From NCBI RefSeq assembly GCF_001655615.1, contig NZ_CP011567.1, positions 806,001-870,000 of the forward strand: a DNA stretch of 64,000 nt. The letters are read 5' to 3'. This document shows positions 1 through 64,000 of this stretch, piece after piece. The notes beneath the pieces are model-generated. The model saw only the letters and a list, made by a program, of their open reading frames with translations, ran no database searches and had not been told where the DNA came from. Position 1 is the stretch's first letter. Each line of letters begins with the position of its first letter. The stretch comes from Pseudomonas sp. GR 6-02. GTDB taxonomy: Bacteria > Pseudomonadota > Gammaproteobacteria > Pseudomonadales > Pseudomonadaceae. The translations under genes and the position numbers were made by a program.

Positions 1-417
1 TTCGAATGCATACTGTCGCTTGATCAAGTCCAGAAGTGCCTCATCCCCTGTTTCACCCATCACCGTGGCGAAGATGCTTCGTCCGTCGGTTTGAAAGCGT
101 TTGCAGGTGAATGGGTACGCTTGGTTAAACAACCCTTTTGCTTGCTGCGAGGCACTACGGATGGCTTGCAGGCTTACGCCGTGTTGGCGAAAAGCATGAA
201 CGAAACGAATTTCCAGTAAGTCATGAAAACCTAGAACGCACTCGTTCACATCAGACAGCTCTGAGTCCCAAAGCCCCGGATGCTGAACACCGTGGGCGGT
301 GTATCCGAATAACCAGCGGCGTATATCGGTAGCTGAAATCCCGGTGTAAAGCGAAGCTTCTGCTGGGGTGTACAAGCCAATGCCGACAAGGCGGCTAGGT
401 AGCTTAATGTTTTGCAT
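1..417 (-). CDS. DUF433-type helix-turn-helix protein, cut by the window edge
   Basis: The first 139 codons are visible and the frame runs off position 1. The start is the ATG at 417-415, preceded by a strong AAGGAGG. The N-terminus (YTPAEASLYTGISATDIRRW) has the form of a DNA-binding helix-turn-helix that reads an arginine-tryptophan motif. The middle (LLEIRFVHAFRQHGVSLQAI) and the stretch FQTDGRSIF match what I know of DUF433 proteins, which are often antitoxin-like and found beside PIN-type toxins. The expected toxin partner would lie left of the window. Family assignment is from motif memory, and the role as an antitoxin is inference. Confidence 0.7.
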   Translation of the reverse strand, partial: MQNIKLPSRLVGIGLYTPAEASLYTGISATDIRRWLFGYTAHGVQHPGLWDSELSDVNECVLGFHDLLEIRFVHAFRQHGVSLQAIRSASQQAKGLFNQAYPFTCKRFQTDGRSIFATVMGETGDEALLDLIKRQYAFE

Positions 418-767
418 GTTGGCCTCCTTGTCAGCAGGTGATCCGATGGATGGATTCTGGTCGTAAGGGTGAACTCAAGCAACTGGTCGGGGACGAACCG
501 CTGTTTTGTTTGGGCAGAGTAGGTTTGAAGCGTGAGCTACACAATCAGCTCGGAGTCGTCACGGCTTGCAGGAAATTTCTGAAAACCCTGTCCTGTAAGT
601 CGCTTGGGCGAAAACGTGGCTGTGGCTACTCTGTCGTCTATTGAGTCGACAGTAAGTTGCAGATTATGAAACCTAGTGTTGAGTCGTCTGACACTGCATT
701 GTCTCGTATAAGTAACATTCAGCTTCAATTGTCACGCATACAGAACATCTCTACCCATTCAAAGCCC
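418..767. other. Intergenic stretch without a supported gene
   Basis: Upstream of the DUF433-type gene and downstream of the first DUF6124 block. Only short overlapping frames with no recognisable motif are present. It probably holds the promoter of the leftward DUF433 gene, but I see no convincing -35/-10 pair. Confidence 0.5.
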
Positions 768-805
768 AAAAAGGCACCTGCGATATTCTCGTCAGGTGCC
801 TTTTT
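768..805 (-). terminator. Rho-independent terminator, copy 1
   Basis: AAAAAGGCACCTG and CAGGTGCCTTTTT form a 13-bp perfect stem around a 12-base loop. It is symmetric, so it can work on both strands, and it lies just past the stop of the leftward gene at 854. The stem and loop recur unchanged at 2570-2607. Confidence 0.85.
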
Positions 806-853
806 GTGTTGGGGGAGCGGTAAAGACTCCATTCGATCAACGAGCGCGATCAC

Positions 854-1222
854 TCAGTGAAGAACGGGAGGCTCTCCCGCGGCCACCGACGCGTTCGGAT
901 CAAGGTTATCCTTCGCTCGGTTGACCAAAAGCTCAGTCAGCATCGTCAACTGCTGAAGCGCCAGTGCCACATTGCGCTGTGGGCCTTCGAGTCGGTCGGC
1001 AAAGTCCAGCGTCATGACGTTGAGGGACGCCAGGGTTTCGCTGGCGTGAGCGAGCAGGGTGGGCATGTCGACGTCGGGGCGGACGCTGAAGATGTTCCTG
1101 TTCAGGTTGCGCCGGCGGGCACTGACGGAGCGTTCGGTGGTTTTGGGCTGTTGGGTCGGGTCGAGGGTTTCAGGTTGTGAAGTGGCCGGATTTTTCAGTG
1201 GGATTCGGGTGATCTTTTTCAT
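854..1222 (-). CDS. DUF6124 family protein, copy A
   Basis: 122 residues, starting MKKITRIP, with a proline/threonine-rich N-terminus and a helical C-terminal half (MPTLLAHASETLASLNVMTL, then RNVALALQQLTMLTELLVNR). This is the small DUF6124 family that fluorescent pseudomonads carry in several copies; no function is known. It is clearly paralogous to the gene at 2939-3313, sharing most of the helical half, and both blocks end in the same terminator. The cores read HASETLASLNVMT in both copies, so the duplication is fairly recent. Expression is leftward from a promoter in 1223-1449. Confidence 0.8.
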   Translation of the reverse strand: MKKITRIPLKNPATSQPETLDPTQQPKTTERSVSARRRNLNRNIFSVRPDVDMPTLLAHASETLASLNVMTLDFADRLEGPQRNVALALQQLTMLTELLVNRAKDNLDPNASVAAGEPPVLH

Positions 1223-1449
1223 AAGGGCGTTCCATTGGTTTAGGGATCCTTACGTAATTTCGGCTTGTTAAAACCATCCGCAGGGTCGCAGCGAAGGGTG
1301 AAGACTATCTTTCAGAAATGTTGTTCACCAGTTCATGGCAGTCGCTACGGGTTGCAGGAAAATTCCCAGGATGACGTGGTTCTAATCTGTCAGAGAAATC
1401 CTTTTCCACTACTGTTGACCCTGAGCAACCGCCACGCCGTCTCAGTCGC
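1223..1449. other. Spacer between DUF6124 copy A and the transporter
   Basis: Both flanking genes read leftward. No frame here shows a recognisable protein. It must contain the copy A promoter and the 3' end of the transporter transcript. Confidence 0.45.
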
Positions 1450-2490
1450 TCAGTGTTGGTGCCTGTGATGGATATCGGGAAAGTGCGGATGACTGTGCTT
1501 AATGGGAGCGTGGTCGTGTAAATGGCTATGAGGTTCAGTGCCGTCCCACTCAAAGGCATGTTCATGTTGATGGTGCTCGTCATGAGTATGCGGATGGTCA
1601 TGTGTTTGCGGATCGTGTTGGTGCTCGTGAGAGTGGCTTTCGGTCAGGTGTATCCAGACGCCAATTCCCATCAGGCCGGCAGCCACCCAAAACACCCACG
1701 TCACCGCTTCGCCTAACAACAGGATCGAAATAGCGGCCCCCAGGAACGGTGCAGTAGAGAAGTACGCACCTGTGCGCGCGGTGCCAAGCCCCCGCAAAGC
1801 TAAAACGAATAGCACCAGGCTAACGCCGTAGCCCAAAAAGCCTACCAGTAGCGTTGGCCCCAATAGAGACCATTCAGGGAGATGCATGCCAAGAGCAATC
1901 CCCAAAGCGCAGTTGACGACCCCGGCGACCAATCCTTTGATGCCTGCGATGAACAATGCATCCGATGCGGAAACCTTCCGGGTAAGGTTGTTATCGATGG
2001 CCCAACAAAAACAGGCAATCACCACGGCGACCGGGCCAACCCAGCCATGGATCCCTGCGGAAGTCTGAGGCCAACCCAAGAGCACGCCACCGGCAACGAT
2101 TGCGATCATTCCAGCGACGATCCGCCGGTCGGCGTTCTCCTTGAACACCATCCAGGCAAGCAGGGCGGTCAACACCGCCTCAAGGTTTAGCAACAGCGAA
2201 GCAGTGGTAGCGGATGTGAGGGTAAGGCCAAACATTAAAGACACCGGCCCCAGCACGCCGCCGAACGCGATAGCGCCAATGAGCCATGGCCATTCGGAAA
2301 GGGTTAAGCCGACAGGTTGCCAGCCGCGATCGCGGATCAGCCGGGTAACCGTGAGACCCAAGCCACTTCCCAGGTAAAGCAAACCGGCGAGCAAGACGGG
2401 TGAAACGTTCAGCCCCAGGACCTTGGCAAGCGGTGTACTGGCACCAAACAGCGCTGCAGCACCCAAGGCGTATATAACGCTTTTGTTCAT
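1450..2490 (-). CDS. EamA/DMT-family inner-membrane transporter with a histidine-rich tail
   Basis: About 346 residues. Roughly ten hydrophobic segments form two EamA repeats typical of drug/metabolite transporters, starting MNKSVIYALGAAALFGAST. The last 66 residues are hydrophilic and contain 24 histidines in His-x-His patterns mixed with Asp and Glu. Such tails in other transporters bind Zn, Ni or Co, so metal handling or metal-gated export is possible, but the substrate is not shown. I chose the second of two adjacent ATGs (2490) because GGAA lies about six bases before it; 2493 is almost as good. It sits between the two DUF6124 blocks and has no operon partner. Confidence 0.8.
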   Translation of the reverse strand: MNKSVIYALGAAALFGASTPLAKVLGLNVSPVLLAGLLYLGSGLGLTVTRLIRDRGWQPVGLTLSEWPWLIGAIAFGGVLGPVSLMFGLTLTSATTASLLLNLEAVLTALLAWMVFKENADRRIVAGMIAIVAGGVLLGWPQTSAGIHGWVGPVAVVIACFCWAIDNNLTRKVSASDALFIAGIKGLVAGVVNCALGIALGMHLPEWSLLGPTLLVGFLGYGVSLVLFVLALRGLGTARTGAYFSTAPFLGAAISILLLGEAVTWVFWVAAGLMGIGVWIHLTESHSHEHQHDPQTHDHPHTHDEHHQHEHAFEWDGTEPHSHLHDHAPIKHSHPHFPDIHHRHQH

Positions 2491-2569
2491 CATCTGTTCC
2501 GTAGCAAAAGGCATGATTGAGAAACACGATACTCGTCATGCATCGATAGCGCATTGAATCGAATCCACA

Positions 2570-2607
2570 AAAAAGGCACCTGCGATATTCTCGTCAGGTG
2601 CCTTTTT
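2570..2607 (-). terminator. Rho-independent terminator, copy 2
   Basis: Same stem and loop as 768-805. It lies just past the stop of the leftward gene at 2646 and also faces the 5' end of the transporter gene. Confidence 0.85.
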
Positions 2608-2645
2608 GCGTTGGGGCGCGGCAACGATGCCCTATGCCGGATACG

Positions 2646-2903
2646 TTAAGACGCTGAAACCTGCCGCTGCAACCGCCGCCCCACCACATCCAGCAAATCG
2701 CAACCATCACGCAACGAAGTCACCAACACCCGCGCCAGCTCACTGTGAACGCCTTCGTTCACAGCGAAACTCTCCAGCAATTGAGTCGCCGTGCGGATGC
2801 GGTAAGCCGCCGTTTCATGCAGCACATCCAGCGGCGCTTCAGTGTCGATCAGCAGCGACGCGATAGTGCAGTCGATGCCGGTGATCGGCATGTATCGATC
2901 CAT
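2646..2903 (-). CDS. Small DUF6124/DUF3077-like protein
   Basis: 85 residues starting MDRYMPITGID, helical, with the pattern ETAAYRIRTATQLLESFAV typical of the short DUF3077/DUF6124-related proteins of Pseudomonas. It follows the DUF6124 gene at 2939-3313 in the same direction with a 35-bp gap and precedes terminator copy 2, so the two probably form one transcript. Copy A of the block lacks this gene. No function is known. Confidence 0.7.
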   Translation of the reverse strand: MDRYMPITGIDCTIASLLIDTEAPLDVLHETAAYRIRTATQLLESFAVNEGVHSELARVLVTSLRDGCDLLDVVGRRLQRQVSAS

Positions 2904-2938
2904 GACAAAACCTCCATTCGATCAACGAGCGCGATCAC

Positions 2939-3313
2939 TCAGTGGCAGACGGGCTCGACCACCGGCAGGGGCGATTCGAGGTTATCCAGCACTCGATTGA
3001 TCAACATCTCGGCCAGCACGGCCAGTTGCTGCATCGCCAATGCCACATTGCGATGCGAGCCTTCGAGATGGTCGGCCAGGTCGGTGGTCATGACGTTCAG
3101 GGAGGCCAGGGTTTCGCTGGCGTGACCGAGCAGGGTGGGGGTGTCGACGTCGGGGAGGATGGTGAACACATGGCTCACGGGGTCGGGGTGTTTCGGGTTG
3201 CGCAAGCGGGCGCTGACGGCGCGTTGGGTGGCTTGGGAGAGTTGGGTCAGGTCGAGGGGTTCGGGTTCTGAAGGGGTATCGGTTTCTGGAGGGTTGGGGG
3301 TGATCTTCTTCAT
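2939..3313 (-). CDS. DUF6124 family protein, copy B
   Basis: 124 residues starting MKKITPNPPETDTPSEPEPL, with the same two helical segments as copy A (854-1222). TAGGAG lies about seven bases before the ATG at 3313. About 35 bases of non-coding and stop-codon sequence match between the blocks (CATTCGATCAACGAGCGCG at about 830 and 2912), so the duplication includes flanking DNA. Function unknown. Confidence 0.8.
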   Translation of the reverse strand: MKKITPNPPETDTPSEPEPLDLTQLSQATQRAVSARLRNPKHPDPVSHVFTILPDVDTPTLLGHASETLASLNVMTTDLADHLEGSHRNVALAMQQLAVLAEMLINRVLDNLESPLPVVEPVCH

Positions 3314-3599
3314 GTTGATGCTCCTACACTAGTTATGGAGGCGGCCGCCCCTCTGCTGTCAAACAGAATTGGGTGGCAGCTGTGCGCGGGTTGACAGACC
3401 GGTAGTGTAGGAACCCGGTGCACCCGAAGATGCCCCACGCACAGCCGCCATAAACGAGACTGCATGCGCGTGAGCATGCTGCCTGATCAGGAGGAGTGAA
3501 AGGTTACACTTTTCGGCCTGTCAAAGCCCAATCGCTGAATTGCAGCGACACCTGGAGGCTATCCTCGATGAGCGGCGCCCGCTAGTTCATGGAAGGCGA
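3314..3599. other. Intergenic region upstream of DUF6124 copy B
   Basis: No gene seen. It holds the likely promoter for the leftward DUF6124 pair. A TTGACA at about 3389 has no good -10 partner on the + strand. Confidence 0.4.
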
Positions 3600-3789
3600 T
3601 ACGTTTTGAGGGAAATTTCCTAGGACGGAGCGTGGTGTGAGCCAGAATTGTTTCTTGAAGGTTCTGGATCCGTCGTGGCGTTCGATGGTGGCGACACTGG
3701 GCAGGGTGCCGATGAGTGTCTGGATACCGTCGATGAGCACATGCCCGGCGTGGTCCAGCTTTTCGCTGACATCTTCACCGATGCGCTTA
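3600..3789 (-). pseudogene. IS66-like transposase scrap, minus strand
   Basis: Reading leftward from about 3787 gives RIGEDVSEKLD, the motif found before the zinc-binding part of IS66 TnpC. The following residues do not look like TnpC, and the frame has no start or full domain. It is a truncated scrap opposite in direction to the fragment at 3791-3922, so an IS66 element was probably rearranged here. Confidence 0.45.
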
Positions 3790-3790
3790 A

Positions 3791-3922
3791 GTGGCGGCGA
3801 TCATGAGCTTGAACCAGTCTGCGCGCATGAACGGGCATGATCCGTATGCTTACCTCAAGGACGTTTTGACTCAGCGGGTGACGGAGGTTCATCAACTGTT
3901 ACCGCATCAGTGGAGTCCGTCT
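3791..3922 (+). pseudogene. IS66 TnpC C-terminal remnant
   Basis: The + frame reads MSLNQSARMNGHDPYAYLKD followed by VLTQ and LLPHQW. This is the highly conserved C-terminal end of IS66-family TnpC transposases (NGHDPYAYLKDVL and LLPHRW). Only about 44 residues remain and no catalytic DDE part is present. Dead insertion-sequence debris. Confidence 0.8.
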
Positions 3923-3951
3923 AGCCTACCCAAGGCAGCTTCATCCGAAGC

Positions 3952-4449
3952 CTATACATCCAGCTTACGGACAAAGACATTCACGTCATTGCCGTAGTAC
4001 GCGGAAGAGCCTTCATATTGAAACCGCAACTTAGATAAAACATGAGTAGATGCATTGTTATCGGGCCAGACGAGAGCAACACACTCTGAAAGACCTAGCA
4101 CCTCACGCGCATAATCGAGAATTGCCGCACCGGCCTCTGTAGCGTATCCGTTACCCCAAAAGGCTTTAGCGAAACGGTATGCCAGTTGAAATCGATCAGT
4201 GGATTCTAGGGGGGTGAGGCTTATCCAGCCAATTGGTTTCCCCTGTAACTCCACACGCCAATGCCCTGGCCCCTCATGCGGTGCAGAATTTACATAGGCG
4301 AGAACTTCTTTCCGTCGAGAAGGGGTAGGGGCAACTACTCCGGTCGTGTAGCGCATGACCTCTGGGTCGGCCTCCATCGTCATCACAAAACTGACATCAT
4401 CCGGCGACAGGCGCGTTATCAAAAGTCTGCGGGTCTTAAACGTCGCCAT
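3952..4449 (-). CDS. GNAT-family N-acetyltransferase (RimJ/RimL-like)
   Basis: 165 residues from the ATG at 4449 (TGGAGT lies before it). It begins MATFKTRRLLITRLSPDD, the usual opening of the RimJ/RimL-type Acetyltransf_3 group. The acetyl-CoA binding region is visible as AYRFAKAFWGNGYATEAGAA at about residues 92-111, followed by the usual LGLSECVALVWPDNNASTHV with the Asn that ends that motif. Such enzymes acetylate N-terminal amines of proteins or small molecules; the substrate cannot be read from sequence. It lies just outside the island boundary. Confidence 0.85.
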   Translation of the reverse strand: MATFKTRRLLITRLSPDDVSFVMTMEADPEVMRYTTGVVAPTPSRRKEVLAYVNSAPHEGPGHWRVELQGKPIGWISLTPLESTDRFQLAYRFAKAFWGNGYATEAGAAILDYAREVLGLSECVALVWPDNNASTHVLSKLRFQYEGSSAYYGNDVNVFVRKLDV

Positions 4450-4679
4450 TGCGCAACTCCAATGCTGATTACTCACCGCAGGCAGTCTACTGACGCGGCC
4501 GCCGATTGGGACAATAACCGATACCCTAACCAGTTCACGAGCGCAGATGGTTATTGAACGCGCGGTCCACATGTGTTTGCCAGCCGCTTACATTTCAAGA
4601 ACCGTTCAGCAGAATCAAAGCAAAGGAGCCCGCTTGTATGCTGGGGCTTGGAGGGAGGAGGAGGGACAAACCCCAGATG

Positions 4680-4710
4680 CGACAAAGCCCGCACTTGGCG
4701 GGCTTTGTCG
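4680..4710 (-). terminator. Strong terminator, probably the displaced original ssrA terminator
   Basis: CGACAAAGCCCGC and GCGGGCTTTGTCG form a perfect 13-bp stem with a 5-base loop. On the minus strand it comes about ten bases after a decayed copy of the tmRNA 3' end (4720-4742), the position a terminator has after ssrA. No intact gene now ends here. The hairpin is seen directly; its origin is inference. Confidence 0.75.
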
Positions 4711-4719
4711 TTTTCGGAT

Positions 4720-4742
4720 TGGTGGGCCGGGGTAATTTGAAT
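4720..4742 (-). other. Candidate distal attachment site: decayed ssrA 3'-end copy
   Basis: On the minus strand TTCAAATTACCCCGGCCCACCA lines up with the intact tmRNA end at 36302 (TTCAATTCCCCCCGGCTCCACCA), with a few small gaps and changes and the terminal CCA kept. Together with the terminator at 4680-4710 it looks like the original end of ssrA before integration. The island would then span about 4720-36301. Confidence 0.6.
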
Positions 4743-4855
4743 TGATCGCATATCTATTTGAATTTTATAGAAAATAATCGGTTAGTTTTATTCCTGGAAT
4801 ACCTATTGGAATACCACTTCATCAAGGATGCTTTGAAATAGCCACCGATGAATGA

Positions 4856-5221
4856 CATCAGTCCCATAGCCGGCAGCGGCTGATCGACCAATTCCAGGAA
4901 CTGCCGGGTTTCGCAGTCATCATTCTGTCGACCATCGCTGTCGGGTTTGGGGTGAACGTGCAGGCAGCCAACCACGTCATTCACTTCACCCGTTGCTGGA
5001 ACCCGGCCAAGGAAGATCAAGTAATTGACAGGGCTTATCGGATTGGGCAGGAGAAGGATGTCTATGCGTACTACCCGACGGTTCGGGATGCACAGATGCC
5101 GACGTTCGAAGCGACACTCGATGAGTTGCTGAGTAAGCGGCGGGCGTTGGCGCGGGATATGTTGAGTGGGGCTTCGGATATTCAGGCTTCGGACTTTGAG
5201 GCGCTGCTGAAAACACGCTGA
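4856..5221 (+). pseudogene. SNF2-family helicase C-terminal remnant
   Basis: An open frame of about 121 codons with no proper start carries the end of a SNF2/Rad54-type helicase: STIAVGFGVNVQAANHVIHF, then WNPAKEDQVIDRAYRIGQ. These are helicase motifs V and VI with the arginine finger. A TGA at 4853-4855 and lack of motifs I-IV show that the ATPase half is gone. It is the outermost coding trace inside the island and probably the tail of an older defence or repair helicase. It is a different family branch from the intact helicase at 13252. Confidence 0.85.
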
Positions 5222-5484
5222 GCTCGACGGCGATATGTCAAATATAAGTACAGGTAAGTTCCTGCTCGGGTTTGCAAATAGGCAAAAACCAGCCAAGTGG
5301 CGCTTGCCTGGTGGATCAGTGCCAACAACCTGTGAGCGGATTGCTTACCTGTGCACACGTCCAGTATTGGCGCCGAAAGCTCAGCGGCTTACTGTGCGCG
5401 GCATCCGTGTCTGCCGCCCACCTTAACCCGCTCTCCTTAGCAAGGCATGATGCAAGAACTCATAACCGGAAGAACCCGACTGCT
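5222..5484. other. Upstream region of the DUF262 pair
   Basis: No gene supported. The frame of the next gene is open upstream to 5272, but that extension has no conserved residues. A promoter for 5485-8860 is expected here. Confidence 0.4.
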
Positions 5485-6894
5485 ATGACCAATTTGAGCA
5501 CGGAAGCGATTCACCTGCCGCAACCCACTGAACTATCCAGCAAGATCGTCAGTGTCTATGAACTGCTGATGGATTCTGCGCTGGATATTCCCCAGTACCA
5601 GCGCCCCTACAAGTGGACCGGGAAGAACATCAACCAACTGTTCTCCGATATCGCCATCCACAAGGACAAGTCCGCCTACCGCTTGGGCACTATCGTTTTT
5701 CACCAAGAGGGTGGGGCAAGGAACATCGTCGACGGCCAGCAGCGGACTGTCAGCCTGCTGCTGGCGGCCCGTGCGTTGATTCAGCGTAACAAAGAAAAAA
5801 AGCTCGAACGCATAGACCTGCAAGAGCGCCTGCTAAAACTTGAGCAAGCGATGGTGAATCCAAGCTTTAGCAGCGAGATCTCGCAGAAGAACATCCACAA
5901 CAATTACCTTGAGGTGGCCCGCATCGTTTCCCGCGCAGACTTCACCGAGGTGCATATCGACTTCTTCCTGAACAAGTGCCAGGTCGTGGCCGTGGCCTTG
6001 AACGATGTGTCGGAAGCCTTCCAATTCTTCGACTCGCAGAATGCGCGGGGCCGGGACCTAGAGCCCCATGATTTGCTCAAGGCTTATCATCTGCGTGAGT
6101 TCGGCCCGCATGATGAGCCATTGAAGGCGGCAACTGTAGCGCGTTGGGAGAACAGCGACTCCAAGGAGTTGGCCACACTGTTCTCCCAGTACCTGTACCG
6201 CATCCGCAACTGGTCGAAAGGGGTTTCGGCTCGTTACTTCAGCAAAGATGACAGCGACTTGTTCAAGGGCGTGAACATCGATACGGTGGCCAGCTATCCC
6301 TATGTGGAGCAACTGCGCATCGCCCACCATTTTGTCGATAACTACAACGGGCAGTACGAGCGCAAGATCGACTCGCGCGAGCTCGGTTTTCCCTTCCATC
6401 TGGACCAGCTCATCATTAATGGTCGGCGCTTTTTTGAGCTGATCAGCCACTACCAGAGCAAAGTGGCGCGGATCAGCGCCAAGTCCTGGAACGGGCATGA
6501 ATTGGTGGGTGCAGAGGGGCTCGATGGTTATGCGAAAACTATCATGGATACCCTCAATACTTACCCGGCAAGAACCCGAACCGGCGACTGTTATGTACGG
6601 GCGATGTTCGATTGCCTGTTGATCTATTACATCGACAAGTTTGGTCACGCGGATATTTCCCGCGCCATCGAAAAGGTTTTCGTCTGGGCCTATAGCCTGC
6701 GCCTGAAGATGCAGGTAGTGCAGCTGGCAAGCATGGATAACCACGTGCTGGAGAACAATCTGTTCAGGTTGATAAAGGACGCCACACGTCCTGCCGACTT
6801 TATCAACTGCAGCCTGGCGGTGATGAGCGGTACGAAGTCAACCAGGACCGGTGAGATCGAGGCTCTGTTCAAGGCGATGAAATATTATGAGTAA
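5485..6894 (+). CDS. DUF262-domain protein, GmrS-like subunit
   Basis: 469 residues from the ATG at 5485; an upstream open stretch to 5272 is not conserved-looking. The DUF262 (ParB-like nuclease fold) signature is clear: [12 protein letters not shown] near residue 34, GTIVFHQ, then [17 protein letters not shown] at about residue 82, and [20 protein letters not shown] at about residue 181. In GmrSD-type modification-dependent restriction this domain hydrolyses nucleotide and helps recognise modified DNA. There is no HNH motif, so the partner at 6887 must supply cleavage. The two genes overlap by 8 bp. A type IV-like role against phages with modified cytosine is inferred from the family. Confidence 0.85.
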
Positions 6895-8860
6895 TGAAAT
6901 TTGCCAGCTTTCCATCAAGGCGCTGCTGAGCGGTAGCGTTGAGTATGTTATCCCGATGTATCAGCGTAATTACGCCTGGGAGGAGGGTGAGATCACTCAG
7001 CTGATTCAGGACGTGATCGACTACCTGCCAATGACCTCGGATAAAGCGCGCAATTACTACATTGGCACTCTGGTGGTGTATGAGCGTCCGGATAGCAAAA
7101 ACCCGGTGTTTGAAACCATTGACGGCCAACAGCGGCTGACGACCCTGTCGTTGTTGACGTCGTATCTGAAAAACACCCGGTTGGTGGATCTCGCCTGGTA
7201 TTCGACTTTGAGCATTCACTTTGACAGCCGCGAACATTCGCGCGCGACCTTTGCGGCCATCTTCGAGGGGAAGTTCAACGACGATCCTGCCGAGGTATTG
7301 CTCGAGAGGCAGATCAATACTGGCATCCTCAATGGCTATCGGCTGATCCAGAAAGTCTTGCCTCAGAAGCTGAAGGAGAAGGGAATTTCGCCTCAGCAAT
7401 TCGCCGACTACTTGTTTGACTTCGTACAAATCATGAGGGTTAAGGTACCGGCTGATACGGACCTGAACCATTACTTCGAGATTATGAACAACCGCGGTGA
7501 GCAGCTGGAAAAGCACGAAGTGCTCAAGGCGCGGATGATGGAGAAGTTGCAGGGCTGCGAGCGGAGTCAGAATTGCTTGCACGCAGTTTGGGAAGCCTGT
7601 GCCAACATGGAGCGCTATGTGCAAATGGGCTTCACGCCTGGCCAGCGTGGCAGCATTTTTGGCGAAAAGAACTGGGGACGGTTTGAACTCGCTGACTTCG
7701 ATTCGCTTCGGGCTGCGTTGCACAGTACGCAAGAGGTGGCTGCCCAGCAGGACACTCGCTTGACCCTTGATCAGATCATTGCCAAGGCACCGGTCGCTGC
7801 GAAGCAGGATGAGCCAAGTGAGGACTCGCCAGAGCGTTTCAACACGATTATCAACTTCCCGAACTTCCTGTTGCATGTGCTGCGCGTCGATATCCAAGCG
7901 GACATCCCTCTGGATGACAAACGCCTGCTCGACACCTTTGAAGAGTACGTATTAAAACAACCCGACCCAGTGGCCGCGGTGAAGCGTTTTACCTTCAGCC
8001 TGTTGCGCTGCAAGTATCTGTTTGACCAGTATGTAATCAAGCGCGAGTTCATCAAGGGCGCTGATGGCTGGAGCCTCAAACGCTTCAAGTGGAATGAGGG
8101 CGGTGAGCGCAGCCGCGCTGGTCGAGGAAGTTATGTGAATACCTTCGGCGAAGAGGACGGCAATGAAGGCATCAACCGCCGAATTCTGATGCTGCTGTCG
8201 GCATTTCATGTCTCCACGCCAACGCTGGTCTACAAACACTGGCTGAATGCGGCGCTGCATCACCTGTTTCATGCTGACCAGATTGACGCTCAAGCTTATC
8301 TTCAGCACATGGAGTCGGTCGCCAAGGCGTTTGTATTTGACCGCTTTCTCGCTCCAGAGGCAGGCCTGGATTACTACGCGATCATTTATCAGAACAAGGG
8401 TGGGTGTCAGACACGCCGCGAAAGCATTACGGCGGAGAAATTTGAGTCCAGATTGACGTTTGGCAACATCGAAAACAACCTGGTGTTCAACTTTCTGGAC
8501 TACCTGCTTTGGCTTGAGCACGGCGCAAGCGAGCCGGTTAAATCTTATGAATTCACCTTCCGTAGTTCGGTAGAGCATTACTACCCGCAGCACCCATTAG
8601 ACGGACAAGTTCAGCTCGACGCTGGCACGCTGAATTCGTTCGGCAATCTCTGCCTGATCAGCCATGACAAGAACTCCCGCCTGAGTAATTTCATGCCCGC
8701 GGCGAAGAAAGAGTTTTATAAAAACAACACCATCGACAGTGTTAAGCAGTATCTGATGATGGAAGCAGAGCCTTGGGAAGCCGACGCTATATGCACACAT
8801 TCCAAACACATGAATAATGTGTTGCTCAAGAGCCTCGCCAGTAAACACGAAACCGAGTAA
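6887..8860 (+). CDS. DUF262 plus DUF1524 (HNH) protein, GmrSD-like nuclease subunit
   Basis: 657 residues. The N-terminal DUF262 domain shows [20 protein letters not shown] at about residue 23, [27 protein letters not shown] at about residue 80, and [20 protein letters not shown] at about residue 198. The C-terminal DUF1524 HNH-type domain has the HYYPQHP motif at about residue 564 and [20 protein letters not shown] at about residue 583, with the His and Asn/Asp residues expected for a metal-dependent nuclease. This is the layout of GmrSD/type IV restriction enzymes. Together with the upstream DUF262 protein it forms a two-gene unit with both motif sets intact, so it is probably functional. 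Confidence 0.88.
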
Positions 8861-8999
8861 ACCCTGCAGGATGCATCTGGTTACTCAACAACCTCGCTCT
8901 GAACACCGCATCCGGAATGGCGCTCAGGTCCAGGATGCGGTTCTCAGCGAAAACTGTCGGCTCAACCGATCACGACACTCCCTGTCGCGAAGGCCCCTC

Positions 9000-9263
9000 A
9001 TGCTTGTTTCATCAACAGGCAAAACGATGGTTTTCATCGACCCGAATCACGGCGGTGATAGTGACAGTACCGGGCTCATCGCCGGACACTTGTCGGGTAC
9101 TCAATATGGTGCTGCGGCGATTCCTGCTCGCTGGTTTGAGCAACTGGAATTGCGTGAGGTGATTGTGCAGGTTGCTGAGGATCTTGAGCGCGTGCCGCGT
9201 GAGTACTGTGGGGTTGGCGGCATGTTCAATCAGCAGATCGAATTGGCATATCCCGGGAGTTGA
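9000..9263 (+). pseudogene. ADP-ribosylglycohydrolase C-terminal remnant
   Basis: The + frame reads HGGDSDSTGLIAGHLSGTQY and then AIPARWFEQLELREVI. This is the C-terminal metal-binding signature of the DraG/ARH family (GDSDSTG with its paired aspartates) followed by the conserved IPxRW helix. The N-terminal two-thirds of the roughly 300-residue enzyme is absent and there is no plausible start. It is a fragment of an enzyme that removes ADP-ribose from proteins or DNA. Confidence 0.75.
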
Positions 9264-9394
9264 GCGCACGTAATGCAGGGGGCTCAAAGGGGCGCTCGCG
9301 GAGCTACTGGCGCGGCGACGATTCTGAAGAATAGGTGGGTGATAGTGTCGCCCGTTTTATCGAGCTGCGTACAGGACGGGGCTTTGAGCCTTAA

Positions 9395-9750
9395 GACTTC
9401 ACATCAGCTTTGTTCAGCACGATGTACAGCGACTCTGCATGGAACGGCGTGGACTCGATGAATACAATGTCGGACTGGTCGATGGTTCCGGCCGGGTCAA
9501 GCCCGATGACTCAGACCAATGCCTATGCCTGATTGACCAAGGAAGCTGCAGTGCTGCGGTTTGAAGCAGCACCCCCACCGGTCGTGCCAGGGTTATAGTC
9601 CGGTGTATCGATGATGCACAGGTTGCCGAATAGGTCCGGGTCCATGGGAGTCTTGACGCTGATGAAGGGCAGAATGCGCTGGTCAAGTACGTGGTGCAAC
9701 GCTTCCAGATCAATTCCAATGTCAACGACCCCAAGCCCGAGGCCCAGCAA
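9395..9750 (-). pseudogene. Dynamin-like GTPase remnant with two nonsense codons
   Basis: One minus-strand frame reads LFGNLCIIDTPDYNPG (a G3-type DTPG motif with G changed to D), then, after an in-frame TAG at 9523-9525 and TGA four codons later, VIGLDPAGTIDQSDI and YIVLNKADVK. NKAD is the guanine-specificity motif G4. This order and spacing fit a dynamin-like or Era-like GTPase. No Walker A (G1) is found upstream and the C-terminal part is gone. It lies downstream of, and reads the same way as, the YaaW-like gene at 9870-11687, so it was probably its operon partner. Confidence 0.7.
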
Positions 9751-9869
9751 CTGGTGCTGGCGAACCGGGCTCAGTTGCGGCCGTGGCTTTGCATCGATTG
9801 AAACGCGGCAGGAGCATTCGCGTTGTGACGTTCATGCCCTTGTCTGCTGGCTACCCTGGCAACCCTTAA

Positions 9870-11687
9870 TTAGATCGCCCGTTCGAGCAGCTGCGCCTCG
9901 GCGATTTGGCCATCTTGATAACGCAGCAATACCTGACGTTCACCTTGATCGAATAGCGATTGGTGCAGCTGGCGGGTGTCGAATGGGCCCTGCGCCAGCG
10001 TACCGGCAACGCTGTCCAATTGCATCGTGAAGTTTTGGCTTAGCGAGGCGTCGAGGCTGAAGACGCGTGAGCTGGTCAGCTCCATCTGTGAGCTGTACAC
10101 ACTGCGACTCTGGGCGGCGATAGCGTCGAGCTGCGCCAGGCTGTCAAGTACCTTGGCTGCGGCACTGCGGTGACGTTGCTGCGGCTCAGCCATATAGCGC
10201 AAGGCGCTGTTCACAACCTGCAACTGAGTGGCTTGCAGGTATCCACTCACCCAACCTTCCATCTTCGCCAGGCTGCCTTTCAGCGCCTGGCGGGCACTGT
10301 CTGCGCCGAACAGCTTGTCGGCCTCGACAGCCTGTGCGTCGTCCAGCTCTTCTTTCATTTTTCGGTCGAAGAATTGCCGCAGTGCCGTGATCTGGCTGTG
10401 CTGGCTTTCGAGGGTCTGCACGGCGTAGATGCTGATGCCGTCTTGCGCGTAGTGTTCGAGCAGGTCCTGGGTATAGTCAACCATTCCGGCGAGCGATTCC
10501 CAGCGGGCTTCGTCCAGTTCGCGCAGCACGGTGTCGAGCTGGCGTTTAATGGCGTTCAGCTTCTCGTTGATATCGTGCAAGTGCTTCTGACCTACGGCTG
10601 AGGACACCGCGTTCCAAACCGCGCCGCTGAGCAGCACGTTCTGCAGCTCCTCAGGCAATGACAGGCTGGCCTGCTCGCTGATCTTGCCGCCGGTACGGAC
10701 AAAGGCCCTGACGCTGCCATCGTTGTTGGCGTTTTTGGTCAATGTCTCGAAGGGCAGGCTACAAACCACATAGTTGCCCCTGGACATTTCTCCTAGCGCG
10801 GCAAGCCCCGGCACATTGGCCAGCAACGGGCTGAGCGCGCTGATCTGGTCGGTGGGTAGCGGACGATGTACGCCTGCAGGCGGTCGCTGCAGTGTGTTGA
10901 GTTTCAGCAGCGTTTCGCCCTGGCCGTTCTGCACGACCAGCTCTGAACTGCCCGGCGTGGGGGGGAGCACATTGGTCTGCACCGGTGGACGTGCCGCAGG
11001 CGCTTCGCGGCGCAGGCGGATCCAGCCCATCTGGGCCACAAATGGTACGGTTACCCGATAGGCTTCGGCGAGGCTGCTGTGCAGACCGATGCCAGCCGTG
11101 GCGGCGACGCCGATGGGGTTCAGGCGAAACCCCGTGGTTGCCACTGTGAACAACGCCGCGCTGCTTGCTGCCGACAGGCCGACCGCGGTGCCAGAACTCA
11201 CTGAGAGCGCGTCCTTGAGGTTGAACAGCCCGGCCAGCACCTTGGTGCTGGTGGCGCGCTCAAAACGATCGCTGGGCGCCAATTCGCGCCAGCCGGCACC
11301 GAACAGCGCCAAGGCGATCTGCCGTTCCTTGTCGGCCACGGAGCTGCTCGCTGCGTCGCTGCCATTGAGCTTTCGATAAACATCGTTGACGATTTCGGCA
11401 TAGGACACAGCGGACTTTTTCAGGAAACGACGCGCCAGATTCATCGCCGAGTGCCCGCCAAATTGCTGCAGTTCTTGTCCCAGCAGCTCGAGCTGCTGTT
11501 GGTCGTAGCCGGCAGGTCGGGAGCTGTGCTTGGCTTGTACCAGCCGCTTCTTGACGTCCGCGTCCAGGCCGGCGCGACCTCTCGAGAAGTCGGTGATGAT
11601 GTCCACCAACATGTCCACCTCATCGGGCGTGGCGCTGAGCAGGCTGGCGAAGAGTTCGTCGGCGCACTCGATTCCTGTAGTTGTCAT
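9870..11687 (-). CDS. YaaW-like (UPF0174) protein with a long helical C-terminal extension
   Basis: 605 residues from the ATG at 11687 (AGGTAAGGATAG before it). Residues about 45-215 resemble the E. coli YaaW/UPF0174 family: LLGQELQQFGGHSAMNLAR, then EIVNDVYRKL, a small-residue hydrophobic segment (ATAGIGLHSSLAEAYRVTVP) and QMGWIRLR. YaaW itself is about 237 residues, so the remaining 370 residues are an extension, mostly helical with coiled-coil character (EKLNAIKRQLDTVLRELDEA). The hydrophobic segment could contact membrane. Nearby are a GTPase pseudogene downstream and an OmpA-tail-like gene upstream. No function is established; a membrane-associated defence or stress role is speculation. 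Confidence 0.65.
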   Translation of the reverse strand: MTTTGIECADELFASLLSATPDEVDMLVDIITDFSRGRAGLDADVKKRLVQAKHSSRPAGYDQQQLELLGQELQQFGGHSAMNLARRFLKKSAVSYAEIVNDVYRKLNGSDAASSSVADKERQIALALFGAGWRELAPSDRFERATSTKVLAGLFNLKDALSVSSGTAVGLSAASSAALFTVATTGFRLNPIGVAATAGIGLHSSLAEAYRVTVPFVAQMGWIRLRREAPAARPPVQTNVLPPTPGSSELVVQNGQGETLLKLNTLQRPPAGVHRPLPTDQISALSPLLANVPGLAALGEMSRGNYVVCSLPFETLTKNANNDGSVRAFVRTGGKISEQASLSLPEELQNVLLSGAVWNAVSSAVGQKHLHDINEKLNAIKRQLDTVLRELDEARWESLAGMVDYTQDLLEHYAQDGISIYAVQTLESQHSQITALRQFFDRKMKEELDDAQAVEADKLFGADSARQALKGSLAKMEGWVSGYLQATQLQVVNSALRYMAEPQQRHRSAAAKVLDSLAQLDAIAAQSRSVYSSQMELTSSRVFSLDASLSQNFTMQLDSVAGTLAQGPFDTRQLHQSLFDQGERQVLLRYQDGQIAEAQLLERAI

Positions 11688-11761
11688 CTATCCTTACCTC
11701 TCGGTGTCTATATCAGGTTCAGGGGAGCAGCCGGCCAATACAGAATAAGGGCTGCATTGCG

Positions 11762-12025
11762 CTAATTTGCCGTTGGCAGCTGCGTGGCTACCACCAGCTG
11801 CACCTCCACTCGTCGGTTGAGTGCACTGGCAGGATCCACGCCCTGCTTGGGACGTGAGTCACCGTATTCGGGAATTGTCAATCGGCCTACTACGTGACGG
11901 TCGTCGCTGCCGCGTATCGAATCGCCGCCTAGCAAGGCAGCAACGTAGGTGCTGGCTACGACAATATCGGAAGTGACGAGGCCGCTTAACAGTGTTTGAA
12001 GTTCGTCCTTGAGGAGCTGCGTCAT
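11762..12025 (-). CDS. Small protein ending in an OmpA-like motif
   Basis: 87 residues from the ATG at 12025 (MTQLLKDELQTLLSGL). The last 35 residues, IPEYGDSRPKQ then ALNRRVEVQLV, resemble the end of OmpA-like peptidoglycan-binding domains (YGES...NRRVEI). The rest of the roughly 110-residue OmpA fold is missing or highly diverged, so this may be a degraded or minimal version. It ends 74 bp before the YaaW-like gene in the same direction, so they are probably co-transcribed. Zorya ZorB also carries an OmpA-like end, but no MotA/MotB-like membrane gene is present here. Confidence 0.5.
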   Translation of the reverse strand: MTQLLKDELQTLLSGLVTSDIVVASTYVAALLGGDSIRGSDDRHVVGRLTIPEYGDSRPKQGVDPASALNRRVEVQLVVATQLPTAN

Positions 12026-12322
12026 GTGTAGGGTTTTTCCTGGAGTTGGCGGAACCTGCGAGAGAGTTGGAATGACAAGTCTCATCCCAAGTGATGGCTT
12101 GATGATGTCAGCGAGGCGAGGTGGAAACAAGCAGGCAATGCACGCAGGGGGGGCGCAGCCACAGCCACGGCCACGGCCACGGCATCGAAGAGCGTGATGA
12201 ACGGCTGAGTTAGGTTGGGGCGGTGGCGTGGCATGGCGCAGAAATGGTTGATGGCTAATTTGTCTTCTAAGTGAGGCTTAAATTGAGTAGAATTCCGGCT
12301 ACTTTTCAGCTGGTAGGTATGG
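12026..12322. promoter_or_regulatory. Divergent regulatory region with a candidate WYL-regulator operator
   Basis: It separates the leftward YaaW block from the rightward six-gene operon. AGTAG and CTACT form an inverted repeat at 12286-12303, 19 bp before the ATG at 12323, where BrxR/CapW-type WYL repressors commonly bind. A tandem GCCACG tract lies at about 12160-12185. The short arms make the operator call tentative. Confidence 0.35.
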
Positions 12323-13252
12323 ATGAATCATTCGGTAGTCATTCCGTCTCGCGGTTTGGACGATCTAAGTCATGCCCAGCGTGAGCGTTTAGGCTTCATT
12401 GAACATCTATTGCTACTGAAAGGTGAGGCTTCGCGAGCGGAGCTGATGACGCGCTTTGGTATTGCCGCTGCACAGGCAACCAAGGATCTGGCGCATTATC
12501 ACAGTCTGGCTCCGGCTAATATTGAGTACGACAAGCGTCTTCGTCTGCATGTGCGCGGAAAAGGATTCAGTGCGCTATTCGATTATGACCCTCAACTTGT
12601 ATTGACGGCCCTTAGTCAGTGCTACAGCAAAGGGCTGCCTGGTAAAGCCGAGAGGGAATGGCCCTGTGAAACGCCTCATATCCTCAATGCGCCTTCATTG
12701 CAGGTGATTACTGTGCTTTGCGAGGCTATTTACAAGCATCTGCCTGTGCGCATGACTTATGTTTCGCTCAGCAGTGGTGAGCAGGAGAGAGTGCTGGTAC
12801 CACATAGCCTGGTGGGCACTGGCCTGCGCTGGCATGCGCGGGGGTTTGATCGCCGCCATCTGCAGTTTCGAGACTTCGTTCTAACTCGTATCCTCCGGGT
12901 AGAGTTAGACGATAGTTTGGTCGGGTTCGACGAGCAGGTTTCCCAGGATAAACAGTGGAATCGCATCGTCGACCTCGAACTGCGTCCCCACCCATCTATC
13001 CGTTACAAACAGGCCATCGAGTTGGATTACCAGATGCAGGGGGGGCTGCTGCGTAAAGAATGTCGCGCTGCTGTGGTCGGTTACTTGTTGCGCCGCTGGA
13101 ATGTCGATTGCAGTCCTAACCACAGTCTTCCGGGGCCGGAGTATCAGCTTTGCTTAGCTAATCCTTTATCCCTGTATGGCGTGGAAAACCTGGCCATTGC
13201 CCCAGGCTACCAACTCCCCGGTAATCACTCCATACAGCAGGATGCCCACTAA
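12323..13252 (+). CDS. BrxR/CapW-like WYL-domain transcriptional regulator
   Basis: 309 residues. The N-terminal winged helix ([20 protein letters not shown] then [16 protein letters not shown]) is followed by a WYL domain with the family signature [19 protein letters not shown] at about residues 156-174 and a C-terminal WCX-like region. This is the architecture of BrxR and CapW, repressors that control BREX and CBASS operons and are thought to sense a nucleic-acid or nucleotide ligand. The stop overlaps the next start (TAATG at 13250-13254). Position at the head of the operon suggests autogenous repression. The ATG at 12323 is the only in-frame start fitting the domain. Confidence 0.85.
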
Positions 13253-16200
13253 TGGTCAAACTGGAAGATATCAAGAAAAACGCCCAAATTCGTGGCCTGC
13301 ATGGCGACGAGGTTGTGAAGATCGTCAGCGTCGATAAGGTCGGCGACTCGGCGGTCAGCGTTGTCTACCAGAAGGGGGCAGGTGGTTATGGTGACCAGAT
13401 GCTGTTCCGTTCCGACGAGGCCCGTCTTGAACTTGCACAGGCTGGCAAGCCTTGGGCCTTTGACTCATCAGGCGCGGATTTCAAGTTGGCCTTGGAAGCT
13501 TGGCGTATCCAGTTGGCCTATCTGTTTGACCCGATGATGGCGGTGCATACCTCGAACGTCGACCCGCTGCCGCATCAGATTTCCGCTGTTTACGAATCCA
13601 TGCTGCCACGTCAGCCGCTGCGCTTTGTACTGGCTGATGATCCAGGGGCGGGTAAAACGATCATGGCTGGTCTGCTGATCCGAGAACTTCTCATGCGTGC
13701 CGATGCTCGACGCGTATTGGTCGTTTCACCCGGCTCACTTACCGAGCAGTGGCAGGACGAACTGCTTGAGAAGTTCGGTGTCAAGTTCGAGGTGTTCAGC
13801 CGTGAGAAGCAGGAGCAGTGTGCTTCCGGTAACTACTTTGAAGAGCAGAACTTGCTGATTGCCCGGCTCGACCAGTTATCGCGTAATGAGGACTATCAGC
13901 AAAAACTCAAGAGTACTGACTGGGATCTGATCATTGTCGATGAGGCACACAAACTCTCGGCTAATTACTTCGGTAACAAGGTCAACAAGACTAAGCGCTT
14001 CCAGCTAGGTGAGCTGCTCGGCTCGATCACTCGTCACTTTTTACTGATGACTGCCACTCCGCACAATGGCAAGGAAGAAGACTTTCAGATTTGGTTGTCT
14101 CTGCTTGATGGCGACCGCTTCTATGGCAAGTTTCGCGAGGGCGCACACAAGGTCGATGTCTCCGACCTGATGCGTCGCATGGTTAAGGAAGAGCTGCTCA
14201 AGTTCGATGGCACTAAGCTGTTTCCCGAGCGCCGTGCCTACACAGCCAATTACCAGCTCTCTGATCTTGAAGCTGAGCTCTATCATGATGTGACCGAGTA
14301 CGTTCGCAACCAGATGAATCTGGCTGAGCGCCTTGATGCCCAGCGAAAAAGCAACGTCGGCTTCGCTCTTACCCAGTTGCAGCGCCGACTGGCCTCCAGT
14401 CCGGAAGCCATTTACCAGTCTTTGCGCAACCGACGCAAACGCTTGGAAAACCGCATAGAGGAAGAGAAGATCCTCCTGCGCGGTAGCAACATAGCCAGCA
14501 CGCTGGGTGAGTATCTGGTCAAGAAACGCATTGATGTGCCGGACAACATTGATGATCTAGATGAAGAACTCAGCGCCGACGAGTACGAGCAATACGCCGA
14601 GCAACTGGTCGATCAGGCCAGTGCCGCTGAAACCATCGTCGAGATGGAGACAGAGGTCTGTATTCTTCAGGGTCTGGAAAACCAGGCGCAGCGACTGGTG
14701 GCGTCAGGCAGCGACAAAAAATGGGAAGAGCTGTCCTGCCTCCTGCAAGATACCCCAGAGATGTTCACCCACGGGCATCGTCGTAAGCTGATCATCTTCA
14801 CCGAGCACAGAGCCACCTTAAATTACCTGGTGGCTCGCATTGGTGACATGCTCGGTACGCCAGACGCCATCGTTACCATTCATGGTGGTACCAACCGTGA
14901 TGAGCGGCGCAAGATTCAGGAAGAGTTTCGCCACAACCCCAGCGTACAGGTGCTGATTGCCACTGATGCAGCGGGAGAGGGCGTCAACCTGCAAAACGCC
15001 AACCTGATGGTCAATTATGACCTTCCATGGAATCCCAACCGTCTGGAGCAGCGCTTCGGCCGCATTCACCGTATCGGCCAAGATCAGGTCTGCCATCTGT
15101 GGAATATCGTCGCCAACGAAACCCGCGAAGGTGAGGTGTTCCAGAAACTGTTCGACAAGCTGGAGATCGAGAAGAAGGCTCTCGGTGGTAAGGTGTTCGA
15201 CATTCTTGGTGAAGCCTTCGATAACATCTCGCTCAAAGATCTGCTGGTTGAAGCCATCCGTTATGGCGATGCCCCTGAAACCCGCGCCAAGATGACACAA
15301 GTGATCGAAGGCGCGCTGGATACTGAGCACCTTAAGGAAATTCTCCGGCGCAACGCCCTGGTCGAGCAGCACATGAGCCTCGACCAGCTCTACGCAGTCA
15401 AAGAGGAAATGGAAAAGGCCGAGGCGCGTAAGCTACAGCCATATTTCATTCGCGCCTTTTTCAATGAGGCCTTCGCCAGCGTTGGTGGCGAGCTGCGTGC
15501 TCGTGAACCGGCGCGCTTCGAGATTCGTCACGTCCCGGCCGCCCTGCGCGAGCGTGACCGCGTGATAGGCGAAAGCCGCACCCCGGTGCTGCGTCAGTAC
15601 GAGCGCATCTGCTTTGAAAAACAGCATGTACGGCTGCAAGGAAAGCAGATGGCAGATTTGATTCATCCAGGTCATCCACTCATGCAGGCCCTGACCGACC
15701 TCATCCTCTCTGCTCATCGCAGCAAGCTCAAACAGGGAGCGGTACTGGTTGACCCCAATGACGACGGCATAACGCCGAAAGTACTGTTCATGCTCGACCA
15801 CTGTGTGCGCGAAAGTGCCAGCCAGGCCAGCGCAGAGCCGAAGGTGGTATCGCGTCGCCTACAATTCGTCGAGATCGACCCGCAGGGCAACAGCATCAAT
15901 GCAGGCTGGGCACCGCATCTGGATTTGCTGCCGATCCAGTCTGTCGAGCTGTCACTGGTTCAAGACGTACTCAATGCTCCCTGGATCGAGCAAAATCTGG
16001 AGAACCTAGCCCTGCAGCATGCATCTCAACATCTGGTGCCTGAGCACTACGGCGAAGTGAAGACCCGCGTGCAGCGCCAAAGCGAAAAGGTGCTGGCCGC
16101 TGTGCATGAGCGCTTGGTCAAGGAAATCAACTACTGGTCGGAGCGCTACATAAAACTCAGCGACGATGTGGCAGCAGGCAAGCAGCCGCGTATGCAGCCG

Positions 16201-16785
16201 GAAAATGCCCGACGCCGCTACGAAGAACTCACCGCTCGACTGGAGCAGCGCACACGTGAGTTGCAAACCATGCAGCAGGTCAGTTCATCCACTCCAGTGG
16301 TGATGGGGGGCGCATTGGTGATTCCTGCGGGTCTGTTGGCTCAGCGCCGTGGTGACAGCACCTTCTGCGCTGATGCTGCTGCTCGCTCGCGTATCGAATG
16401 GGCTGCTATGCATGCAGTCATCGCTGCCGAGCAAGCACTGGGCCACACCATCAAGGACGTATCCGCCGAGAAGTGCGGCTGGGATGTCACAGCTCGCCCA
16501 CCTGTGTCAGCCGACGGCAGCATTCGTGACGACCGCCACATTGAGGTTAAAGGCCGAGTGAAAGGCTCGACCACCGTCACCGTTACTAAGAATGAAATCT
16601 TCTCCAGCTTCAACCAGGGCGAGAAGTTCATTCTTGCCATAGTGCTGGTGGATGGTGATGAGGTGGATGGCCCGCACTACATCAAGCATCCATTCAAGAC
16701 AGAGCCTGAATTCGGCGTGGCTAGCGTGAACTATGACTTGCAAGAGCTGCTGGCTCGTGCAGTCAAACCGGGGGAAAGCCTGTGA
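13252..16785 (+). CDS. SNF2-like helicase with a C-terminal DUF3883 domain (DrmD-like)
   Basis: 1177 residues. Helicase motifs in order: Walker A DDPGAGKT near residue 130, DEAH near 229, [10 protein letters not shown] near 263, the second RecA domain from [13 protein letters not shown] near 515, [12 protein letters not shown] and [13 protein letters not shown] near 600. The C-terminus (about 1040-1150) is a DUF3883 domain with GWDV followed by HIEVKGR, which looks like the D...ExK core of restriction-endonuclease-fold proteins. The overall plan matches DISARM class 1 DrmD and related phage-defence helicases that move along double-stranded DNA. The start overlaps the WYL stop, and the stop overlaps the next start (GTGA). 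Nuclease activity of the tail is inference. Confidence 0.85.
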
Positions 16786-18158
16786 AGCTCGACAAGCTGC
16801 GTCTGAAGAATTACCGCGGTTTCGAACAGTTCGAGATCGAATTTCACAAGAATCTGACAGTGCTGATTGCACCTAATGGCGGTGGTAAAACAACAATTCT
16901 GGATGCGGCAAGGGTAGCGCTCTGGCCCTACGTCAAAGGCTTCGATTTAGGAAGTCAGACTGGAAAATCAGCCAGCATACAAACTGATGATGTGCGCATG
17001 GCATTGATGGCTGAAGATAATATGGAGCCGCAAACACCAAGTAGTATAGAGGCCTGGGGCGATTGGTCTAAGACCGAGTGCAAAAAGCACTGGATACAGC
17101 AACGACTCCGTATGAAAAAGGGCACTAATACTACAGGTGATGCTGCAGTAAAGAAGATGACGGAATATGGCCGATCGTTGGAAAAACTGGTGCGTGCTGA
17201 TCAACCCGTGACCCTGCCGCTTGTGACCTACTTGGGTACCTCACGGCTGTGGTTTGAAGGCCGCTTTTCATCGATCGCTGCCGAAACCACGCTCGATAAG
17301 AGTGAATACTCCCGCACCTCCGGCTATCTCAACTGCATGTCTTACACCTCCAGTTTCAAGGCATTTACGGCCTGGTATGGCTGGGTGTACCGCAGCTACC
17401 GCGAGTTACAACTGATTGCACTGGAGAAAAAAACGGAACTGTCTGAAACCGGACGTCGGTTCGAGCAGACCATTCACGTCATCAAAACCGCCATCAACAC
17501 TTTGGTAACGGCGGCAACCGGCTGGCACGACCTTGAATATAGCGCCAGCCACCAACAACAACTGGTTATGTATCACCCCCAGCATGGCGTTTTGCCGGTT
17601 GAAATACTCAGCGATGGCTTACGAAATGCAATCGCCATGGTGGCCGACCTCGCTTTCCGTGCCTACAAGCTGAACCCGCATTTGGGCGCGAATGCTCCAT
17701 TGGAGACACCTGGTGTTGCTTTGATTGACGAAGTGGACATGTTCCTGCATCCACAATGGCAGCAAACGATTGTTGGATCATTACAGGCCGCCTTTCCCGA
17801 ACTGCAATTCATCGTCACCACCCACAGCCCGCAGGTGCTTAGTACTGTCCGGCGCGAAAATATCCGCGTCATAGGCCCTGATGTGGATGGCCAGTTAATT
17901 GCTGCTCTGCCGCTGGGTATGACCTATGGCGAGCCTAGCGGCGATGTGCTGCAGAGTGTGATGCAGGTTGATCCCCAGCCACCTGTTGAGGAAAAAGTTG
18001 GCCTGCAACGCGTGACTGAAATGGTCGATCAGGGCCTGTACGACGACCCCGACGCTATTCAGCTCATGCAGGTATTGGTCGAAGCCTTGGGCGAACAGCA
18101 CCCACAGCTACAGCGGTTGCAACGCAGTATCCAGCGTCAGAAGGCTTTGAAAGGATGA
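16782..18158 (+). CDS. RecF/SMC-type AAA ATPase, PtuA-like
   Basis: 458 residues from the GTG at 16782, which overlaps the helicase stop by 4 bp. N-terminal [20 protein letters not shown] is the classic RecF/ABC-ATPase opening. Walker A is APNGGGKTT at about residues 30-38. The signature-like [20 protein letters not shown] is near 270, Walker [16 protein letters not shown] is near 314, and the H-loop VTTHSPQV is near 347. All motifs are intact. This is the ATPase half of Septu (PtuA) and of retron-associated PtuA proteins, where it assembles with an HNH nuclease. The HNH partner follows at 18155 with an ATGA overlap. Confidence 0.85.
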
Positions 18159-18880
18159 GAGCCATCAGTAAACTGGGTGATGGTGGTTTTCACCTGAAAA
18201 AGTCGCATGCCAACCCGCCGCAAACGCATGGAGCTGCCACCAGCCGCTGGAAGAGCTTTGGTCATAAGCCAGAGGTCATGGAGCTCCTACTGTCTGAACA
18301 GTATCGGTTGTGTTGCTATAGCGAGCTGCGTTCCGACCAGCAAGGCTTGAGTTATCACATTGAGCATGTGGAGAACAAAGGCCAGCAACCACACCGGACC
18401 TTTGACTACACCAATCTCGCTGCTAGTGCTCTGGCTAGCGACAGTGACCTCCCGGCGTTGAAGGCTCTAGGGGCGGAAGTATTTGGAGGTCATGCGCCCG
18501 GCAAGCGGCAAAGCGTTGATATGCAGCGCTTCGTCTCATGCCATCAAGCGGATTGCTCGCGTTTTTTCGCCTACCTGTCCGATGGTCGAGTCGTTCCGGC
18601 ACACGGTTTGGAAACAACAGACCAGGAGCGTGCGCAGTACACTATCGACCTGCTCAACTTGAATAGCTCTTATCTCGTGCCCCTTCGTCGTAAATGGTGG
18701 GCTGAGTTGGAAGTGCTCTTCGACGAACATATTACCAGCGACATGAGCCTACATTGCCTGGCTGGTGTCGATCTGTTGCCCCGAAACCAAACGCTGAACC
18801 CTTTTTTCAGCCTGACGCGCCAGTTCTTTGGCCGTATTGCCGAAGACGTTATCCGCCAGGAAGCCCCGGAACTGTTATGA
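18155..18880 (+). CDS. HNH nuclease of the TIGR02646/PtuB type
   Basis: 241 residues. The nuclease core reads [18 protein letters not shown] near residue 45, then [10 protein letters not shown] near residue 68 and [11 protein letters not shown] near residue 81, matching the C..C...IEH.....N pattern of TIGR02646 proteins. One zinc-binding pair seems replaced: CCYSEL instead of the usual CxYC(E). A later [12 protein letters not shown] near residue 129 could provide metal ligands. In Septu and in retron PtuAB systems this protein cuts DNA or tRNA when its ATPase partner is triggered. The ATG overlaps the ATPase stop and the stop overlaps the methyltransferase start (ATGA both times). Confidence 0.8.
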
Positions 18881-21783
18881 CTGCCATCAAAGCCCCGAAA
18901 AAGCTCATCGAAGTGGCCTTGCCGCTTGACGCAATCAACGTCGCGGCAGCTCGTGAGAAGTCGATTCGTCATGGTCATCCCAGCACCCTGCACTTGTGGT
19001 GGGCGCGGCGGCCTTTGGCAGCTGCGCGGGCGGTAATTTTTGCCCAAATGGTTAACGACCCAGGCTACCAGCAGGGAGGTGGCTTCAAGTACGGAGTGAA
19101 TAAAGAGAAGGCTACAGCTGAGCGCGAGCGTCTGTTCAAGATTATCGAAGACCTGGTGCTGTGGGAAAATACCAACAACGAAGAGGTGCTGGAGCGGGCT
19201 CGGGCGGAGATCTGGAAAAGCTGGCGTGAGACCTGCGAACTCAACAGGAGCCATCCGCAGGCCGCCGAGTTATTCAACCCGGAAAAATTACCTGGCTTCC
19301 ATGATCCGTTCGCTGGTGGTGGCGCGCTGCCGCTGGAGGCTCAGCGTTTGGGGCTCGAGAGCTATGCCTCCGACCTTAACCCGGTGGCAGTGACCATCAA
19401 CAAGGCGATGATTGAGATCCCCCCCAAGTTTGCTGATCGTGCGCCTGTTGGACCAGAAGTCGCAGCAGACAAGGGCAGCAAGAAGAAGGCGACCCGTGAT
19501 GCCTTTGAGGACTGGTCGGGCTCCAGGGGGCTGGCCGAAGATGTACGCCGCTATGGTGCCTGGATGCACGAACAGGCGCAGCAGCGTATCGGCGATCTGT
19601 ATCCACCGATTGAGGTGACCTCAGAGATGGTTGTCGAGCGCCCCGAGCTTGCTCAATATCAAGGGGAAACGCTCACTGTGATCGCCTGGCTATGGGCGCG
19701 AACCGTTCGCAGCCCCAACCCCGCATTCAGTCACGCCGAAGTGCCGCTGGTTTCGACTTTTGTATTGTCCAGTAAGGTAGGTAAAGAGGTTCATGTTGAG
19801 CCAGTGGTTGAGGGGGATAGCTACCGCTTTGTCGTCAAAGTAGGTATGCCGCCCGAAAATGCTAAAAGCGGGACTAAGGCGGAAGGGCGTGGTGCGAATT
19901 TTCTTTGTTTACTGTCTGGCACCCCTGTCAGCGGTGATTACATCAAGCTAGAAGGTAAAGCCGGGCGTATGGGGGCTCGCTTGATGGCAATTGTTGCGGA
20001 GGGTAGGCGTGGTCGTGTGTATCTAACTCCGACATCCGAGCAAGAGGCGACAGCTTTGGCTACCCAAGCAGATTGGAAGCCAGTTGGTGATATCCCAACC
20101 CGTATGACAGGAGGAAATTGCACTCCCTATGGTCTTGTAACATGGGGCGACCTTTTTACTGCTCGCCAACTAGTGGCGCTGACCACCTTCTCCGATCTGG
20201 TTCAGGAAGCCATCATCCGTGCGCGAGAGGATGCGCTGGTTGCTGGTATGGTTGACGATGGTCTAGGGCTTGATCAGGGAGGTTGCGGAGCCACGGCATA
20301 TGCGCAAGCGGTGGGAGTTTATTTAGCGTTTGCAGTAGATAAAGCAACGGACCGAAATACGACCCTGTGCGCGTGGGAGTCGAAAATGGATCGCATGCGC
20401 AACACTTTTGGTCGCCAGGCTCTACCAATGGTTTGGGATTATGTAGAAACAAACCCGATTGGTGGGGCAGGGGGGGATATTTATGGAACAGTTTATTCGC
20501 TATGGGAAGCTCTGGATCGACTTAACCATGGTTGCGCTGGATTTAGTGTGCAGGCAGATGCTCAAACACAGAAGGTGAGCGCTAATAAGTTGATCTCTAC
20601 TGATCCGCCGTATTACGACAATATCGGCTATGCGGATCTGTCAGACTTCTTCTATGTCTGGCTGCGCCGCTCGTTACGGTCAATATATCCGAGTCTGTAC
20701 GCCACTCTGGCAGTGCCTAAGGCCGAGGAATTGGTGGCTACGCCTTATCGTCATGGTAGCAAGGACAAGGCCGAAGCCTTCTTCCTCGATGGCATGACCG
20801 CCGCCATGCACAACCTAGTCGAGCAGGCTCATCCAGCGTTTCCGGTGACCATCTACTACGCTTTCAAGCAGGCGGAAACCAAGGGTGAGGCCGGAACCTC
20901 CAGCACTGGCTGGGAAACATTCCTCGCCGCAGTGCTGAAGGCCGGTTTTGCCTTGAGTGGGACTTGGCCGATGCGCACGGAGCTGGGCAGCCGGATGATT
21001 GGCTCCGGCACCAACGCCTTGGCCTCCAGCATCGTGTTGGTCTGCCGCAAACGCGCAGCAGATGCCCTGACTATTTCTCGCCGCGAGTTTATTCGCGAAC
21101 TAAATAGCACCTTGCCGGAAGCTCTGCTGGATATGACCCGTGGCGGCATCAACTCGCCGGTGGCTCCGGTGGATTTGTCCCAAGCCATTATTGGCCCGGG
21201 TATGGAGGTGTTCAGCAAATACAGCGCAGTTTTGGAAGCTGACGGTTCGACCATGAGCGTGCGCAGCGCGCTGCAACTGATCAACCGCTTTATCGGCGAA
21301 GATGACTTCGATCACGACACCCAGTTCTGCTTGGCCTGGTTCGAGCAGCATGGTTGGGCTGAAGGCAAGTATGGCGATGCCGATGTATTGGCCCGTGCCA
21401 AGGGCACCAGCGTTGGAGGCCTGACGGAAGCCGGTGTGGCGGAAAGCTATGGCGGAAATCTACGCCTGCTCAAATGGGCCGAGATGCCTCGAGACTGGTC
21501 GCCGGAAAACGACAACCGTGTACCTGTGTGGGAGGTTTTGCATCAATTGATCCGTGCCCTCAGTCAGGATGGCGAAACAGCTGCTGGTCAGCTGCTGGCC
21601 CGTATGCCCGATAAGATAGCCGCAGTTAACGCATTGATGTACCGGCTCTACACACTTTGCGAACGCCAGGGCTGGGCCGAAGAGGCTCGCGCTTACAATG
21701 AGCTGCAAGGCGCCTGGAGTGGTATCGAGCAGGCTAGTCAGGAAGTTGGTCATATCGGAAGCCAGAGCACCTTGGAGCTCTGA
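18877..21783 (+). CDS. DUF1156-domain DNA methyltransferase
   Basis: 968 residues from the ATG at 18877, which overlaps the HNH stop (the frame is open further upstream, but [20 protein letters not shown] is the conserved DUF1156 opening, followed by [19 protein letters not shown]). AdoMet-binding motif I is [20 protein letters not shown] near residue 140. Catalytic motif IV is [15 protein letters not shown] near residue 574, typical of amino-group (N6-adenine or N4-cytosine) methylases. Large DUF1156 enzymes occur in anti-phage clusters with DUF499 proteins and helicases and probably mark host DNA. The middle third (about 19750-20600) looks more AT-rich than its surroundings, as if recombined. 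The recognition sequence cannot be read. Confidence 0.88.
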
Positions 21784-21903
21784 TCTCATGCTCCGACCTG
21801 CACGTTATGGAGCATCAATTACACAGCGCGCCATTAGGTGGGTCTGTGATCATATGAGCAGCGGAGTGCTGTCTCATGCCTCTGTTGTAACTGGAGATAA
21901 GGA

Positions 21904-24699
21904 ATGAGCCTGAAACCCTGGCGACTGATCGCCGAGCCCCATGAAGATGTGCGCACAGGCACCTTCGTGCAGGCGGAGTTCGCCGCTGACATCACGCGCG
22001 TGCACACTGGCACGGCTGCCGCCGAGTATCAGGATCCGCGTCTTTTCTTCCAGCGTACTTTCATCACCGAGGGAATGCGCCTTCTGCTGGACTCAGTGGT
22101 CAAGCGCCTTACTGGCAATGGCGGTGATCCTGTGATTCAGTTGCAAACAGCATTCGGTGGCGGCAAAACGCACACCATGCTGGCGGTCTATCACCTGGCC
22201 CAGGGCAAGGTGCCATCCAGCGAGATGGCAGGCATTGGCGAAATTCTCAATAAGGCCAAAGTAACCGAGCTGGTGCCGGCTCGTATCGCCGTTCTGGATG
22301 GCATCAATGCGTCCCCAAACCAGCCTGTTGCCCGTGGATCCAGCAGCATTCATACACTGTGGGGTGAGATGGCCTGGCAGTTGGGTGGAGATAGTGGCTA
22401 TGCGCTGGTGGCTGAGGCCGACCATTCCGGTACGTCGCCAGGCAAGGAGGTTCTGGAGAAGCTGCTCAAACAGTACGCGCCATGTGTGATATTGGTTGAC
22501 GAATTGGTGGCCTATATTCGCCAGTTCGAGGAAGGAGTATCTCTCACAGGTGGCACTTTCGACTCCAATCTAAGCTTTGTGCAGGCACTTACCGAAGCGC
22601 TCAAGGCCGTGCCTACGGCTGTCATGCTGGCGTCCTTGCCGGAGTCGGAGAAGGAAGCTGGTAGTCAGCGTGGCGTGCGTGCTCTGGAGTCACTGTCACA
22701 TTACTTCGGCCGTGTTCAGGCGCTGTGGAAACCGGTGGCTACCGAGGAGGCCTTCGAGATCGTGCGGCGCCGGTTGTTCAGTCGTATCAATGATCAGTTG
22801 GCGGCAGAGCAGGTGTGCCGCCAGTTTGCTGATTTCTACACTGCCCACAGCGCCGACTTTCCTGCCGAAACCCAGCAGAGTCATTATTACGAGCGTTTGA
22901 AGCAGGCCTATCCGATTCACCCCGAGGTGTTTGATCGCCTGTATGACGATTGGTCGAGCCTGGAAAATTTCCAACGCACTCGTGGCGTGCTCAAAATGAT
23001 GGCCAAGATCATCTACAGCCTGTGGCAAGACGGTAACAACGATCCTCTGATCATGGCTGGCAGCCTGCCATTCGGTGATGCCGATACGCGAAACGAATTC
23101 ACCTACTACCTGCCGGCTGGCTGGGATCCGGTGGTGGATCGGGATATCGATGGCCCGCGTGCCGAAACAGCCGAGATCGAAAACAAAGACACACGCCTTG
23201 GTGCTGTGCAGGCCTGTCGGCGTACGGCGCGTACCATCTTTCTGGGCAGTGCACCGACTACGGCAAACCAGATGGTACGTGGCATCGAGCTGGAACGGGT
23301 TCTGCTAGGAAGTGCGCAGCCGGAACAGCAAATCGGGTTGTACAAGGATGCTTTGCGTCGTCTCACAGATAAGCTGCATTACTTGAACACAGGCAACAAT
23401 CACTTCTGGTTCGATACTCGACCGAATCTGCGCCGGGAGATGGAAGAGCGTAAGAAACGCTTCAAAGACCGCGAGGATGTATTCCCGGCTATCCGTCAAC
23501 GTTTGAGTAACATTGGAGGCTGTTTTGGTGGTGTGCATGTGTTCACCAACAGCGCGGATGTGCCGGATGATTGGGCGTTACGCTTAGTGATACTGACTCC
23601 CGATGCCGCCTACAGCAAGAGCGGGCAGAGCAAGGCTATCGCCAAAGCGGCAGAGATTCTCAAGCACCGTGGCGAGCAGCCGCGGCAAAAGCAGAATCGT
23701 CTGATTTTCCTAGCGGCTGATGCCGATAATGTTAGTCGTTTGAAAGATCACGTGCGCTCGGTGCTAGCCTGGGAGTCCATCGTTAGTGACTACAAGGACA
23801 ATCGCATCACCCTTGACAACCTGATGGGCAAGAATGCCGCCGCCAGTCTGGAGCAGGCGCGGGACACCCTGAATCGCATGCTGCGGGAAACCTGGAAGTG
23901 GCTGTTGGCGCCGGTACAACATGCTGGCAATCTGACGGAGATCGTCTGGGAGCATTATCCGATCAACCCTGGGGCGGCGAATCTCTCCCAGGAGATCGAG
24001 AGGGTGCTCAAGGACAACGAATTGCTGATTACTGAGTGGGCACCGATTCACCTGGCCAACATTCTCAAACGCTGGTTCTGGAAGGACGGCGCGGCTGAAG
24101 TAGGGGCGCTGGATGTGTGGCAGAAAACCTGCTGCTACTTGTATCTGCCGCGCCTGCGTGATGATCAAGTGTTTATCCGTACTCTGAGTGTGGGTGTGGA
24201 AAGCCGTGACTTTTTTGCTGTGGCGCAAGGCAAGGATAAAATGGATCAAGGTGACGAGCGCTACCTTGGATTTGTATTTGGAAAGTCGACGTCGATTTTC
24301 CTCAATGATAGCTATCTGCTGATCGAGCCGGGTGCTGCTAAGGCTTATGAGGCGAGTCTTATTAGTTCTGAGCCAGGCCCAAATCCTGATCCAGGCCGAG
24401 GCCCAAATCCTGATCCAGGCCCTGAGCTCGAGCCCGACGCGCAGCCCGGCCCAGAGCCCACTCGTCCCTTGCCCAGCCAGTTCTATGCCAGCGTAGAGCT
24501 GGATCCAGTCAAGGCCAAAATGCAGTTCGCCACTCTAGTCGATGAGGTTATTCAGCAGTTCACGGTCAAGCATGGCGTGAACGTGACCATATCTATCGAC
24601 ATTCAAGCCAACAGTGGCAGTGGTTTTGATGATTCATTGCAGCGCTCAGTGAAGGAAAACTGCAATGTGCTCAAGGTGAAAACCTACGAGTTTGAGTAG
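21904..24699 (+). CDS. DUF499-domain ATPase (phage-defence associated)
   Basis: 931 residues, preceded by GGAGATAAGG five bases before the ATG. Walker A is [18 protein letters not shown] near residue 80 and Walker B is [14 protein letters not shown] near residue 196, with HSADF and RTRGVLKMM further on, typical of DUF499 proteins, which resemble the large ATPases of BREX and related systems. Near residues 825-855 lies a Pro/Asp/Gly-rich linker with repeated PNPDPG, then a small C-terminal domain of about 80 residues. It follows the methyltransferase after a 120-bp gap without a gene. DUF499 and DUF1156 proteins are usual neighbours, so it probably acts with the methylase. Confidence 0.88.
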
Positions 24700-24716
24700 G
24701 TCGTCCCTGGGGGACG

Positions 24717-24738
24717 TGGGCGTCGTGATGGGCGCCCA
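24717..24738 (+). terminator. Hairpin after the DUF499 gene
   Basis: TGGGCG and CGCCCA pair around a loop, followed by TTTC. A second small hairpin (GTCCC/GGGAC) lies just before it. A plausible but weak terminator for the six-gene operon. Confidence 0.45.
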
Positions 24739-24747
24739 TTTCGCTGT

Positions 24748-25050
24748 CTACAGCCAGTGCCCTGGTATTTCAATCCCGTAGTTCTTTGCCATGGTTTGCA
24801 GCGTGGCGATGATCTCTGCATGCCTGGTCTGATCAGCAGCCTGCCAGCTGGCACGACGCTCCAGAAGAGTCTTCAGCTCGCCCAAGTTGTACATGCCCAG
24901 TCGATGGAAATTGCCCCAGTTGGGGATTCCGAACAAGTTGTAGATGACCACGGTAGCGTCTCGCTCGCTGGCCAGGCGCTTGTTACCGATGAGCTTTTCG
25001 GCGGCTGCTTCGGCTTCGTCACGGTCGTCGTATGTGTTGAGAAGTTTCAT
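24748..25050 (-). CDS. Hypothetical protein, about 100 residues
   Basis: From the ATG at 25050 it begins MKLLNTYDDRDEAEAAAEKL and contains VIYNLFGIPNWGNFHRLGMY and a helical end. I do not recognise a named family. It converges with the DUF499 gene and has its own leftward transcription. The frame is open upstream to 25134, but AAACCTCACATTAGCT before 25050 fits an intergenic leader better than coding. It is probably an island accessory gene of unknown role. Confidence 0.55.
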   Translation of the reverse strand: MKLLNTYDDRDEAEAAAEKLIGNKRLASERDATVVIYNLFGIPNWGNFHRLGMYNLGELKTLLERRASWQAADQTRHAEIIATLQTMAKNYGIEIPGHWL

Positions 25051-25262
25051 AGCTAATGTGAGGTTTCTCTGAAAAGTTGGGCAGCCTACCTCAGCATCCG
25101 TCTCTTTCCAAATGCCCATGTCGCTTGGATACACAGATTGCGTTGATGTCTTTGGGTGAATTGTCCACGGCCTTTTGGAGGAATGCCCTACCTCTGGGGG
25201 ACGACTGCAGCCGTCGCTGCCGACGGTAAAGCCCCAATAAATCGGTCACCGTGTCTAAGAAA

Positions 25263-25565
25263 TTAGTGCAGGCTCTTATTTTTCGTGCAACTTGTTAGCA
25301 ATTGCTGGCAGCTCCCCAATCGTTTCCAGATCAATAGAATTGTGAGCCGATAGTAATACCGGGTAGCGTCGGAATGGTCTTTCAGGTGCTGAGTGAGAAA
25401 CCAGCGCACGTGCTTGAGCTGCCAGGCCCAGGGATTATCGCGCTGCCATCGTTTTTGAATGGCCGCTTGCATGATTCGGGCTTGCCGTAGGTGTCGTTGC
25501 TGAGTGGCCTTTGAGCCAGTCAGTACGCCGCTCAGGAACAGTGCCATATCGAAAGGCTTGGTCAT
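25263..25565 (-). CDS. Small partner of the island recombinase
   Basis: 100 residues (MTKPFDMALFLSGVLTGSKA), rich in Arg, Gln and Trp, with RWQRDNPWAWQLKHVRWFL near the middle. Its ATG overlaps the recombinase stop at 25562-25565 (ATGA). A gene of this kind commonly follows the Integrase_1 recombinase in Pseudomonas islands. The basic, helical character suggests a DNA-binding accessory or directionality factor, but this is inference. Confidence 0.65.
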   Translation of the reverse strand: MTKPFDMALFLSGVLTGSKATQQRHLRQARIMQAAIQKRWQRDNPWAWQLKHVRWFLTQHLKDHSDATRYYYRLTILLIWKRLGSCQQLLTSCTKNKSLH

Positions 25566-26542
25566 GCTCGGCCACCAATGTAGGCCGACATCACATCGAT
25601 CCGGTTATGCCCGAGCTCAAGGCTGATCTGTTGGCGCGCCTGCTGATCAAGGCCGCGGTCAATGCGATAGTAGTGGCCACCATTGACCGGTGCCGCGTGG
25701 CCAGTGAGCTGTTCGTAGCGCTCGCAGGCGTATGCTGCGCGCAGTTCATGGAAGCCCTTCAGACCGTGTTCATGCAGCGTTTCGCGCGCGGGGAGCACGG
25801 TCTGTTGCAGGAACGCGGCGTAGCTTTCGTCTCGGGCCAGCAAGTTGCGGCTGCGGGGCGGCGATGCCTTACGAGCCAACTGCAGCGCAGCTTTCACCTC
25901 TTCATTTGCCACGACCCAGCGCGGCGCTGATGCCCCTGAGCGGCCGCCTTTGGTGCCGTCCTGGATGTTGATGCGGCCTAAGTGTTCGGCTTCGCGGTGC
26001 AGTCGTGGCAGGTCAGCCAGGATTGCCTCTCGTAGGCGCATGCCGGTTTCTCGGGCCAACAGGACAATCGCGGCCACCCGGTCGTGTTGCTGTTCGCCCA
26101 GAACCTCCACGACTCGATTCACCTGTTGGCGGTCCTGGCCATCCGGCGCGCGGGTGCGTACGCTCGAGCGCTGCAGTCCTAAGGCCTGCCTCGGACTGGC
26201 GATCCTCACGTCCTGATCAGCGCGCAGCGCCGCGAGGGTACGGTTGACGCTGCTCAGGCGGTTCTGCGCGGTAGCGATGCAGAGTTCACCTTGCTGGATT
26301 TGCTGGCGCAGGTAAGCGGCGTAGTCTTGCAGCGTCTGTCGATCGATCTGGCGCGCATCGTTGTAACCGGGGCCGTTCTCTGACCGACACCAACGCACAA
26401 ACGCTTGCCAGCGATCGCTATGCGCTTTGACCGTGGCGAAGTGGCCGCCGCCAAACAGATCCTTGAGCGCTTGTGGGCCGGCGTAGCTCAGCTGGCGGCC
26501 ATAGCCAAAGTTGCGACCCTCACGCCGACCGACCAGTGCCAT
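25562..26542 (-). CDS. Integrase_1-type tyrosine recombinase
   Basis: About 326 residues from the ATG at 26542 (MALVGRREGRNFGYGRQLSY, the usual opening). A SAM-like N-terminal domain spans about residues 30-110. Catalytic residues of a tyrosine recombinase are visible: Arg in LLARETGMRLREAI near 165, HELRAAYA near 263, and LGHNRIDVMSAYIG with the His and nucleophilic Tyr near 310. It differs from the P4-type integrase at 34859 and belongs to the group often found beside DUF3987 genes in mobile islands. It overlaps its neighbours on both sides, so it belongs to one leftward operon from 28408 to 25263. Confidence 0.8.
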   Translation of the reverse strand: MALVGRREGRNFGYGRQLSYAGPQALKDLFGGGHFATVKAHSDRWQAFVRWCRSENGPGYNDARQIDRQTLQDYAAYLRQQIQQGELCIATAQNRLSSVNRTLAALRADQDVRIASPRQALGLQRSSVRTRAPDGQDRQQVNRVVEVLGEQQHDRVAAIVLLARETGMRLREAILADLPRLHREAEHLGRINIQDGTKGGRSGASAPRWVVANEEVKAALQLARKASPPRSRNLLARDESYAAFLQQTVLPARETLHEHGLKGFHELRAAYACERYEQLTGHAAPVNGGHYYRIDRGLDQQARQQISLELGHNRIDVMSAYIGGRA

Positions 26543-26879
26543 CGTCATCACCGTTTTCGTTTGTTTGCAGAAATAGCAGTAGGGCTTTCCAGTGAGGGCT
26601 GAGCCTGTCCAGCTGCCGCCAGTGCGTCGAGCGGATCAGGAGGGTGTTCTCGTGGTGTTGCAGCAGTGCCCCTTCCTCGAGCAATTGTTCGATCAGCCGG
26701 GCGAGGTGAGCAGGCTCCAAGGGTGGTGTGGCGACAGCGGCGACAGTGGCGACAACCCGCGTCGTTTCTGGCCTGGCGCGTGGCGACAGGGTGGCGACAG
26801 AGGCAGCGACACACCGCAATTCTGGCTGTGGTTGATGTTGCGCCCGGTGGCGGCGCACCGCGTCATTGAGGCGAAACAT
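26520..26879 (-). CDS. Small hypothetical protein between DUF3987 and recombinase genes
   Basis: 119 residues starting MFRLNDAVRRHRAQ, with an Ala/Thr/Val-rich middle and a C-terminal part LARLIEQLLEEGALLQHHEN then LIRSTHWRQLDRLSPHWKAL. The DNA encoding the middle has repeated GTGGCGACAG units. It overlaps the DUF3987 stop by 17 bp and the recombinase start by about 23 bp. No family recognised, but this position is regularly occupied in such modules. Confidence 0.6.
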   Translation of the reverse strand: MFRLNDAVRRHRAQHQPQPELRCVAASVATLSPRARPETTRVVATVAAVATPPLEPAHLARLIEQLLEEGALLQHHENTLLIRSTHWRQLDRLSPHWKALLLFLQTNENGDDDGTGRSA

Positions 26880-28302
26880 GGCGGACCTCGAAAGTTTTCC
26901 CGTCGCGGCTGCTCAGCCAGCGATGAGTGATCAGCACGACCAATAAAGAAGCAGTATGGTCAGCGCTCTTGCGGGCAAAACGAGGGCCGTTGCGATTGAC
27001 GTCGCGAATGGTGAAGCGAGTCCAGCCTTTCTGCACCAGCCAGCGCAGCAGTCGATCCGCCTCTTCGCATCGGTTATTGACCGGCTCCTGTTCGGTCAGG
27101 CGCTGGATCTCGGCCAGGTAGTAATCCATCAACGTGGAGGCGCGCTGGATGTGTCCTTCGTCCAACGCACTGGCCTCTTCAACCATGGCCAGCACGCCCG
27201 CGATACGCAGTACATTCGCCGCCGCCTTGCCCGCGACAGGCTGGACGCCGGCCAGCTCGCCGAACTCGCCAGACTGACATTCGATGGTGTCGTGAATATC
27301 AATCCAGGCACGACGGGCACGGGAAGTCAGCTCCAGCGCGGCGGGATTGAGTGATCCATCCTTGTGAAGCGACCAGGGCTTTTGCAGCAGAGCGGTGATC
27401 CGCTGTTGGTAGCGCTGGACTTTGGCATCTCGGGTCAAGTCGATCGCCTTGTAGAGCCGCTGGCCGACCAGGCGCTCGGGCCAACTGATCAGGCAACGGC
27501 CGAGGATGCCTTGGCCATTGATCACCGGGTCTTTGAACAGCTGGTTGGCCAGGTAGGGCTGCAGCATCAGGTGCAGGCTGAGGCGGCGGTCATAGGCACG
27601 CAGGCTTTCTCCGGCCATGGAGCGCGTCCGGTCGATTGGGCTGCCATCCCACAGTGTCGACAAGGTGGTGATCGCCTTGAGTAGGTTCTCTTTGCTCATG
27701 GTGCTGCTGCCCAAGAACTGGCCACCTTCATCATTGAACAAGCCCATGCTGGGCAAGCCCTGGCACAGGCTTTTGACCAGGGCCTCAATGGTGGGTTCGG
27801 CAATGATCAGTCTCGGTGGTACCGGCTCGGACAGCTCACCGCCTTTGGCCTCAGCACGCTCTGTTGAGGTTTTGGGTTTGGCCATGATGCTGGTAGCGGC
27901 GCGATAGGCTTTGAGCTTTTCCACATACAGGGTCCACTGCTGCCGCTCCCAGTCGCGCGCTGCCCTTAATGCCAGGTGATCCACCGCGCTTTTGCGATCA
28001 CCCGAGGACGCCACCGTCAGTAGGTAGAGGGACAGCGGATAGGTTCGGCCGTCGAGTTGGACATTGGCATGACCCTGGCTCACCAGAGCAGCGCTGGCCA
28101 GCACCGATTGCGCGGCCATGGCGCAGGGCACGCCGATCACCTCGGCCAGTCGTTCGACCGCGGGGCCCAACAGATCCCCGAGTGCTTCGACCGGGTAGGA
28201 CAGTGGCGCCTGCTGGTATTCCAGCAATGGTTGTGGTGGCTCGAATGCTTCGCACAGTTGCATCGCTATTCTCCAGAGATTATCGACTTCGTCCTCACTC
28301 AT
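26863..28302 (-). CDS. DUF3987 (YfjI-like) protein
   Basis: 479 residues. Features: PVEALGDLLGPAVERLAEVI near 33, QSVLASAALVSQGHANVQLD near 64, a P-loop-like VASSGDRKSAVDHLALRAAR near 107, ERLAEAKGG region, and GLFNDEGGQFLGSSTMSKEN near 185, all typical of DUF3987 proteins of P4-like islands and satellites. These resemble primase-helicase ATPases and probably act in island replication or maintenance. The P-loop is degenerate (GDRKS), as is common in the family. The ATG overlaps the stop of a short upstream frame (ATGA at 28299-28302). Confidence 0.8.
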   Translation of the reverse strand: MSEDEVDNLWRIAMQLCEAFEPPQPLLEYQQAPLSYPVEALGDLLGPAVERLAEVIGVPCAMAAQSVLASAALVSQGHANVQLDGRTYPLSLYLLTVASSGDRKSAVDHLALRAARDWERQQWTLYVEKLKAYRAATSIMAKPKTSTERAEAKGGELSEPVPPRLIIAEPTIEALVKSLCQGLPSMGLFNDEGGQFLGSSTMSKENLLKAITTLSTLWDGSPIDRTRSMAGESLRAYDRRLSLHLMLQPYLANQLFKDPVINGQGILGRCLISWPERLVGQRLYKAIDLTRDAKVQRYQQRITALLQKPWSLHKDGSLNPAALELTSRARRAWIDIHDTIECQSGEFGELAGVQPVAGKAAANVLRIAGVLAMVEEASALDEGHIQRASTLMDYYLAEIQRLTEQEPVNNRCEEADRLLRWLVQKGWTRFTIRDVNRNGPRFARKSADHTASLLVVLITHRWLSSRDGKTFEVRHVSPQ

Positions 28303-28408
28303 CCCGCCACGGTTGTTGAGTGTTATCAGGGATCAAGGCCCCTGCGACCTGTGAGGTTTGTCCACTCACGCGGGACTGACGGCTCCTTACGACCGGGAAC
28401 TTGGGCAT
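28295..28408 (-). CDS. Possible 37-residue leader frame coupled to DUF3987
   Basis: ATG at 28408 opens a 37-codon frame (MPKFPVVRSRQSRVSGQTSQ onwards) whose TGA overlaps the DUF3987 ATG. AGGAGG lies 12 bases before it. It could be a coupling peptide or the tail of a lost AlpA-type regulator. No family recognised. Confidence 0.35.
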   Translation of the reverse strand: MPKFPVVRSRQSRVSGQTSQVAGALIPDNTQQPWRDE

Positions 28409-29070
28409 CTCATGATCTGGCCTCCTGAACACCGATAGCGGTGGGCGGGTGGAGGCTGCACTGGCTGACGAGGCTGGTACCGCGAGATCCTGAGTTGGGT
28501 GAAGGCAGTGATGCGATAACCGGGGCATGCCTGACTGTCAGTCAGGGGCAGTCCATTCCGTGGGCTGCGGCACCATCATCTGCATCGCTGTGGCGAGTGA
28601 GCATTCGGTGTTTGTCACGCCGATTGTCACGAGGGGGAAAGCCCCAAAGCCCCATGCGAGCAGGGCTGCAGCAGCGGTAAGAGCGCCCGTCTCTTTAGGG
28701 GGCAAAGAGACGGGCAAAAGGTTGGCGCAAGAAATGGCCAAGCGGATAAGTTGCTGCAGAGCAGCCAGGAGGGGGCATGAGTTGCCGCAGTGGGCATTCT
28801 GGAAGAAGTGGCATCCATCACATCGCTGTGACCGTGCGAGCCGCCGGACGCTAATCGCACTTGGGGAGAACCACCACGATGTGGCGTAGCCTCAAAGGTT
28901 CTGGCTACCTGGGTGCTGTCGAGGACAGCGCTGGTACAGTTCTGGTTTAGCGCTCGTTCTGCTCGCGGTCAACAGTATTTTGGGGGCGGCTGTTGCGCCA
29001 ATCGGTAGCGCTAGAAGACCTTGGAGGTCGGTGGTTTTCCATGGTCGGGTGGTCGTTCGTCGGTTTTTAA
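28409..29070. other. Non-coding stretch upstream of the DUF3987 operon
   Basis: No gene supported. It contains a long inverted repeat at 28686-28716 (GCCCGTCTCTTT and AAAGAGACGGGC) without a following U-tract, and presumably the promoter of the leftward module. Small frames such as 28538-28741 on the minus strand have no recognisable features. Confidence 0.4.
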
Positions 29071-29166
29071 TGTGAGCCTGCGTAATTGCATGGACTTGAC
29101 CATTTGCATTGTCACTGACCAGTCAATTGCATTCGTGCTGATCAACCGTTTGCATTCGACTTGACC
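29071..29166 (-). repeat. Left array of 23-bp end repeats of a transposon-like segment
   Basis: TTGCAT occurs at 29086, 29104, 29127 and 29150, each followed within the unit by CTTGACCA- or CTGACCAG-like sequence. The outermost CTGCGTAATTGCAT matches the inverted end at 34645. Such multi-copy ends suggest an IS21-like or Mu-like transposon terminus, with the family assignment inferred. Confidence 0.65.
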
Positions 29167-29371
29167 AGCTCACGCCGTAGTGACGACAGGCGGAGAACGG
29201 CCAATAACTGCCAGTCGCCACCGTCCGCTTTCGGAAGGAGCCATTGACCGATGGTCGCTGGCGACCTACAGCGGCGATCGGCGACTGATATGAACCTAAG
29301 TCCGAGTCCTGCCTTCCTTCGCGCTGCGCGTACCGTCGAGAGCCCAGAAAGCGAGAATGTCGCTGTTTCGG

Positions 29372-29761
29372 CTAGTCGCCAGCCCTGACAAGCTCGATTG
29401 GTGTCGGATAGATTGGACAGCTCCCGTCGAAGCTACCCATGAGGAAAATCTTTGTTATCTTCGGATTGGTGATGGGCAAGGCTGTAGGCTGTTTGGCCAG
29501 AGGAATTGACCCGCAGTCACCAAAATTCAAAGATTCACCCCCGAGAGCTGCGGAGTCGCTGAGCGGTGCTGAGATAATGGCTGGTTGCCCACCATTTTCC
29601 TTCACCACGGCAACCTCGATCCGTTGAGCTGCGCCTGTCCCGGTGATGTGAAAATAGTTACCAGCGACGTGCGGAAACCTGAAGGGAATAGGGTTGGCGC
29701 TAACGCTCAGAGAGGAGGCCAGCGCTGAGGCGGCGACGAATGCAACGGCGAAATTTTTCAT
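29372..29761 (-). CDS. Secreted hypothetical protein
   Basis: 129 residues from the ATG at 29761, with GGAG five bases before it. A clear signal peptide is present (MKNFAVAFVAASALASSLSV, cleavage after SAN or SANP), giving a mature protein of about 105 residues with GNYFHITGTGAAQRIEVAVV and a Cys pair (FGDCGSIPL, GSCPIYP) that could form a disulfide. Export to the periplasm is likely. I recognise no family. It is the first gene inside the repeat-bounded segment. Confidence 0.6.
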   Translation of the reverse strand: MKNFAVAFVAASALASSLSVSANPIPFRFPHVAGNYFHITGTGAAQRIEVAVVKENGGQPAIISAPLSDSAALGGESLNFGDCGSIPLAKQPTALPITNPKITKIFLMGSFDGSCPIYPTPIELVRAGD

Positions 29762-30059
29762 TGAAGCTCCATGTTTTGGTTTGATTACCAAACGCAATAG
29801 ATGGAGATAAGGGTCTGTAATAACAAGGAAAATCTCAAAAAACGTTCTGGTGCGTTCTCGGCGCGGTCCACCGCTCCTGAAGAACCTCGATTTAGGTTGA
29901 CTGACTTCCTCAGGGCGTGAAGCTGACGGATAAGGTGTCCGCCAAACCAGCGGTGAAGCAGTTCGTCAAGTGAACAGGTCGATTTTTGACTCTATTCTGT
30001 GACGACGGTATAAAGTGCCATTTCTAATTCAGACTTCGCGGCTTAAAGGAGCGGAATAC

Positions 30060-30893
30060 ATGGATGTGGAAGAAACTGCTACGTACTACAAGTATCGATC
30101 CTGCTCACCTAGAACTTTGGATATATTTCGAAATAATGAGCTTTATTTCTCGCTCCCTCAAGATTTAAATGATCCACTAGACGTGTCAATCGACGTCAAA
30201 TCCGAGTATGAGCGCGCTAAGAGCCATGTATATAAAACAGACAGGCATCCTGAAGGTCGAAAATCGTTTCTTATAACGATGCTTGATAGTATAAAAAAGG
30301 GCGTGACGAAAGAAGGCGACGAAATTTCTTTGAATCAAGCCCTCTATCTCTTTATGCAGAGCAGAGGGATTCTTTCCCTTTCTAAAACTGCAAATGACGC
30401 ACTGCTTTGGTCTCACTATGCAGATGGCCACCGTGGAATATGCCTCGGTTTTAATGCAGAAATTCTGCAAATTGATGGCATCAGCGGCTCAGGGGACGTT
30501 CAGTATTTGCCAAATCCTCCATATATGGAAAAATTCTTAGAGTTGACTGAGGAGTTTGGTGAGTTCTGTCGACCGTGGGACGATGTGCACTTCTCTGACG
30601 AGCAAGGTAAAAATTTTTACAACAGACAAGTAGACGCTATGCTGCAAACAGGGCTCTATACGAAATCCGAAGACTGGAAATATGAAAAGGAATTTCGTCT
30701 GACTTCGGTTCCGGGCAATCACTCGTTTTCAACCGCAGCTCTACGAGAGGTTATTCTTGGGGCGAAAACGTCTGAGGCTGACGAAGAAAAAATAAAAAAA
30801 CTTCTTTCGAATCCCGACTACCTCCATGTGAAGTTAAAGAGGGCTTTCAATATCCCAGGCACATTCAGTTTTGGCTCCCGTCTGCTGGTCTAG
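30060..30893 (+). CDS. DUF2971 family protein
   Basis: 277 residues from the ATG at 30060 (AAAGGAG eight bases upstream); the frame is open to 30015 but the strong ribosome site decides. Features: YYKYRSCSPRTLDIFRNNEL near residue 7, LPQDLNDPLDV near 31, and the family signature ALLWSHYADGHRGICLGFNA near 115, then WKYEKEFRL near 205. DUF2971 proteins are common in mobile DNA and near defence genes; their activity is not established. The coding sequence is markedly AT-rich compared with the core genes, which suggests transfer. Confidence 0.8.
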   Translation: MDVEETATYYKYRSCSPRTLDIFRNNELYFSLPQDLNDPLDVSIDVKSEYERAKSHVYKTDRHPEGRKSFLITMLDSIKKGVTKEGDEISLNQALYLFMQSRGILSLSKTANDALLWSHYADGHRGICLGFNAEILQIDGISGSGDVQYLPNPPYMEKFLELTEEFGEFCRPWDDVHFSDEQGKNFYNRQVDAMLQTGLYTKSEDWKYEKEFRLTSVPGNHSFSTAALREVILGAKTSEADEEKIKKLLSNPDYLHVKLKRAFNIPGTFSFGSRLLV

Positions 30894-30954
30894 CCGCGAC
30901 TTGCTTATCAGCTACAGATCGTTCGGTCACTGCGACAACCTCAATATCGCTCAG

Positions 30955-31010
30955 ATACAAGTGATTATCAGCGGCAATGCAATTGGTCGGTCAAGTGCGT
31001 TGCTATTATG
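30955..31010 (+). repeat. Degenerate third copy of the end-repeat array
   Basis: CAGCGGCAATGCAATTGG and GGTCAAGTGCG closely resemble the unit at 34599-34630 (CAGTGGCAATGCAATTAG and GGTCAAGTGAG), in the same orientation as the right-end array. Flanking units have decayed. With the left array at 29071 it could bound an older 1.9 kb unit. Confidence 0.55.
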
Positions 31011-31121
31011 CACACATCTACCGCTTGTCGGCCGAGGCCCACCGCAAGGTGAGCCTAAATCGTTGTTTCATATGGCGCCCGGAGCTAGGGTCGAACCGGC
31101 ACGTTCAAAGAACGAGGGAGT

Positions 31122-31460
31122 TTATATCTCACGTATACTGCCATCTGGGAAAAGGTACATACCGTCCATCAAGTAGGCAGGTTCACCTTCGCCAGGGCTA
31201 AGGTCTGAATATAAAGATTTCATTTCATCATCAGCCATCTTGTTTGTATGGTTCTTGTATTTATTATATGCATCAACATCGTAGCTAAGACTCTCCAGTT
31301 CTTCGCTAGAAATAGAACCCAAAGACGCCTTCAACGCTTCAATGTCATGAATCCATATCATTCCATTTTTACTGTAATAGATACCTTTGTAGGCGCTCTC
31401 GTCAGGTATCCCCTCATAGCCAAGAGCTATGGCCAACTCGACGCTTTTCTGGTAGTTCAT
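31122..31460 (-). CDS. Hypothetical acidic protein
   Basis: 112 residues from the ATG at 31460 (MNYQKSVELAIALGYEGIPD). Acidic, with SLGSISSEELESLSYDVDAY and a short C-terminal strand region. Composition is AT-rich like the neighbouring genes. No family recognised; the small acidic form is reminiscent of immunity proteins, but no toxin gene is visible beside it. Confidence 0.5.
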   Translation of the reverse strand: MNYQKSVELAIALGYEGIPDESAYKGIYYSKNGMIWIHDIEALKASLGSISSEELESLSYDVDAYNKYKNHTNKMADDEMKSLYSDLSPGEGEPAYLMDGMYLFPDGSIREI

Positions 31461-31466
31461 TTTCAA

Positions 31467-32014
31467 TTACTCAACTCATTGGTAGATAATTCTTTGAGCA
31501 CATAACTGCCATGTCGCGTTTCTTGTCGCGATGGACGCTACCTATTTGCCACTAGTTTGTCCACCGGCGGCTCTTAGCTAGACGAGGACCTCCAGCAATT
31601 GCGAAATCTGCGCCTTGACAGGTGGCGGGCGTCGAATCATGGTATGGCCGATTGCTGACTGCCGCGAAGGGCTGTGAACAGTCGCCGAGCGGGGGGGCGC
31701 TTCTGGCCGTTTTCTGTCTGTCGTGACCGGCAGAAGTCGACCCATTGCAGCCTCTGAGGCTCCGCAAAGGTCGGCCAATTGCTGTCCGTCGTAAAGGCAG
31801 ATAATAGCCATCTGTGGGAGTCCGTCGTACCGCCTACATCATCAAACAGCGAGTTGTTGATATTGTATGGAAGAAAATGAGCCTCAGATACGGCGCGTCA
31901 ATAGTGATAGCAGAAACCCATGAGGCTAGCTATCCTCAAGCGGCTAGCGTTTTTAGGATCTCGTTGCGAGGTCTCATCAGTCGGGTGACGCGGTCAACAT
32001 AAAGGATTGGCAAG
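31467..32014. other. Intergenic stretch upstream of the Septu-like pair
   Basis: No gene supported. 31560-31800 is a GC-richer patch with the GACCGGCAGAAGTCGACC and GGCCAATTGCTGTCCGTCG type of sequence that is often found as dispersed intergenic debris in Pseudomonas. The last 150 bp become AT-rich and should hold the promoter for 32015-34038. Confidence 0.4.
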
Positions 32015-33283
32015 TTGCAAATAAGAAAATTCCATCTCCCTACAGAGCGGGGCGATCAAGTTGTTCTCCCTTACTCAAGCTCAAAGAAAAACAGAGTAAC
32101 TATTTTGCTCGGTGCAAATGGCACGAGAAAAAGCACGATATTGCGGGGATTGCTTGACGATGCCTTAAGAGAGCATGAGTTTTTAAATGGCATGAAATAC
32201 CACTCTATCGGCACAGAGTTTTCCAGCAATCCTTCTCTTATTATCGCGCTGTCTGCAATCCCTAATGATAGATTTCCGACAAAAAAACGACAGGGCAATA
32301 CTCGGCCTGACGGCCGGTATTCAGCTGAAATCTACGAGTATATAGGCCCGCGTCACAATCAAAATTTAGTCAGCAGAAATCAGAGCGTGCAAGCGTTGGT
32401 CTCAGCAGCATTAAGCCGAGATGGCGTATCGGATAATCTAAAAAACTTCATTTCAAAAATATCTGCAAAAACGGGAATCTCTACGCGCTTCGAGCTATTT
32501 ATAGAGTCGCAGCCTGGCTCATCGGGTGACGACAGTCGTTTTACCAAACCAGCCACGCTAATGTTGGATATAGAGAAGCGCAAGGCGATAATGTCGCAGT
32601 TCAAGGCCAGCCGTGGCGAGCCCGTAATTTTTGATTTATTGTCCGACGATATTTGTCTTACTTATCATCGAGAATTAGTAAGCGAAGCATTGCGCTATAA
32701 TCTGATAGCTTTGAGGCGTCCTTTATTCAACGACCGCACCCCTGAAGACTTCAGCGCTGGCCAATGGGGATTGTTTTCTACATTTGTTAGCTTAGCTTTA
32801 CGTGCGAAAGATAACATGCTTGTACTCATCGACGAACCGGAAAGCGCCTTGCATCCATCTTGGCAACGTGAGTATATGGGAGACCTGTCTGCTGCGCTGG
32901 TGGAATCTAGAGATTGCCATATTGTTGTCGCAACTCACTCCCCTCTCATTGTTAGCAGTATGAGTCCGACTCATACCGACCTTATTATATTACGTAGAGA
33001 TGAGTTGAGCGGTGATATTGTGGCAGTGCCGTCTGAGATTCCAGCGGGATGGCAGTCGAATGATATCTTAGAGGATAAGTTTGATCTCAAGAGCACACGG
33101 TCTCCTGAATTAGTAGGTGCATTAGACTTACTTCTAAAATCAGTATCCGAAGGCGTGGAAAAAAACAAAAGCAAAATAAAGTCTCTGCTTGTGAAGGTCG
33201 AAGATTTCACCTCTGGCCTACCGGAGGAAGACCCTGTTCTATCGCTACTAATTTCCATAAAGAAAATTATTGGTGTGTCATGA
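32015..33283 (+). CDS. PtuA-like AAA ATPase (Septu-like) with an altered Walker A
   Basis: 422 residues from a TTG at 32015 (AAGG nine bases upstream; no better ATG before the conserved start MQIRKFHLPTERGDQV). Walker A reads GANGTRKST at residues 33-41, with Arg where the P-loop normally has Gly before the Lys. The rest of the ABC/RecF machinery is intact: FSAGQWGLFSTFVSLALRAK near 247, Walker B LVLIDEPESALHPSWQ near 269 and VVATHSPLI near 306. The HNH gene follows with an ATGA overlap, the layout of Septu ptuA-ptuB. It should sense phage infection and control the nuclease. AT-rich, unlike the core. Confidence 0.8.
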   Translation: MQIRKFHLPTERGDQVVLPYSSSKKNRVTILLGANGTRKSTILRGLLDDALREHEFLNGMKYHSIGTEFSSNPSLIIALSAIPNDRFPTKKRQGNTRPDGRYSAEIYEYIGPRHNQNLVSRNQSVQALVSAALSRDGVSDNLKNFISKISAKTGISTRFELFIESQPGSSGDDSRFTKPATLMLDIEKRKAIMSQFKASRGEPVIFDLLSDDICLTYHRELVSEALRYNLIALRRPLFNDRTPEDFSAGQWGLFSTFVSLALRAKDNMLVLIDEPESALHPSWQREYMGDLSAALVESRDCHIVVATHSPLIVSSMSPTHTDLIILRRDELSGDIVAVPSEIPAGWQSNDILEDKFDLKSTRSPELVGALDLLLKSVSEGVEKNKSKIKSLLVKVEDFTSGLPEEDPVLSLLISIKKIIGVS

Positions 33284-34038
33284 CTGGCTTTGAAATTCTT
33301 TCACCTGCACAATGGTCGAAATCAGATGCCGCAGCAATACAAAAATATTTCAAGGGTAAGCATAAGGAATGGACAAAGGCATCCTTGGCAAATGTTCGTG
33401 ATAGGCTGCGAAAAAAACTACTTAAACAACAAAATTATGCATGCGCATATTGTCGCAGAAGAATAAGTATTGATTTAGGTCGTAACGAAATTGACCATAT
33501 CGTCGCCAAAGCAATTGTCGGAATGGAAAGATTTACTTACGAGCGCATGAATTTAGTTGCTGCTTGCAAGCCATGCAATAAAAATAAAACCGATGATCCC
33601 GTGTTAAGTGCAACTCTTACGCCCAATTGCCCTTACCCGATAGGTGCAGATGATTTCAACTGGATTCATCCTTATCTGCACCGCTACAGCGAACACCTCT
33701 TAATTCGAGAAGGATACATATTCGAGGCAATCGGTGATGAAAAGCAGAAAGCTAGGGCATTAGCGGTTATCGAATCTTGTCAGCTAGCAAGGCTGAAAAC
33801 CTTGGAAAGAAGGCGAGCTTATGAAGAAGCCTGCGGTTCCATTAATACTAATTTTGCAATCCTGATGCTCATTAGTAACTTTACACACTACGACAATGAG
33901 CAACTTGCGAAAATAATTCGTCGCGCTCGCCCCGAGTTTAAAGGGCGAACCTGGAAGGAGGTCGAAAAGGTGGTCATTTCCGTTAGAAATGGTTCCTCGG
34001 AGTCTTACCTAAAATCGATGAGAGCGATAGGTCTCTAG
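33280..34038 (+). CDS. PtuB-like HNH endonuclease
   Basis: 252 residues. A complete HNH fold with zinc ligands is visible: YACAYCRRRI near residue 50, NEIDHIVAKA near 68, then MNLVAACKPCNKNKTDD near 91. The two CxxC pairs and the central His make this a canonical metal-dependent nuclease, in contrast to the second HNH protein at 18155. The rest is helical, with LARLKTLERRRAYEEACG. It overlaps the ATPase gene by four bases, so stoichiometry is probably coupled. Effector of the Septu-like pair by family knowledge. Confidence 0.82.
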   Translation: MTGFEILSPAQWSKSDAAAIQKYFKGKHKEWTKASLANVRDRLRKKLLKQQNYACAYCRRRISIDLGRNEIDHIVAKAIVGMERFTYERMNLVAACKPCNKNKTDDPVLSATLTPNCPYPIGADDFNWIHPYLHRYSEHLLIREGYIFEAIGDEKQKARALAVIESCQLARLKTLERRRAYEEACGSINTNFAILMLISNFTHYDNEQLAKIIRRARPEFKGRTWKEVEKVVISVRNGSSESYLKSMRAIGL

Positions 34039-34124
34039 AGTTTTGTATTGCCGCACTAGATCCCCCATAGCCGCCTCCCGATCACGACGCAACCACATCC
34101 GCCTGTAGCCGCCGGCACATAGTC

Positions 34125-34142
34125 AAAAAGGACAACCTTTTT
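34125..34142 (+). terminator. Small hairpin after the Septu-like pair
   Basis: AAAAAGG and CCTTTTT pair around a 4-base loop about 90 bp past the HNH stop. Short and weak, but it ends in a T-run. Confidence 0.4.
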
Positions 34143-34284
34143 CTCCTGAGTGCGGGTGGTGTTTGAAATGGAGTGGGTCAACGGACGCCCATGACGGGAT
34201 CATACTATTGAATGTTTTGCTGAGTGGCCCGAGAGTTTATCAAGCCACTAGGGCAGTTGCAGTGCTTCGCGAAGGGCTGTTATT

Positions 34285-34470
34285 GGCCGATTCTGTTGAA
34301 AAAGTCGGCTTCGGTTTCCACTGCAGAAAAGTACGCGTCTGAGATTGAAATCTGTGTTTTGCGCAGAAGGTCCAAGACTCAGATTTGACGTAGCGGCGTG
34401 CAAAAAATGCGCTTTCACCGCTCGATGCATGGCTAGCCGGGGCGGGTCGACTTTTTCAACAGAATCGGCC
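34285..34470. mobile_element. MITE-like element with 23-bp terminal inverted repeats
   Basis: GGCCGATTCTGTTGAAAAAG at 34285 and its exact complement ending at 34470 form perfect 23-bp inverted ends of a 186-bp element. The interior has no frame resembling a transposase. The end sequence is of the kind found on DDE-type insertion sequences, so this looks like a non-autonomous derivative. Confidence 0.7.
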
Positions 34471-34554
34471 GGTTGCAGTCCTTCAGTGCTTGGCTGACGC
34501 ACTCGCGCTGAGTGGCACCCGCTGACAGCCATCAACTGCAAACGGCTGGTCAGC

Positions 34555-34645
34555 GCGAATGCAAATGACTGGTCAAGTCGGATGCAAACAACTGGTCAGT
34601 GGCAATGCAATTAGGTGGTCAAGTGAGATGCAATTACGCAGAGCC
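34555..34645 (+). repeat. Right array of 23-bp end repeats of a transposon-like segment
   Basis: ATGCAA occurs at 34559, 34582, 34605 and 34628, an exact 23-bp period, with GGTCAAGT or GGTCAGTG in each unit. It is the inverted counterpart of the array at 29071-29166. No CRISPR-like spacers: the whole unit is repeated. Confidence 0.7.
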
Positions 34646-34858
34646 CATGCGAGTGGGAATGCGGAGCCTTCCTGCTCGCGTGGGCTTGGCCGAGAAAGCC
34701 CCAAGAGAGAGGCTTGTAGCGGCGACAGTCGCCACTTCTGTCGCCATGCTGCAGGCCAAGTATTACAAGGGTTGTCGCCGGTATCGCCGCTGTCGCCAAA
34801 TCAACCATCACTCCATCTGGGGAGTCATTTTCGGTTACCGGCGGCGTCCGGTGAGCGC
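34646..34858. other. Stretch between the end array and the integrase gene
   Basis: No gene supported. It contains GTCGCCGCTGTCGCC-type repeats similar to those inside 26520-26879, which suggests that this DNA was once continuous with the DUF3987 side before the 29071-34645 segment entered. Confidence 0.35.
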
Positions 34859-36115
34859 TCACCGTATCGGCACGACGTTGTGGTCCCTGGTTTGATTGAT
34901 CGCAGATGCCGACAGGTTGCCAGTGGCCGCTTTCTGGATGTGCTCACTCCACCAAGCCATCATCGGACGCCGGCGTTCGATGTAGTCAGCTCGGTTGTAA
35001 GCGCTTCGGACTTCGTCCTTTTCGACATGCGCCAGCGCGACTTCGATCAGCTCCGGATCCCACCCATGCTCGTTCAGGATGGTGCTGGCCATGGAGCGCA
35101 TACCATGGCTGACCAAGCGGTCCTGGAAGCCCATGCGTTTCAACGCCATGTTGGCGGTCTGGCTATTGGCGTGGGTGCGCGGATTTCTATCTGCCGGGAA
35201 CACGTATTCCCTGTGACCGCTGTGGGGCTTGAGCGCCTCCAGTAACGCGAGTGCCTGTTCGGTCAGTGGGATGGTATGCGGACGACGCTTTTTCATGCGC
35301 TCCGGCGGGATGGTCCAGATGCGTTTGTCGAAGTCGATATCTGCCCATCGGGTGGTAGCCGCTTCGGCAGGACGGGTCATGGTGTGCAGTTGCCATTCGA
35401 TCAGGCAGCGGGTGATCCGCTTGATGCTGGCATTCGCGATTTCGATCATGAGCTCGGAAAGCTCGTCTGGTCGTAGCGCGGCCATGTTCTGTTTCTTGGG
35501 CTTCTTGAATACCGCTCGAATACCACTGAGTGGGTTAGAGAAAATCAGCCCGGAGTTTACCCCGTAGGTCATGATCTCGTTGAGTCGTTGGCTCAGTCGC
35601 TTCACTGTCTCGAGACTGCCTTTGGCTTCGATGGGACGAAGGAGCTTGATGACCATCGGGGCGCTGATCTGCGAGAGAGGCGTTGTTTTCAAGTCTGGAA
35701 AAACATGCAGCGTTAGCGAGCGCCAAATGTCTTCGGCATATGCTGGCGTCACGGAGTCCTTCTTTAGCTCGAACCAGGCGGTGGCCACCTTCTCGAAGGT
35801 GTGCTCGGTCTCAGCGAGTTTGGCTTGCCTTACCTCATCGCGTTGAGCTTTGGGATCAATGCCCAGAGCGAGCAACTCACGCGCTTCTGCGGCTTTCTTC
35901 CGGGCGTTGGCTAACGAGAGGTCGGGGTATGGACCGAGTGCCATATTGATACGGCTTCTGGTCAACGGTTCGCGGTAATTGAAATTCCACATCATCGAGC
36001 CGCTGGCGCGTACTCGAAGCTGTAGGCCGTCGCCGTCGCTAAGGACGAAGTCTTTACCAGTTGCCTTGACCGCCTTGAGCTGGCGATCGGAGAGACGGGT
36101 TGCTTGAGTAGGCAT
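34859..36115 (-). CDS. P4-type tyrosine integrase of the island
   Basis: 418 residues from the ATG at 36115 (AAGGTAG before it; a GTG at 36133 is an alternative). The N-terminal DUF4102 arm-binding domain (RLSDRQLKAVKATGKDFVLS, GDGLQLRV, SLANARKKAAEARELL) is followed by a SAM-like core-binding domain and the catalytic domain: Arg in TMTRPAEAATTRW near 260, SHGMRSMAS near 350, ALAHVEKDEVRSAYNR with His and the Tyr nucleophile near 375-388. Such integrases recombine into the 3' ends of tRNA or tmRNA genes. It sits next to the ssrA 3' end, pointing away from it, which is the usual arrangement for an integrated element. Confidence 0.92.
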   Translation of the reverse strand: MPTQATRLSDRQLKAVKATGKDFVLSDGDGLQLRVRASGSMMWNFNYREPLTRSRINMALGPYPDLSLANARKKAAEARELLALGIDPKAQRDEVRQAKLAETEHTFEKVATAWFELKKDSVTPAYAEDIWRSLTLHVFPDLKTTPLSQISAPMVIKLLRPIEAKGSLETVKRLSQRLNEIMTYGVNSGLIFSNPLSGIRAVFKKPKKQNMAALRPDELSELMIEIANASIKRITRCLIEWQLHTMTRPAEAATTRWADIDFDKRIWTIPPERMKKRRPHTIPLTEQALALLEALKPHSGHREYVFPADRNPRTHANSQTANMALKRMGFQDRLVSHGMRSMASTILNEHGWDPELIEVALAHVEKDEVRSAYNRADYIERRRPMMAWWSEHIQKAATGNLSASAINQTRDHNVVPIR

Positions 36116-36136
36116 GGGAGCTACCTTGGGCACCGT

Positions 36137-36191
36137 TTTGGTATCCTAAAAATAGCACCGGGTAGCTCTGGATACCACCTGGGATACCAAA
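36137..36191. promoter_or_regulatory. Inverted GGTATCC/GGATACC sites upstream of the integrase
   Basis: TTTGGTATCC at 36137-36146 and GGATACCAAA at 36182-36191 are perfect inverted copies; a further GGATACC lies at 36170. Spaced between the integrase start and the attachment site, they are likely integrase arm sites or an operator for the int promoter. Confidence 0.5.
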
Positions 36192-36264
36192 CTGTCTGGA
36201 ACTCCAAATACCTCGTTGGCACCCAGAAGCGCTTAAACCCTTGATTTTGTTGGATTGTAGGCAC

Positions 36265-36290
36265 AAAAAAAGACGTCCGTGGACGTCTTT
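36265..36290 (-). terminator. Terminator now serving ssrA
   Basis: On the minus strand AAAGACGTCC and GGACGTCTTT pair around AC or a short loop and are followed by a T-run. It begins 12 bases after the tmRNA 3' end. If the island entered at the ssrA end, this terminator came with the island and replaced the one at 4680-4710. Confidence 0.8.
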
Positions 36291-36301
36291 AGATGTAAAA
36301 G

Positions 36302-36699
36302 TGGTGGAGCCGGGGGGAATTGAACCCCCGTCCGCCAGTACTCCGCTGTCGGTACTACATGCGTAGCCGTGTCTATTAAGTTAACCCTCAGCGACCCGAC
36401 GGGCAGGGTGCTTTGGGCGAGTTGTGTAAGTTTTAGCCGCTTCGTCCACAACGTACTGCACGGCGATTCTGTTCTATATGACAATCACTTTGGGTTTACA
36501 GACATCCCCTGATGATTGCTGGACCCGAAGGTACCAGAAGCTCAGGATCTAAGGCTGCTTACGCAGCGAGAGAGAATTCCTGGCCGTAGGTTTCGTCATT
36601 GGCAACTATAAGTAGTTGCAACAGTGGATTTACGACTTCTGTTACCAAGTCGGCATGCACCTAAAGTTTCGCAACCGGCGTCGAATCCAAAGCGGCCCC
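36302..36699 (-). ncRNA. ssrA: Transfer-messenger RNA (tmRNA)
   Basis: About 398 nt. The 5' end GGGGCCG at 36699 pairs with CGGCTCC just before the 3' CCA at 36302, forming the tRNA-like acceptor. The T arm with GGTTCAATTCCC is intact. The tag frame at 36603-36559 encodes ANDETYGQEFSLAA and a TAA stop. tmRNA with SmpB rescues stalled ribosomes and tags their products for proteolysis, including by ClpXP and FtsH. Its 3' end is the island attachment site, and the coding end remains intact after integration. Confidence 0.97.
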
Positions 36700-36796
36700 G
36701 AACCTGCTGTGTGTAACCAGCAGGTAAGCGAAGTGTACGCCAATACGCGCGGCGAGTCGACCTTCTGTCCTTACCTGCATGTTATCTGGCCTGGCC

Positions 36797-37072
36797 CTAA
36801 TGGCTATTCAAGTGGCTTTGAATGTCCTGGAGCGCTTGCTGCGCCAGGGAAACACACTCTCTGTCGTTGTTGGAGGCGTGGGCGGCCTTGGCTTGTTCGG
36901 CTTTGGTGACGACGACACCTTTGGTGGCGGCGTCCAGCGTGGCTGCGCTGGACAGCTTGCTATTGACCTCCTGGAGCTTCATTACGCATTGATCGCTATC
37001 GTTTGAGGCGTATGCGGAGGAGGCCAGCATTGTTGCAGTGAGGAGCAGTCCAGCCAGGGCGGAACGCTTCAT
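36797..37072 (-). CDS. Small periplasmic hypothetical protein
   Basis: 91 residues from the ATG at 37072, with AGGAGA six bases upstream. A signal peptide (MKRSALAGLLLTATMLASSA, cleavage after AYA) leads to a 68-residue mature helical protein with two cysteines (DQCVMKL, RECVSLA) that could form a disulfide. Repeats of small helical segments with Ala and Lys are present. Conserved in position near ssrA in fluorescent pseudomonads as far as I recall; function unknown. Confidence 0.75.
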   Translation of the reverse strand: MKRSALAGLLLTATMLASSAYASNDSDQCVMKLQEVNSKLSSAATLDAATKGVVVTKAEQAKAAHASNNDRECVSLAQQALQDIQSHLNSH

Positions 37073-37200
37073 GGGTATCTCCTGGAACGGGGGTGGGGAT
37101 GGGCCACGCTGATTGGGGCTTAACAAATGGACTGTGGAGGCGTGCAAGGGTTCTGTTTTCGCTTGCGAGGGAGTGAAAGATTTTCCGGGAGGAGGGTGCG

Positions 37201-37279
37201 AAAAAGGGGCAATGACGCCTAACGCACAATCCCTGTGGGAACGGGTTTTTGCATTATGCGTTATTGCCCCTTCTTTTTG
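37201..37279. terminator. Long bidirectional hairpin after dld
   Basis: AAAAAGGGGCAATGACGC and GCGTTATTGCCCCTTCTTTTT pair over about 20 bp around a long loop that itself holds a smaller hairpin. It lies just beyond the dld stop and can end transcription from both sides. Confidence 0.7.
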
Positions 37280-37289
37280 TGCTTCGGTG

Positions 37290-40100
37290 TCAGACCGCTC
37301 TGGCCTGGGTCACCCGATCCACCAGATAGACCAGCCCGTGGTAGTCAATTCCACCGTGTTGTGTCAGACCAATCTCACAGGTGCGGCTGGTGGAAATCCC
37401 TTCGCTGCATTGCTGTACCGCGTCCTTCAGCGTGCGTAACGAATGGGCGTTTAATTCCGGCGTGGTGAAGCCTTTGTCGCCAGCAAAACCACAGCAGTGA
37501 ATGCCTTCCGGAATGACCACGTTTTTACTGCATTTGTGCGCCAGATCGATCAACGCCTGGCTCTCGCCTAGATGCTGCGTGCTGCACGTGACGTGCACCG
37601 CGATCGGCGCTTCCTGCGGGGTGAAGTCCAGTCGGTCCATCAAATGCGTACGGATGAAACGCACCGGGTCGTACAGGTCCAGTCGTACGTCGCCGAGGTC
37701 CTGAACCAGCCGCAGCGTGCAGGGGCTGGTGTCGCAGTAGATTGGGTCGAGCCCGCCGCGGCTGGCGTGCAGTAGTGCGCCGATCAGTTCCTGGCGTTTG
37801 TGTTCGGCCTGTTCGGCGTAGCCCTTGGAGGCGAATGGCTGGCCACAGCAGAGGTTGTCCTGATTGTCTGGAAAGACGACCTGGTAACCGGCCTTTTCCA
37901 GCAGGCCACGGGTTTTGTCGTACAGCGACATTTGCTCTTTATCACCCGCCGCCGGGCCCATGACCCGCGACACGCAGGCCGCGAGATACACCACCCGAGG
38001 GCGTTCGTCCGATACGCTCGGGCTGAAGCGAATGGCCTTTTCCGGCTGTGGCATGGCGTTGGTCCATTGCGGGACCTGGCCTTTGGACAAGCGGGTCAAT
38101 GTTGCCGAAAGCTTCGCCAAGCGTGGCGCCCCCAACAGCATCCGCGCACCGTTGGCGACATGCAGGGTGAAGCGCGCGCCTTGTAACGCAGTGGCGAAAT
38201 TGCCTTCAATCCAGTTGGCGGTTTTCGTATGGGTCGCGTTACGGCCACGGAGCTTTTTCACCAGCTCGCCGGTGTTGATGCCTACAGGGCAACGTTGTGC
38301 ACACAGGCCTGTGGCGGCGCAGGTATCGATGCCCTGATATTCGTAGGCCTGTTCCAGTTCGGCGGTGTCTATGCCGGCGCGTTTCTTCGCCTGGATGTCA
38401 CGCCAGATCACGATGCGCTGGCGTGGGCTCAAGGTCAGGCCTTTCGACGGGCACACCGGTTCGCAGAAACCGCATTCGATGCACTTATCCACAATCTCAT
38501 CGGCGGCGGGCAGCGGCTTCAGGTGTTTGAGGTGGATCTGTGGATCGTCGCTGAGCACCACGTCCGGGTTGAGAATGCCGTTGGGGTCGAGCAGGCGTTT
38601 GAGCTGCCACATCAACTGGTAGGCGTCGCTGCCCCATTCCAGTTCGACGAAGGGCGCCATGTTGCGACCGGTGCCGTGTTCGGCCTTCAGCGAGCCGCCG
38701 AACTCCACGGCCACCAACTGCGCCACGTCGTCCATGAACGCCTGGTAGCGTGCGACTTCTTCCGCGCTGTTGAAGCCTTGGGTGAAGACGAAGTGCAGAT
38801 TGCCTTCCAGGGCGTGTCCGAAAAGGATCGCTTCGTCGTAGTGATGTTTGTCGAACAGCTCGATCAGGCGATTCACGCCGATGGCCAGTTGTTCCACCGG
38901 GAAGGTCACGTCTTCGATGATCACCGTGGTGCCGGTTTTGCGCACCGCGCCGACGGCGGGGAAGGTGTCCTTGCGGATCGCCCAGAGCCGGGCGTTTTCC
39001 ACCGGGTCTTCGGTGAAGTCGACTTGTTTTTCCACTGGGAAGTCGGTCAGCGACGCCATGATCTGCGCCAGTTGTTCCTGCAGCAAAGTGGAGGAGGCCG
39101 CGCGGGATTCGATCAACAGAGCGCAGGCATTAGGCGACAGTTGTTGTACGAAAGCCGGCATGCCGGGCTTGTCCTGCACTGAGCGCAGGCTGCGACGGTC
39201 CAGCAGTTCCACGGCCGACACTGGTTGGCTTTTCAGGACGGAAACCGCGTTGCAGCAGGTTTCCACGTCCGGGAACACAATCAGCGCCGATGCCTTGTTC
39301 GGGTGGTCGATTACTGTGTCGTAGGTCACCGCGCTGATGAACCCCAGCGTGCCTTCGGAACCCACCAGCAAGTGGCTCAAGATATCCACAGGCTCGTCAA
39401 AATCCACCAGGGCATTGAGTGACAGCCCGGTGGTATTTTTCAGACGGTATTTGTGGCGAATTTTCGCAGCCAGTTCGGCATTGGCGCGGGTCTCGCGGCC
39501 CAGTGTCGCCAGACGCTCCAGCAATTCGGCGTGGCTCTTTCGGAACGCCGCAACACTGCTGGGGTCTTCGGTATCGAGTCGGCTGCCATCGGCCAACACC
39601 AGACGAATCCCGGCCAGGGTGTGATAGGTATTTTGCGCTGTGCCGCAGCACATGCCGCTGGCATTGTTGGCGACGATGCCGCCGATTTTGCAGGCATTGA
39701 TCGACGCCGGATCCGGACCGATCTTGCGTCCGAACGGTGCCAGCCACGCATTGGCCTGGGCGCCGATCACGCCCGGTTGCAGACGGATTTGCGTACCCTG
39801 GCCACGGATCTCGCGACCGTTCCAGTTATCCCCCAGCACGATCAGCACCGAATCGCTGATGGCCTGGCCAGACAGGCTGGTGCCGGCGGCGCGGAAGGTC
39901 ACCGGGATGTGGTCCCGTTGCGCCAGTTTGAGCAGCGCCACTACTTCGTCTTCGGACTCGACGCGGATCACCAGTTTTGGAATCAGCCGGTAGAAACTGG
40001 CGTCGGTGCCGAAGGCCAGGGTTGATAGCGGGTCGTCGAAACGTCGTGTTTCAGGAATCAGTTGCTGCGCATCGCGCAGAAAAGCCGCCGGTAGACTCAT
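37290..40100 (-). CDS. dld: FAD and Fe-S dependent D-lactate dehydrogenase
   Basis: 936 residues from the ATG at 40100 (GGAGG before it). N-terminal FAD_binding_4 domain (VTFRAAGTSLSGQAISDSVL near 65, GGIVANNASGMCCGT near 145), FAD-oxidase C-terminal domain to about 560 (HGTGRNMAPFVELEWG), then a two-cluster ferredoxin region (CIECGFCEPVCP near 600, CAATGLCAQRCPVGINTGEL near 660) and a C-terminal CCG-type domain (NLCCGQPF, HCCGFAGDKGF). This is the fused GlcD/GlpC form called Dld-II in pseudomonads, which oxidises D-lactate and passes electrons to the quinone pool. It follows lutC closely in the lactate operon. Confidence 0.88.
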   Translation of the reverse strand: MSLPAAFLRDAQQLIPETRRFDDPLSTLAFGTDASFYRLIPKLVIRVESEDEVVALLKLAQRDHIPVTFRAAGTSLSGQAISDSVLIVLGDNWNGREIRGQGTQIRLQPGVIGAQANAWLAPFGRKIGPDPASINACKIGGIVANNASGMCCGTAQNTYHTLAGIRLVLADGSRLDTEDPSSVAAFRKSHAELLERLATLGRETRANAELAAKIRHKYRLKNTTGLSLNALVDFDEPVDILSHLLVGSEGTLGFISAVTYDTVIDHPNKASALIVFPDVETCCNAVSVLKSQPVSAVELLDRRSLRSVQDKPGMPAFVQQLSPNACALLIESRAASSTLLQEQLAQIMASLTDFPVEKQVDFTEDPVENARLWAIRKDTFPAVGAVRKTGTTVIIEDVTFPVEQLAIGVNRLIELFDKHHYDEAILFGHALEGNLHFVFTQGFNSAEEVARYQAFMDDVAQLVAVEFGGSLKAEHGTGRNMAPFVELEWGSDAYQLMWQLKRLLDPNGILNPDVVLSDDPQIHLKHLKPLPAADEIVDKCIECGFCEPVCPSKGLTLSPRQRIVIWRDIQAKKRAGIDTAELEQAYEYQGIDTCAATGLCAQRCPVGINTGELVKKLRGRNATHTKTANWIEGNFATALQGARFTLHVANGARMLLGAPRLAKLSATLTRLSKGQVPQWTNAMPQPEKAIRFSPSVSDERPRVVYLAACVSRVMGPAAGDKEQMSLYDKTRGLLEKAGYQVVFPDNQDNLCCGQPFASKGYAEQAEHKRQELIGALLHASRGGLDPIYCDTSPCTLRLVQDLGDVRLDLYDPVRFIRTHLMDRLDFTPQEAPIAVHVTCSTQHLGESQALIDLAHKCSKNVVIPEGIHCCGFAGDKGFTTPELNAHSLRTLKDAVQQCSEGISTSRTCEIGLTQHGGIDYHGLVYLVDRVTQARAV

Positions 40101-40768
40101 TGGTCCTCCAGGATCAACACCACCAGGTCTTTCGGGCCGTGGGCACCGTAAGCCAGCACTTGCTCGATGTCGGCAGTCTTCGACGGGCCGGACACCAGCA
40201 AGGCGTTGGTCGGCATGCCTTGGGCCCATTCGAATTCCTGCTGCACCTGATAGAAGTTGTCGCGGATTTCACTGGCCTTGAGCAGGGCAAAATGCACTGG
40301 CGGCACCAGGCTCATCAAGCGCGGTTCTTCCCGCGTCGGCCAGAGAATCAGGCTACCGGTCGCGGCGATCGCGCCGAGGGTGGTAGTCAGGCTGGCCGGG
40401 GTTTCGTTGAACAACTCGGCTTTCCATTCCTCGACCGGGCGGTTGTAGGCTTTGAGCGCTGGCAGGCCAGGATTTTTCGCCCAATGCTCGGTGATGCGTT
40501 GCCCGTGGGGCGTCGTCGGCGCAATCAGCAGGCTCGGCAACTGGCGGTCCCGCAGCAGTTGCGCGAGCAATTCGGGCCAGCCTTCTCTGGACGTCAGATG
40601 GATTTCGGTATGCACCGCTTCCATCAGTTTGCGCAGTTGCGAAATGCGTTGTTCCGGCGTGTAGGTGTAGGGCTCGGTCACCAGTTCGACATCGAAGTTG
40701 TCAGCCACCGGCGTGGTGCCCGTCAGACTGTTGCGCAATTTGGCGAGGATATTTTGCTTGGCGCTCAT
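40097..40768 (-). CDS. lutC: L-lactate utilisation protein LutC (LldG), LUD domain
   Basis: 223 residues from the ATG at 40768, which overlaps the lutB stop (TGATG). LUD domain: MSAKQNILAKLRNSL, NFDVELV, then ATGSLILWPTREEPRLMSLV near 130 and VSGPSKTADIEQVLAYGAHG near 192, the conserved GPSKTADIE signature of the family. It forms part of the LutABC iron-sulfur complex that oxidises L-lactate to pyruvate. The stop overlaps the dld start by four bases, so dld is translated from the same message. Confidence 0.9.
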   Translation of the reverse strand: MSAKQNILAKLRNSLTGTTPVADNFDVELVTEPYTYTPEQRISQLRKLMEAVHTEIHLTSREGWPELLAQLLRDRQLPSLLIAPTTPHGQRITEHWAKNPGLPALKAYNRPVEEWKAELFNETPASLTTTLGAIAATGSLILWPTREEPRLMSLVPPVHFALLKASEIRDNFYQVQQEFEWAQGMPTNALLVSGPSKTADIEQVLAYGAHGPKDLVVLILEDQ

Positions 40769-42222
40769 CAACGGTCCCCCTGTTTGGCCAGATGCTCGCG
40801 GGCCATGTCATGCAGTGAGCGGGCCGCGGGTTTCGGTGCGCTGTGGTTCTGGGTCCATGGGCCGACGTTGCTCGGCGTCAGCGCTCGCAGGCGAGTGGCG
40901 AAGAAGCCGAACAGGCGATAAAGCGTTGGCGAACTGTTGAGCCTGGCCCAGGCGTTCCAGATAAATCGTTCTTTGCGCGAATACTTGCTGCCCTGACCGC
41001 GCATCACTTGATGTGGGCTGTCCGGCGCTTTGACGTTTTCTTCCCGCAGGCGACGCAGCAATGCAGGAATCGGAATTTTTACCGGGCAGACCTCACCGCA
41101 GGCGCCGCATAACGACGAGGCGCTCGGGTGGTCGGGGACTTTCGCCAGGCCGACCATGTGCGGGGTAATGATTTTTCCGATCGGCCCAGGGTAAACCTCT
41201 CCGTAGGCATGGCCGCCGATTCGGGTGTAGACCGGGCAATGATTCATACAGGCGCCGCAGCGGATGCAGTTCAGGGTCTGGCGCAATTCGCTGTCGGCAA
41301 ACGCCTGGCTGCGACCGTTGTCGAGCAGCACCAGGTGCACTTCCTGTGGGCCGTCGAGTTCATGTTCCTTGCGCGGGCCGGAGATCATGTTGACGTAGGT
41401 GGTGATCGGAATGCCCAGTGCCGAGCGGGTCAGCAGCGACAACAGCGGCACCACGTCGCGCAGGTTTTCCACGACTTTTTCGATGCCGGTTACGGCGATG
41501 TGCACTGGCGGCACCGTGGTGGTCATCCGCCCGTTGCCTTCGTTTTCCACCAGCAGCAAGGTGCCGGTTTCGGCCACGGCGAAGTTGACGCCGGAGACGC
41601 CAATGTCGGCTTCGAAGAATTTCTGCCGCAAGACTTTGCGACCGATCTGAATGAGTTGGTCAACGTCCTTGGTGTACTCCACGCCAAGTTTGTCGTGGAA
41701 CAAGGACGCGACCTGACCGGCATTCTTGTGGATCGCCGGCATAATGATGTGTGAAGGCTTCTCGTGGTCGAGCTGGACGATGTATTCACCCATGTCCGAC
41801 TCCAGGCATTCAATGCCTTGAGCTTCGAGGACATGGTTCATCTCCATCTCTTCGCTGACCATCGATTTGCCCTTGATCACTTGCCGCGCCTCGTGAGCGC
41901 GGATGATCGACAAGACGATGCCATTGGCTTCGTCTACCGTTTCCGCCCAGTGCACTGTCACACCGTTGCGGGTCAGGTTCTGTTCAAGCTGCTCGAGCAG
42001 GTCGGGCAGCTTGGATAATGCACGGGCGCGGACCGCATTGCCCAGCGCTCGCAAATGTTCTCTTTCATGGGCATCGCTGAAGGACGCTGCCCGTTTGTTC
42101 ATCAGTGAATCCATCGCGCTGCGAAAGTTGTTTCGCAATTGCGTGTCAGCCAAAGCCTTGTGAGCCCGGCTGCGAAAATCTTCATCTACGGCGACCGTAG
42201 GAATAATCGTGGAGCTGCTCAT
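40768..42222 (-). CDS. lutB: L-lactate oxidation iron-sulfur protein LutB (LldF)
   Basis: 484 residues from the ATG at 42222, overlapping the lutA stop by 4 bp. An N-terminal LUD domain (GITVHWAETVDEANGIVLS-like region, VSEEMEMNHVLEAQGIECLE near 138, ETGTLLLVENEGNGRMTTT near 220) is followed by two 4Fe-4S motifs (CIRCGACMNHCPVY near 315 and SLCGACGEVCPVKIPI near 365) and a DUF3390-type tail. It is the central electron-transfer and substrate subunit of LutABC, cytoplasmic or loosely membrane-bound. Confidence 0.92.
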   Translation of the reverse strand: MSSSTIIPTVAVDEDFRSRAHKALADTQLRNNFRSAMDSLMNKRAASFSDAHEREHLRALGNAVRARALSKLPDLLEQLEQNLTRNGVTVHWAETVDEANGIVLSIIRAHEARQVIKGKSMVSEEMEMNHVLEAQGIECLESDMGEYIVQLDHEKPSHIIMPAIHKNAGQVASLFHDKLGVEYTKDVDQLIQIGRKVLRQKFFEADIGVSGVNFAVAETGTLLLVENEGNGRMTTTVPPVHIAVTGIEKVVENLRDVVPLLSLLTRSALGIPITTYVNMISGPRKEHELDGPQEVHLVLLDNGRSQAFADSELRQTLNCIRCGACMNHCPVYTRIGGHAYGEVYPGPIGKIITPHMVGLAKVPDHPSASSLCGACGEVCPVKIPIPALLRRLREENVKAPDSPHQVMRGQGSKYSRKERFIWNAWARLNSSPTLYRLFGFFATRLRALTPSNVGPWTQNHSAPKPAARSLHDMAREHLAKQGDR

Positions 42223-43043
42223 CGGGCACCTCCGGTTCGCTGCCAAAGGAAGCTGGCCAGATGCTGACCGCGCAACGCTTCCTGTTGTTTCTCCAGCGAG
42301 CCGTTGATGTTCATCAGGCAACCGCAATCGGCACTGAGTACCTTGTGCGCGCCGGATTCCTTCAACGCACGGGTCTTGTCAGCCACCATCGCACCGGAAA
42401 TATCCGGCATACGGACGCTGAAAGTCCCACCAAAGCCACAGCATTCACTTTCGTGGCTGTGGTCGACTCGCTCCACGTTGCTCAGCTGCGCCAACAACTC
42501 ACGGCCATGCAGGTGGGTGTTCATTTCACGACGTGCCGAGCACGACGTGTGCAACGCCACTTTCACCGGTTCGCCGCTGTCCTTGAGCTGCACCTTGCAG
42601 ACAAACAGCAAGAACTCGGCAAGCTCGTAAGTCCGTGCCGCGAGGGCCTGAACCTGTTTCAGCGTTTGCGGCTCGTCCTTGAACAGGTCGGCATAGTGTT
42701 CGCGCAACATGCCCGCGCAAGAACCCGACGGCACCACCACCGGATAATCCCCGGCAAACAACGCCAGTTGCGAGCGCGCCACGGTCCGGGCCTGTTCGGT
42801 GTAACCCGAGGTGTAGGCCGGTTGCCCGCAGCAGCTTTGCCCTTGCGGGTATTCGACACGAATGCCCTCGCGTTCCAGCAGGTGGATCGCGTCCATCCCG
42901 GCTTCGGGGTAGAACAGATCCACCACGCAGGTCCCGAACAGGTACACCCGTGACGGTTTTTCGCTGGGGTATTGCCGAGGTTCAGGCAGTGGCGGGGCGA
43001 CGCGGGTTGCGTTCGGCACAGCGTTGTAAAAAAGCTCGCTCAT
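42219..43043 (-). CDS. lutA: L-lactate oxidation protein LutA (LldE)
   Basis: 274 residues. Two CCG (cysteine-rich) domains are visible: GQSCCGQPAYTSGY near 69 and SECCGFGGTFSVRMPDISGA near 198, with FGTCVVDLFYPEAG near 37 and HTSCSARREMN near 165. These bind iron-sulfur cofactors as in heterodisulfide reductase and GlpC. It is the first gene of the lutABC-dld unit; 150 bp separate it from the lldP stop, so it may be read from the lldP promoter or from its own. Confidence 0.92.
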   Translation of the reverse strand: MSELFYNAVPNATRVAPPLPEPRQYPSEKPSRVYLFGTCVVDLFYPEAGMDAIHLLEREGIRVEYPQGQSCCGQPAYTSGYTEQARTVARSQLALFAGDYPVVVPSGSCAGMLREHYADLFKDEPQTLKQVQALAARTYELAEFLLFVCKVQLKDSGEPVKVALHTSCSARREMNTHLHGRELLAQLSNVERVDHSHESECCGFGGTFSVRMPDISGAMVADKTRALKESGAHKVLSADCGCLMNINGSLEKQQEALRGQHLASFLWQRTGGAR

Positions 43044-43193
43044 CAGGCGTGTCTCCGGGTGGTCCCGGTTATCCGTCCGCTGAGGCTGCTGAATATAGAA
43101 GGAGAAGCTTTCAGCAGCCTTGCAGACCCGGTTGTGAATAGCTGACGCCGGGGCGTAACCCAGCGTCGGTTTTTTCCGTGTGGCGTGTAGTGC

Positions 43194-44885
43194 TTAGTGC
43201 ACCAGCATGCCGGTGAACCAGTAAGCCTGAGCCAAGGTGATCAGGCCGACGATCGTTGCAAAGAATAGGCTGTGCTTGAGGGTGAAGCGGAACAGATCCG
43301 ATTCTTTACCCACCAGCCCGGTCGCGGCGCAGGCCACGGCGATCGATTGCGGCGAGATCATTTTGCCGGTCACCCCGCCGCTGGTGTTCGCCGCCACCAA
43401 CAGGGTGTCGTTGACGCCGATCTGGTGCGCGGTGGTCGCTTGCAGCGAACTGAACAGCGCGTTGGATGAGGTATCGGAGCCGGTCAGGAACACGCCGAGC
43501 CAGCCGAGGAATGGCGAGAAGAATGGGAACGCCGCACCGGTGGCAGCCAATACCAGAGCCATGGTCGACGACATGCCCGAGTAGTTGGTGACGAAGGCGA
43601 ACGCCAGCACCATGCCGATGGACAAAATCGGCCAGCGCAGTTCGTAGAACGTCTCTTTTAAAGTGGTCAGACCAGTTTTAATGTTGACCTTGAGCACCAG
43701 CATCGAGATCAGCGCGGAGAAGAAAATCGCCGTGCCGGTCGCGGAAACCGGATCGAGTTTGAACACTGCCGGAATCGCTGTCGGGTTGGTTACGATCGGC
43801 GCGACCTTGATCACCATTTGATCCAGGTGCGGGATCGCGAAGTTGAACACCCAGCCATACATCGAGCCGCCGGCGGCAAACATCGCCTTGAACGGTTTCA
43901 GCGTCCAGATGGTGACCAATACGGTGAGGATCAGGAACGGCGACCAGGCTTTGAAAATTTCTCCCAGGCTGTAGGGCGAAGCCACGGTGGTGCGCGGTTG
44001 GCCGAAACCACCGGTGCTGGCCACTACGGAAGCCGAGACTGCGCCGACGATGTGCGCGCCTGCAGCGCGTTTTGGCTGCCAGATTTTCAGGAACAGCGTC
44101 AGGGAAATCAGGCTGACCAGCGCCGAGGTGATGTCCGGCAGTTCCGGGCCAATGAAGTTCGAGGTGAAGTATTGGGTGATGGCAAAACTCAAGCCGGCCA
44201 CCAGCGCAGCTGGCCAGGTTTCCCGAACGCCGCGCAGGCCGTCCATCATGAACACCAGCCAGAACGGCACGAACAGCGACAGCAACGGCAGTTGGCGACC
44301 GGTCATGGCGCCGATCTTGAAGGCGTCGATGCCGGTGACTTGCCCGGCGACGATGATCGGAATCCCCAAGGCGCCGAAGGCCACCGGCGCGGTGTTGGCG
44401 ATCAGGCACAGGCCGGCGGCGTACAGCGGGTTGAAGCCCAGCCCTACCAGCAGTGCGGCGGTAATCGCTACCGGTGCGCCGAAACCGGCGGCACCTTCCA
44501 GGAACGCGCCGAAGCAGAAGCCGATCAGCAGCACTTGCAGGCGCTGGTCATCGGTAATCGACAGCACCGAGCTGCGGATCACTTCGAACTGGCCACTCTT
44601 GACCGTCAGTTTGTAGAGGAACACCGCTGCCACGATGATCCACGCAATCGGCCACAGCCCGTAGGCAAAGCCATATCCAGCGGCGGCGAAAGCCATGTCG
44701 ACCGGCATCTGGAAAGCGAAGATTGCCACGGCAATGGACAGCGCCAGGGTGATGCTGCCGGCCACATGGCCTTTGAGGCGGAACACGGCCAAGGCCAAGA
44801 AGAAAAATACGATGGGAATGACGGCCGCGAGTGCGGACACGCCGAGACTGCCGAGCGGGCTGTAGAGCTGTTGCCAGGTTTGCAT
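43194..44885 (-). CDS. lldP: L-lactate permease
   Basis: 563 residues with about 12-14 membrane segments, starting [20 protein letters not shown]. The family pattern is clear: [20 protein letters not shown] near 138, [18 protein letters not shown] near 168, and the C-terminal [20 protein letters not shown] and [20 protein letters not shown]. It imports L- and D-lactate, and glycolate, with protons. It is divergent from lldR and controlled by the operator at 44938-44954. Confidence 0.95.
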
Positions 44886-44937
44886 ATGGGGTGGCCCCTA
44901 ATTGTTGTTGGTCAGGCACTGGTCAGCGTTCTTGGAT

Positions 44938-44954
44938 AATTGGTAAGACCAATT
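44938..44954. promoter_or_regulatory. LldR operator
   Basis: AATTGGTAAGACCAATT is a perfect 17-base palindrome of the FadR-family type (TGGT-N3-ACCA) and matches the known LldR site form. It lies 53 bp upstream of lldP in the lldP-lldR divergent region, so lactate-released repression of lldP-lutABC-dld is likely. Confidence 0.85.
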
Positions 44955-45144
44955 TACAATCGCTGTTGGCTAGGGTAAAAGCCTTGGAGGCGGTGTGTCA
45001 ATTTGCCGCCCTAAAACTTTTGTCGAATGAGCGGTGCAGAACGCATCTGATCTGTTCGATCAAGCGTCGTCTGGTAGGTGCTGGCGCAGCGCCGATAGGC
45101 CAGAATAGAGAGCCCGGCGAGCCGCCGGGATCGTGGAGAATTGA

Positions 45145-45915
45145 GTGATGGGGTTTGATCAGATTCGGCAACGCCGTTTGTCTGACGATATTGTCGAGCA
45201 ACTCGAGGGGATGATTCTCGAGGGCACCTTGAAGGCTGGCGAACGCCTGCCGGCAGAGCGTGCGTTGGCCGAGCAGTTCGGCGTGTCACGCCCTTCGTTG
45301 CGTGAGGCGATTCAGAAACTGGTGGCCAAAGGGCTGCTGGTCAGTCGTCAGGGCGGCGGCAACTATGTGGTGGAATCCCTGGGCTCGACGTTCAGCGATC
45401 CATTGCTGCACCTGCTGGAGAGCAACCCCGAGGCCCAGCGCGATTTGCTGGAGTTTCGCCATACCCTGGAAGCGTCCTGCGCTTACTACGCGGCACTGCG
45501 CGCCACCGAGGTGGATCGTGAGCGGCTGACGGCGGCGTTTGACGAATTGCAGGACTGCTATTCGCGCCACGATGAAGTGAGTCGGGCGGAAGAGGGCGCG
45601 GCGGATGCGAATTTCCACTTGGCGATCGCCGAGGCCAGCCATAACGCAGTGTTGCTGCACACCATTCGCGGGCTGTTCGATCTGCTCAAGCGCAACGTGG
45701 TGACCAACATTGGCGGCATGTACAAACAGCGCGTCGAAACCCGTGACATGCTGATTGCGCAGCACCGGGAGTTGTACCAGGCGATTATTGAGGGGCGGGC
45801 GGAAGAGGCACGAGAAGTGTCCAGTCGGCACATTTTGTATGTGCAGGAAGTGCTGGAAGAGGTGCGTCAGGAAGTGCAGCGCATGGCTCGGGCGGAGCGA
45901 CGCAAGGGGATGTAG
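45145..45915 (+). CDS. lldR: FadR/GntR-family lactate-responsive regulator
   Basis: 256 residues from an in-frame start at 45145 (GTGGAGAATTG before it). The N-terminal GntR winged helix reads DIVEQLEGMILEGTLKAGER, LPAERALAEQFGVSRPSLRE and AIQKLVAKGLLVSRQGGGNY. The C-terminal FCD domain (LLEFRHTLEASCAYYAALRA near 108; ADANFHLAIAEASHNAVLLH near 155) has the His/Asp pattern for metal and ligand binding. Divergent from lldP with the palindrome between them. It should repress the lactate operon and release with lactate. Confidence 0.9.
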   Translation: MMGFDQIRQRRLSDDIVEQLEGMILEGTLKAGERLPAERALAEQFGVSRPSLREAIQKLVAKGLLVSRQGGGNYVVESLGSTFSDPLLHLLESNPEAQRDLLEFRHTLEASCAYYAALRATEVDRERLTAAFDELQDCYSRHDEVSRAEEGAADANFHLAIAEASHNAVLLHTIRGLFDLLKRNVVTNIGGMYKQRVETRDMLIAQHRELYQAIIEGRAEEAREVSSRHILYVQEVLEEVRQEVQRMARAERRKGM

Positions 45916-45917
45916 TG

Positions 45918-46030
45918 TGTGGCGAGGGAGCTTGCTCCCGCTGGGGCGCGAAGCGGCCCCCCGGCCAGCATTGTGGGCGGATTGTTTACGACTGCTTCGC
46001 AGCCGAGCGGGAGCAAGCTCCCTCGCCACA
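45918..46030. repeat. REPIN: paired REP palindromes
   Basis: TGTGGCGAGGGAGCTTGCTC (45918) continues to a 25-bp arm whose exact inverted copy ends at 46030, with about 63 bp between. This is the abundant REPIN of the P. fluorescens group, mobilised by RAYT transposases. A related single palindrome is at 54529-54548. Confidence 0.92.
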
Positions 46031-46053
46031 AAAGCCGCGATCAGGCAGGAAAA

Positions 46054-46536
46054 TTAATCTTCCTTGCCCTTGTTCCGCACCGCACGCTGCAATTCACGGC
46101 CGGCATCGCGTTCGCGTTCGGTATCACGCTTGTCGTATTCCTTCTTGCCCTTGCCCAGAGCGATCTCGCACTTGACCATGTGCTTGCTCCAGTACCAGGA
46201 CAGGCATACGCAGGCGTAACCTTTTTGCTGCACGGCAGCGGCCAGCTTCTCCAGCTCGCGCCGATTGAGCAGCAATTTTCGGGTGCGGGTCGGATCAGCG
46301 ATAACGTGGGTGCTGGCCGTCGTCAGAGGCGTAATGTGGCTGCCGAGCAGCCAGGCTTCGCCATCTTTGAGCAGTACGTAACTGTCAACCAGTTGCAGCT
46401 TGCTTGCCCGCAGACTTTTTACTTCCCAGCCGGCCAGGACCAGACCAGCCTCGAACCGATGTTCGATGAAGTAATCGTGTCGCGCCTTTTTATTTTGCGC
46501 GATGGTCCCTGTTGGGTGTTTCTTCTGTTTAGCCAT
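46054..46536 (-). CDS. smpB: tmRNA-binding protein SmpB
   Basis: 160 residues from the ATG at 46536 ([20 protein letters not shown]). OB-fold landmarks: [20 protein letters not shown] near 26, [20 protein letters not shown] near 50, [15 protein letters not shown] near 83, and the basic C-terminal tail [20 protein letters not shown] that enters the ribosomal decoding site. It partners the tmRNA encoded at 36302-36699. Divergent from the transporter at 46655. Confidence 0.97.
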
Positions 46537-46654
46537 AGGGGCGGCATTATAGGGAGTTGCGCGCGAGTCGGCTACGGTGACGCTACGTGCTTGAGCAGGT
46601 TGATTGAATCCCGGACAATGCGGCCTCTTTTTTGAACGCTTGGGCGTGATAACG

Positions 46655-48058
46655 ATGTCGACAGACAAGGTTTCTGTCCACGGCAGTTGGGCTAGCCGCT
46701 GGGTCTTCATACTCGCCGCGACCGGTTCGGCCGTGGGTTTGGGGAGTATCTGGAAATTCCCTTATATGGTTGGCGTCTATGGCGGCGGGGCCTTCGTGCT
46801 GATGTTCCTGGCCTGCATCGCGCTGATCGGTATGCCCGTCATGCTGGCCGAAACCCTGATCGGCCGGCGCGCGCGGCAGAGCCCGGCCAATGCCTTGAAG
46901 GTCCTGGCGCTGGACGCGGGGCATTCGGCGAAGTGGTCCTGGGGCGCCTTTGCCGGGATGATCACGGCGTTGCTGATTCTGTCTTTCTATAGTGTGGTTG
47001 GCGGTTGGTCGCTGGATTACATCATCGACATGGGCCGTGGCGACTTTCGGGGCGTGACGGCTGATCAGGTCGGCGCATACTTCGGTAATGTGATCGCCGA
47101 CCCATGGCGCCTGACACTTTGGCACACGATTTTCATGCTGTTGTCGGCAGTGGTAATCGCCAAGGGGGTGGTCGCCGGGCTGGAGCGCAGCCTGCGGATC
47201 ATGATGCCGTTGCTGTTCGTGATGGTGATTGTCCTGCTGGGTTACAGCATGACCACCGGCCACTTCATGGAGGGCGTGCATTTCATGTTCGACTTCCACC
47301 CGGACAAGGTGCTTGATGGCTTGCTGCCGGCCATGGGGCACGCGTTCTTCTCCCTGAGCGTGGGTGTCGGCTCGATCATGATCTACGGCGCCTACATGCC
47401 GAAGCACTCGTCGATTTCCGGAACCGTCGTCGGTGTGGCGTTGCTCGACACCTTCGTTTCGCTGTTGGCCGGTCTGGCATTGTTTCCGATTGTGTTCGCT
47501 GCCGGCCTGAACCCGAGCGAAGGCCCAGGCCTGATGTTCGTCAGCCTGCCATTCGCCTTCGGTAACGTAGCGTTCGGCCAGTTGATGGGCGTAGTGTTCT
47601 TCGTACTGGTGGCGATTGCGGCCTGGAGTTCGGCGATTTCCCTGCTTGAACCGATGGTGGCTTACCTGGTTGAACGCACGAAAATCAGCCGCGCCTGGGT
47701 CACCTTCTGGCTGGCATTCACCTGCTGGTTCGTCGGCCTGGGTACCGTGTTTTCTTTCAATATCTGGAAGGAAGCCAAGTTTTTCGTGAACGAAGGCGGG
47801 CTGTTTCATCTCTACCAATGGGGGGCGGCCGGAGGCCTGGACTTCTTTGGTGTGATCGACTTCTTCACCTCGCGGATCATGCTGCCACTCGGTGGTTTGT
47901 GTTTCGTGGTGTTTGCGGGCTGGGTGATGGGGCGTGAAGCGGTGCGCGACGAGTTGTCGATCCGCAGCCCAGTACTGTTCGCCCTGTCCCTGTTTTTGAT
48001 GCGCTATGTGGCGCCCATCGGCATTCTTGTAGTGTTTGCCGCACAGCTGTGGAAGTAA
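46655..48058 (+). CDS. Sodium-dependent transporter of the NSS family
   Basis: 467 residues from the ATG at 46655 (the frame is open from 46604 but no start there fits). About 11-12 membrane segments. The first carries the NSS signature [20 protein letters not shown], containing the Na+ and substrate site (GLGSIWKFP in place of the more usual GLGNIWRFP). Further blocks: [40 protein letters not shown]. These prokaryotic homologues of LeuT/TnaT take up amino acids with sodium; the substrate is not evident. Confidence 0.88.
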
Positions 48059-48065
48059 CGCTGAC

Positions 48066-48500
48066 ATGACGACACACATTCAACGTTCGGCCCTGCTGCC
48101 GTATCCGGCGCAAGCGCTTTACGACCTGGTCAACGACGTGGCCCGCTATCCGGAATTCCTGCCGTGGTGCTCATCGACCGAAATTCTGGAAAGCTCTCCC
48201 GAGTTCATGCGCGCCAGCGTCGGTGTGGCCAAGGGTGGGCTTAGTCAGCATTTCGTAACGCGTAATACCCTGGTGCCCGGGCGTTCGATCGAAATGAACC
48301 TCGAGGAAGGTCCGTTCAGCCAGTTGCACGGCGTCTGGGTGTTCAAACCGTTGGGCGAGAAGGCCTGCAAGATCAGTCTGGACCTGTCGTTCGACTACTC
48401 CGGGCCGCTGGTGCGTGCGACGTTGGGGCCTTTGTTTAATCAGGCGGCGAATACGTTGATGGACGCATTCTGCCAGCGTGCGAAGCAAATGCATGGTTGA
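48066..48500 (+). CDS. ratA: RatA/COQ10-type START-domain protein
   Basis: 144 residues from the ATG at 48066. The COQ10/START fold is shown by YPAQALYDLVNDVARYPEFL near residue 14, LPWCSSTEIL, and KISLDLSFDYSGPL near 104. E. coli RatA was described as a toxin that blocks 70S ribosome assembly, while homologues act in ubiquinone handling, so the in vivo role is unsettled. It overlaps rnfH by eight bases, the standard ratA-rnfH pair. Confidence 0.9.
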   Translation: MTTHIQRSALLPYPAQALYDLVNDVARYPEFLPWCSSTEILESSPEFMRASVGVAKGGLSQHFVTRNTLVPGRSIEMNLEEGPFSQLHGVWVFKPLGEKACKISLDLSFDYSGPLVRATLGPLFNQAANTLMDAFCQRAKQMHG

Positions 48501-48807
48501 GGCCGTGATCAAGGTCGAGGTGGTGTATGCCGCCGTTGATCGTCAGGTGCTGCTGAGCGTAACGGTGCCGGTGGGCGCGACGGTGCGGGATGCGTTGTTC
48601 AAATCGGGCCTGAATGGCGAATTCCCGGAACTTGATCTGGCCAGTTGTCCGGTGGGGATCTTTGGCAAAGTGATCGCTGATCCGGCCACTCGCCAGGTTC
48701 AGGAAGGCGATCGCATTGAGGTTTACCGGCCGTTGCTCGCCGACCCAAAAGAAGTTCGGCGGTTGCGTGCAGCCAAAGCGGCCGAGGCCAAAGCCCGGAA
48801 TCAGTGA
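48493..48807 (+). CDS. rnfH: RnfH family ubiquitin-like protein
   Basis: 104 residues from the ATG at 48493. Beta-grasp features: IKVEVVYAAVDRQVLLSVTV, VPVGATVRDALFKSGL, and VGIFGKVIADPATRQVQEGD then RIEVYRPLLADPKEVRR, the family's conserved end. Partner of ratA; function in bacteria not well established. Its basic Ala/Lys-rich tail (AAKAAEAKARNQ) is normal for the family. Confidence 0.92.
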   Translation: MVEAVIKVEVVYAAVDRQVLLSVTVPVGATVRDALFKSGLNGEFPELDLASCPVGIFGKVIADPATRQVQEGDRIEVYRPLLADPKEVRRLRAAKAAEAKARNQ

Positions 48808-48825
48808 TTTGATTAAACGCCAGAC

Positions 48826-48858
48826 AATAAAAACCCCGGACATGCCGGGGTTTTTATT
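48826..48858. terminator. Bidirectional terminator between rnfH and bamE
   Basis: AATAAAAACCCCGG and CCGGGGTTTTTATT form a 14-bp perfect stem around ACATG. It serves the rightward ratA-rnfH and the leftward bamE. Confidence 0.93.
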
Positions 48859-48868
48859 GCGTCGCAAA

Positions 48869-49396
48869 TTATTGCGGCGAGGTTTCCAGCGGTTCTGGAG
48901 TCGGGACCGGGACAGTTTCTACGTTGTCCACGTCCTTCTGGATCTGGTCCAGCAGCGAGCCTGGCTTGACCGGTTTTTCTGGCTTCGGCTTCTCGGCGTT
49001 TCCTGCCGGCGCGGTCACGGTAGTGCCGCTGTCCTTGCCGAGAATGGCCTCGTCGCGGCTCACGCCTGGCATGAAATCGCCAGAGAGGCTGACAAGTTGG
49101 TCATTTGGGTTGAAGATAACGCTAATGCGTTCCTGTTGGCGTTCACCGCCACCGGGTTGCAGGCTATACAGGTAATCCCAGCGATCGGCATGGAACGTGT
49201 CGGTCAACAGAGGGTTGCCCATGATAAACCGTACTTGCCGACGGGTCATTCCCGGGCGCAACTGGTCTATCATGTCCTGCGTGACGACATTGCCCTGCTG
49301 GATGTCGATTTTGTAAACCCCGGGGAATGAACAACCGGCGAGTGCGAGCAGTCCCACAAAGGTGAAACTGGTTAGCAAGAGCTTGGTGTTTTGCAT
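48869..49396 (-). CDS. bamE: Outer-membrane assembly lipoprotein BamE (OmlA/SmpA)
   Basis: 175 residues. Lipoprotein signal with lipobox LALAGC (Cys near residue 22), then the SmpA/OmlA fold: [40 protein letters not shown] and [12 protein letters not shown]. It belongs to the BAM complex that inserts beta-barrel proteins. The C-terminal 65 residues are a Pro/Lys/Glu-rich extension typical of Pseudomonas and absent from the E. coli protein. Divergent from fur, with a 97-bp shared promoter region. Confidence 0.95.
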
Positions 49397-49493
49397 CGGT
49401 GGGCGACTTCCACTATCTTGGCTGGGACAACGTAAACGCCGATCATACCCGCATTAAGAGAAGCTGCGAAGCAGCATCGCGAGAAAGCTGACC

Positions 49494-49898
49494 ATGGTTG
49501 AAAATAGCGAACTACGCAAAGCCGGCCTCAAAGTGACCCTTCCACGGGTCAAAATTCTGCAAATGCTCGATTCCGCCGAGCAACGCCACATGAGTGCCGA
49601 GGACGTCTACAAAGCACTGATGGAGGCTGGTGAGGACGTCGGTCTGGCCACGGTTTACCGTGTTCTGACCCAGTTCGAGGCAGCTGGCCTTGTGGTGCGG
49701 CACAACTTCGACGGAGGCCATGCGGTCTTCGAACTGGACGACGGCAAGCATCACGACCATATGGTCAACGTCGAGACCAGTGAAGTGATCGAATTCTTCG
49801 ACGAAGAAATCGAGCGGCTGCAGAAAGCAATCGTCGACAAGTATGGCTTCGAGATGGTCGATCACAATCTTGTGCTGTACGTGCGCAAGAAAAAGTAA
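49494..49898 (+). CDS. fur: Ferric uptake regulator Fur
   Basis: 134 residues, the usual size for Pseudomonas. The winged helix (RKAGLKVTLPRVKILQMLDS, VGLATVYRVLTQFEAAGLVV) is followed by the metal-binding dimer domain with KHHDHM near 87, VIEFFDEEIERLQKAIVDKY near 101. It lacks the C-terminal CxxC zinc pairs seen in enteric Fur, as is normal in pseudomonads. It represses iron-uptake genes with Fe2+. Divergent from bamE, an arrangement described for P. aeruginosa omlA-fur. Confidence 0.97.
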   Translation: MVENSELRKAGLKVTLPRVKILQMLDSAEQRHMSAEDVYKALMEAGEDVGLATVYRVLTQFEAAGLVVRHNFDGGHAVFELDDGKHHDHMVNVETSEVIEFFDEEIERLQKAIVDKYGFEMVDHNLVLYVRKKK

Positions 49899-49932
49899 GC
49901 ATGTCGCGCGAACTTCAGGTTCGCGAAACGAA

Positions 49933-49958
49933 CGAAGGCGACCTCAGGGTCGCCTTCG
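49933..49958. terminator. Terminator between fur and recN
   Basis: CGAAGGCGACC and GGTCGCCTTCG form an 11-bp perfect stem around a 4-base loop, followed by TGCTTTCT. It serves the convergent ends of fur and recN. Confidence 0.88.
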
Positions 49959-49973
49959 TGCTTTCTGCCCTTC

Positions 49974-51647
49974 TTAGATTTTCGCGGTAACAACCATTTT
50001 CTTCGCGTGAGCCAGGGACTCCTTGGTGAGGTCGATGCCGCCGAGCATCCGTGCCACTTCTTCGACACGATCATTCTTGCTCAGCTTGGAGACGGCTGTG
50101 TGCGTGGCATCTTCACCGCGGACCTTGTGCACAAATAGATGTTGATGCCCCTGCGCCGCCACTTGCGGCAAGTGCGTCACGGTCAGAACCTGCCCGCGCT
50201 CCCCGAGGCGTCGCAGCAACTGGCCGACAATCTCGGCGGTCGGGCCGCCAATACCTACGTCCACTTCGTCGAACACCAGCGTCGGTACGCGGGAGGTCTG
50301 TGCGGTGATCACCTGAATCGCCAGGCTTATACGCGACAGCTCGCCCCCCGATGCCACTTTTGCCAGGGCTTTCAGCGGTTGCCCTGGGTTGGCGCTCACC
50401 AGCAGTTCCACTTGTTCTAGCCCGTTGGGCAGCAGTTCATCGCTGCTGTTGGGGCGCAGTTCGATGGTGAAGCGGCCGCCGGGCATGCCCAGGCGCTGGA
50501 TTTCCTGCTCCACGGCGCTGGCCAGGCTGCTCGATGCTTGATGGCGCAGGTCGCTCAATTCCCGAGCCTTCTCCTGATAATGACGGGCGTAGGAGGCCAG
50601 CTCATCGCCCAGGCGTTCGATGGATTCATCGTTGGCATTCAGGGTTTCGATTTCGTCGAGTAGCTTCTGTTGCATCTCGGCGACCTCGGTCGGCTGGATG
50701 CGGTGTTTGCGAGCCAGGGTGTAGATCGCATCGAGGCGCTCTTCCAGGTATTGAAGGCGTGCCGGGTCTGCGTCGAAATTGTCGAGAAAACGGTTCAATT
50801 CGCCCACCGCTTCTTCGACCTGAATCTGCGCGCTGGTCAGCAGGTTGCTGGCTTCACCCAGGGCGCCGATCGAATTGTTCACGCTCGATAGGCGATTGAG
50901 GCTGGCTGTCAGTGCGTTCAATACATTGCCGGAATCACTTTCGCTGCATTGTTCGACCACTTGCCGACAAATGCCCAGCAAGGTTTCGGCGTTGGTCAGG
51001 TTCTTGTGTTCCTGCTCCAGTTGCTCCAGCTCGCTTTCGCCGAGGCCGAGGTTTTCCAGTTCTTCGAGTTGATAGCTGAGCAACTGATGACGAGCGCGCT
51101 GTTCGTCGCCGGAGTTGGAGAGGCGTTCCAGCTCCTGACGGGTCTGGCGCCAGCGTTGGGCGGCCAGTTGCACCTGACGGGCAAGGTCCGTGGCGCCGGC
51201 GTACTCGTCGAGCAGGCGGCGATGGGTATCGGTTTTGAGCAGGGATTGGTGTTCGTGCTGGCTGTGGATATCGATCAGCAACTCGCCCAGGGCCTTCAGG
51301 TCGCCGAGAGGGCAGGGGGTGCCATTGATATAGCCGCGCGAACGCCCTTCAGCAGTGATCACGCGGCGCAGAATGCACGGGCCGTCGTTCTCGAGGTCGC
51401 GTTCGGCCAGCCAGGCGCTGGCTTCAGGGATGTCGATCAGGTCGAAGGTGGCCAGGATGTCGGCCTTGTCGGCCCCCGGGCGGACTACGCCGCTGTCGGC
51501 GCGATCACCCAGGGTCAGGCCGAGGGCGTCGAGCATGATCGACTTGCCGGCGCCGGTTTCCCCTGTGATCACGCTCATCCCGCGATCGAGTTCGAGATCG
51601 AGATGTTCAACGATGGCGTAGTTGTGTACGGACAGGTGCACCAGCAT
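49974..51647 (-). CDS. recN: DNA repair protein RecN
   Basis: 557 residues. N-terminal MLVHLSVHNYAIVEHLDLEL and Walker A GETGAGKS near 33-40, a long coiled-coil middle (about 150-370), the ABC signature VASGGELSRISLAIQVI near 430, Walker B TLVFDEVDVGIGG near 455 and the H-loop VTHLPQVAAQGHQHLFVHK near 490. RecN is an SMC-like protein that helps double-strand break repair. A LexA site sits 25 bp before the start. Confidence 0.97.
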   Translation of the reverse strand: MLVHLSVHNYAIVEHLDLELDRGMSVITGETGAGKSIMLDALGLTLGDRADSGVVRPGADKADILATFDLIDIPEASAWLAERDLENDGPCILRRVITAEGRSRGYINGTPCPLGDLKALGELLIDIHSQHEHQSLLKTDTHRRLLDEYAGATDLARQVQLAAQRWRQTRQELERLSNSGDEQRARHQLLSYQLEELENLGLGESELEQLEQEHKNLTNAETLLGICRQVVEQCSESDSGNVLNALTASLNRLSSVNNSIGALGEASNLLTSAQIQVEEAVGELNRFLDNFDADPARLQYLEERLDAIYTLARKHRIQPTEVAEMQQKLLDEIETLNANDESIERLGDELASYARHYQEKARELSDLRHQASSSLASAVEQEIQRLGMPGGRFTIELRPNSSDELLPNGLEQVELLVSANPGQPLKALAKVASGGELSRISLAIQVITAQTSRVPTLVFDEVDVGIGGPTAEIVGQLLRRLGERGQVLTVTHLPQVAAQGHQHLFVHKVRGEDATHTAVSKLSKNDRVEEVARMLGGIDLTKESLAHAKKMVVTAKI

Positions 51648-51671
51648 GAAGGCCGCTCCCAGGCTTTAGGT

Positions 51672-51687
51672 CTGGTTATTTATACAG
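51672..51687. promoter_or_regulatory. LexA (SOS) box upstream of recN
   Basis: CTGGTTATTTATACAG has the CTG-N10-CAG form with an AT-rich centre, 25 bp before the recN start on the minus strand. RecN is a standard SOS gene, so damage induction is expected. Confidence 0.85.
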
Positions 51688-51805
51688 TGTTTTGTTTCTG
51701 GCTGACAATGCCCCCGCTTAGGTCGATTTGCTTGATTGAAAGAAATCCTTAGCGCGCCTGGGAATGACAAAGCAGTTGTTTTTTGTAGGGTTAATCATCG
51801 GATAG

Positions 51806-51836
51806 CCCTTGAAGCTGAATTTTGCGACCCCATATA
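51806..51836 (+). promoter_or_regulatory. Heat-shock (sigma-32) promoter of grpE
   Basis: CCCTTGAAG and CCCCATATA are separated by 13-14 bases, a close match to the sigma-32 consensus (CTTGAAA-N13..17-CCCCATnT). It lies about 50 bp before the grpE ATG. Confidence 0.88.
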
Positions 51837-51888
51837 CCGGGGCAGAAGCGTGAGTTGAGCTCGCGGACGATATTGGAAGGAGAAATCT

Positions 51889-52455
51889 ATGGCTGACGAA
51901 CAGACAGTGGATACGCAAAATCTAGACGCCAACCAGACCCCCGAGGCTTCGGGTGAAGACCTGGCGGCTCGTGTACAAGTGCTCGAAGAGCAATTGGCTG
52001 GTGCGCAGGATCAGGCTTTGCGTGTAGCCGCCGATCTGCAGAACGTCCGCCGTCGTGCCGATCAGGACGTTGAAAAGGCTCACAAGTTCGCCCTGGAAAA
52101 ATTCGCAGGCGACCTGCTGCCGATCATTGACAGCCTGGAGCGCGGCCTGGAGCTGTCCAACCCTGACGACGAAAACATTCGTTCGATGCGCGAAGGGATC
52201 GAGCTGACCCTGAAAATGTTCCAGGACACCCTGAAGCGCTATCACCTGGAAGCCATCGATCCTGAAGGCGAACCTTTCAATGCCTCGCATCATCAGGCGA
52301 TGGCCATGCAGGAAAGCGCCGACGTCGAGCCAAACAGCGTGCTCAAGGTGTTTCAGAAGGGCTATCAGCTCCACGGTCGCCTGCTGCGCCCGGCCATGGT
52401 CGTGGTCAGCAAGGCACCTGCACCGGTTTCGCCTTCGATTGACGAGCAGGCTTGA
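51889..52455 (+). CDS. grpE: Nucleotide exchange factor GrpE
   Basis: 188 residues, GGAAGGAG eight bases before the ATG. An acidic N-terminus, a long coiled coil ([40 protein letters not shown]) and the C-terminal beta domain ([40 protein letters not shown]). It releases ADP from DnaK. First gene of the heat-shock group grpE-dnaK-dnaJ. Confidence 0.97.
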
Positions 52456-52479
52456 AATTAGCCGCAAGGCCCCCATTTA
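52451..52479 (+). promoter_or_regulatory. Sigma-32 promoter of dnaK, overlapping the grpE stop codon
   Basis: CTTGAAA at 52451 and CCCCATTTA at 52471 with exactly 13 bases between are a perfect sigma-32 promoter. The TGA of grpE lies inside the -35 element. It gives dnaK a heat-shock promoter separate from that of grpE. Confidence 0.9.
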
Positions 52480-52557
52480 GAAGTCAAGCGTTTAAGTGCT
52501 ACCGCAGTCAGCCACCACTACTGCGGCATCCAAATCCAAAGTTTCGGGAGAGTGAAC

Positions 52558-54474
52558 ATGGGCAAAATTATCGGTATCGACCTGGGGACTACCAACTCCT
52601 GCGTCTCCGTGCTGGAAAACGGCAAGGCCAAAGTTATTGAAAACGCTGAAGGCGCGCGTACCACGCCGTCGATCATCGCTTATGCCAACGATGGCGAAAT
52701 CCTGGTTGGCCAGTCGGCCAAGCGTCAGGCAGTGACCAATCCGCATAACACCCTGTACGCGGTGAAGCGTCTGATCGGTCGTCGTTTCGACGAAGAAGTC
52801 GTACAGAAAGACATCCAGATGGTCCCTTACAAGATCGTCAAGGCTGACAACAGCGACGCCTGGGTTGAAGTGAACGGCCAGAAAATGGCACCGCCACAAA
52901 TCTCGGCTGAAATTCTGAAGAAAATGAAGAAGACCGCCGAAGACTACCTCGGCGAGCCTGTGACCGAAGCGGTGATCACCGTTCCGGCCTACTTCAACGA
53001 CAGCCAGCGTCAAGCCACCAAAGACGCCGGCCGCATCGCGGGCCTGGACGTAAAACGCATCATCAACGAACCAACCGCAGCCGCACTGGCCTACGGTATG
53101 GACAAGGCCAAGGGCGATCACACTGTGATCGTTTACGACCTGGGTGGCGGTACTTTCGACGTTTCCGTTATCGAGATCGCTGAAGTCGATGGCGAGCACC
53201 AGTTCGAAGTGTTGGCCACCAACGGCGACACCTTCCTGGGCGGTGAAGACTTTGACATTCGCCTGATCGACTACCTCGTCGACGAATTCAAGAAAGAAAG
53301 CGGCATGAACCTCAAGGGTGATCCGCTGGCCATGCAGCGCCTGAAAGAAGCTGCCGAGAAAGCCAAGATCGAACTGTCCTCGAGCCAGTCGACCGACGTG
53401 AACCTGCCGTACATCACTGCAGACGCTACCGGTCCTAAGCACTTGAACGTGAAAATCTCCCGCGCCAAGCTCGAAGCGCTGGTGGAAGACCTGGTTCAGC
53501 GCACCATCGAACCTTGCCGCATCGCGATGAAAGACGCCGGTATCGATGTCAGCAAGATCGACGACGTGATTCTGGTCGGCGGTCAGACCCGTATGCCAAT
53601 GGTGCAGAAAGCTGTTTCCGACTTCTTCGGTAAAGAAGCTCGTAAAGACGTTAACCCGGACGAAGCTGTTGCCATGGGTGCTGCGATCCAGGGCGCTGTA
53701 TTGGCCGGCGACGTGAAAGACGTTCTGCTGCTCGACGTCAGCCCGCTGACCCTGGGTATCGAAACCATGGGGGGCGTGATGACTGCGCTGATCGAGAAAA
53801 ACACCACGATTCCTACCAAGAAATCGCAAGTGTTCTCGACCGCTGACGACAACCAGAGCGCTGTGACCATTCACGTGCTGCAAGGTGAGCGTAAGCAAGC
53901 CGCACAGAACAAGTCCCTGGGCAAGTTCGACCTGGCCGAGATTCCACCGGCTCCACGTGGCGTGCCACAAATCGAAGTGACCTTCGACATCGACGCCAAC
54001 GGCATTCTGCACGTAGGCGCCAAAGACAAGGCTACCGGCAAGACTCAGTCGATCGTGATCAAGGCCAACTCCGGTCTGTCCGAGGACGAAATTCAGCAGA
54101 TGGTTCGCGACGCTGAACTGAATGCTGAAGAAGACCGCAAGTTCGAAGAGCTGGCGAGCGCTCGTAACCAGGGCGACGCACTGGTTCACTCGACTCGCAA
54201 AATGGTCGCTGATGCTGGCGACAAGGTGAGCGCTGAAGAGAAGACTGCAATTGAGGCGGCAGTCGTTGCCCTGGAAGCCGCTGTTAAAGGCGACGACAAG
54301 GCTGCAATCGAAGCCAAGGTTGAAGAGCTGTCCAAGGTCTCCGCGCCAGTGGCTCAGAAAATGTATGCCGAGCAGGCTCAGCCAGCTGAAGGCGCGGCAC
54401 CGAAAGGCGAAGCGGCTGAAAAAGCTGACGACGTCGTCGACGCTGAGTTCGAAGAAGTTAAAGACCACAAGTAA
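52558..54474 (+). CDS. dnaK: Chaperone DnaK (Hsp70)
   Basis: 638 residues from the ATG at 52558 (GGGAG upstream; a GTG two codons before is not the likely start). ATPase landmarks: [58 protein letters not shown] and [11 protein letters not shown]. Substrate-binding domain from about 390 with the [17 protein letters not shown] linker, and a C-terminal acidic tail ending EEVKDHK. Full length and intact. ATP-dependent folding with DnaJ and GrpE. Confidence 0.98.
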
Positions 54475-54528
54475 GTTGTTGGTCGCCCGGTTGACTGCCT
54501 TCAGGCGGTGACTGGTAGGATGTCGCCG

Positions 54529-54548
54529 CGCGGGAGCTTGCTCCCGCG
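54529..54548. repeat. Single REP palindrome in the dnaK-dnaJ gap
   Basis: CGCGGGAGCTTGCTCCCGCG is a perfect 20-base palindrome sharing GGGAGC-TTGCTCCC with the REPIN arm at 45918. It sits 55 bp after dnaK in a 297-bp gap with no gene and may stabilise or attenuate the message. Confidence 0.85.
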
Positions 54549-54771
54549 TTGGCGTGTCTGGAGTTAGCGAATTTTTACAGCATGCGACAACGCTCGCGTG
54601 TTGGTGGCATGGCCGGGGATGCTCCTGCTTTCCGCGCCGAAAGTGCCGCATCGAATCAAAGACCAGGATCGTTGAATTGACGTGAGTTGGGTCCGGGCCT
54701 GTATTGGGGCTCAACGAGTTTGACGAGGCTCAGGAGAGGTTTGTCGAACGTCCTTAAGAGTGCAAAGACTT

Positions 54772-55896
54772 ATGGCAAAGCGTGACTATTACGAAGTATT
54801 GGGTGTTGAGCGTGGCTCAAGCGAAGCAGACCTGAAAAAGGCCTACCGCCGCCTGGCGATGAAGCACCACCCGGACCGTAATCCCGATGACAAAGCGTCG
54901 GAAGATATGTTCAAGGAGGCCAACGAGGCCTACGAAGTGCTGTCCGATTCCAGCAAGCGCGCGGCCTATGACCAATACGGTCATGCCGGTGTCGACCCGA
55001 GCATGGGTGGCGGCGGTGCCGGTTTTGGTGGCCAGAACTTCTCCGATATCTTTGGCGATGTCTTCAGTGACTTCTTCGGTGGCGGTCGCGGCGGCTCCCG
55101 TGGCGGCGCGCAGCGTGGCAGCGACCTGCGTTACACGCTGGAGTTGAACCTGGAAGAAGCGGTGCGCGGCACAACCGTGAATATCCGTGTTCCGACACTG
55201 GTCAACTGCAAGCCGTGTGACGGCTCGGGTGCCAAGAAAGGCTCCTCGCCGGTCACCTGCCCGACGTGTGGCGGTATCGGTCAGGTACGCATGCAGCAAG
55301 GCTTCTTCTCGGTGCAGCAGACCTGCCCGCGTTGCCATGGCCAGGGCAAGATCATTTCCGATCCGTGCGATTCCTGCCACGGCGAAGGTCGTGTCGAAGA
55401 GTACAAGACGCTTTCCGTCAAAGTGCCGGCCGGTGTCGATACCGGTGACCGTATTCGTCTGTCCGGCGAAGGCGAAGCAGGCGCGCAGGGTGGTCCGACC
55501 GGCGATCTGTACGTGGTGATCAATGTGCGTGAGCACGCGATCTTCCAGCGTGATGGCAAGCACCTGTTCTGCGAAGTGCCGATCAGCTTCGTCGACGCAG
55601 CGTTGGGCGGCGAGCTGGAGATTCCGACCCTTGATGGTCGGGTCAAGCTGAAGATCCCTGAGGGGACTCAGACCGGCAAGCAGTTCCGTGTTCGCGGCAA
55701 AGGCGTTGCGCCGGTACGTGGCGGCGGCGCTGGCGACCTGATGTGCCGTGTGGCGGTCGAAACCCCGGTCAACCTGGGTCGTCGCCAGCGCGAATTGCTG
55801 GAAGAGTTCCGCAGCTCCCTGGCGGACGACAACAGTCATTCGCCGAAAACCACTGGTTGGTTCGAAGGCGTGAAGCGCTTCTTCGGCGATTTGTAA
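54772..55896 (+). CDS. dnaJ: Co-chaperone DnaJ (Hsp40)
   Basis: 374 residues from the ATG at 54772. J domain with the HPD motif ([13 protein letters not shown] near 28-40), a Gly/Phe-rich stretch ([16 protein letters not shown]), four zinc-finger repeats ([32 protein letters not shown], about 146-205) and the C-terminal substrate domains. It stimulates DnaK ATPase and delivers substrates. No clear sigma-32 site is visible in the gap before it. Confidence 0.98.
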
Positions 55897-56712
<816 letters not shown>

Positions 56713-56722
56713 GATGCAGCCG

Positions 56723-56758
56723 AAACCGGGTTCAAACATAGCCTTTGAGCCCGGTTTT
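56723..56758 (+). terminator. Terminator after dapB
   Basis: AAACCGGGTTCAAA and TTTGAGCCCGGTTTT pair over 14 bp with one G-T pair and a short loop, 10 bp after the dapB stop. Confidence 0.85.
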
Positions 56759-56882
56759 AAACCGCCAAGCGACGTCCTGTCGCATTCTCCGGCCTTTAGG
56801 GCTCATTGGCGGTAGACCAAAAATGCCTTTTTCTGTAAGCTACAGCTTTAGTGTGTCCACTAAAAGCGCGCAGAATAATTCG

Positions 56883-56975
56883 ATGAAGAAGCGGGGTGAC
56901 GTGTCCATACGTCACTCCGCTTTTTTACAACCTGCGATCGCCCTTTCAGGCTTTATTTACGGGAGGTCTTCTTGA
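56883..56975 (+). promoter_or_regulatory. carA leader: attenuator-like hairpin and a 30-codon leader frame
   Basis: AAGCGGGGTGACGT and ACGTCACTCCGCTTTTTT form a terminator-like hairpin at about 56887-56925. The ATG at 56883 opens [20 protein letters not shown] and runs 30 codons through the hairpin, ending at a TGA that overlaps the TTG start of carA (TTGA at 56972-56975). This arrangement would allow coupling between leader translation, termination and carA initiation. Attenuation here is inference. Confidence 0.6.
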
Positions 56976-58108
56976 CTAAGCCAGCCATACTCGCCCTTGC
57001 TGATGGCAGCATTTTTCGCGGCGAAGCCATTGGAGCCGACGGACAAACCGTTGGTGAGGTGGTGTTCAACACCGCAATGACCGGCTATCAGGAAATCCTT
57101 ACCGATCCTTCCTACGCCCAACAGATCGTTACCCTGACTTACCCGCACATCGGCAACACTGGTACTACGCCGGAAGACGCCGAGTCCGATCGCGTCTGGT
57201 CCGCTGGCCTGGTCATCCGTGACCTGCCACTGGTTGCGAGCAACTGGCGCAACACGATGTCTCTGTCCGACTACCTGAAAGCCAATAATGTCGTGGCAAT
57301 CGCCGGTATCGACACTCGCCGCCTGACACGCATCCTGCGTGAGAAAGGCGCGCAGAACGGCTGCATCATGGCCGGTGACAACATTTCCGAAGAAGCCGCC
57401 ATCGCCGCTGCCCAGGGTTTTCCTGGCCTCAAAGGCATGGACCTGGCGAAAGTCGTCAGCACCAAAGAGAAGTACGAGTGGCGCTCGACTGTCTGGGACT
57501 TGAAGACCGACAGCCACGCGACCATCGACGCTTCCGATCTGCCATATCACGTGGTTGCCTACGACTACGGCGTCAAGCTGAACATCCTGCGCATGCTGGT
57601 CGAGCGCGGTTGCCGCGTGACCGTGGTGCCAGCTCAAACGCCGGCGGCTGACGTTCTGGCTCTGAAGCCGGACGGCGTGTTCCTGTCCAACGGCCCGGGT
57701 GACCCTGAGCCATGCGATTACGCGATCCAGGCCATTAAAGACGTGCTGGAAACCGAGATCCCGGTATTCGGTATCTGCCTCGGCCACCAACTGCTGGCTC
57801 TGGCCTCCGGCGCCAAGACCCTGAAAATGGGCCACGGCCACCACGGTGCAAACCACCCGGTTCAGGATCTGGACAGCGGTGTGGTGATGATCACCAGCCA
57901 GAACCACGGTTTTGCGGTAGACGAAGCGACCCTGCCAGGCAACGTTCGGGCGATCCACAAATCGCTGTTCGACGGCACCCTGCAAGGTATCGAGCGTACC
58001 GACAAGAGCGCCTTCAGCTTCCAGGGTCACCCTGAAGCCAGCCCTGGCCCGAACGACGTAGCGCCACTGTTTGATCGCTTCATCAACGAAATGGCCAAGC
58101 GACGCTGA
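56972..58108 (+). CDS. carA: Carbamoyl-phosphate synthase small subunit
   Basis: 378 residues from a TTG at 56972 with GGGAGG five bases upstream. N-terminal domain [17 protein letters not shown] and [20 protein letters not shown]; the C-terminal class I amidotransferase domain with the nucleophile in [13 protein letters not shown] near 269 and GHPEASPGP near 351. It supplies ammonia from glutamine to CarB for arginine and pyrimidine synthesis. The rare start codon and overlapping leader suggest limited or regulated translation. Confidence 0.97.
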
Positions 58109-58225
58109 TCGCTCGCCCTGATGTAGCGAAGCCTGGGGGCGGTCCCGAAACCGGCGGCCCCCTCAAGGCTTCAGAGATTGAACAAGACGGCTTGCCGACT
58201 GACCTGCGGATTTGAGTGACAACCC
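58109..58225. other. carA-carB spacer with a hairpin
   Basis: AGCCTGGGGGC and GCCCCCTCAAGGCT form an imperfect hairpin at about 58131-58171. No T-run follows, so it may be a processing or stability element rather than a terminator. There is no frame here, unlike the carA-orf-carB order reported for P. aeruginosa. Confidence 0.6.
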
Positions 58226-61443
<3,218 letters not shown>

Positions 61444-61447
<4 letters not shown>

Positions 61448-61920
61448 TCAAATACCCAATGACCGTCAAGGGCGCTAAAGCCCTGGAAGAAGAACACGCT
61501 CATCTGACCAAGGTCGTTCGTCCGAAACTCAGTCAGGACATCGGTACGGCCCGCGAGTTGGGTGACTTGAAGGAAAACGCCGAATACCACGCTGCTCGCG
61601 AGCAGCAGGGGATGGTCGAGGCGCGGATTCGTGACATTGAAGGCCGCATGCAAAACGCTGTGGTCATCGACGTAACGACCATCGAGCACACCGGCAAGGT
61701 GATTTTCGGCACCACCGTCGAAATCGCCAATGTCGAGACCGATGAAAGCGTGACTTACCAGATCGTTGGTGAGGATGAAGCAGACATCAAGCTCGGCAAG
61801 ATCTCCGTCGGTTCGCCGATCGCCCGTGCCTTGATCGCCAAGGAAGAGGGTGATGTGGTGGCGGTCAAAACGCCGGGTGGCGTTATCGAGTATGAGATTG
61901 TCGAAGTTCGCCACATCTGA
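61444..61920 (+). CDS. greA: Transcription elongation factor GreA
   Basis: 158 residues. N-terminal coiled coil with the acidic tip ([20 protein letters not shown] near 40) and the C-terminal FKBP-like domain ([23 protein letters not shown]-type motif read here as [18 protein letters not shown]). It rescues backtracked RNA polymerase by stimulating transcript cleavage. Co-transcribed with carAB through the four-base overlap, as known in P. aeruginosa. Confidence 0.98.
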
Positions 61921-61948
61921 AAGAAGGCGCCCGCTACGTGCGGGTGCC

Positions 61949-62353
61949 ATGCTTTGGCAGCTGACCCAGATGCTCTGGGTTGGCGGCTTGTGGTTGTTGC
62001 ACATCGGTCTGCTGCCGGTGCTGGGGCAAATAGGCTTGGCGCCGCTGCTGATCGACGAAATTGCAGGTGCGCTGAATACGCTGATGGTGGGATTCGCCAC
62101 AGCGAGTGTGATTTTTCAGGCTTTGGTGCTGGTACAGGCCGAGGGTCTTGCCAGTCTATGGCGGGATATTCGCGGGCAACTGCTGCTGATGGCGCTGTAT
62201 GGGTGCGCGATGTATTTCGCAGTACGCTTCGGTTGGCCGCAGGCGCTGCATTGGCAGTTGTTCAGCTATCTTGTCCTGGGGTTTTCCGGGCTGGTGCTGG
62301 TGATGCAGCCGGTGCCTGGATGGAGTGTCAGGGTGCGCGAAGCACACCCTTGA
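61949..62353 (+). CDS. DUF4149-like small membrane protein
   Basis: 134 residues from the ATG at 61949 (no better start downstream of greA). Four hydrophobic segments: MLWQLTQMLWVGGLWLLHIG, TLMVGFATASVIFQALVLVQ, GQLLLMALYGCAMYFAVRFG and LFSYLVLGFSGLVLVM. The WxG opening followed by this topology fits DUF4149. It probably continues the carAB-greA transcript. Function unknown. Confidence 0.8.
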   Translation: MLWQLTQMLWVGGLWLLHIGLLPVLGQIGLAPLLIDEIAGALNTLMVGFATASVIFQALVLVQAEGLASLWRDIRGQLLLMALYGCAMYFAVRFGWPQALHWQLFSYLVLGFSGLVLVMQPVPGWSVRVREAHP

Positions 62354-62362
62354 CCCTTGCCA

Positions 62363-62671
62363 TCACTTGAAGCGATGGACGTTCGACAACTGCTTGTTGA
62401 CGCTGAAGTTCTTGCGATAAATCAGTGCCATCTTGCCGATGACCTGAACCAGATCGGCTTTGCCGGCCTTGCAGAGTTCTGCAATGGCTGCCAGGCGCGA
62501 TTCGCGATCGAGGATGTTGAGCTTGATTTTGATCAGCTCGTGATCCGCCAAAGCGCGTTCAAGTTCGGCTAACACACCTTCAGTCAGGCCGTTGTCAGCC
62601 ACAATCAAAACTGGTTTCAGATGGTGGCCAATGGACTTGTACTGTTTCTTCTGCTCTTGAGTGAGCGGCAT
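62363..62671 (-). CDS. yhbY: YhbY family RNA-binding protein
   Basis: 102 residues. CRS1-YhbY (CRM) fold: LTQEQKKQYKSIGHHLKPVL, GLTEGVLAELERALADHELI, KIKLNILDRESRLAAIAEL and the GxxG-like VQVIGKMALIYRKN. It associates with pre-50S ribosomal particles. Divergent from rlmE with a 101-bp promoter region. Confidence 0.95.
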   Translation of the reverse strand: MPLTQEQKKQYKSIGHHLKPVLIVADNGLTEGVLAELERALADHELIKIKLNILDRESRLAAIAELCKAGKADLVQVIGKMALIYRKNFSVNKQLSNVHRFK

Positions 62672-62772
62672 AATCTGACCCTTTCGTCTGGATTCTGTAA
62701 AATGGCGGCCATTTTACCCGAGGGCTCGTGGATCCGCCCAATTAATCACGACCCTTATCATCGAGGTGCCCA

Positions 62773-63402
62773 ATGGCGCGTTCCAAGACAAGCCTTGGTT
62801 GGCTGAAAAGACATGTCAACGATCCCTATGTGAAGCAGGCGCAAAAGGATGGCTACCGCTCGCGTGCGAGTTACAAACTTCTGGAGGTCCAGGAGAAATA
62901 CAAGCTGATCCGTCCCGGCATGAGCGTTGTCGACCTGGGTGCGGCGCCCGGCGGATGGTCGCAGGTGACTAGTCGTCTGATTGGTGGTCAGGGGCGACTG
63001 ATTGCCTCGGACATTCTGGAAATGGACAGCATTCCGGACGTGACTTTCATTCAGGGGGACTTCACCGAGGACGAAGTGCTCACGCGGATCCTTGAAGCTG
63101 TGGGTAATTCGCAGGTGGACCTTGTGATTTCCGATATGGCCCCCAATATGAGTGGTACGCCTGAAGTGGACATGCCAAAAGCCATGTTTCTTTGCGAGCT
63201 GGCGCTTGATTTGGCGGAACGGATACTCAAGCCGGGTGGTAATTTTGTGATCAAGATTTTTCAGGGCGAAGGGTTTGATGTTTACCTGAAGGATGCTCGT
63301 CGGAAATTCGACAAGATCCAGATGATCAAGCCAGACTCTTCCCGTGACAGTTCCCGCGAGCAATACATGTTGGCTTGGGGTTACCGCGGGCGTAGTGAGT
63401 AA
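62773..63402 (+). CDS. rlmE: 23S rRNA 2'-O-ribose methyltransferase RlmE (FtsJ/RrmJ)
   Basis: 209 residues. AdoMet motif [20 protein letters not shown] near 53, [16 protein letters not shown] near 120 and catalytic Lys in [20 protein letters not shown] near 159. It methylates U2552 of 23S rRNA. It stands just upstream of ftsH, the conserved heat-shock-linked rlmE-ftsH order. Confidence 0.97.
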
Positions 63403-63595
63403 AACGAGGTTTTTTGGCGGGGTGATAGGTTTTTCATATTTCGCCCCGCGTGCATTAGCGAATATTGTGTAGAAAGTGTTTCACAAAGGGTTACAGACGG
63501 CGCCTGCCAGAGCCGTAGGTAATGTAGTAAGTTAGGCCGGTGAATATCATGCGAAGCGCGCGCCATTAGCGGAGCTTGCTTCAGAGGGTAGTTAA

Positions 63596-64000
63596 TTGAA
63601 CGATATGGCAAAGAATCTGATCCTGTGGTTGATCATCGCAGCTGTCCTGGTGACGGTGATGAACAACTTCTCCAGCCCTAACGAGCCGCAGACCCTCAAC
63701 TATTCCGACTTCATCCAGCAGGTCAAGGATGGCAAGGTCGAGCGCGTAGCGGTTGATGGCTACGTGATTACAGGCAAGCGCAACGATGGCGACAGCTTCA
63801 AGACCATCCGTCCGGCAATCCAGGACAACGGTCTGATCGGCGACCTCGTGGATAACCACGTTGTGGTCGAAGGCAAGCAACCTGAGCAGCAAAGTATCTG
63901 GACTCAACTCCTGGTCGCAAGCTTCCCGATCCTGGTGATCATCGCCGTCTTCATGTTCTTCATGCGGCAGATGCAGGGCGGTGCCGGTGGCAAGGGTGGG
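63596..64000 (+). CDS. ftsH: ATP-dependent zinc metalloprotease FtsH, N-terminal part
   Basis: The first 135 codons are seen before the window ends. I prefer the TTG at 63596 (giving MNDMAKNLIL, like MSDMAKNLIL of E. coli) because GAGGG sits seven bases before it; an ATG at 63605 is the alternative. Membrane segment 1 (LILWLIIAAVLVTVMNNF), the periplasmic region (NYSDFIQQVKDGKVERVAVD) and segment 2 (LVASFPILVIIAVFMFFM) are visible; the AAA and protease domains lie outside. It degrades membrane and SsrA-tagged proteins and sigma-32. Confidence 0.95.
   Translation, partial: MNDMAKNLILWLIIAAVLVTVMNNFSSPNEPQTLNYSDFIQQVKDGKVERVAVDGYVITGKRNDGDSFKTIRPAIQDNGLIGDLVDNHVVVEGKQPEQQSIWTQLLVASFPILVIIAVFMFFMRQMQGGAGGKGG

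Follow-up and report, generated by a model that had tools for sequence, protein, structure and literature searches.

An Hma operon with a Septu pair between hmaA and hmaB in Pseudomonas sp. GR 6-02

The window analysed in this study is a stretch of 64,000 nt from Pseudomonas sp. GR 6-02 (GCF_001655615.1, NZ_CP011567.1, positions 806,001-870,000 of the forward strand). Six intact open reading frames, all on the + strand, are located at positions 12323..24699 and encode, in this order, a WYL protein, HmaA, PtuA, PtuB, HmaB and HmaC. The first two genes meet at a TAATG at position 13250, 4-nt overlaps are found at positions 16782, 18155 and 18877, and a gap of 120 bp precedes hmaC. A previous, sequence-only reading of this DNA had described the same six-gene layout and the same junctions, and both were borne out. 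The five defence genes each match a PADLOC model almost end to end, namely HmaA, PtuA1, PtuB1, HmaB and HmaC with 2237, 580, 437, 1782 and 1572 bits, respectively. These scores exceed chance by far, and the homologues of HmaA, HmaB and HmaC are encoded together on the same strand in 12.4 kb of DNA. Another, divergent Septu-like pair is located 14 kb downstream of the operon.

The hmaA gene (13252..16785, + strand) encodes a SNF2-type helicase that covers positions 1-1174 of the 1176 positions of the PADLOC model and in which Pfam detects SNF2, Helicase_C and NOV_C domains. The NOV_C/DUF3883 domain (PF13020, 66 bits; residues 1049-1138, encoded at 16396..16665, + strand) represents the putative nuclease end of the protein, and the PD-(D/E)XK-like motif GWDV...IEVK is kept there. 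A SNF2 helicase with a C-terminal PD-(D/E)XK-type nuclease has been reported for 79% of the type-1 taxa (PMC12839542). The product of hmaB (18877..21783, + strand) is a DUF1156 DNA methyltransferase (Pfam DUF1156, 109 bits; PADLOC model positions 2-966 of 967), whose DPFAGGG and DPPY motifs are both invariant across 18 aligned HmaB proteins. The DPPY motif favours methylation of adenine at N6. For HmaB-type proteins, m5C methylation was predicted by Payne 2021 and N6 adenine methylation in PMC12839542. Lastly, hmaC (21904..24699, + strand) encodes a DUF499 AAA+ ATPase (Pfam DUF499, 100 bits; PADLOC model positions 1-940 of 941). DUF499 has been described as a relative of BrxC (PMC12839542); at an E-value of 0.01, neither HmaB nor HmaC matched a BrxC or PglZ model of PADLOC. 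Judged by length, from which the presence of HEPN was read throughout, the HmaC of 931 aa belongs to the size class without an N-terminal HEPN fusion, whereas relatives annotated as HEPN-fused measure 1084-1143 aa.

Between hmaA and hmaB, ptuA (16782..18158, + strand) encodes a Septu ABC/OLD-type ATPase with Pfam matches to AAA_15/AAA_21. It covers positions 1-438 of 443 of the PtuA1 model and matches the solved PtuA 8EE4 over residues 1-458 (519 bits), and its Walker A (K36) and Walker B (D316/E317) residues are intact. The Septu HNH nuclease encoded by ptuB (18155..18880, + strand) covers positions 1-240 of 240 of the PtuB1 model and matches the solved PtuB 8EE7 with 267 bits. Its HNH residues H68, H71 and N87 are intact, and H68, E70, H71 and N87 are invariant across 25 aligned PtuB proteins. 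The spacing of 16 between H71 and N87 equals that of the essential residues H75 and N91 of Septu EcB88 (PMC13096335). A Pfam search with PtuB returned no match; the protein does match TIGR02646, 'retron system putative HNH endonuclease', with 91 bits (cut-off 52). The pair as a whole is far nearer to 8EE4/8EE7; the retron entries reach no more than 127 bits with PtuA and 29 bits with PtuB. No reverse transcriptase gene (ptuC) was found beside ptuAB, the gene before ptuA being hmaA, and the pair is therefore not of Septu type II/retron I-A; two other loci (L041 and L045), by contrast, carry RT_I-A. The molecular target varies among published PtuAB systems: Septu EcB88 cuts tRNA-Tyr (PMC13096335), the retron PtuAB is a toxin that is restrained by RT-msDNA and depletes tRNA-Tyr (PMC11555353), and for the Septu of E. 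coli ATCC 25922 an action on nicked DNA is reported (work cited in PMC11555353).

The first gene of the operon (12323..13252, + strand) encodes the WYL regulator (Pfam WYL, 43.9 bits). Among solved structures, 7QFZ matches residues 10-297 of its 309 residues with 313 bits, and entries of the CapW/BrxR type match with 80-119 bits. By its predicted winged-helix, WYL and C-terminal domains and its position upstream of a defence operon, this protein is a BrxR/CapW-type regulator. A search for its operator gave one weak overlapping palindrome at 12300-12319. Between positions 11700 and 25200, promoter consensus matches (6, compared to 7.7 in shuffles) and terminators (14, compared to 13.1 in shuffles) showed no excess over chance. 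Of the 36 Hma loci with room for it, the window included, 9 encode a WYL homologue directly before hmaA. Since these comprise 5 of the 16 loci with PtuA and 4 of the 20 loci without it, the regulator is not tied to PtuAB, and the view that it is a part of PtuAB found no support.

The placement of the Septu genes is highly regular. In all 21 PtuA-bearing Hma loci, PtuA is encoded between hmaA and hmaB, and in 14 of these hmaA and ptuA overlap by 4 nt (start codons, for these overlaps as for the WYL survey, being the nearest in-frame candidates). Likewise, among 56 PtuB loci taken from species genomes, 14 are linked to Hma, and in all 14, including one in which the contig stops inside ptuB (L080), ptuAB are the next defence genes after hmaA and are never found elsewhere within the up to 10 kb fetched per side. 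The same gene order occurs on a Rhizobium plasmid (L126), one of 8 plasmid records examined out of 61 that match HmaB. The content of the slot is far less regular. In a sample of Hma loci drawn regardless of PtuAB, 23 slots were readable (including that of a distant relative, L122), of which 4 contain PtuA, 11 contain some other cargo and 8 contain nothing; 13 of the 36 fetched Hma loci have no readable slot, and the class-level matches G738 and G747 were left out as fragments. PtuAB is therefore not a fixed part of Hma. The recorded contents range from several Septu lineages, NYN proteins, sacsin-like proteins and other ATPase pairs to nothing at all. Even the nearest Hma relatives, with HmaA identities of 83-88%, differ in their cargo: one slot (L016) holds a different PtuA/PtuB pair (42%/23%), one (L015) a PtuA together with a PtuB that belongs to another PADLOC family, and one (L019) an NYN protein. 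On a coarse scale, and with coordinates for L015 that are one codon off the hmaA stop, the DNA identity between the window and these three loci drops at gene ends, a resolution too low to place breakpoints of a cassette exchange.

Conversely, 41 of the 56 PtuB loci have no adjoining HmaA or HmaB piece in the fetched DNA, as judged with calling thresholds of 300 (HmaA) and 150 bits (HmaB) of summed tblastn score on contigs some of which are short. One locus (L032) has kept only a C-terminal HmaA piece (residues 1034-1173, 46%) directly before ptuA, and two (L051 and L072) show distant helicase-like matches on the opposite strand, below the calling threshold. Flank scans covered L027 and 20 of the 42 loci without an Hma call. 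In eight stand-alone loci, the upstream gene (nearest to third-nearest) was assigned by Pfam to a housekeeping gene in seven cases and had no match in one. Distant PtuB proteins are under-sampled, because the scan used two conserved peptide patterns derived from PtuB proteins related to that of the window.

From the PADLOC scores, a dedicated Hma-type PtuAB clade was to be expected, and this was ruled out by the trees. The PtuA of the window shares 72% identity with a stand-alone Pseudomonas Septu and 38-67% with the 20 other embedded PtuA proteins compared. On a careful PtuA tree of 57 rows, 20 of them embedded (ten divergent rows, 2 embedded and 8 not, were omitted), the embedded label requires 16 changes, at least 12 of them forced, as opposed to a mean of 16.9 in shuffles (186 of 500 as low), whereas host family requires 3 changes as opposed to 12.7 (0 of 500 as low). 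A single embedded clade was rejected (p-AU of 5e-7). The count of 16 was the same with L032 counted as embedded or omitted, and a quick tree with the ten divergent rows included agrees (18 changes, shuffled mean of 18.8). The PtuB tree, built without four short PtuB proteins, shows a slight clustering of the embedded loci (13 changes as opposed to a mean of 15.9 in shuffles, 20 of 500 as low). PtuA presence is clustered on the HmaB tree (7 changes compared to 14.7 in shuffles), in part because many loci came in through PtuB. Distances of HmaB and HmaC correlate well (rho 0.83), and those of HmaB and PtuA do not (rho 0.09, p-value of 0.25). The correlations for HmaA-PtuB (rho 0.50, p-value of 0.0025), HmaB-PtuB (rho 0.39, p-value of 0.027) and HmaA-PtuA (rho 0.30, p-value of 0.0035) are such as partial co-inheritance or common host taxonomy would give. 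The slot between hmaA and hmaB has apparently gained or lost Septu on many occasions.

We also considered whether PtuAB stands in for another activity of Hma. A replacement of a lost HmaA nuclease is ruled out, as the nuclease motif is present in 20 of the 21 PtuA-bearing loci and the sole exception (L043) is an HmaA fragment. The HmaC frames of at least 850 aa in PtuA-bearing loci, 12 in all, measure 931-976 aa and so fall short of the HEPN-fused size. PtuAB might thus substitute for the HEPN RNase fused to HmaC, but the 12 loci all fall in one HmaB clade and provide a single usable contrast.

Hma was named by Payne 2021, where it was often found together with Septu, and it corresponds to the 'Type-1 DUF499-centred BREX-related system' of PMC12839542. 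'Septu in Hma systems' serves as an example of embedding in a 2025 paper. The operon of the window has the three core genes of Hma in A-B-C order, encoding a helicase with a C-terminal nuclease motif, a DUF1156 methylase and a DUF499 ATPase. It departs from basic Hma in that two Septu genes separate A from B and that HmaC is of the HEPN-less size; both variations have already been described for the Hma family. As in Septu type I (8EE4/8EE7), ptuA and ptuB are adjacent, with near-full-length matches and intact catalytic motifs, but here the pair is housed in another operon. The sequence-only reading knew of no named system with this set of genes; since existing PADLOC models for Hma and Septu type I cover each of the five defence genes, and the association is in print, this claim to novelty does not hold. 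A second system between the core genes of a modification-type system is likewise known from the Hma-embedded candidates (HEC) and from type I R-M with its embedded TgvAB of the GmrSD type (Payne 2024 preprint, as cited in PMC11411939), with GmrSD-like or other HEC genes rather than Septu as the cargo. HEC-05 and HEC-06 are said in PMC11411939 to 'function independently', which may refer to them as single proteins and is therefore not taken here to show that they are independent of Hma.

PtuAB relatives were also found inside other multi-gene systems, in the orders HsdM-HsdS-PtuA-PtuB-HsdR (type I R-M, L067), PglX-PtuA-PtuB-BrxC-PglZ (BREX, L077) and JetA-JetB-PtuA-PtuB-JetC (Wadjet, L081, with a 141-aa frame before ptuA); a further relative is located just upstream of JetA (L071). 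Wadjet is not known to include a modification step. The relatives adjoining Wadjet genes indicate that Septu is embedded in more than modification systems alone, and the presence of PtuAB in the operons of systems as unlike as type I R-M, BREX, Wadjet and the retron is as expected of portable cargo.

The sequence-only reading was right to see here a defence operon of the modification type that contains a PtuAB module and is controlled by a regulator of the BrxR type. We consider it probable that it is a WYL-controlled Hma restriction operon that co-expresses an autonomous, exchangeable Septu cassette between hmaA and hmaB. By analogy with relatives, the DNA of the host would be methylated by HmaB, invading DNA that lacks this modification would be acted on by HmaC and the helicase-nuclease HmaA, and the WYL repressor would control the operon transcript. 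PtuA and PtuB would be translated from the same message as Hma and form a sensor-effector complex of their own. Upon infection, PtuA may license the PtuB HNH nuclease to cut phage DNA or a host tRNA, so that PtuAB would provide a second, probably growth-arresting layer of defence. Against this reading count the correlated HmaA-PtuB, HmaB-PtuB and HmaA-PtuA distances, the clustering on the PtuB and HmaB trees and the one fixed place of PtuAB in Hma, which is more precise than a casual neighbourhood needs.

This precision, together with its recurrence and the mostly overlapping frames, is what would be expected if the slot between helicase and methylase were a functional position and not a mere landing place. 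The Hma complex, or Hma-methylated DNA, would then hold PtuAB silent, and a phage anti-restriction protein that disables Hma would free PtuAB to stop growth by cutting tRNA or DNA. A possible analogue is PrrC, an ABC-ATPase tRNase that is silenced by the linked type Ic R-M enzyme EcoprrI and activated by Stp, an anti-restriction peptide of T4 (PMC2610378). PrrC and EcoprrI resemble the Septu genes between HsdS and HsdR (L067) in that an ABC-ATPase nuclease is linked to a restriction operon, but the systems are not homologous and a silencing of PtuAB by Hma is hypothetical. The BREX-embedded pair (L077), the restraint of the retron PtuAB by RT-msDNA and the cleavage of tRNA-Tyr by Septu EcB88 would also fit such a guard. 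However, the embedded and stand-alone PtuA proteins are interleaved on the trees, so that no lasting fit of PtuA to Hma is visible, and near PtuAB relatives adjoin housekeeping genes. Moreover, the pair of the window is far closer to 8EE4/8EE7 than to the retron pair, and nicked DNA is the reported target of the E. coli ATCC 25922 Septu. The two Wadjet-associated loci (L081 and L071) count against a guard as well, and a guard of modification systems only is weakened by the Septu inside Wadjet. We therefore regard a guard at this locus as rather unlikely.

A stricter coupling, in which PtuAB is the obligate effector of a methylation-sensing Hma core and the six genes form one machine, as the sequence-only reading had proposed, would agree with the single operon with overlapping genes and with the recurrence of the same order on the Rhizobium plasmid and in a quarter of the PtuB loci (14 of 56). 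Yet Hma is common without PtuAB, PtuAB is common without Hma, the PtuA of the window is nearest to a stand-alone Septu, and HmaA here and in nearly all PtuA-bearing loci keeps its own nuclease motif. With only 4 of the 23 readable slots holding PtuA, we judge such an integrated system to be very improbable. A DISARM-class or other methylase-helicase system with a DrmD helicase would share with DISARM class 1 the SNF2 helicase and the DNA methylase, and DrmD is indeed the second-best kind of helicase match among those listed. With 388 bits for DrmD compared to those for HmaA, and 375 bits for the NCBIfam DrmD model (cut-off 610), the resemblance of the helicase to DrmD is secondary to that to HmaA. 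The PADLOC lists of 14 window proteins, with up to 25 matches per protein, contain no drmB or drmC, and the DrmA match in them (235 bits) is a cross-match to the HmaA helicase core. The view that this is not DISARM thus stands, and a DISARM-type system has next to no probability.

This locus adds one more case to the Septu pairs known inside Hma operons, an arrangement already in print. Added here are the observations that the Hma genes share a history, best seen for HmaB and HmaC, and that the hmaA-hmaB slot behaves as a socket with exchanged content. By analogy with PrrC in EcoprrI, PtuAB might be a general 'fuse' for multi-gene immunity, repeatedly inserted in Hma, type I R-M, BREX and Wadjet and silent until a phage or plasmid disables the host system; we consider this a doubtful generalisation, but if it were true, the exchange of cargo would amount to swapping fuses in a fixed socket. 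With the content of the slot exchanged among close relatives, these can be used to test whether embedding serves common regulation and joint inheritance or constitutes a guard, and those that combine a similar Hma with another cargo, or with none, are natural controls.

All six open reading frames of the operon at 12323..24699 are intact on the + strand, and the coordinates and junctions described in a sequence-only reading were borne out. A WYL regulator (12323-13252) is followed by an SNF2/NOV_C helicase (13252-16785), an ABC-type ATPase (16782-18158), an HNH protein (18155-18880), a DUF1156 methylase (18877-21783) and a DUF499 ATPase (21904-24699). The latter five matched, over nearly the whole of the respective PADLOC models, HmaA (2237 bits), PtuA1 (580 bits), PtuB1 (437 bits), HmaB (1782 bits) and HmaC (1572 bits), and Pfam and NCBIfam were consistent with this naming. 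Residues 1-458 of PtuA align with the solved PtuA 8EE4 (519 bits; the next-best PtuA structure scores 136 bits, and those labelled retron effectors no more than 127 bits), and PtuB aligns with the solved PtuB 8EE7 (267 bits; next entry 29 bits). Walker A (K36) and Walker B (D316/E317) of PtuA and the HNH residues H68, H71 and N87 of PtuB are kept. The WYL protein aligns to structure 7QFZ (313 bits) and also to the CapW and BrxR structures.

The same reading had found no named system for this gene set. This view fails, since PADLOC models cover all five defence genes and the Hma-Septu association is in print, which is the very outcome that the reading itself had said would refute it. Payne 2021 named Hma and noted its frequent association with Septu. 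In PMC12255303, 'Septu in Hma systems' is the example of a system embedded in another, credited to Payne 2021 and a 2024 preprint. PMC12839542 names the Hma core 'Type-1 DUF499-centred BREX-related', reports a helicase with a C-terminal nuclease in 79% of taxa of this core, and includes HNH plus OLD-ABC dyads among the auxiliary effectors. An entry 'HEC (Hma embedded candidates)' is present in PMC10855318.

Elsewhere in the window, a second Septu-like pair (32015-34038, +) in a low-GC stretch (0.44-0.47) encodes PtuA-like (422 aa; PADLOC 153 bits) and PtuB-like (252 aa; 112 bits) proteins with a 4-nt overlap. The former is only 28% identical to the PtuA embedded in the Hma operon, over 144 aligned columns, and the latter gave no BLASTP match to the embedded PtuB. 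A tyrosine integrase (PF00589, 102 bits) adjoins the tmRNA gene at 36302-36699, the two spanning 34859-36699 (-), and the left part of the window resembles a defence island with its insertion point at the tmRNA. A shorter second integrase (PF12835; 25562-26551, -) lies beyond hmaC. Two overlapping GmrSD-like genes (5272-8860, +), the first encoding GmrSD_N plus DUF7834, both match the PADLOC models HEC-06, Orf5 and SspE, and their two-protein layout is reminiscent of TgvAB as presented in PMC11411939. The N-terminal third of a 605-aa protein (9870-11687, -) matches JukA models (88 bits); this protein had no Pfam match.

A PtuB scan of a species-genome collection (84,980 species by its description) yielded 56 loci, 14 of which are Hma-linked. 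ptuAB comes next after hmaA in all 14, and hmaB then follows in 13, the contig of the other (L080; L-numbers denote comparison loci) stopping within ptuB. No HmaA or HmaB piece lies beside PtuAB in 41 of the 56 loci, some on short contigs. In L032, a piece matching the C-terminal HmaA domain alone (1432-1845; residues 1034-1173, 46%) directly precedes ptuA, and no HmaB match above chance was found on the 4.6-kb contig; the piece is either what is left of an Hma system or a nuclease domain standing alone. Flanks were scanned for 20 of the 42 loci not Hma-linked, plus L027. Housekeeping genes, including efflux parts, GatB, MutL and an AIR synthase-like gene, lie upstream of PtuAB in 7 of the 8 loci whose upstream gene was scanned by Pfam (no Pfam match in the eighth), and an aldehyde dehydrogenase lies downstream in L064. 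PADLOC identified L041 and L045 as retron I-A, and placed Septu pairs inside a type I R-M operon (L067:5420-13101, HsdM-HsdS-PtuA-PtuB-HsdR, each outer junction overlapping by 4 nt), a BREX operon (L077:4911-17842, PglX-PtuA-PtuB-BrxC-PglZ) and a Wadjet operon (L081:5716-14098, JetA-JetB-PtuA-PtuB-JetC, with a 141-aa ORF lacking a PADLOC match before ptuA). PtuAB lies 57 nt upstream of JetA in L071, and BrxC three genes downstream of PtuAB in L027; the remaining scanned flanks gave no PADLOC match, or at most a weak one in L079.

Genome samples at family (298), class (369) and phylum (398) level contained 6, 16 and 17 genomes with an HmaB match, respectively, own genome included. The slot between hmaA and hmaB was readable in 23 of 36 Hma loci fetched from other genomes, being empty (<250 bp) in 8, holding PtuA in 4 (L015, L016, L093, L112) and other cargo in 11. 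PtuB was found by tblastn in three of these four, and the L015 PtuB belongs to a different PADLOC family. Among ten slot proteins scanned with Pfam, four, including the L015 PtuB, had no match. The cargo is an NYN domain protein in L019 and L106 (L107 is near-identical by eye) and a 1416-aa sacsin-like protein plus an AAA_21-type ATPase in L096; below cut-off, DUF3644 was matched in L114 and a SprT-like domain in L091, a viral contig not among the 23. One of six HmaB loci in a viral collection (L087) has PtuA in the slot. Among eight plasmids opened of 61 records with HmaB, that of Rhizobium rhizogenes (L126) is annotated HmaA-PtuA-PtuB-HmaB-HmaC, as in the window. A second insertion slot, hmaB-hmaC, is filled with 1-4 genes in L015, L016, L030, L033, L036, L047, L061, L065, L066, L076 and L112, among others; it held no PtuA match in 21 PtuA-bearing loci.

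On a quick PtuA tree of 67 rows, 22 of them embedded, there were 18 changes of the embedded label, gains and losses not being distinguished in this or the following counts, against a shuffled mean of 18.8, and at least 13 were forced by well-supported branches. After removal of ten divergent rows, a careful tree of 57 rows, 20 of them embedded, gave 16 changes (15-16 across bootstrap trees), of which 12 or more were forced; the shuffled mean was 16.9, and 186 of 500 shuffles were as low as observed. L032 was labelled not embedded here, and relabelling or dropping it still gave 16 changes (shuffled means 17.3 and 16.7). As a positive control, Pseudomonadaceae versus others gave 3 changes on this tree, against an average of 12.7 when shuffled, and none of 500 shuffles went as low. 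A single clade of embedded PtuA was rejected by a constrained-tree test (p-AU 5e-7). On the PtuB tree (62 rows, 18 embedded) the label is a little clustered: it changes 13 times, with 7 or more of the changes forced, the shuffles averaged 15.9, and 20 of the 500 went as low as the observed count. PtuA presence is clustered on the HmaB tree (7 changes versus 14.7 when shuffled), in part because of how the loci were found.

On the HmaB tree, the window groups with L015 and L016 in a supported clade. The HmaA proteins of L015 and L016 are 84-88% identical to that of the window, and their PtuA proteins 67% and 42%, respectively; the PtuB of L016 is 23% identical, and that of L015 comes from a different family. 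In L019 (HmaA 83%; HmaB matched in part only, with an internal stop) the NYN gene fills the slot. Distances correlated (p 0.03 or less) for HmaB-HmaC (rho 0.83), PtuA-PtuB (0.62), HmaA-HmaC (0.52), HmaA-PtuB (0.50), HmaA-HmaB (0.41), HmaB-PtuB (0.39) and HmaA-PtuA (0.30), and were uncorrelated for HmaB-PtuA (rho 0.09, p 0.25). PtuA and PtuB mostly move together and are loosely tied to the surrounding Hma; the tie of HmaA to HmaB is not much tighter than that to PtuB. By nearest candidate starts, hmaA and ptuA overlap by 4 nt in 14 of the 21 PtuA-bearing Hma loci, and the same overlap joins ptuB and hmaB in 14 of the 19 loci where PtuB was matched. Gaps of 640, 165 and 115 nt separate hmaA from ptuA in L068, L054 and L047; most others overlap.

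In the scheme that PMC12839542 proposes for Hma, HmaB would methylate self DNA, and HmaC and the HmaA helicase-nuclease would act on unmodified DNA. Published targets of PtuAB differ between systems, being nicked DNA for the Septu of E. coli ATCC 25922 (cited in PMC11555353) and tRNA-Tyr for retron-Eco7 (PMC11555353) and Septu EcB88 (PMC13096335). In the window, PtuA and PtuB would form their own complex, independent of Hma. We take 8EE4 and 8EE7 to be the ATCC 25922 proteins, in which case DNA is the likelier target of the window PtuAB. The WYL gene, lying in the same operon, probably couples Hma and Septu to one transcript.

The main rival to such independence is a guard arrangement, as outlined for PrrC in EcoprrI in PMC2610378, in which Hma would hold PtuAB silent. 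The exact and recurrent position of PtuAB within Hma speaks for it. In L067, too, a Septu pair lies within a type I R-M operon, and the R-M system that PrrC accompanies is of type Ic. Two findings argue against a tight, modification-specific fit: PtuA has no lineage particular to Hma, and a Septu pair sits in a Wadjet operon. Altogether, what the sequence-only reading observed is confirmed, and its interpretation is right in part. The locus is a further case of the already published Hma-Septu association, and the statistics on the exchange of slot content are the part of this analysis worth keeping.
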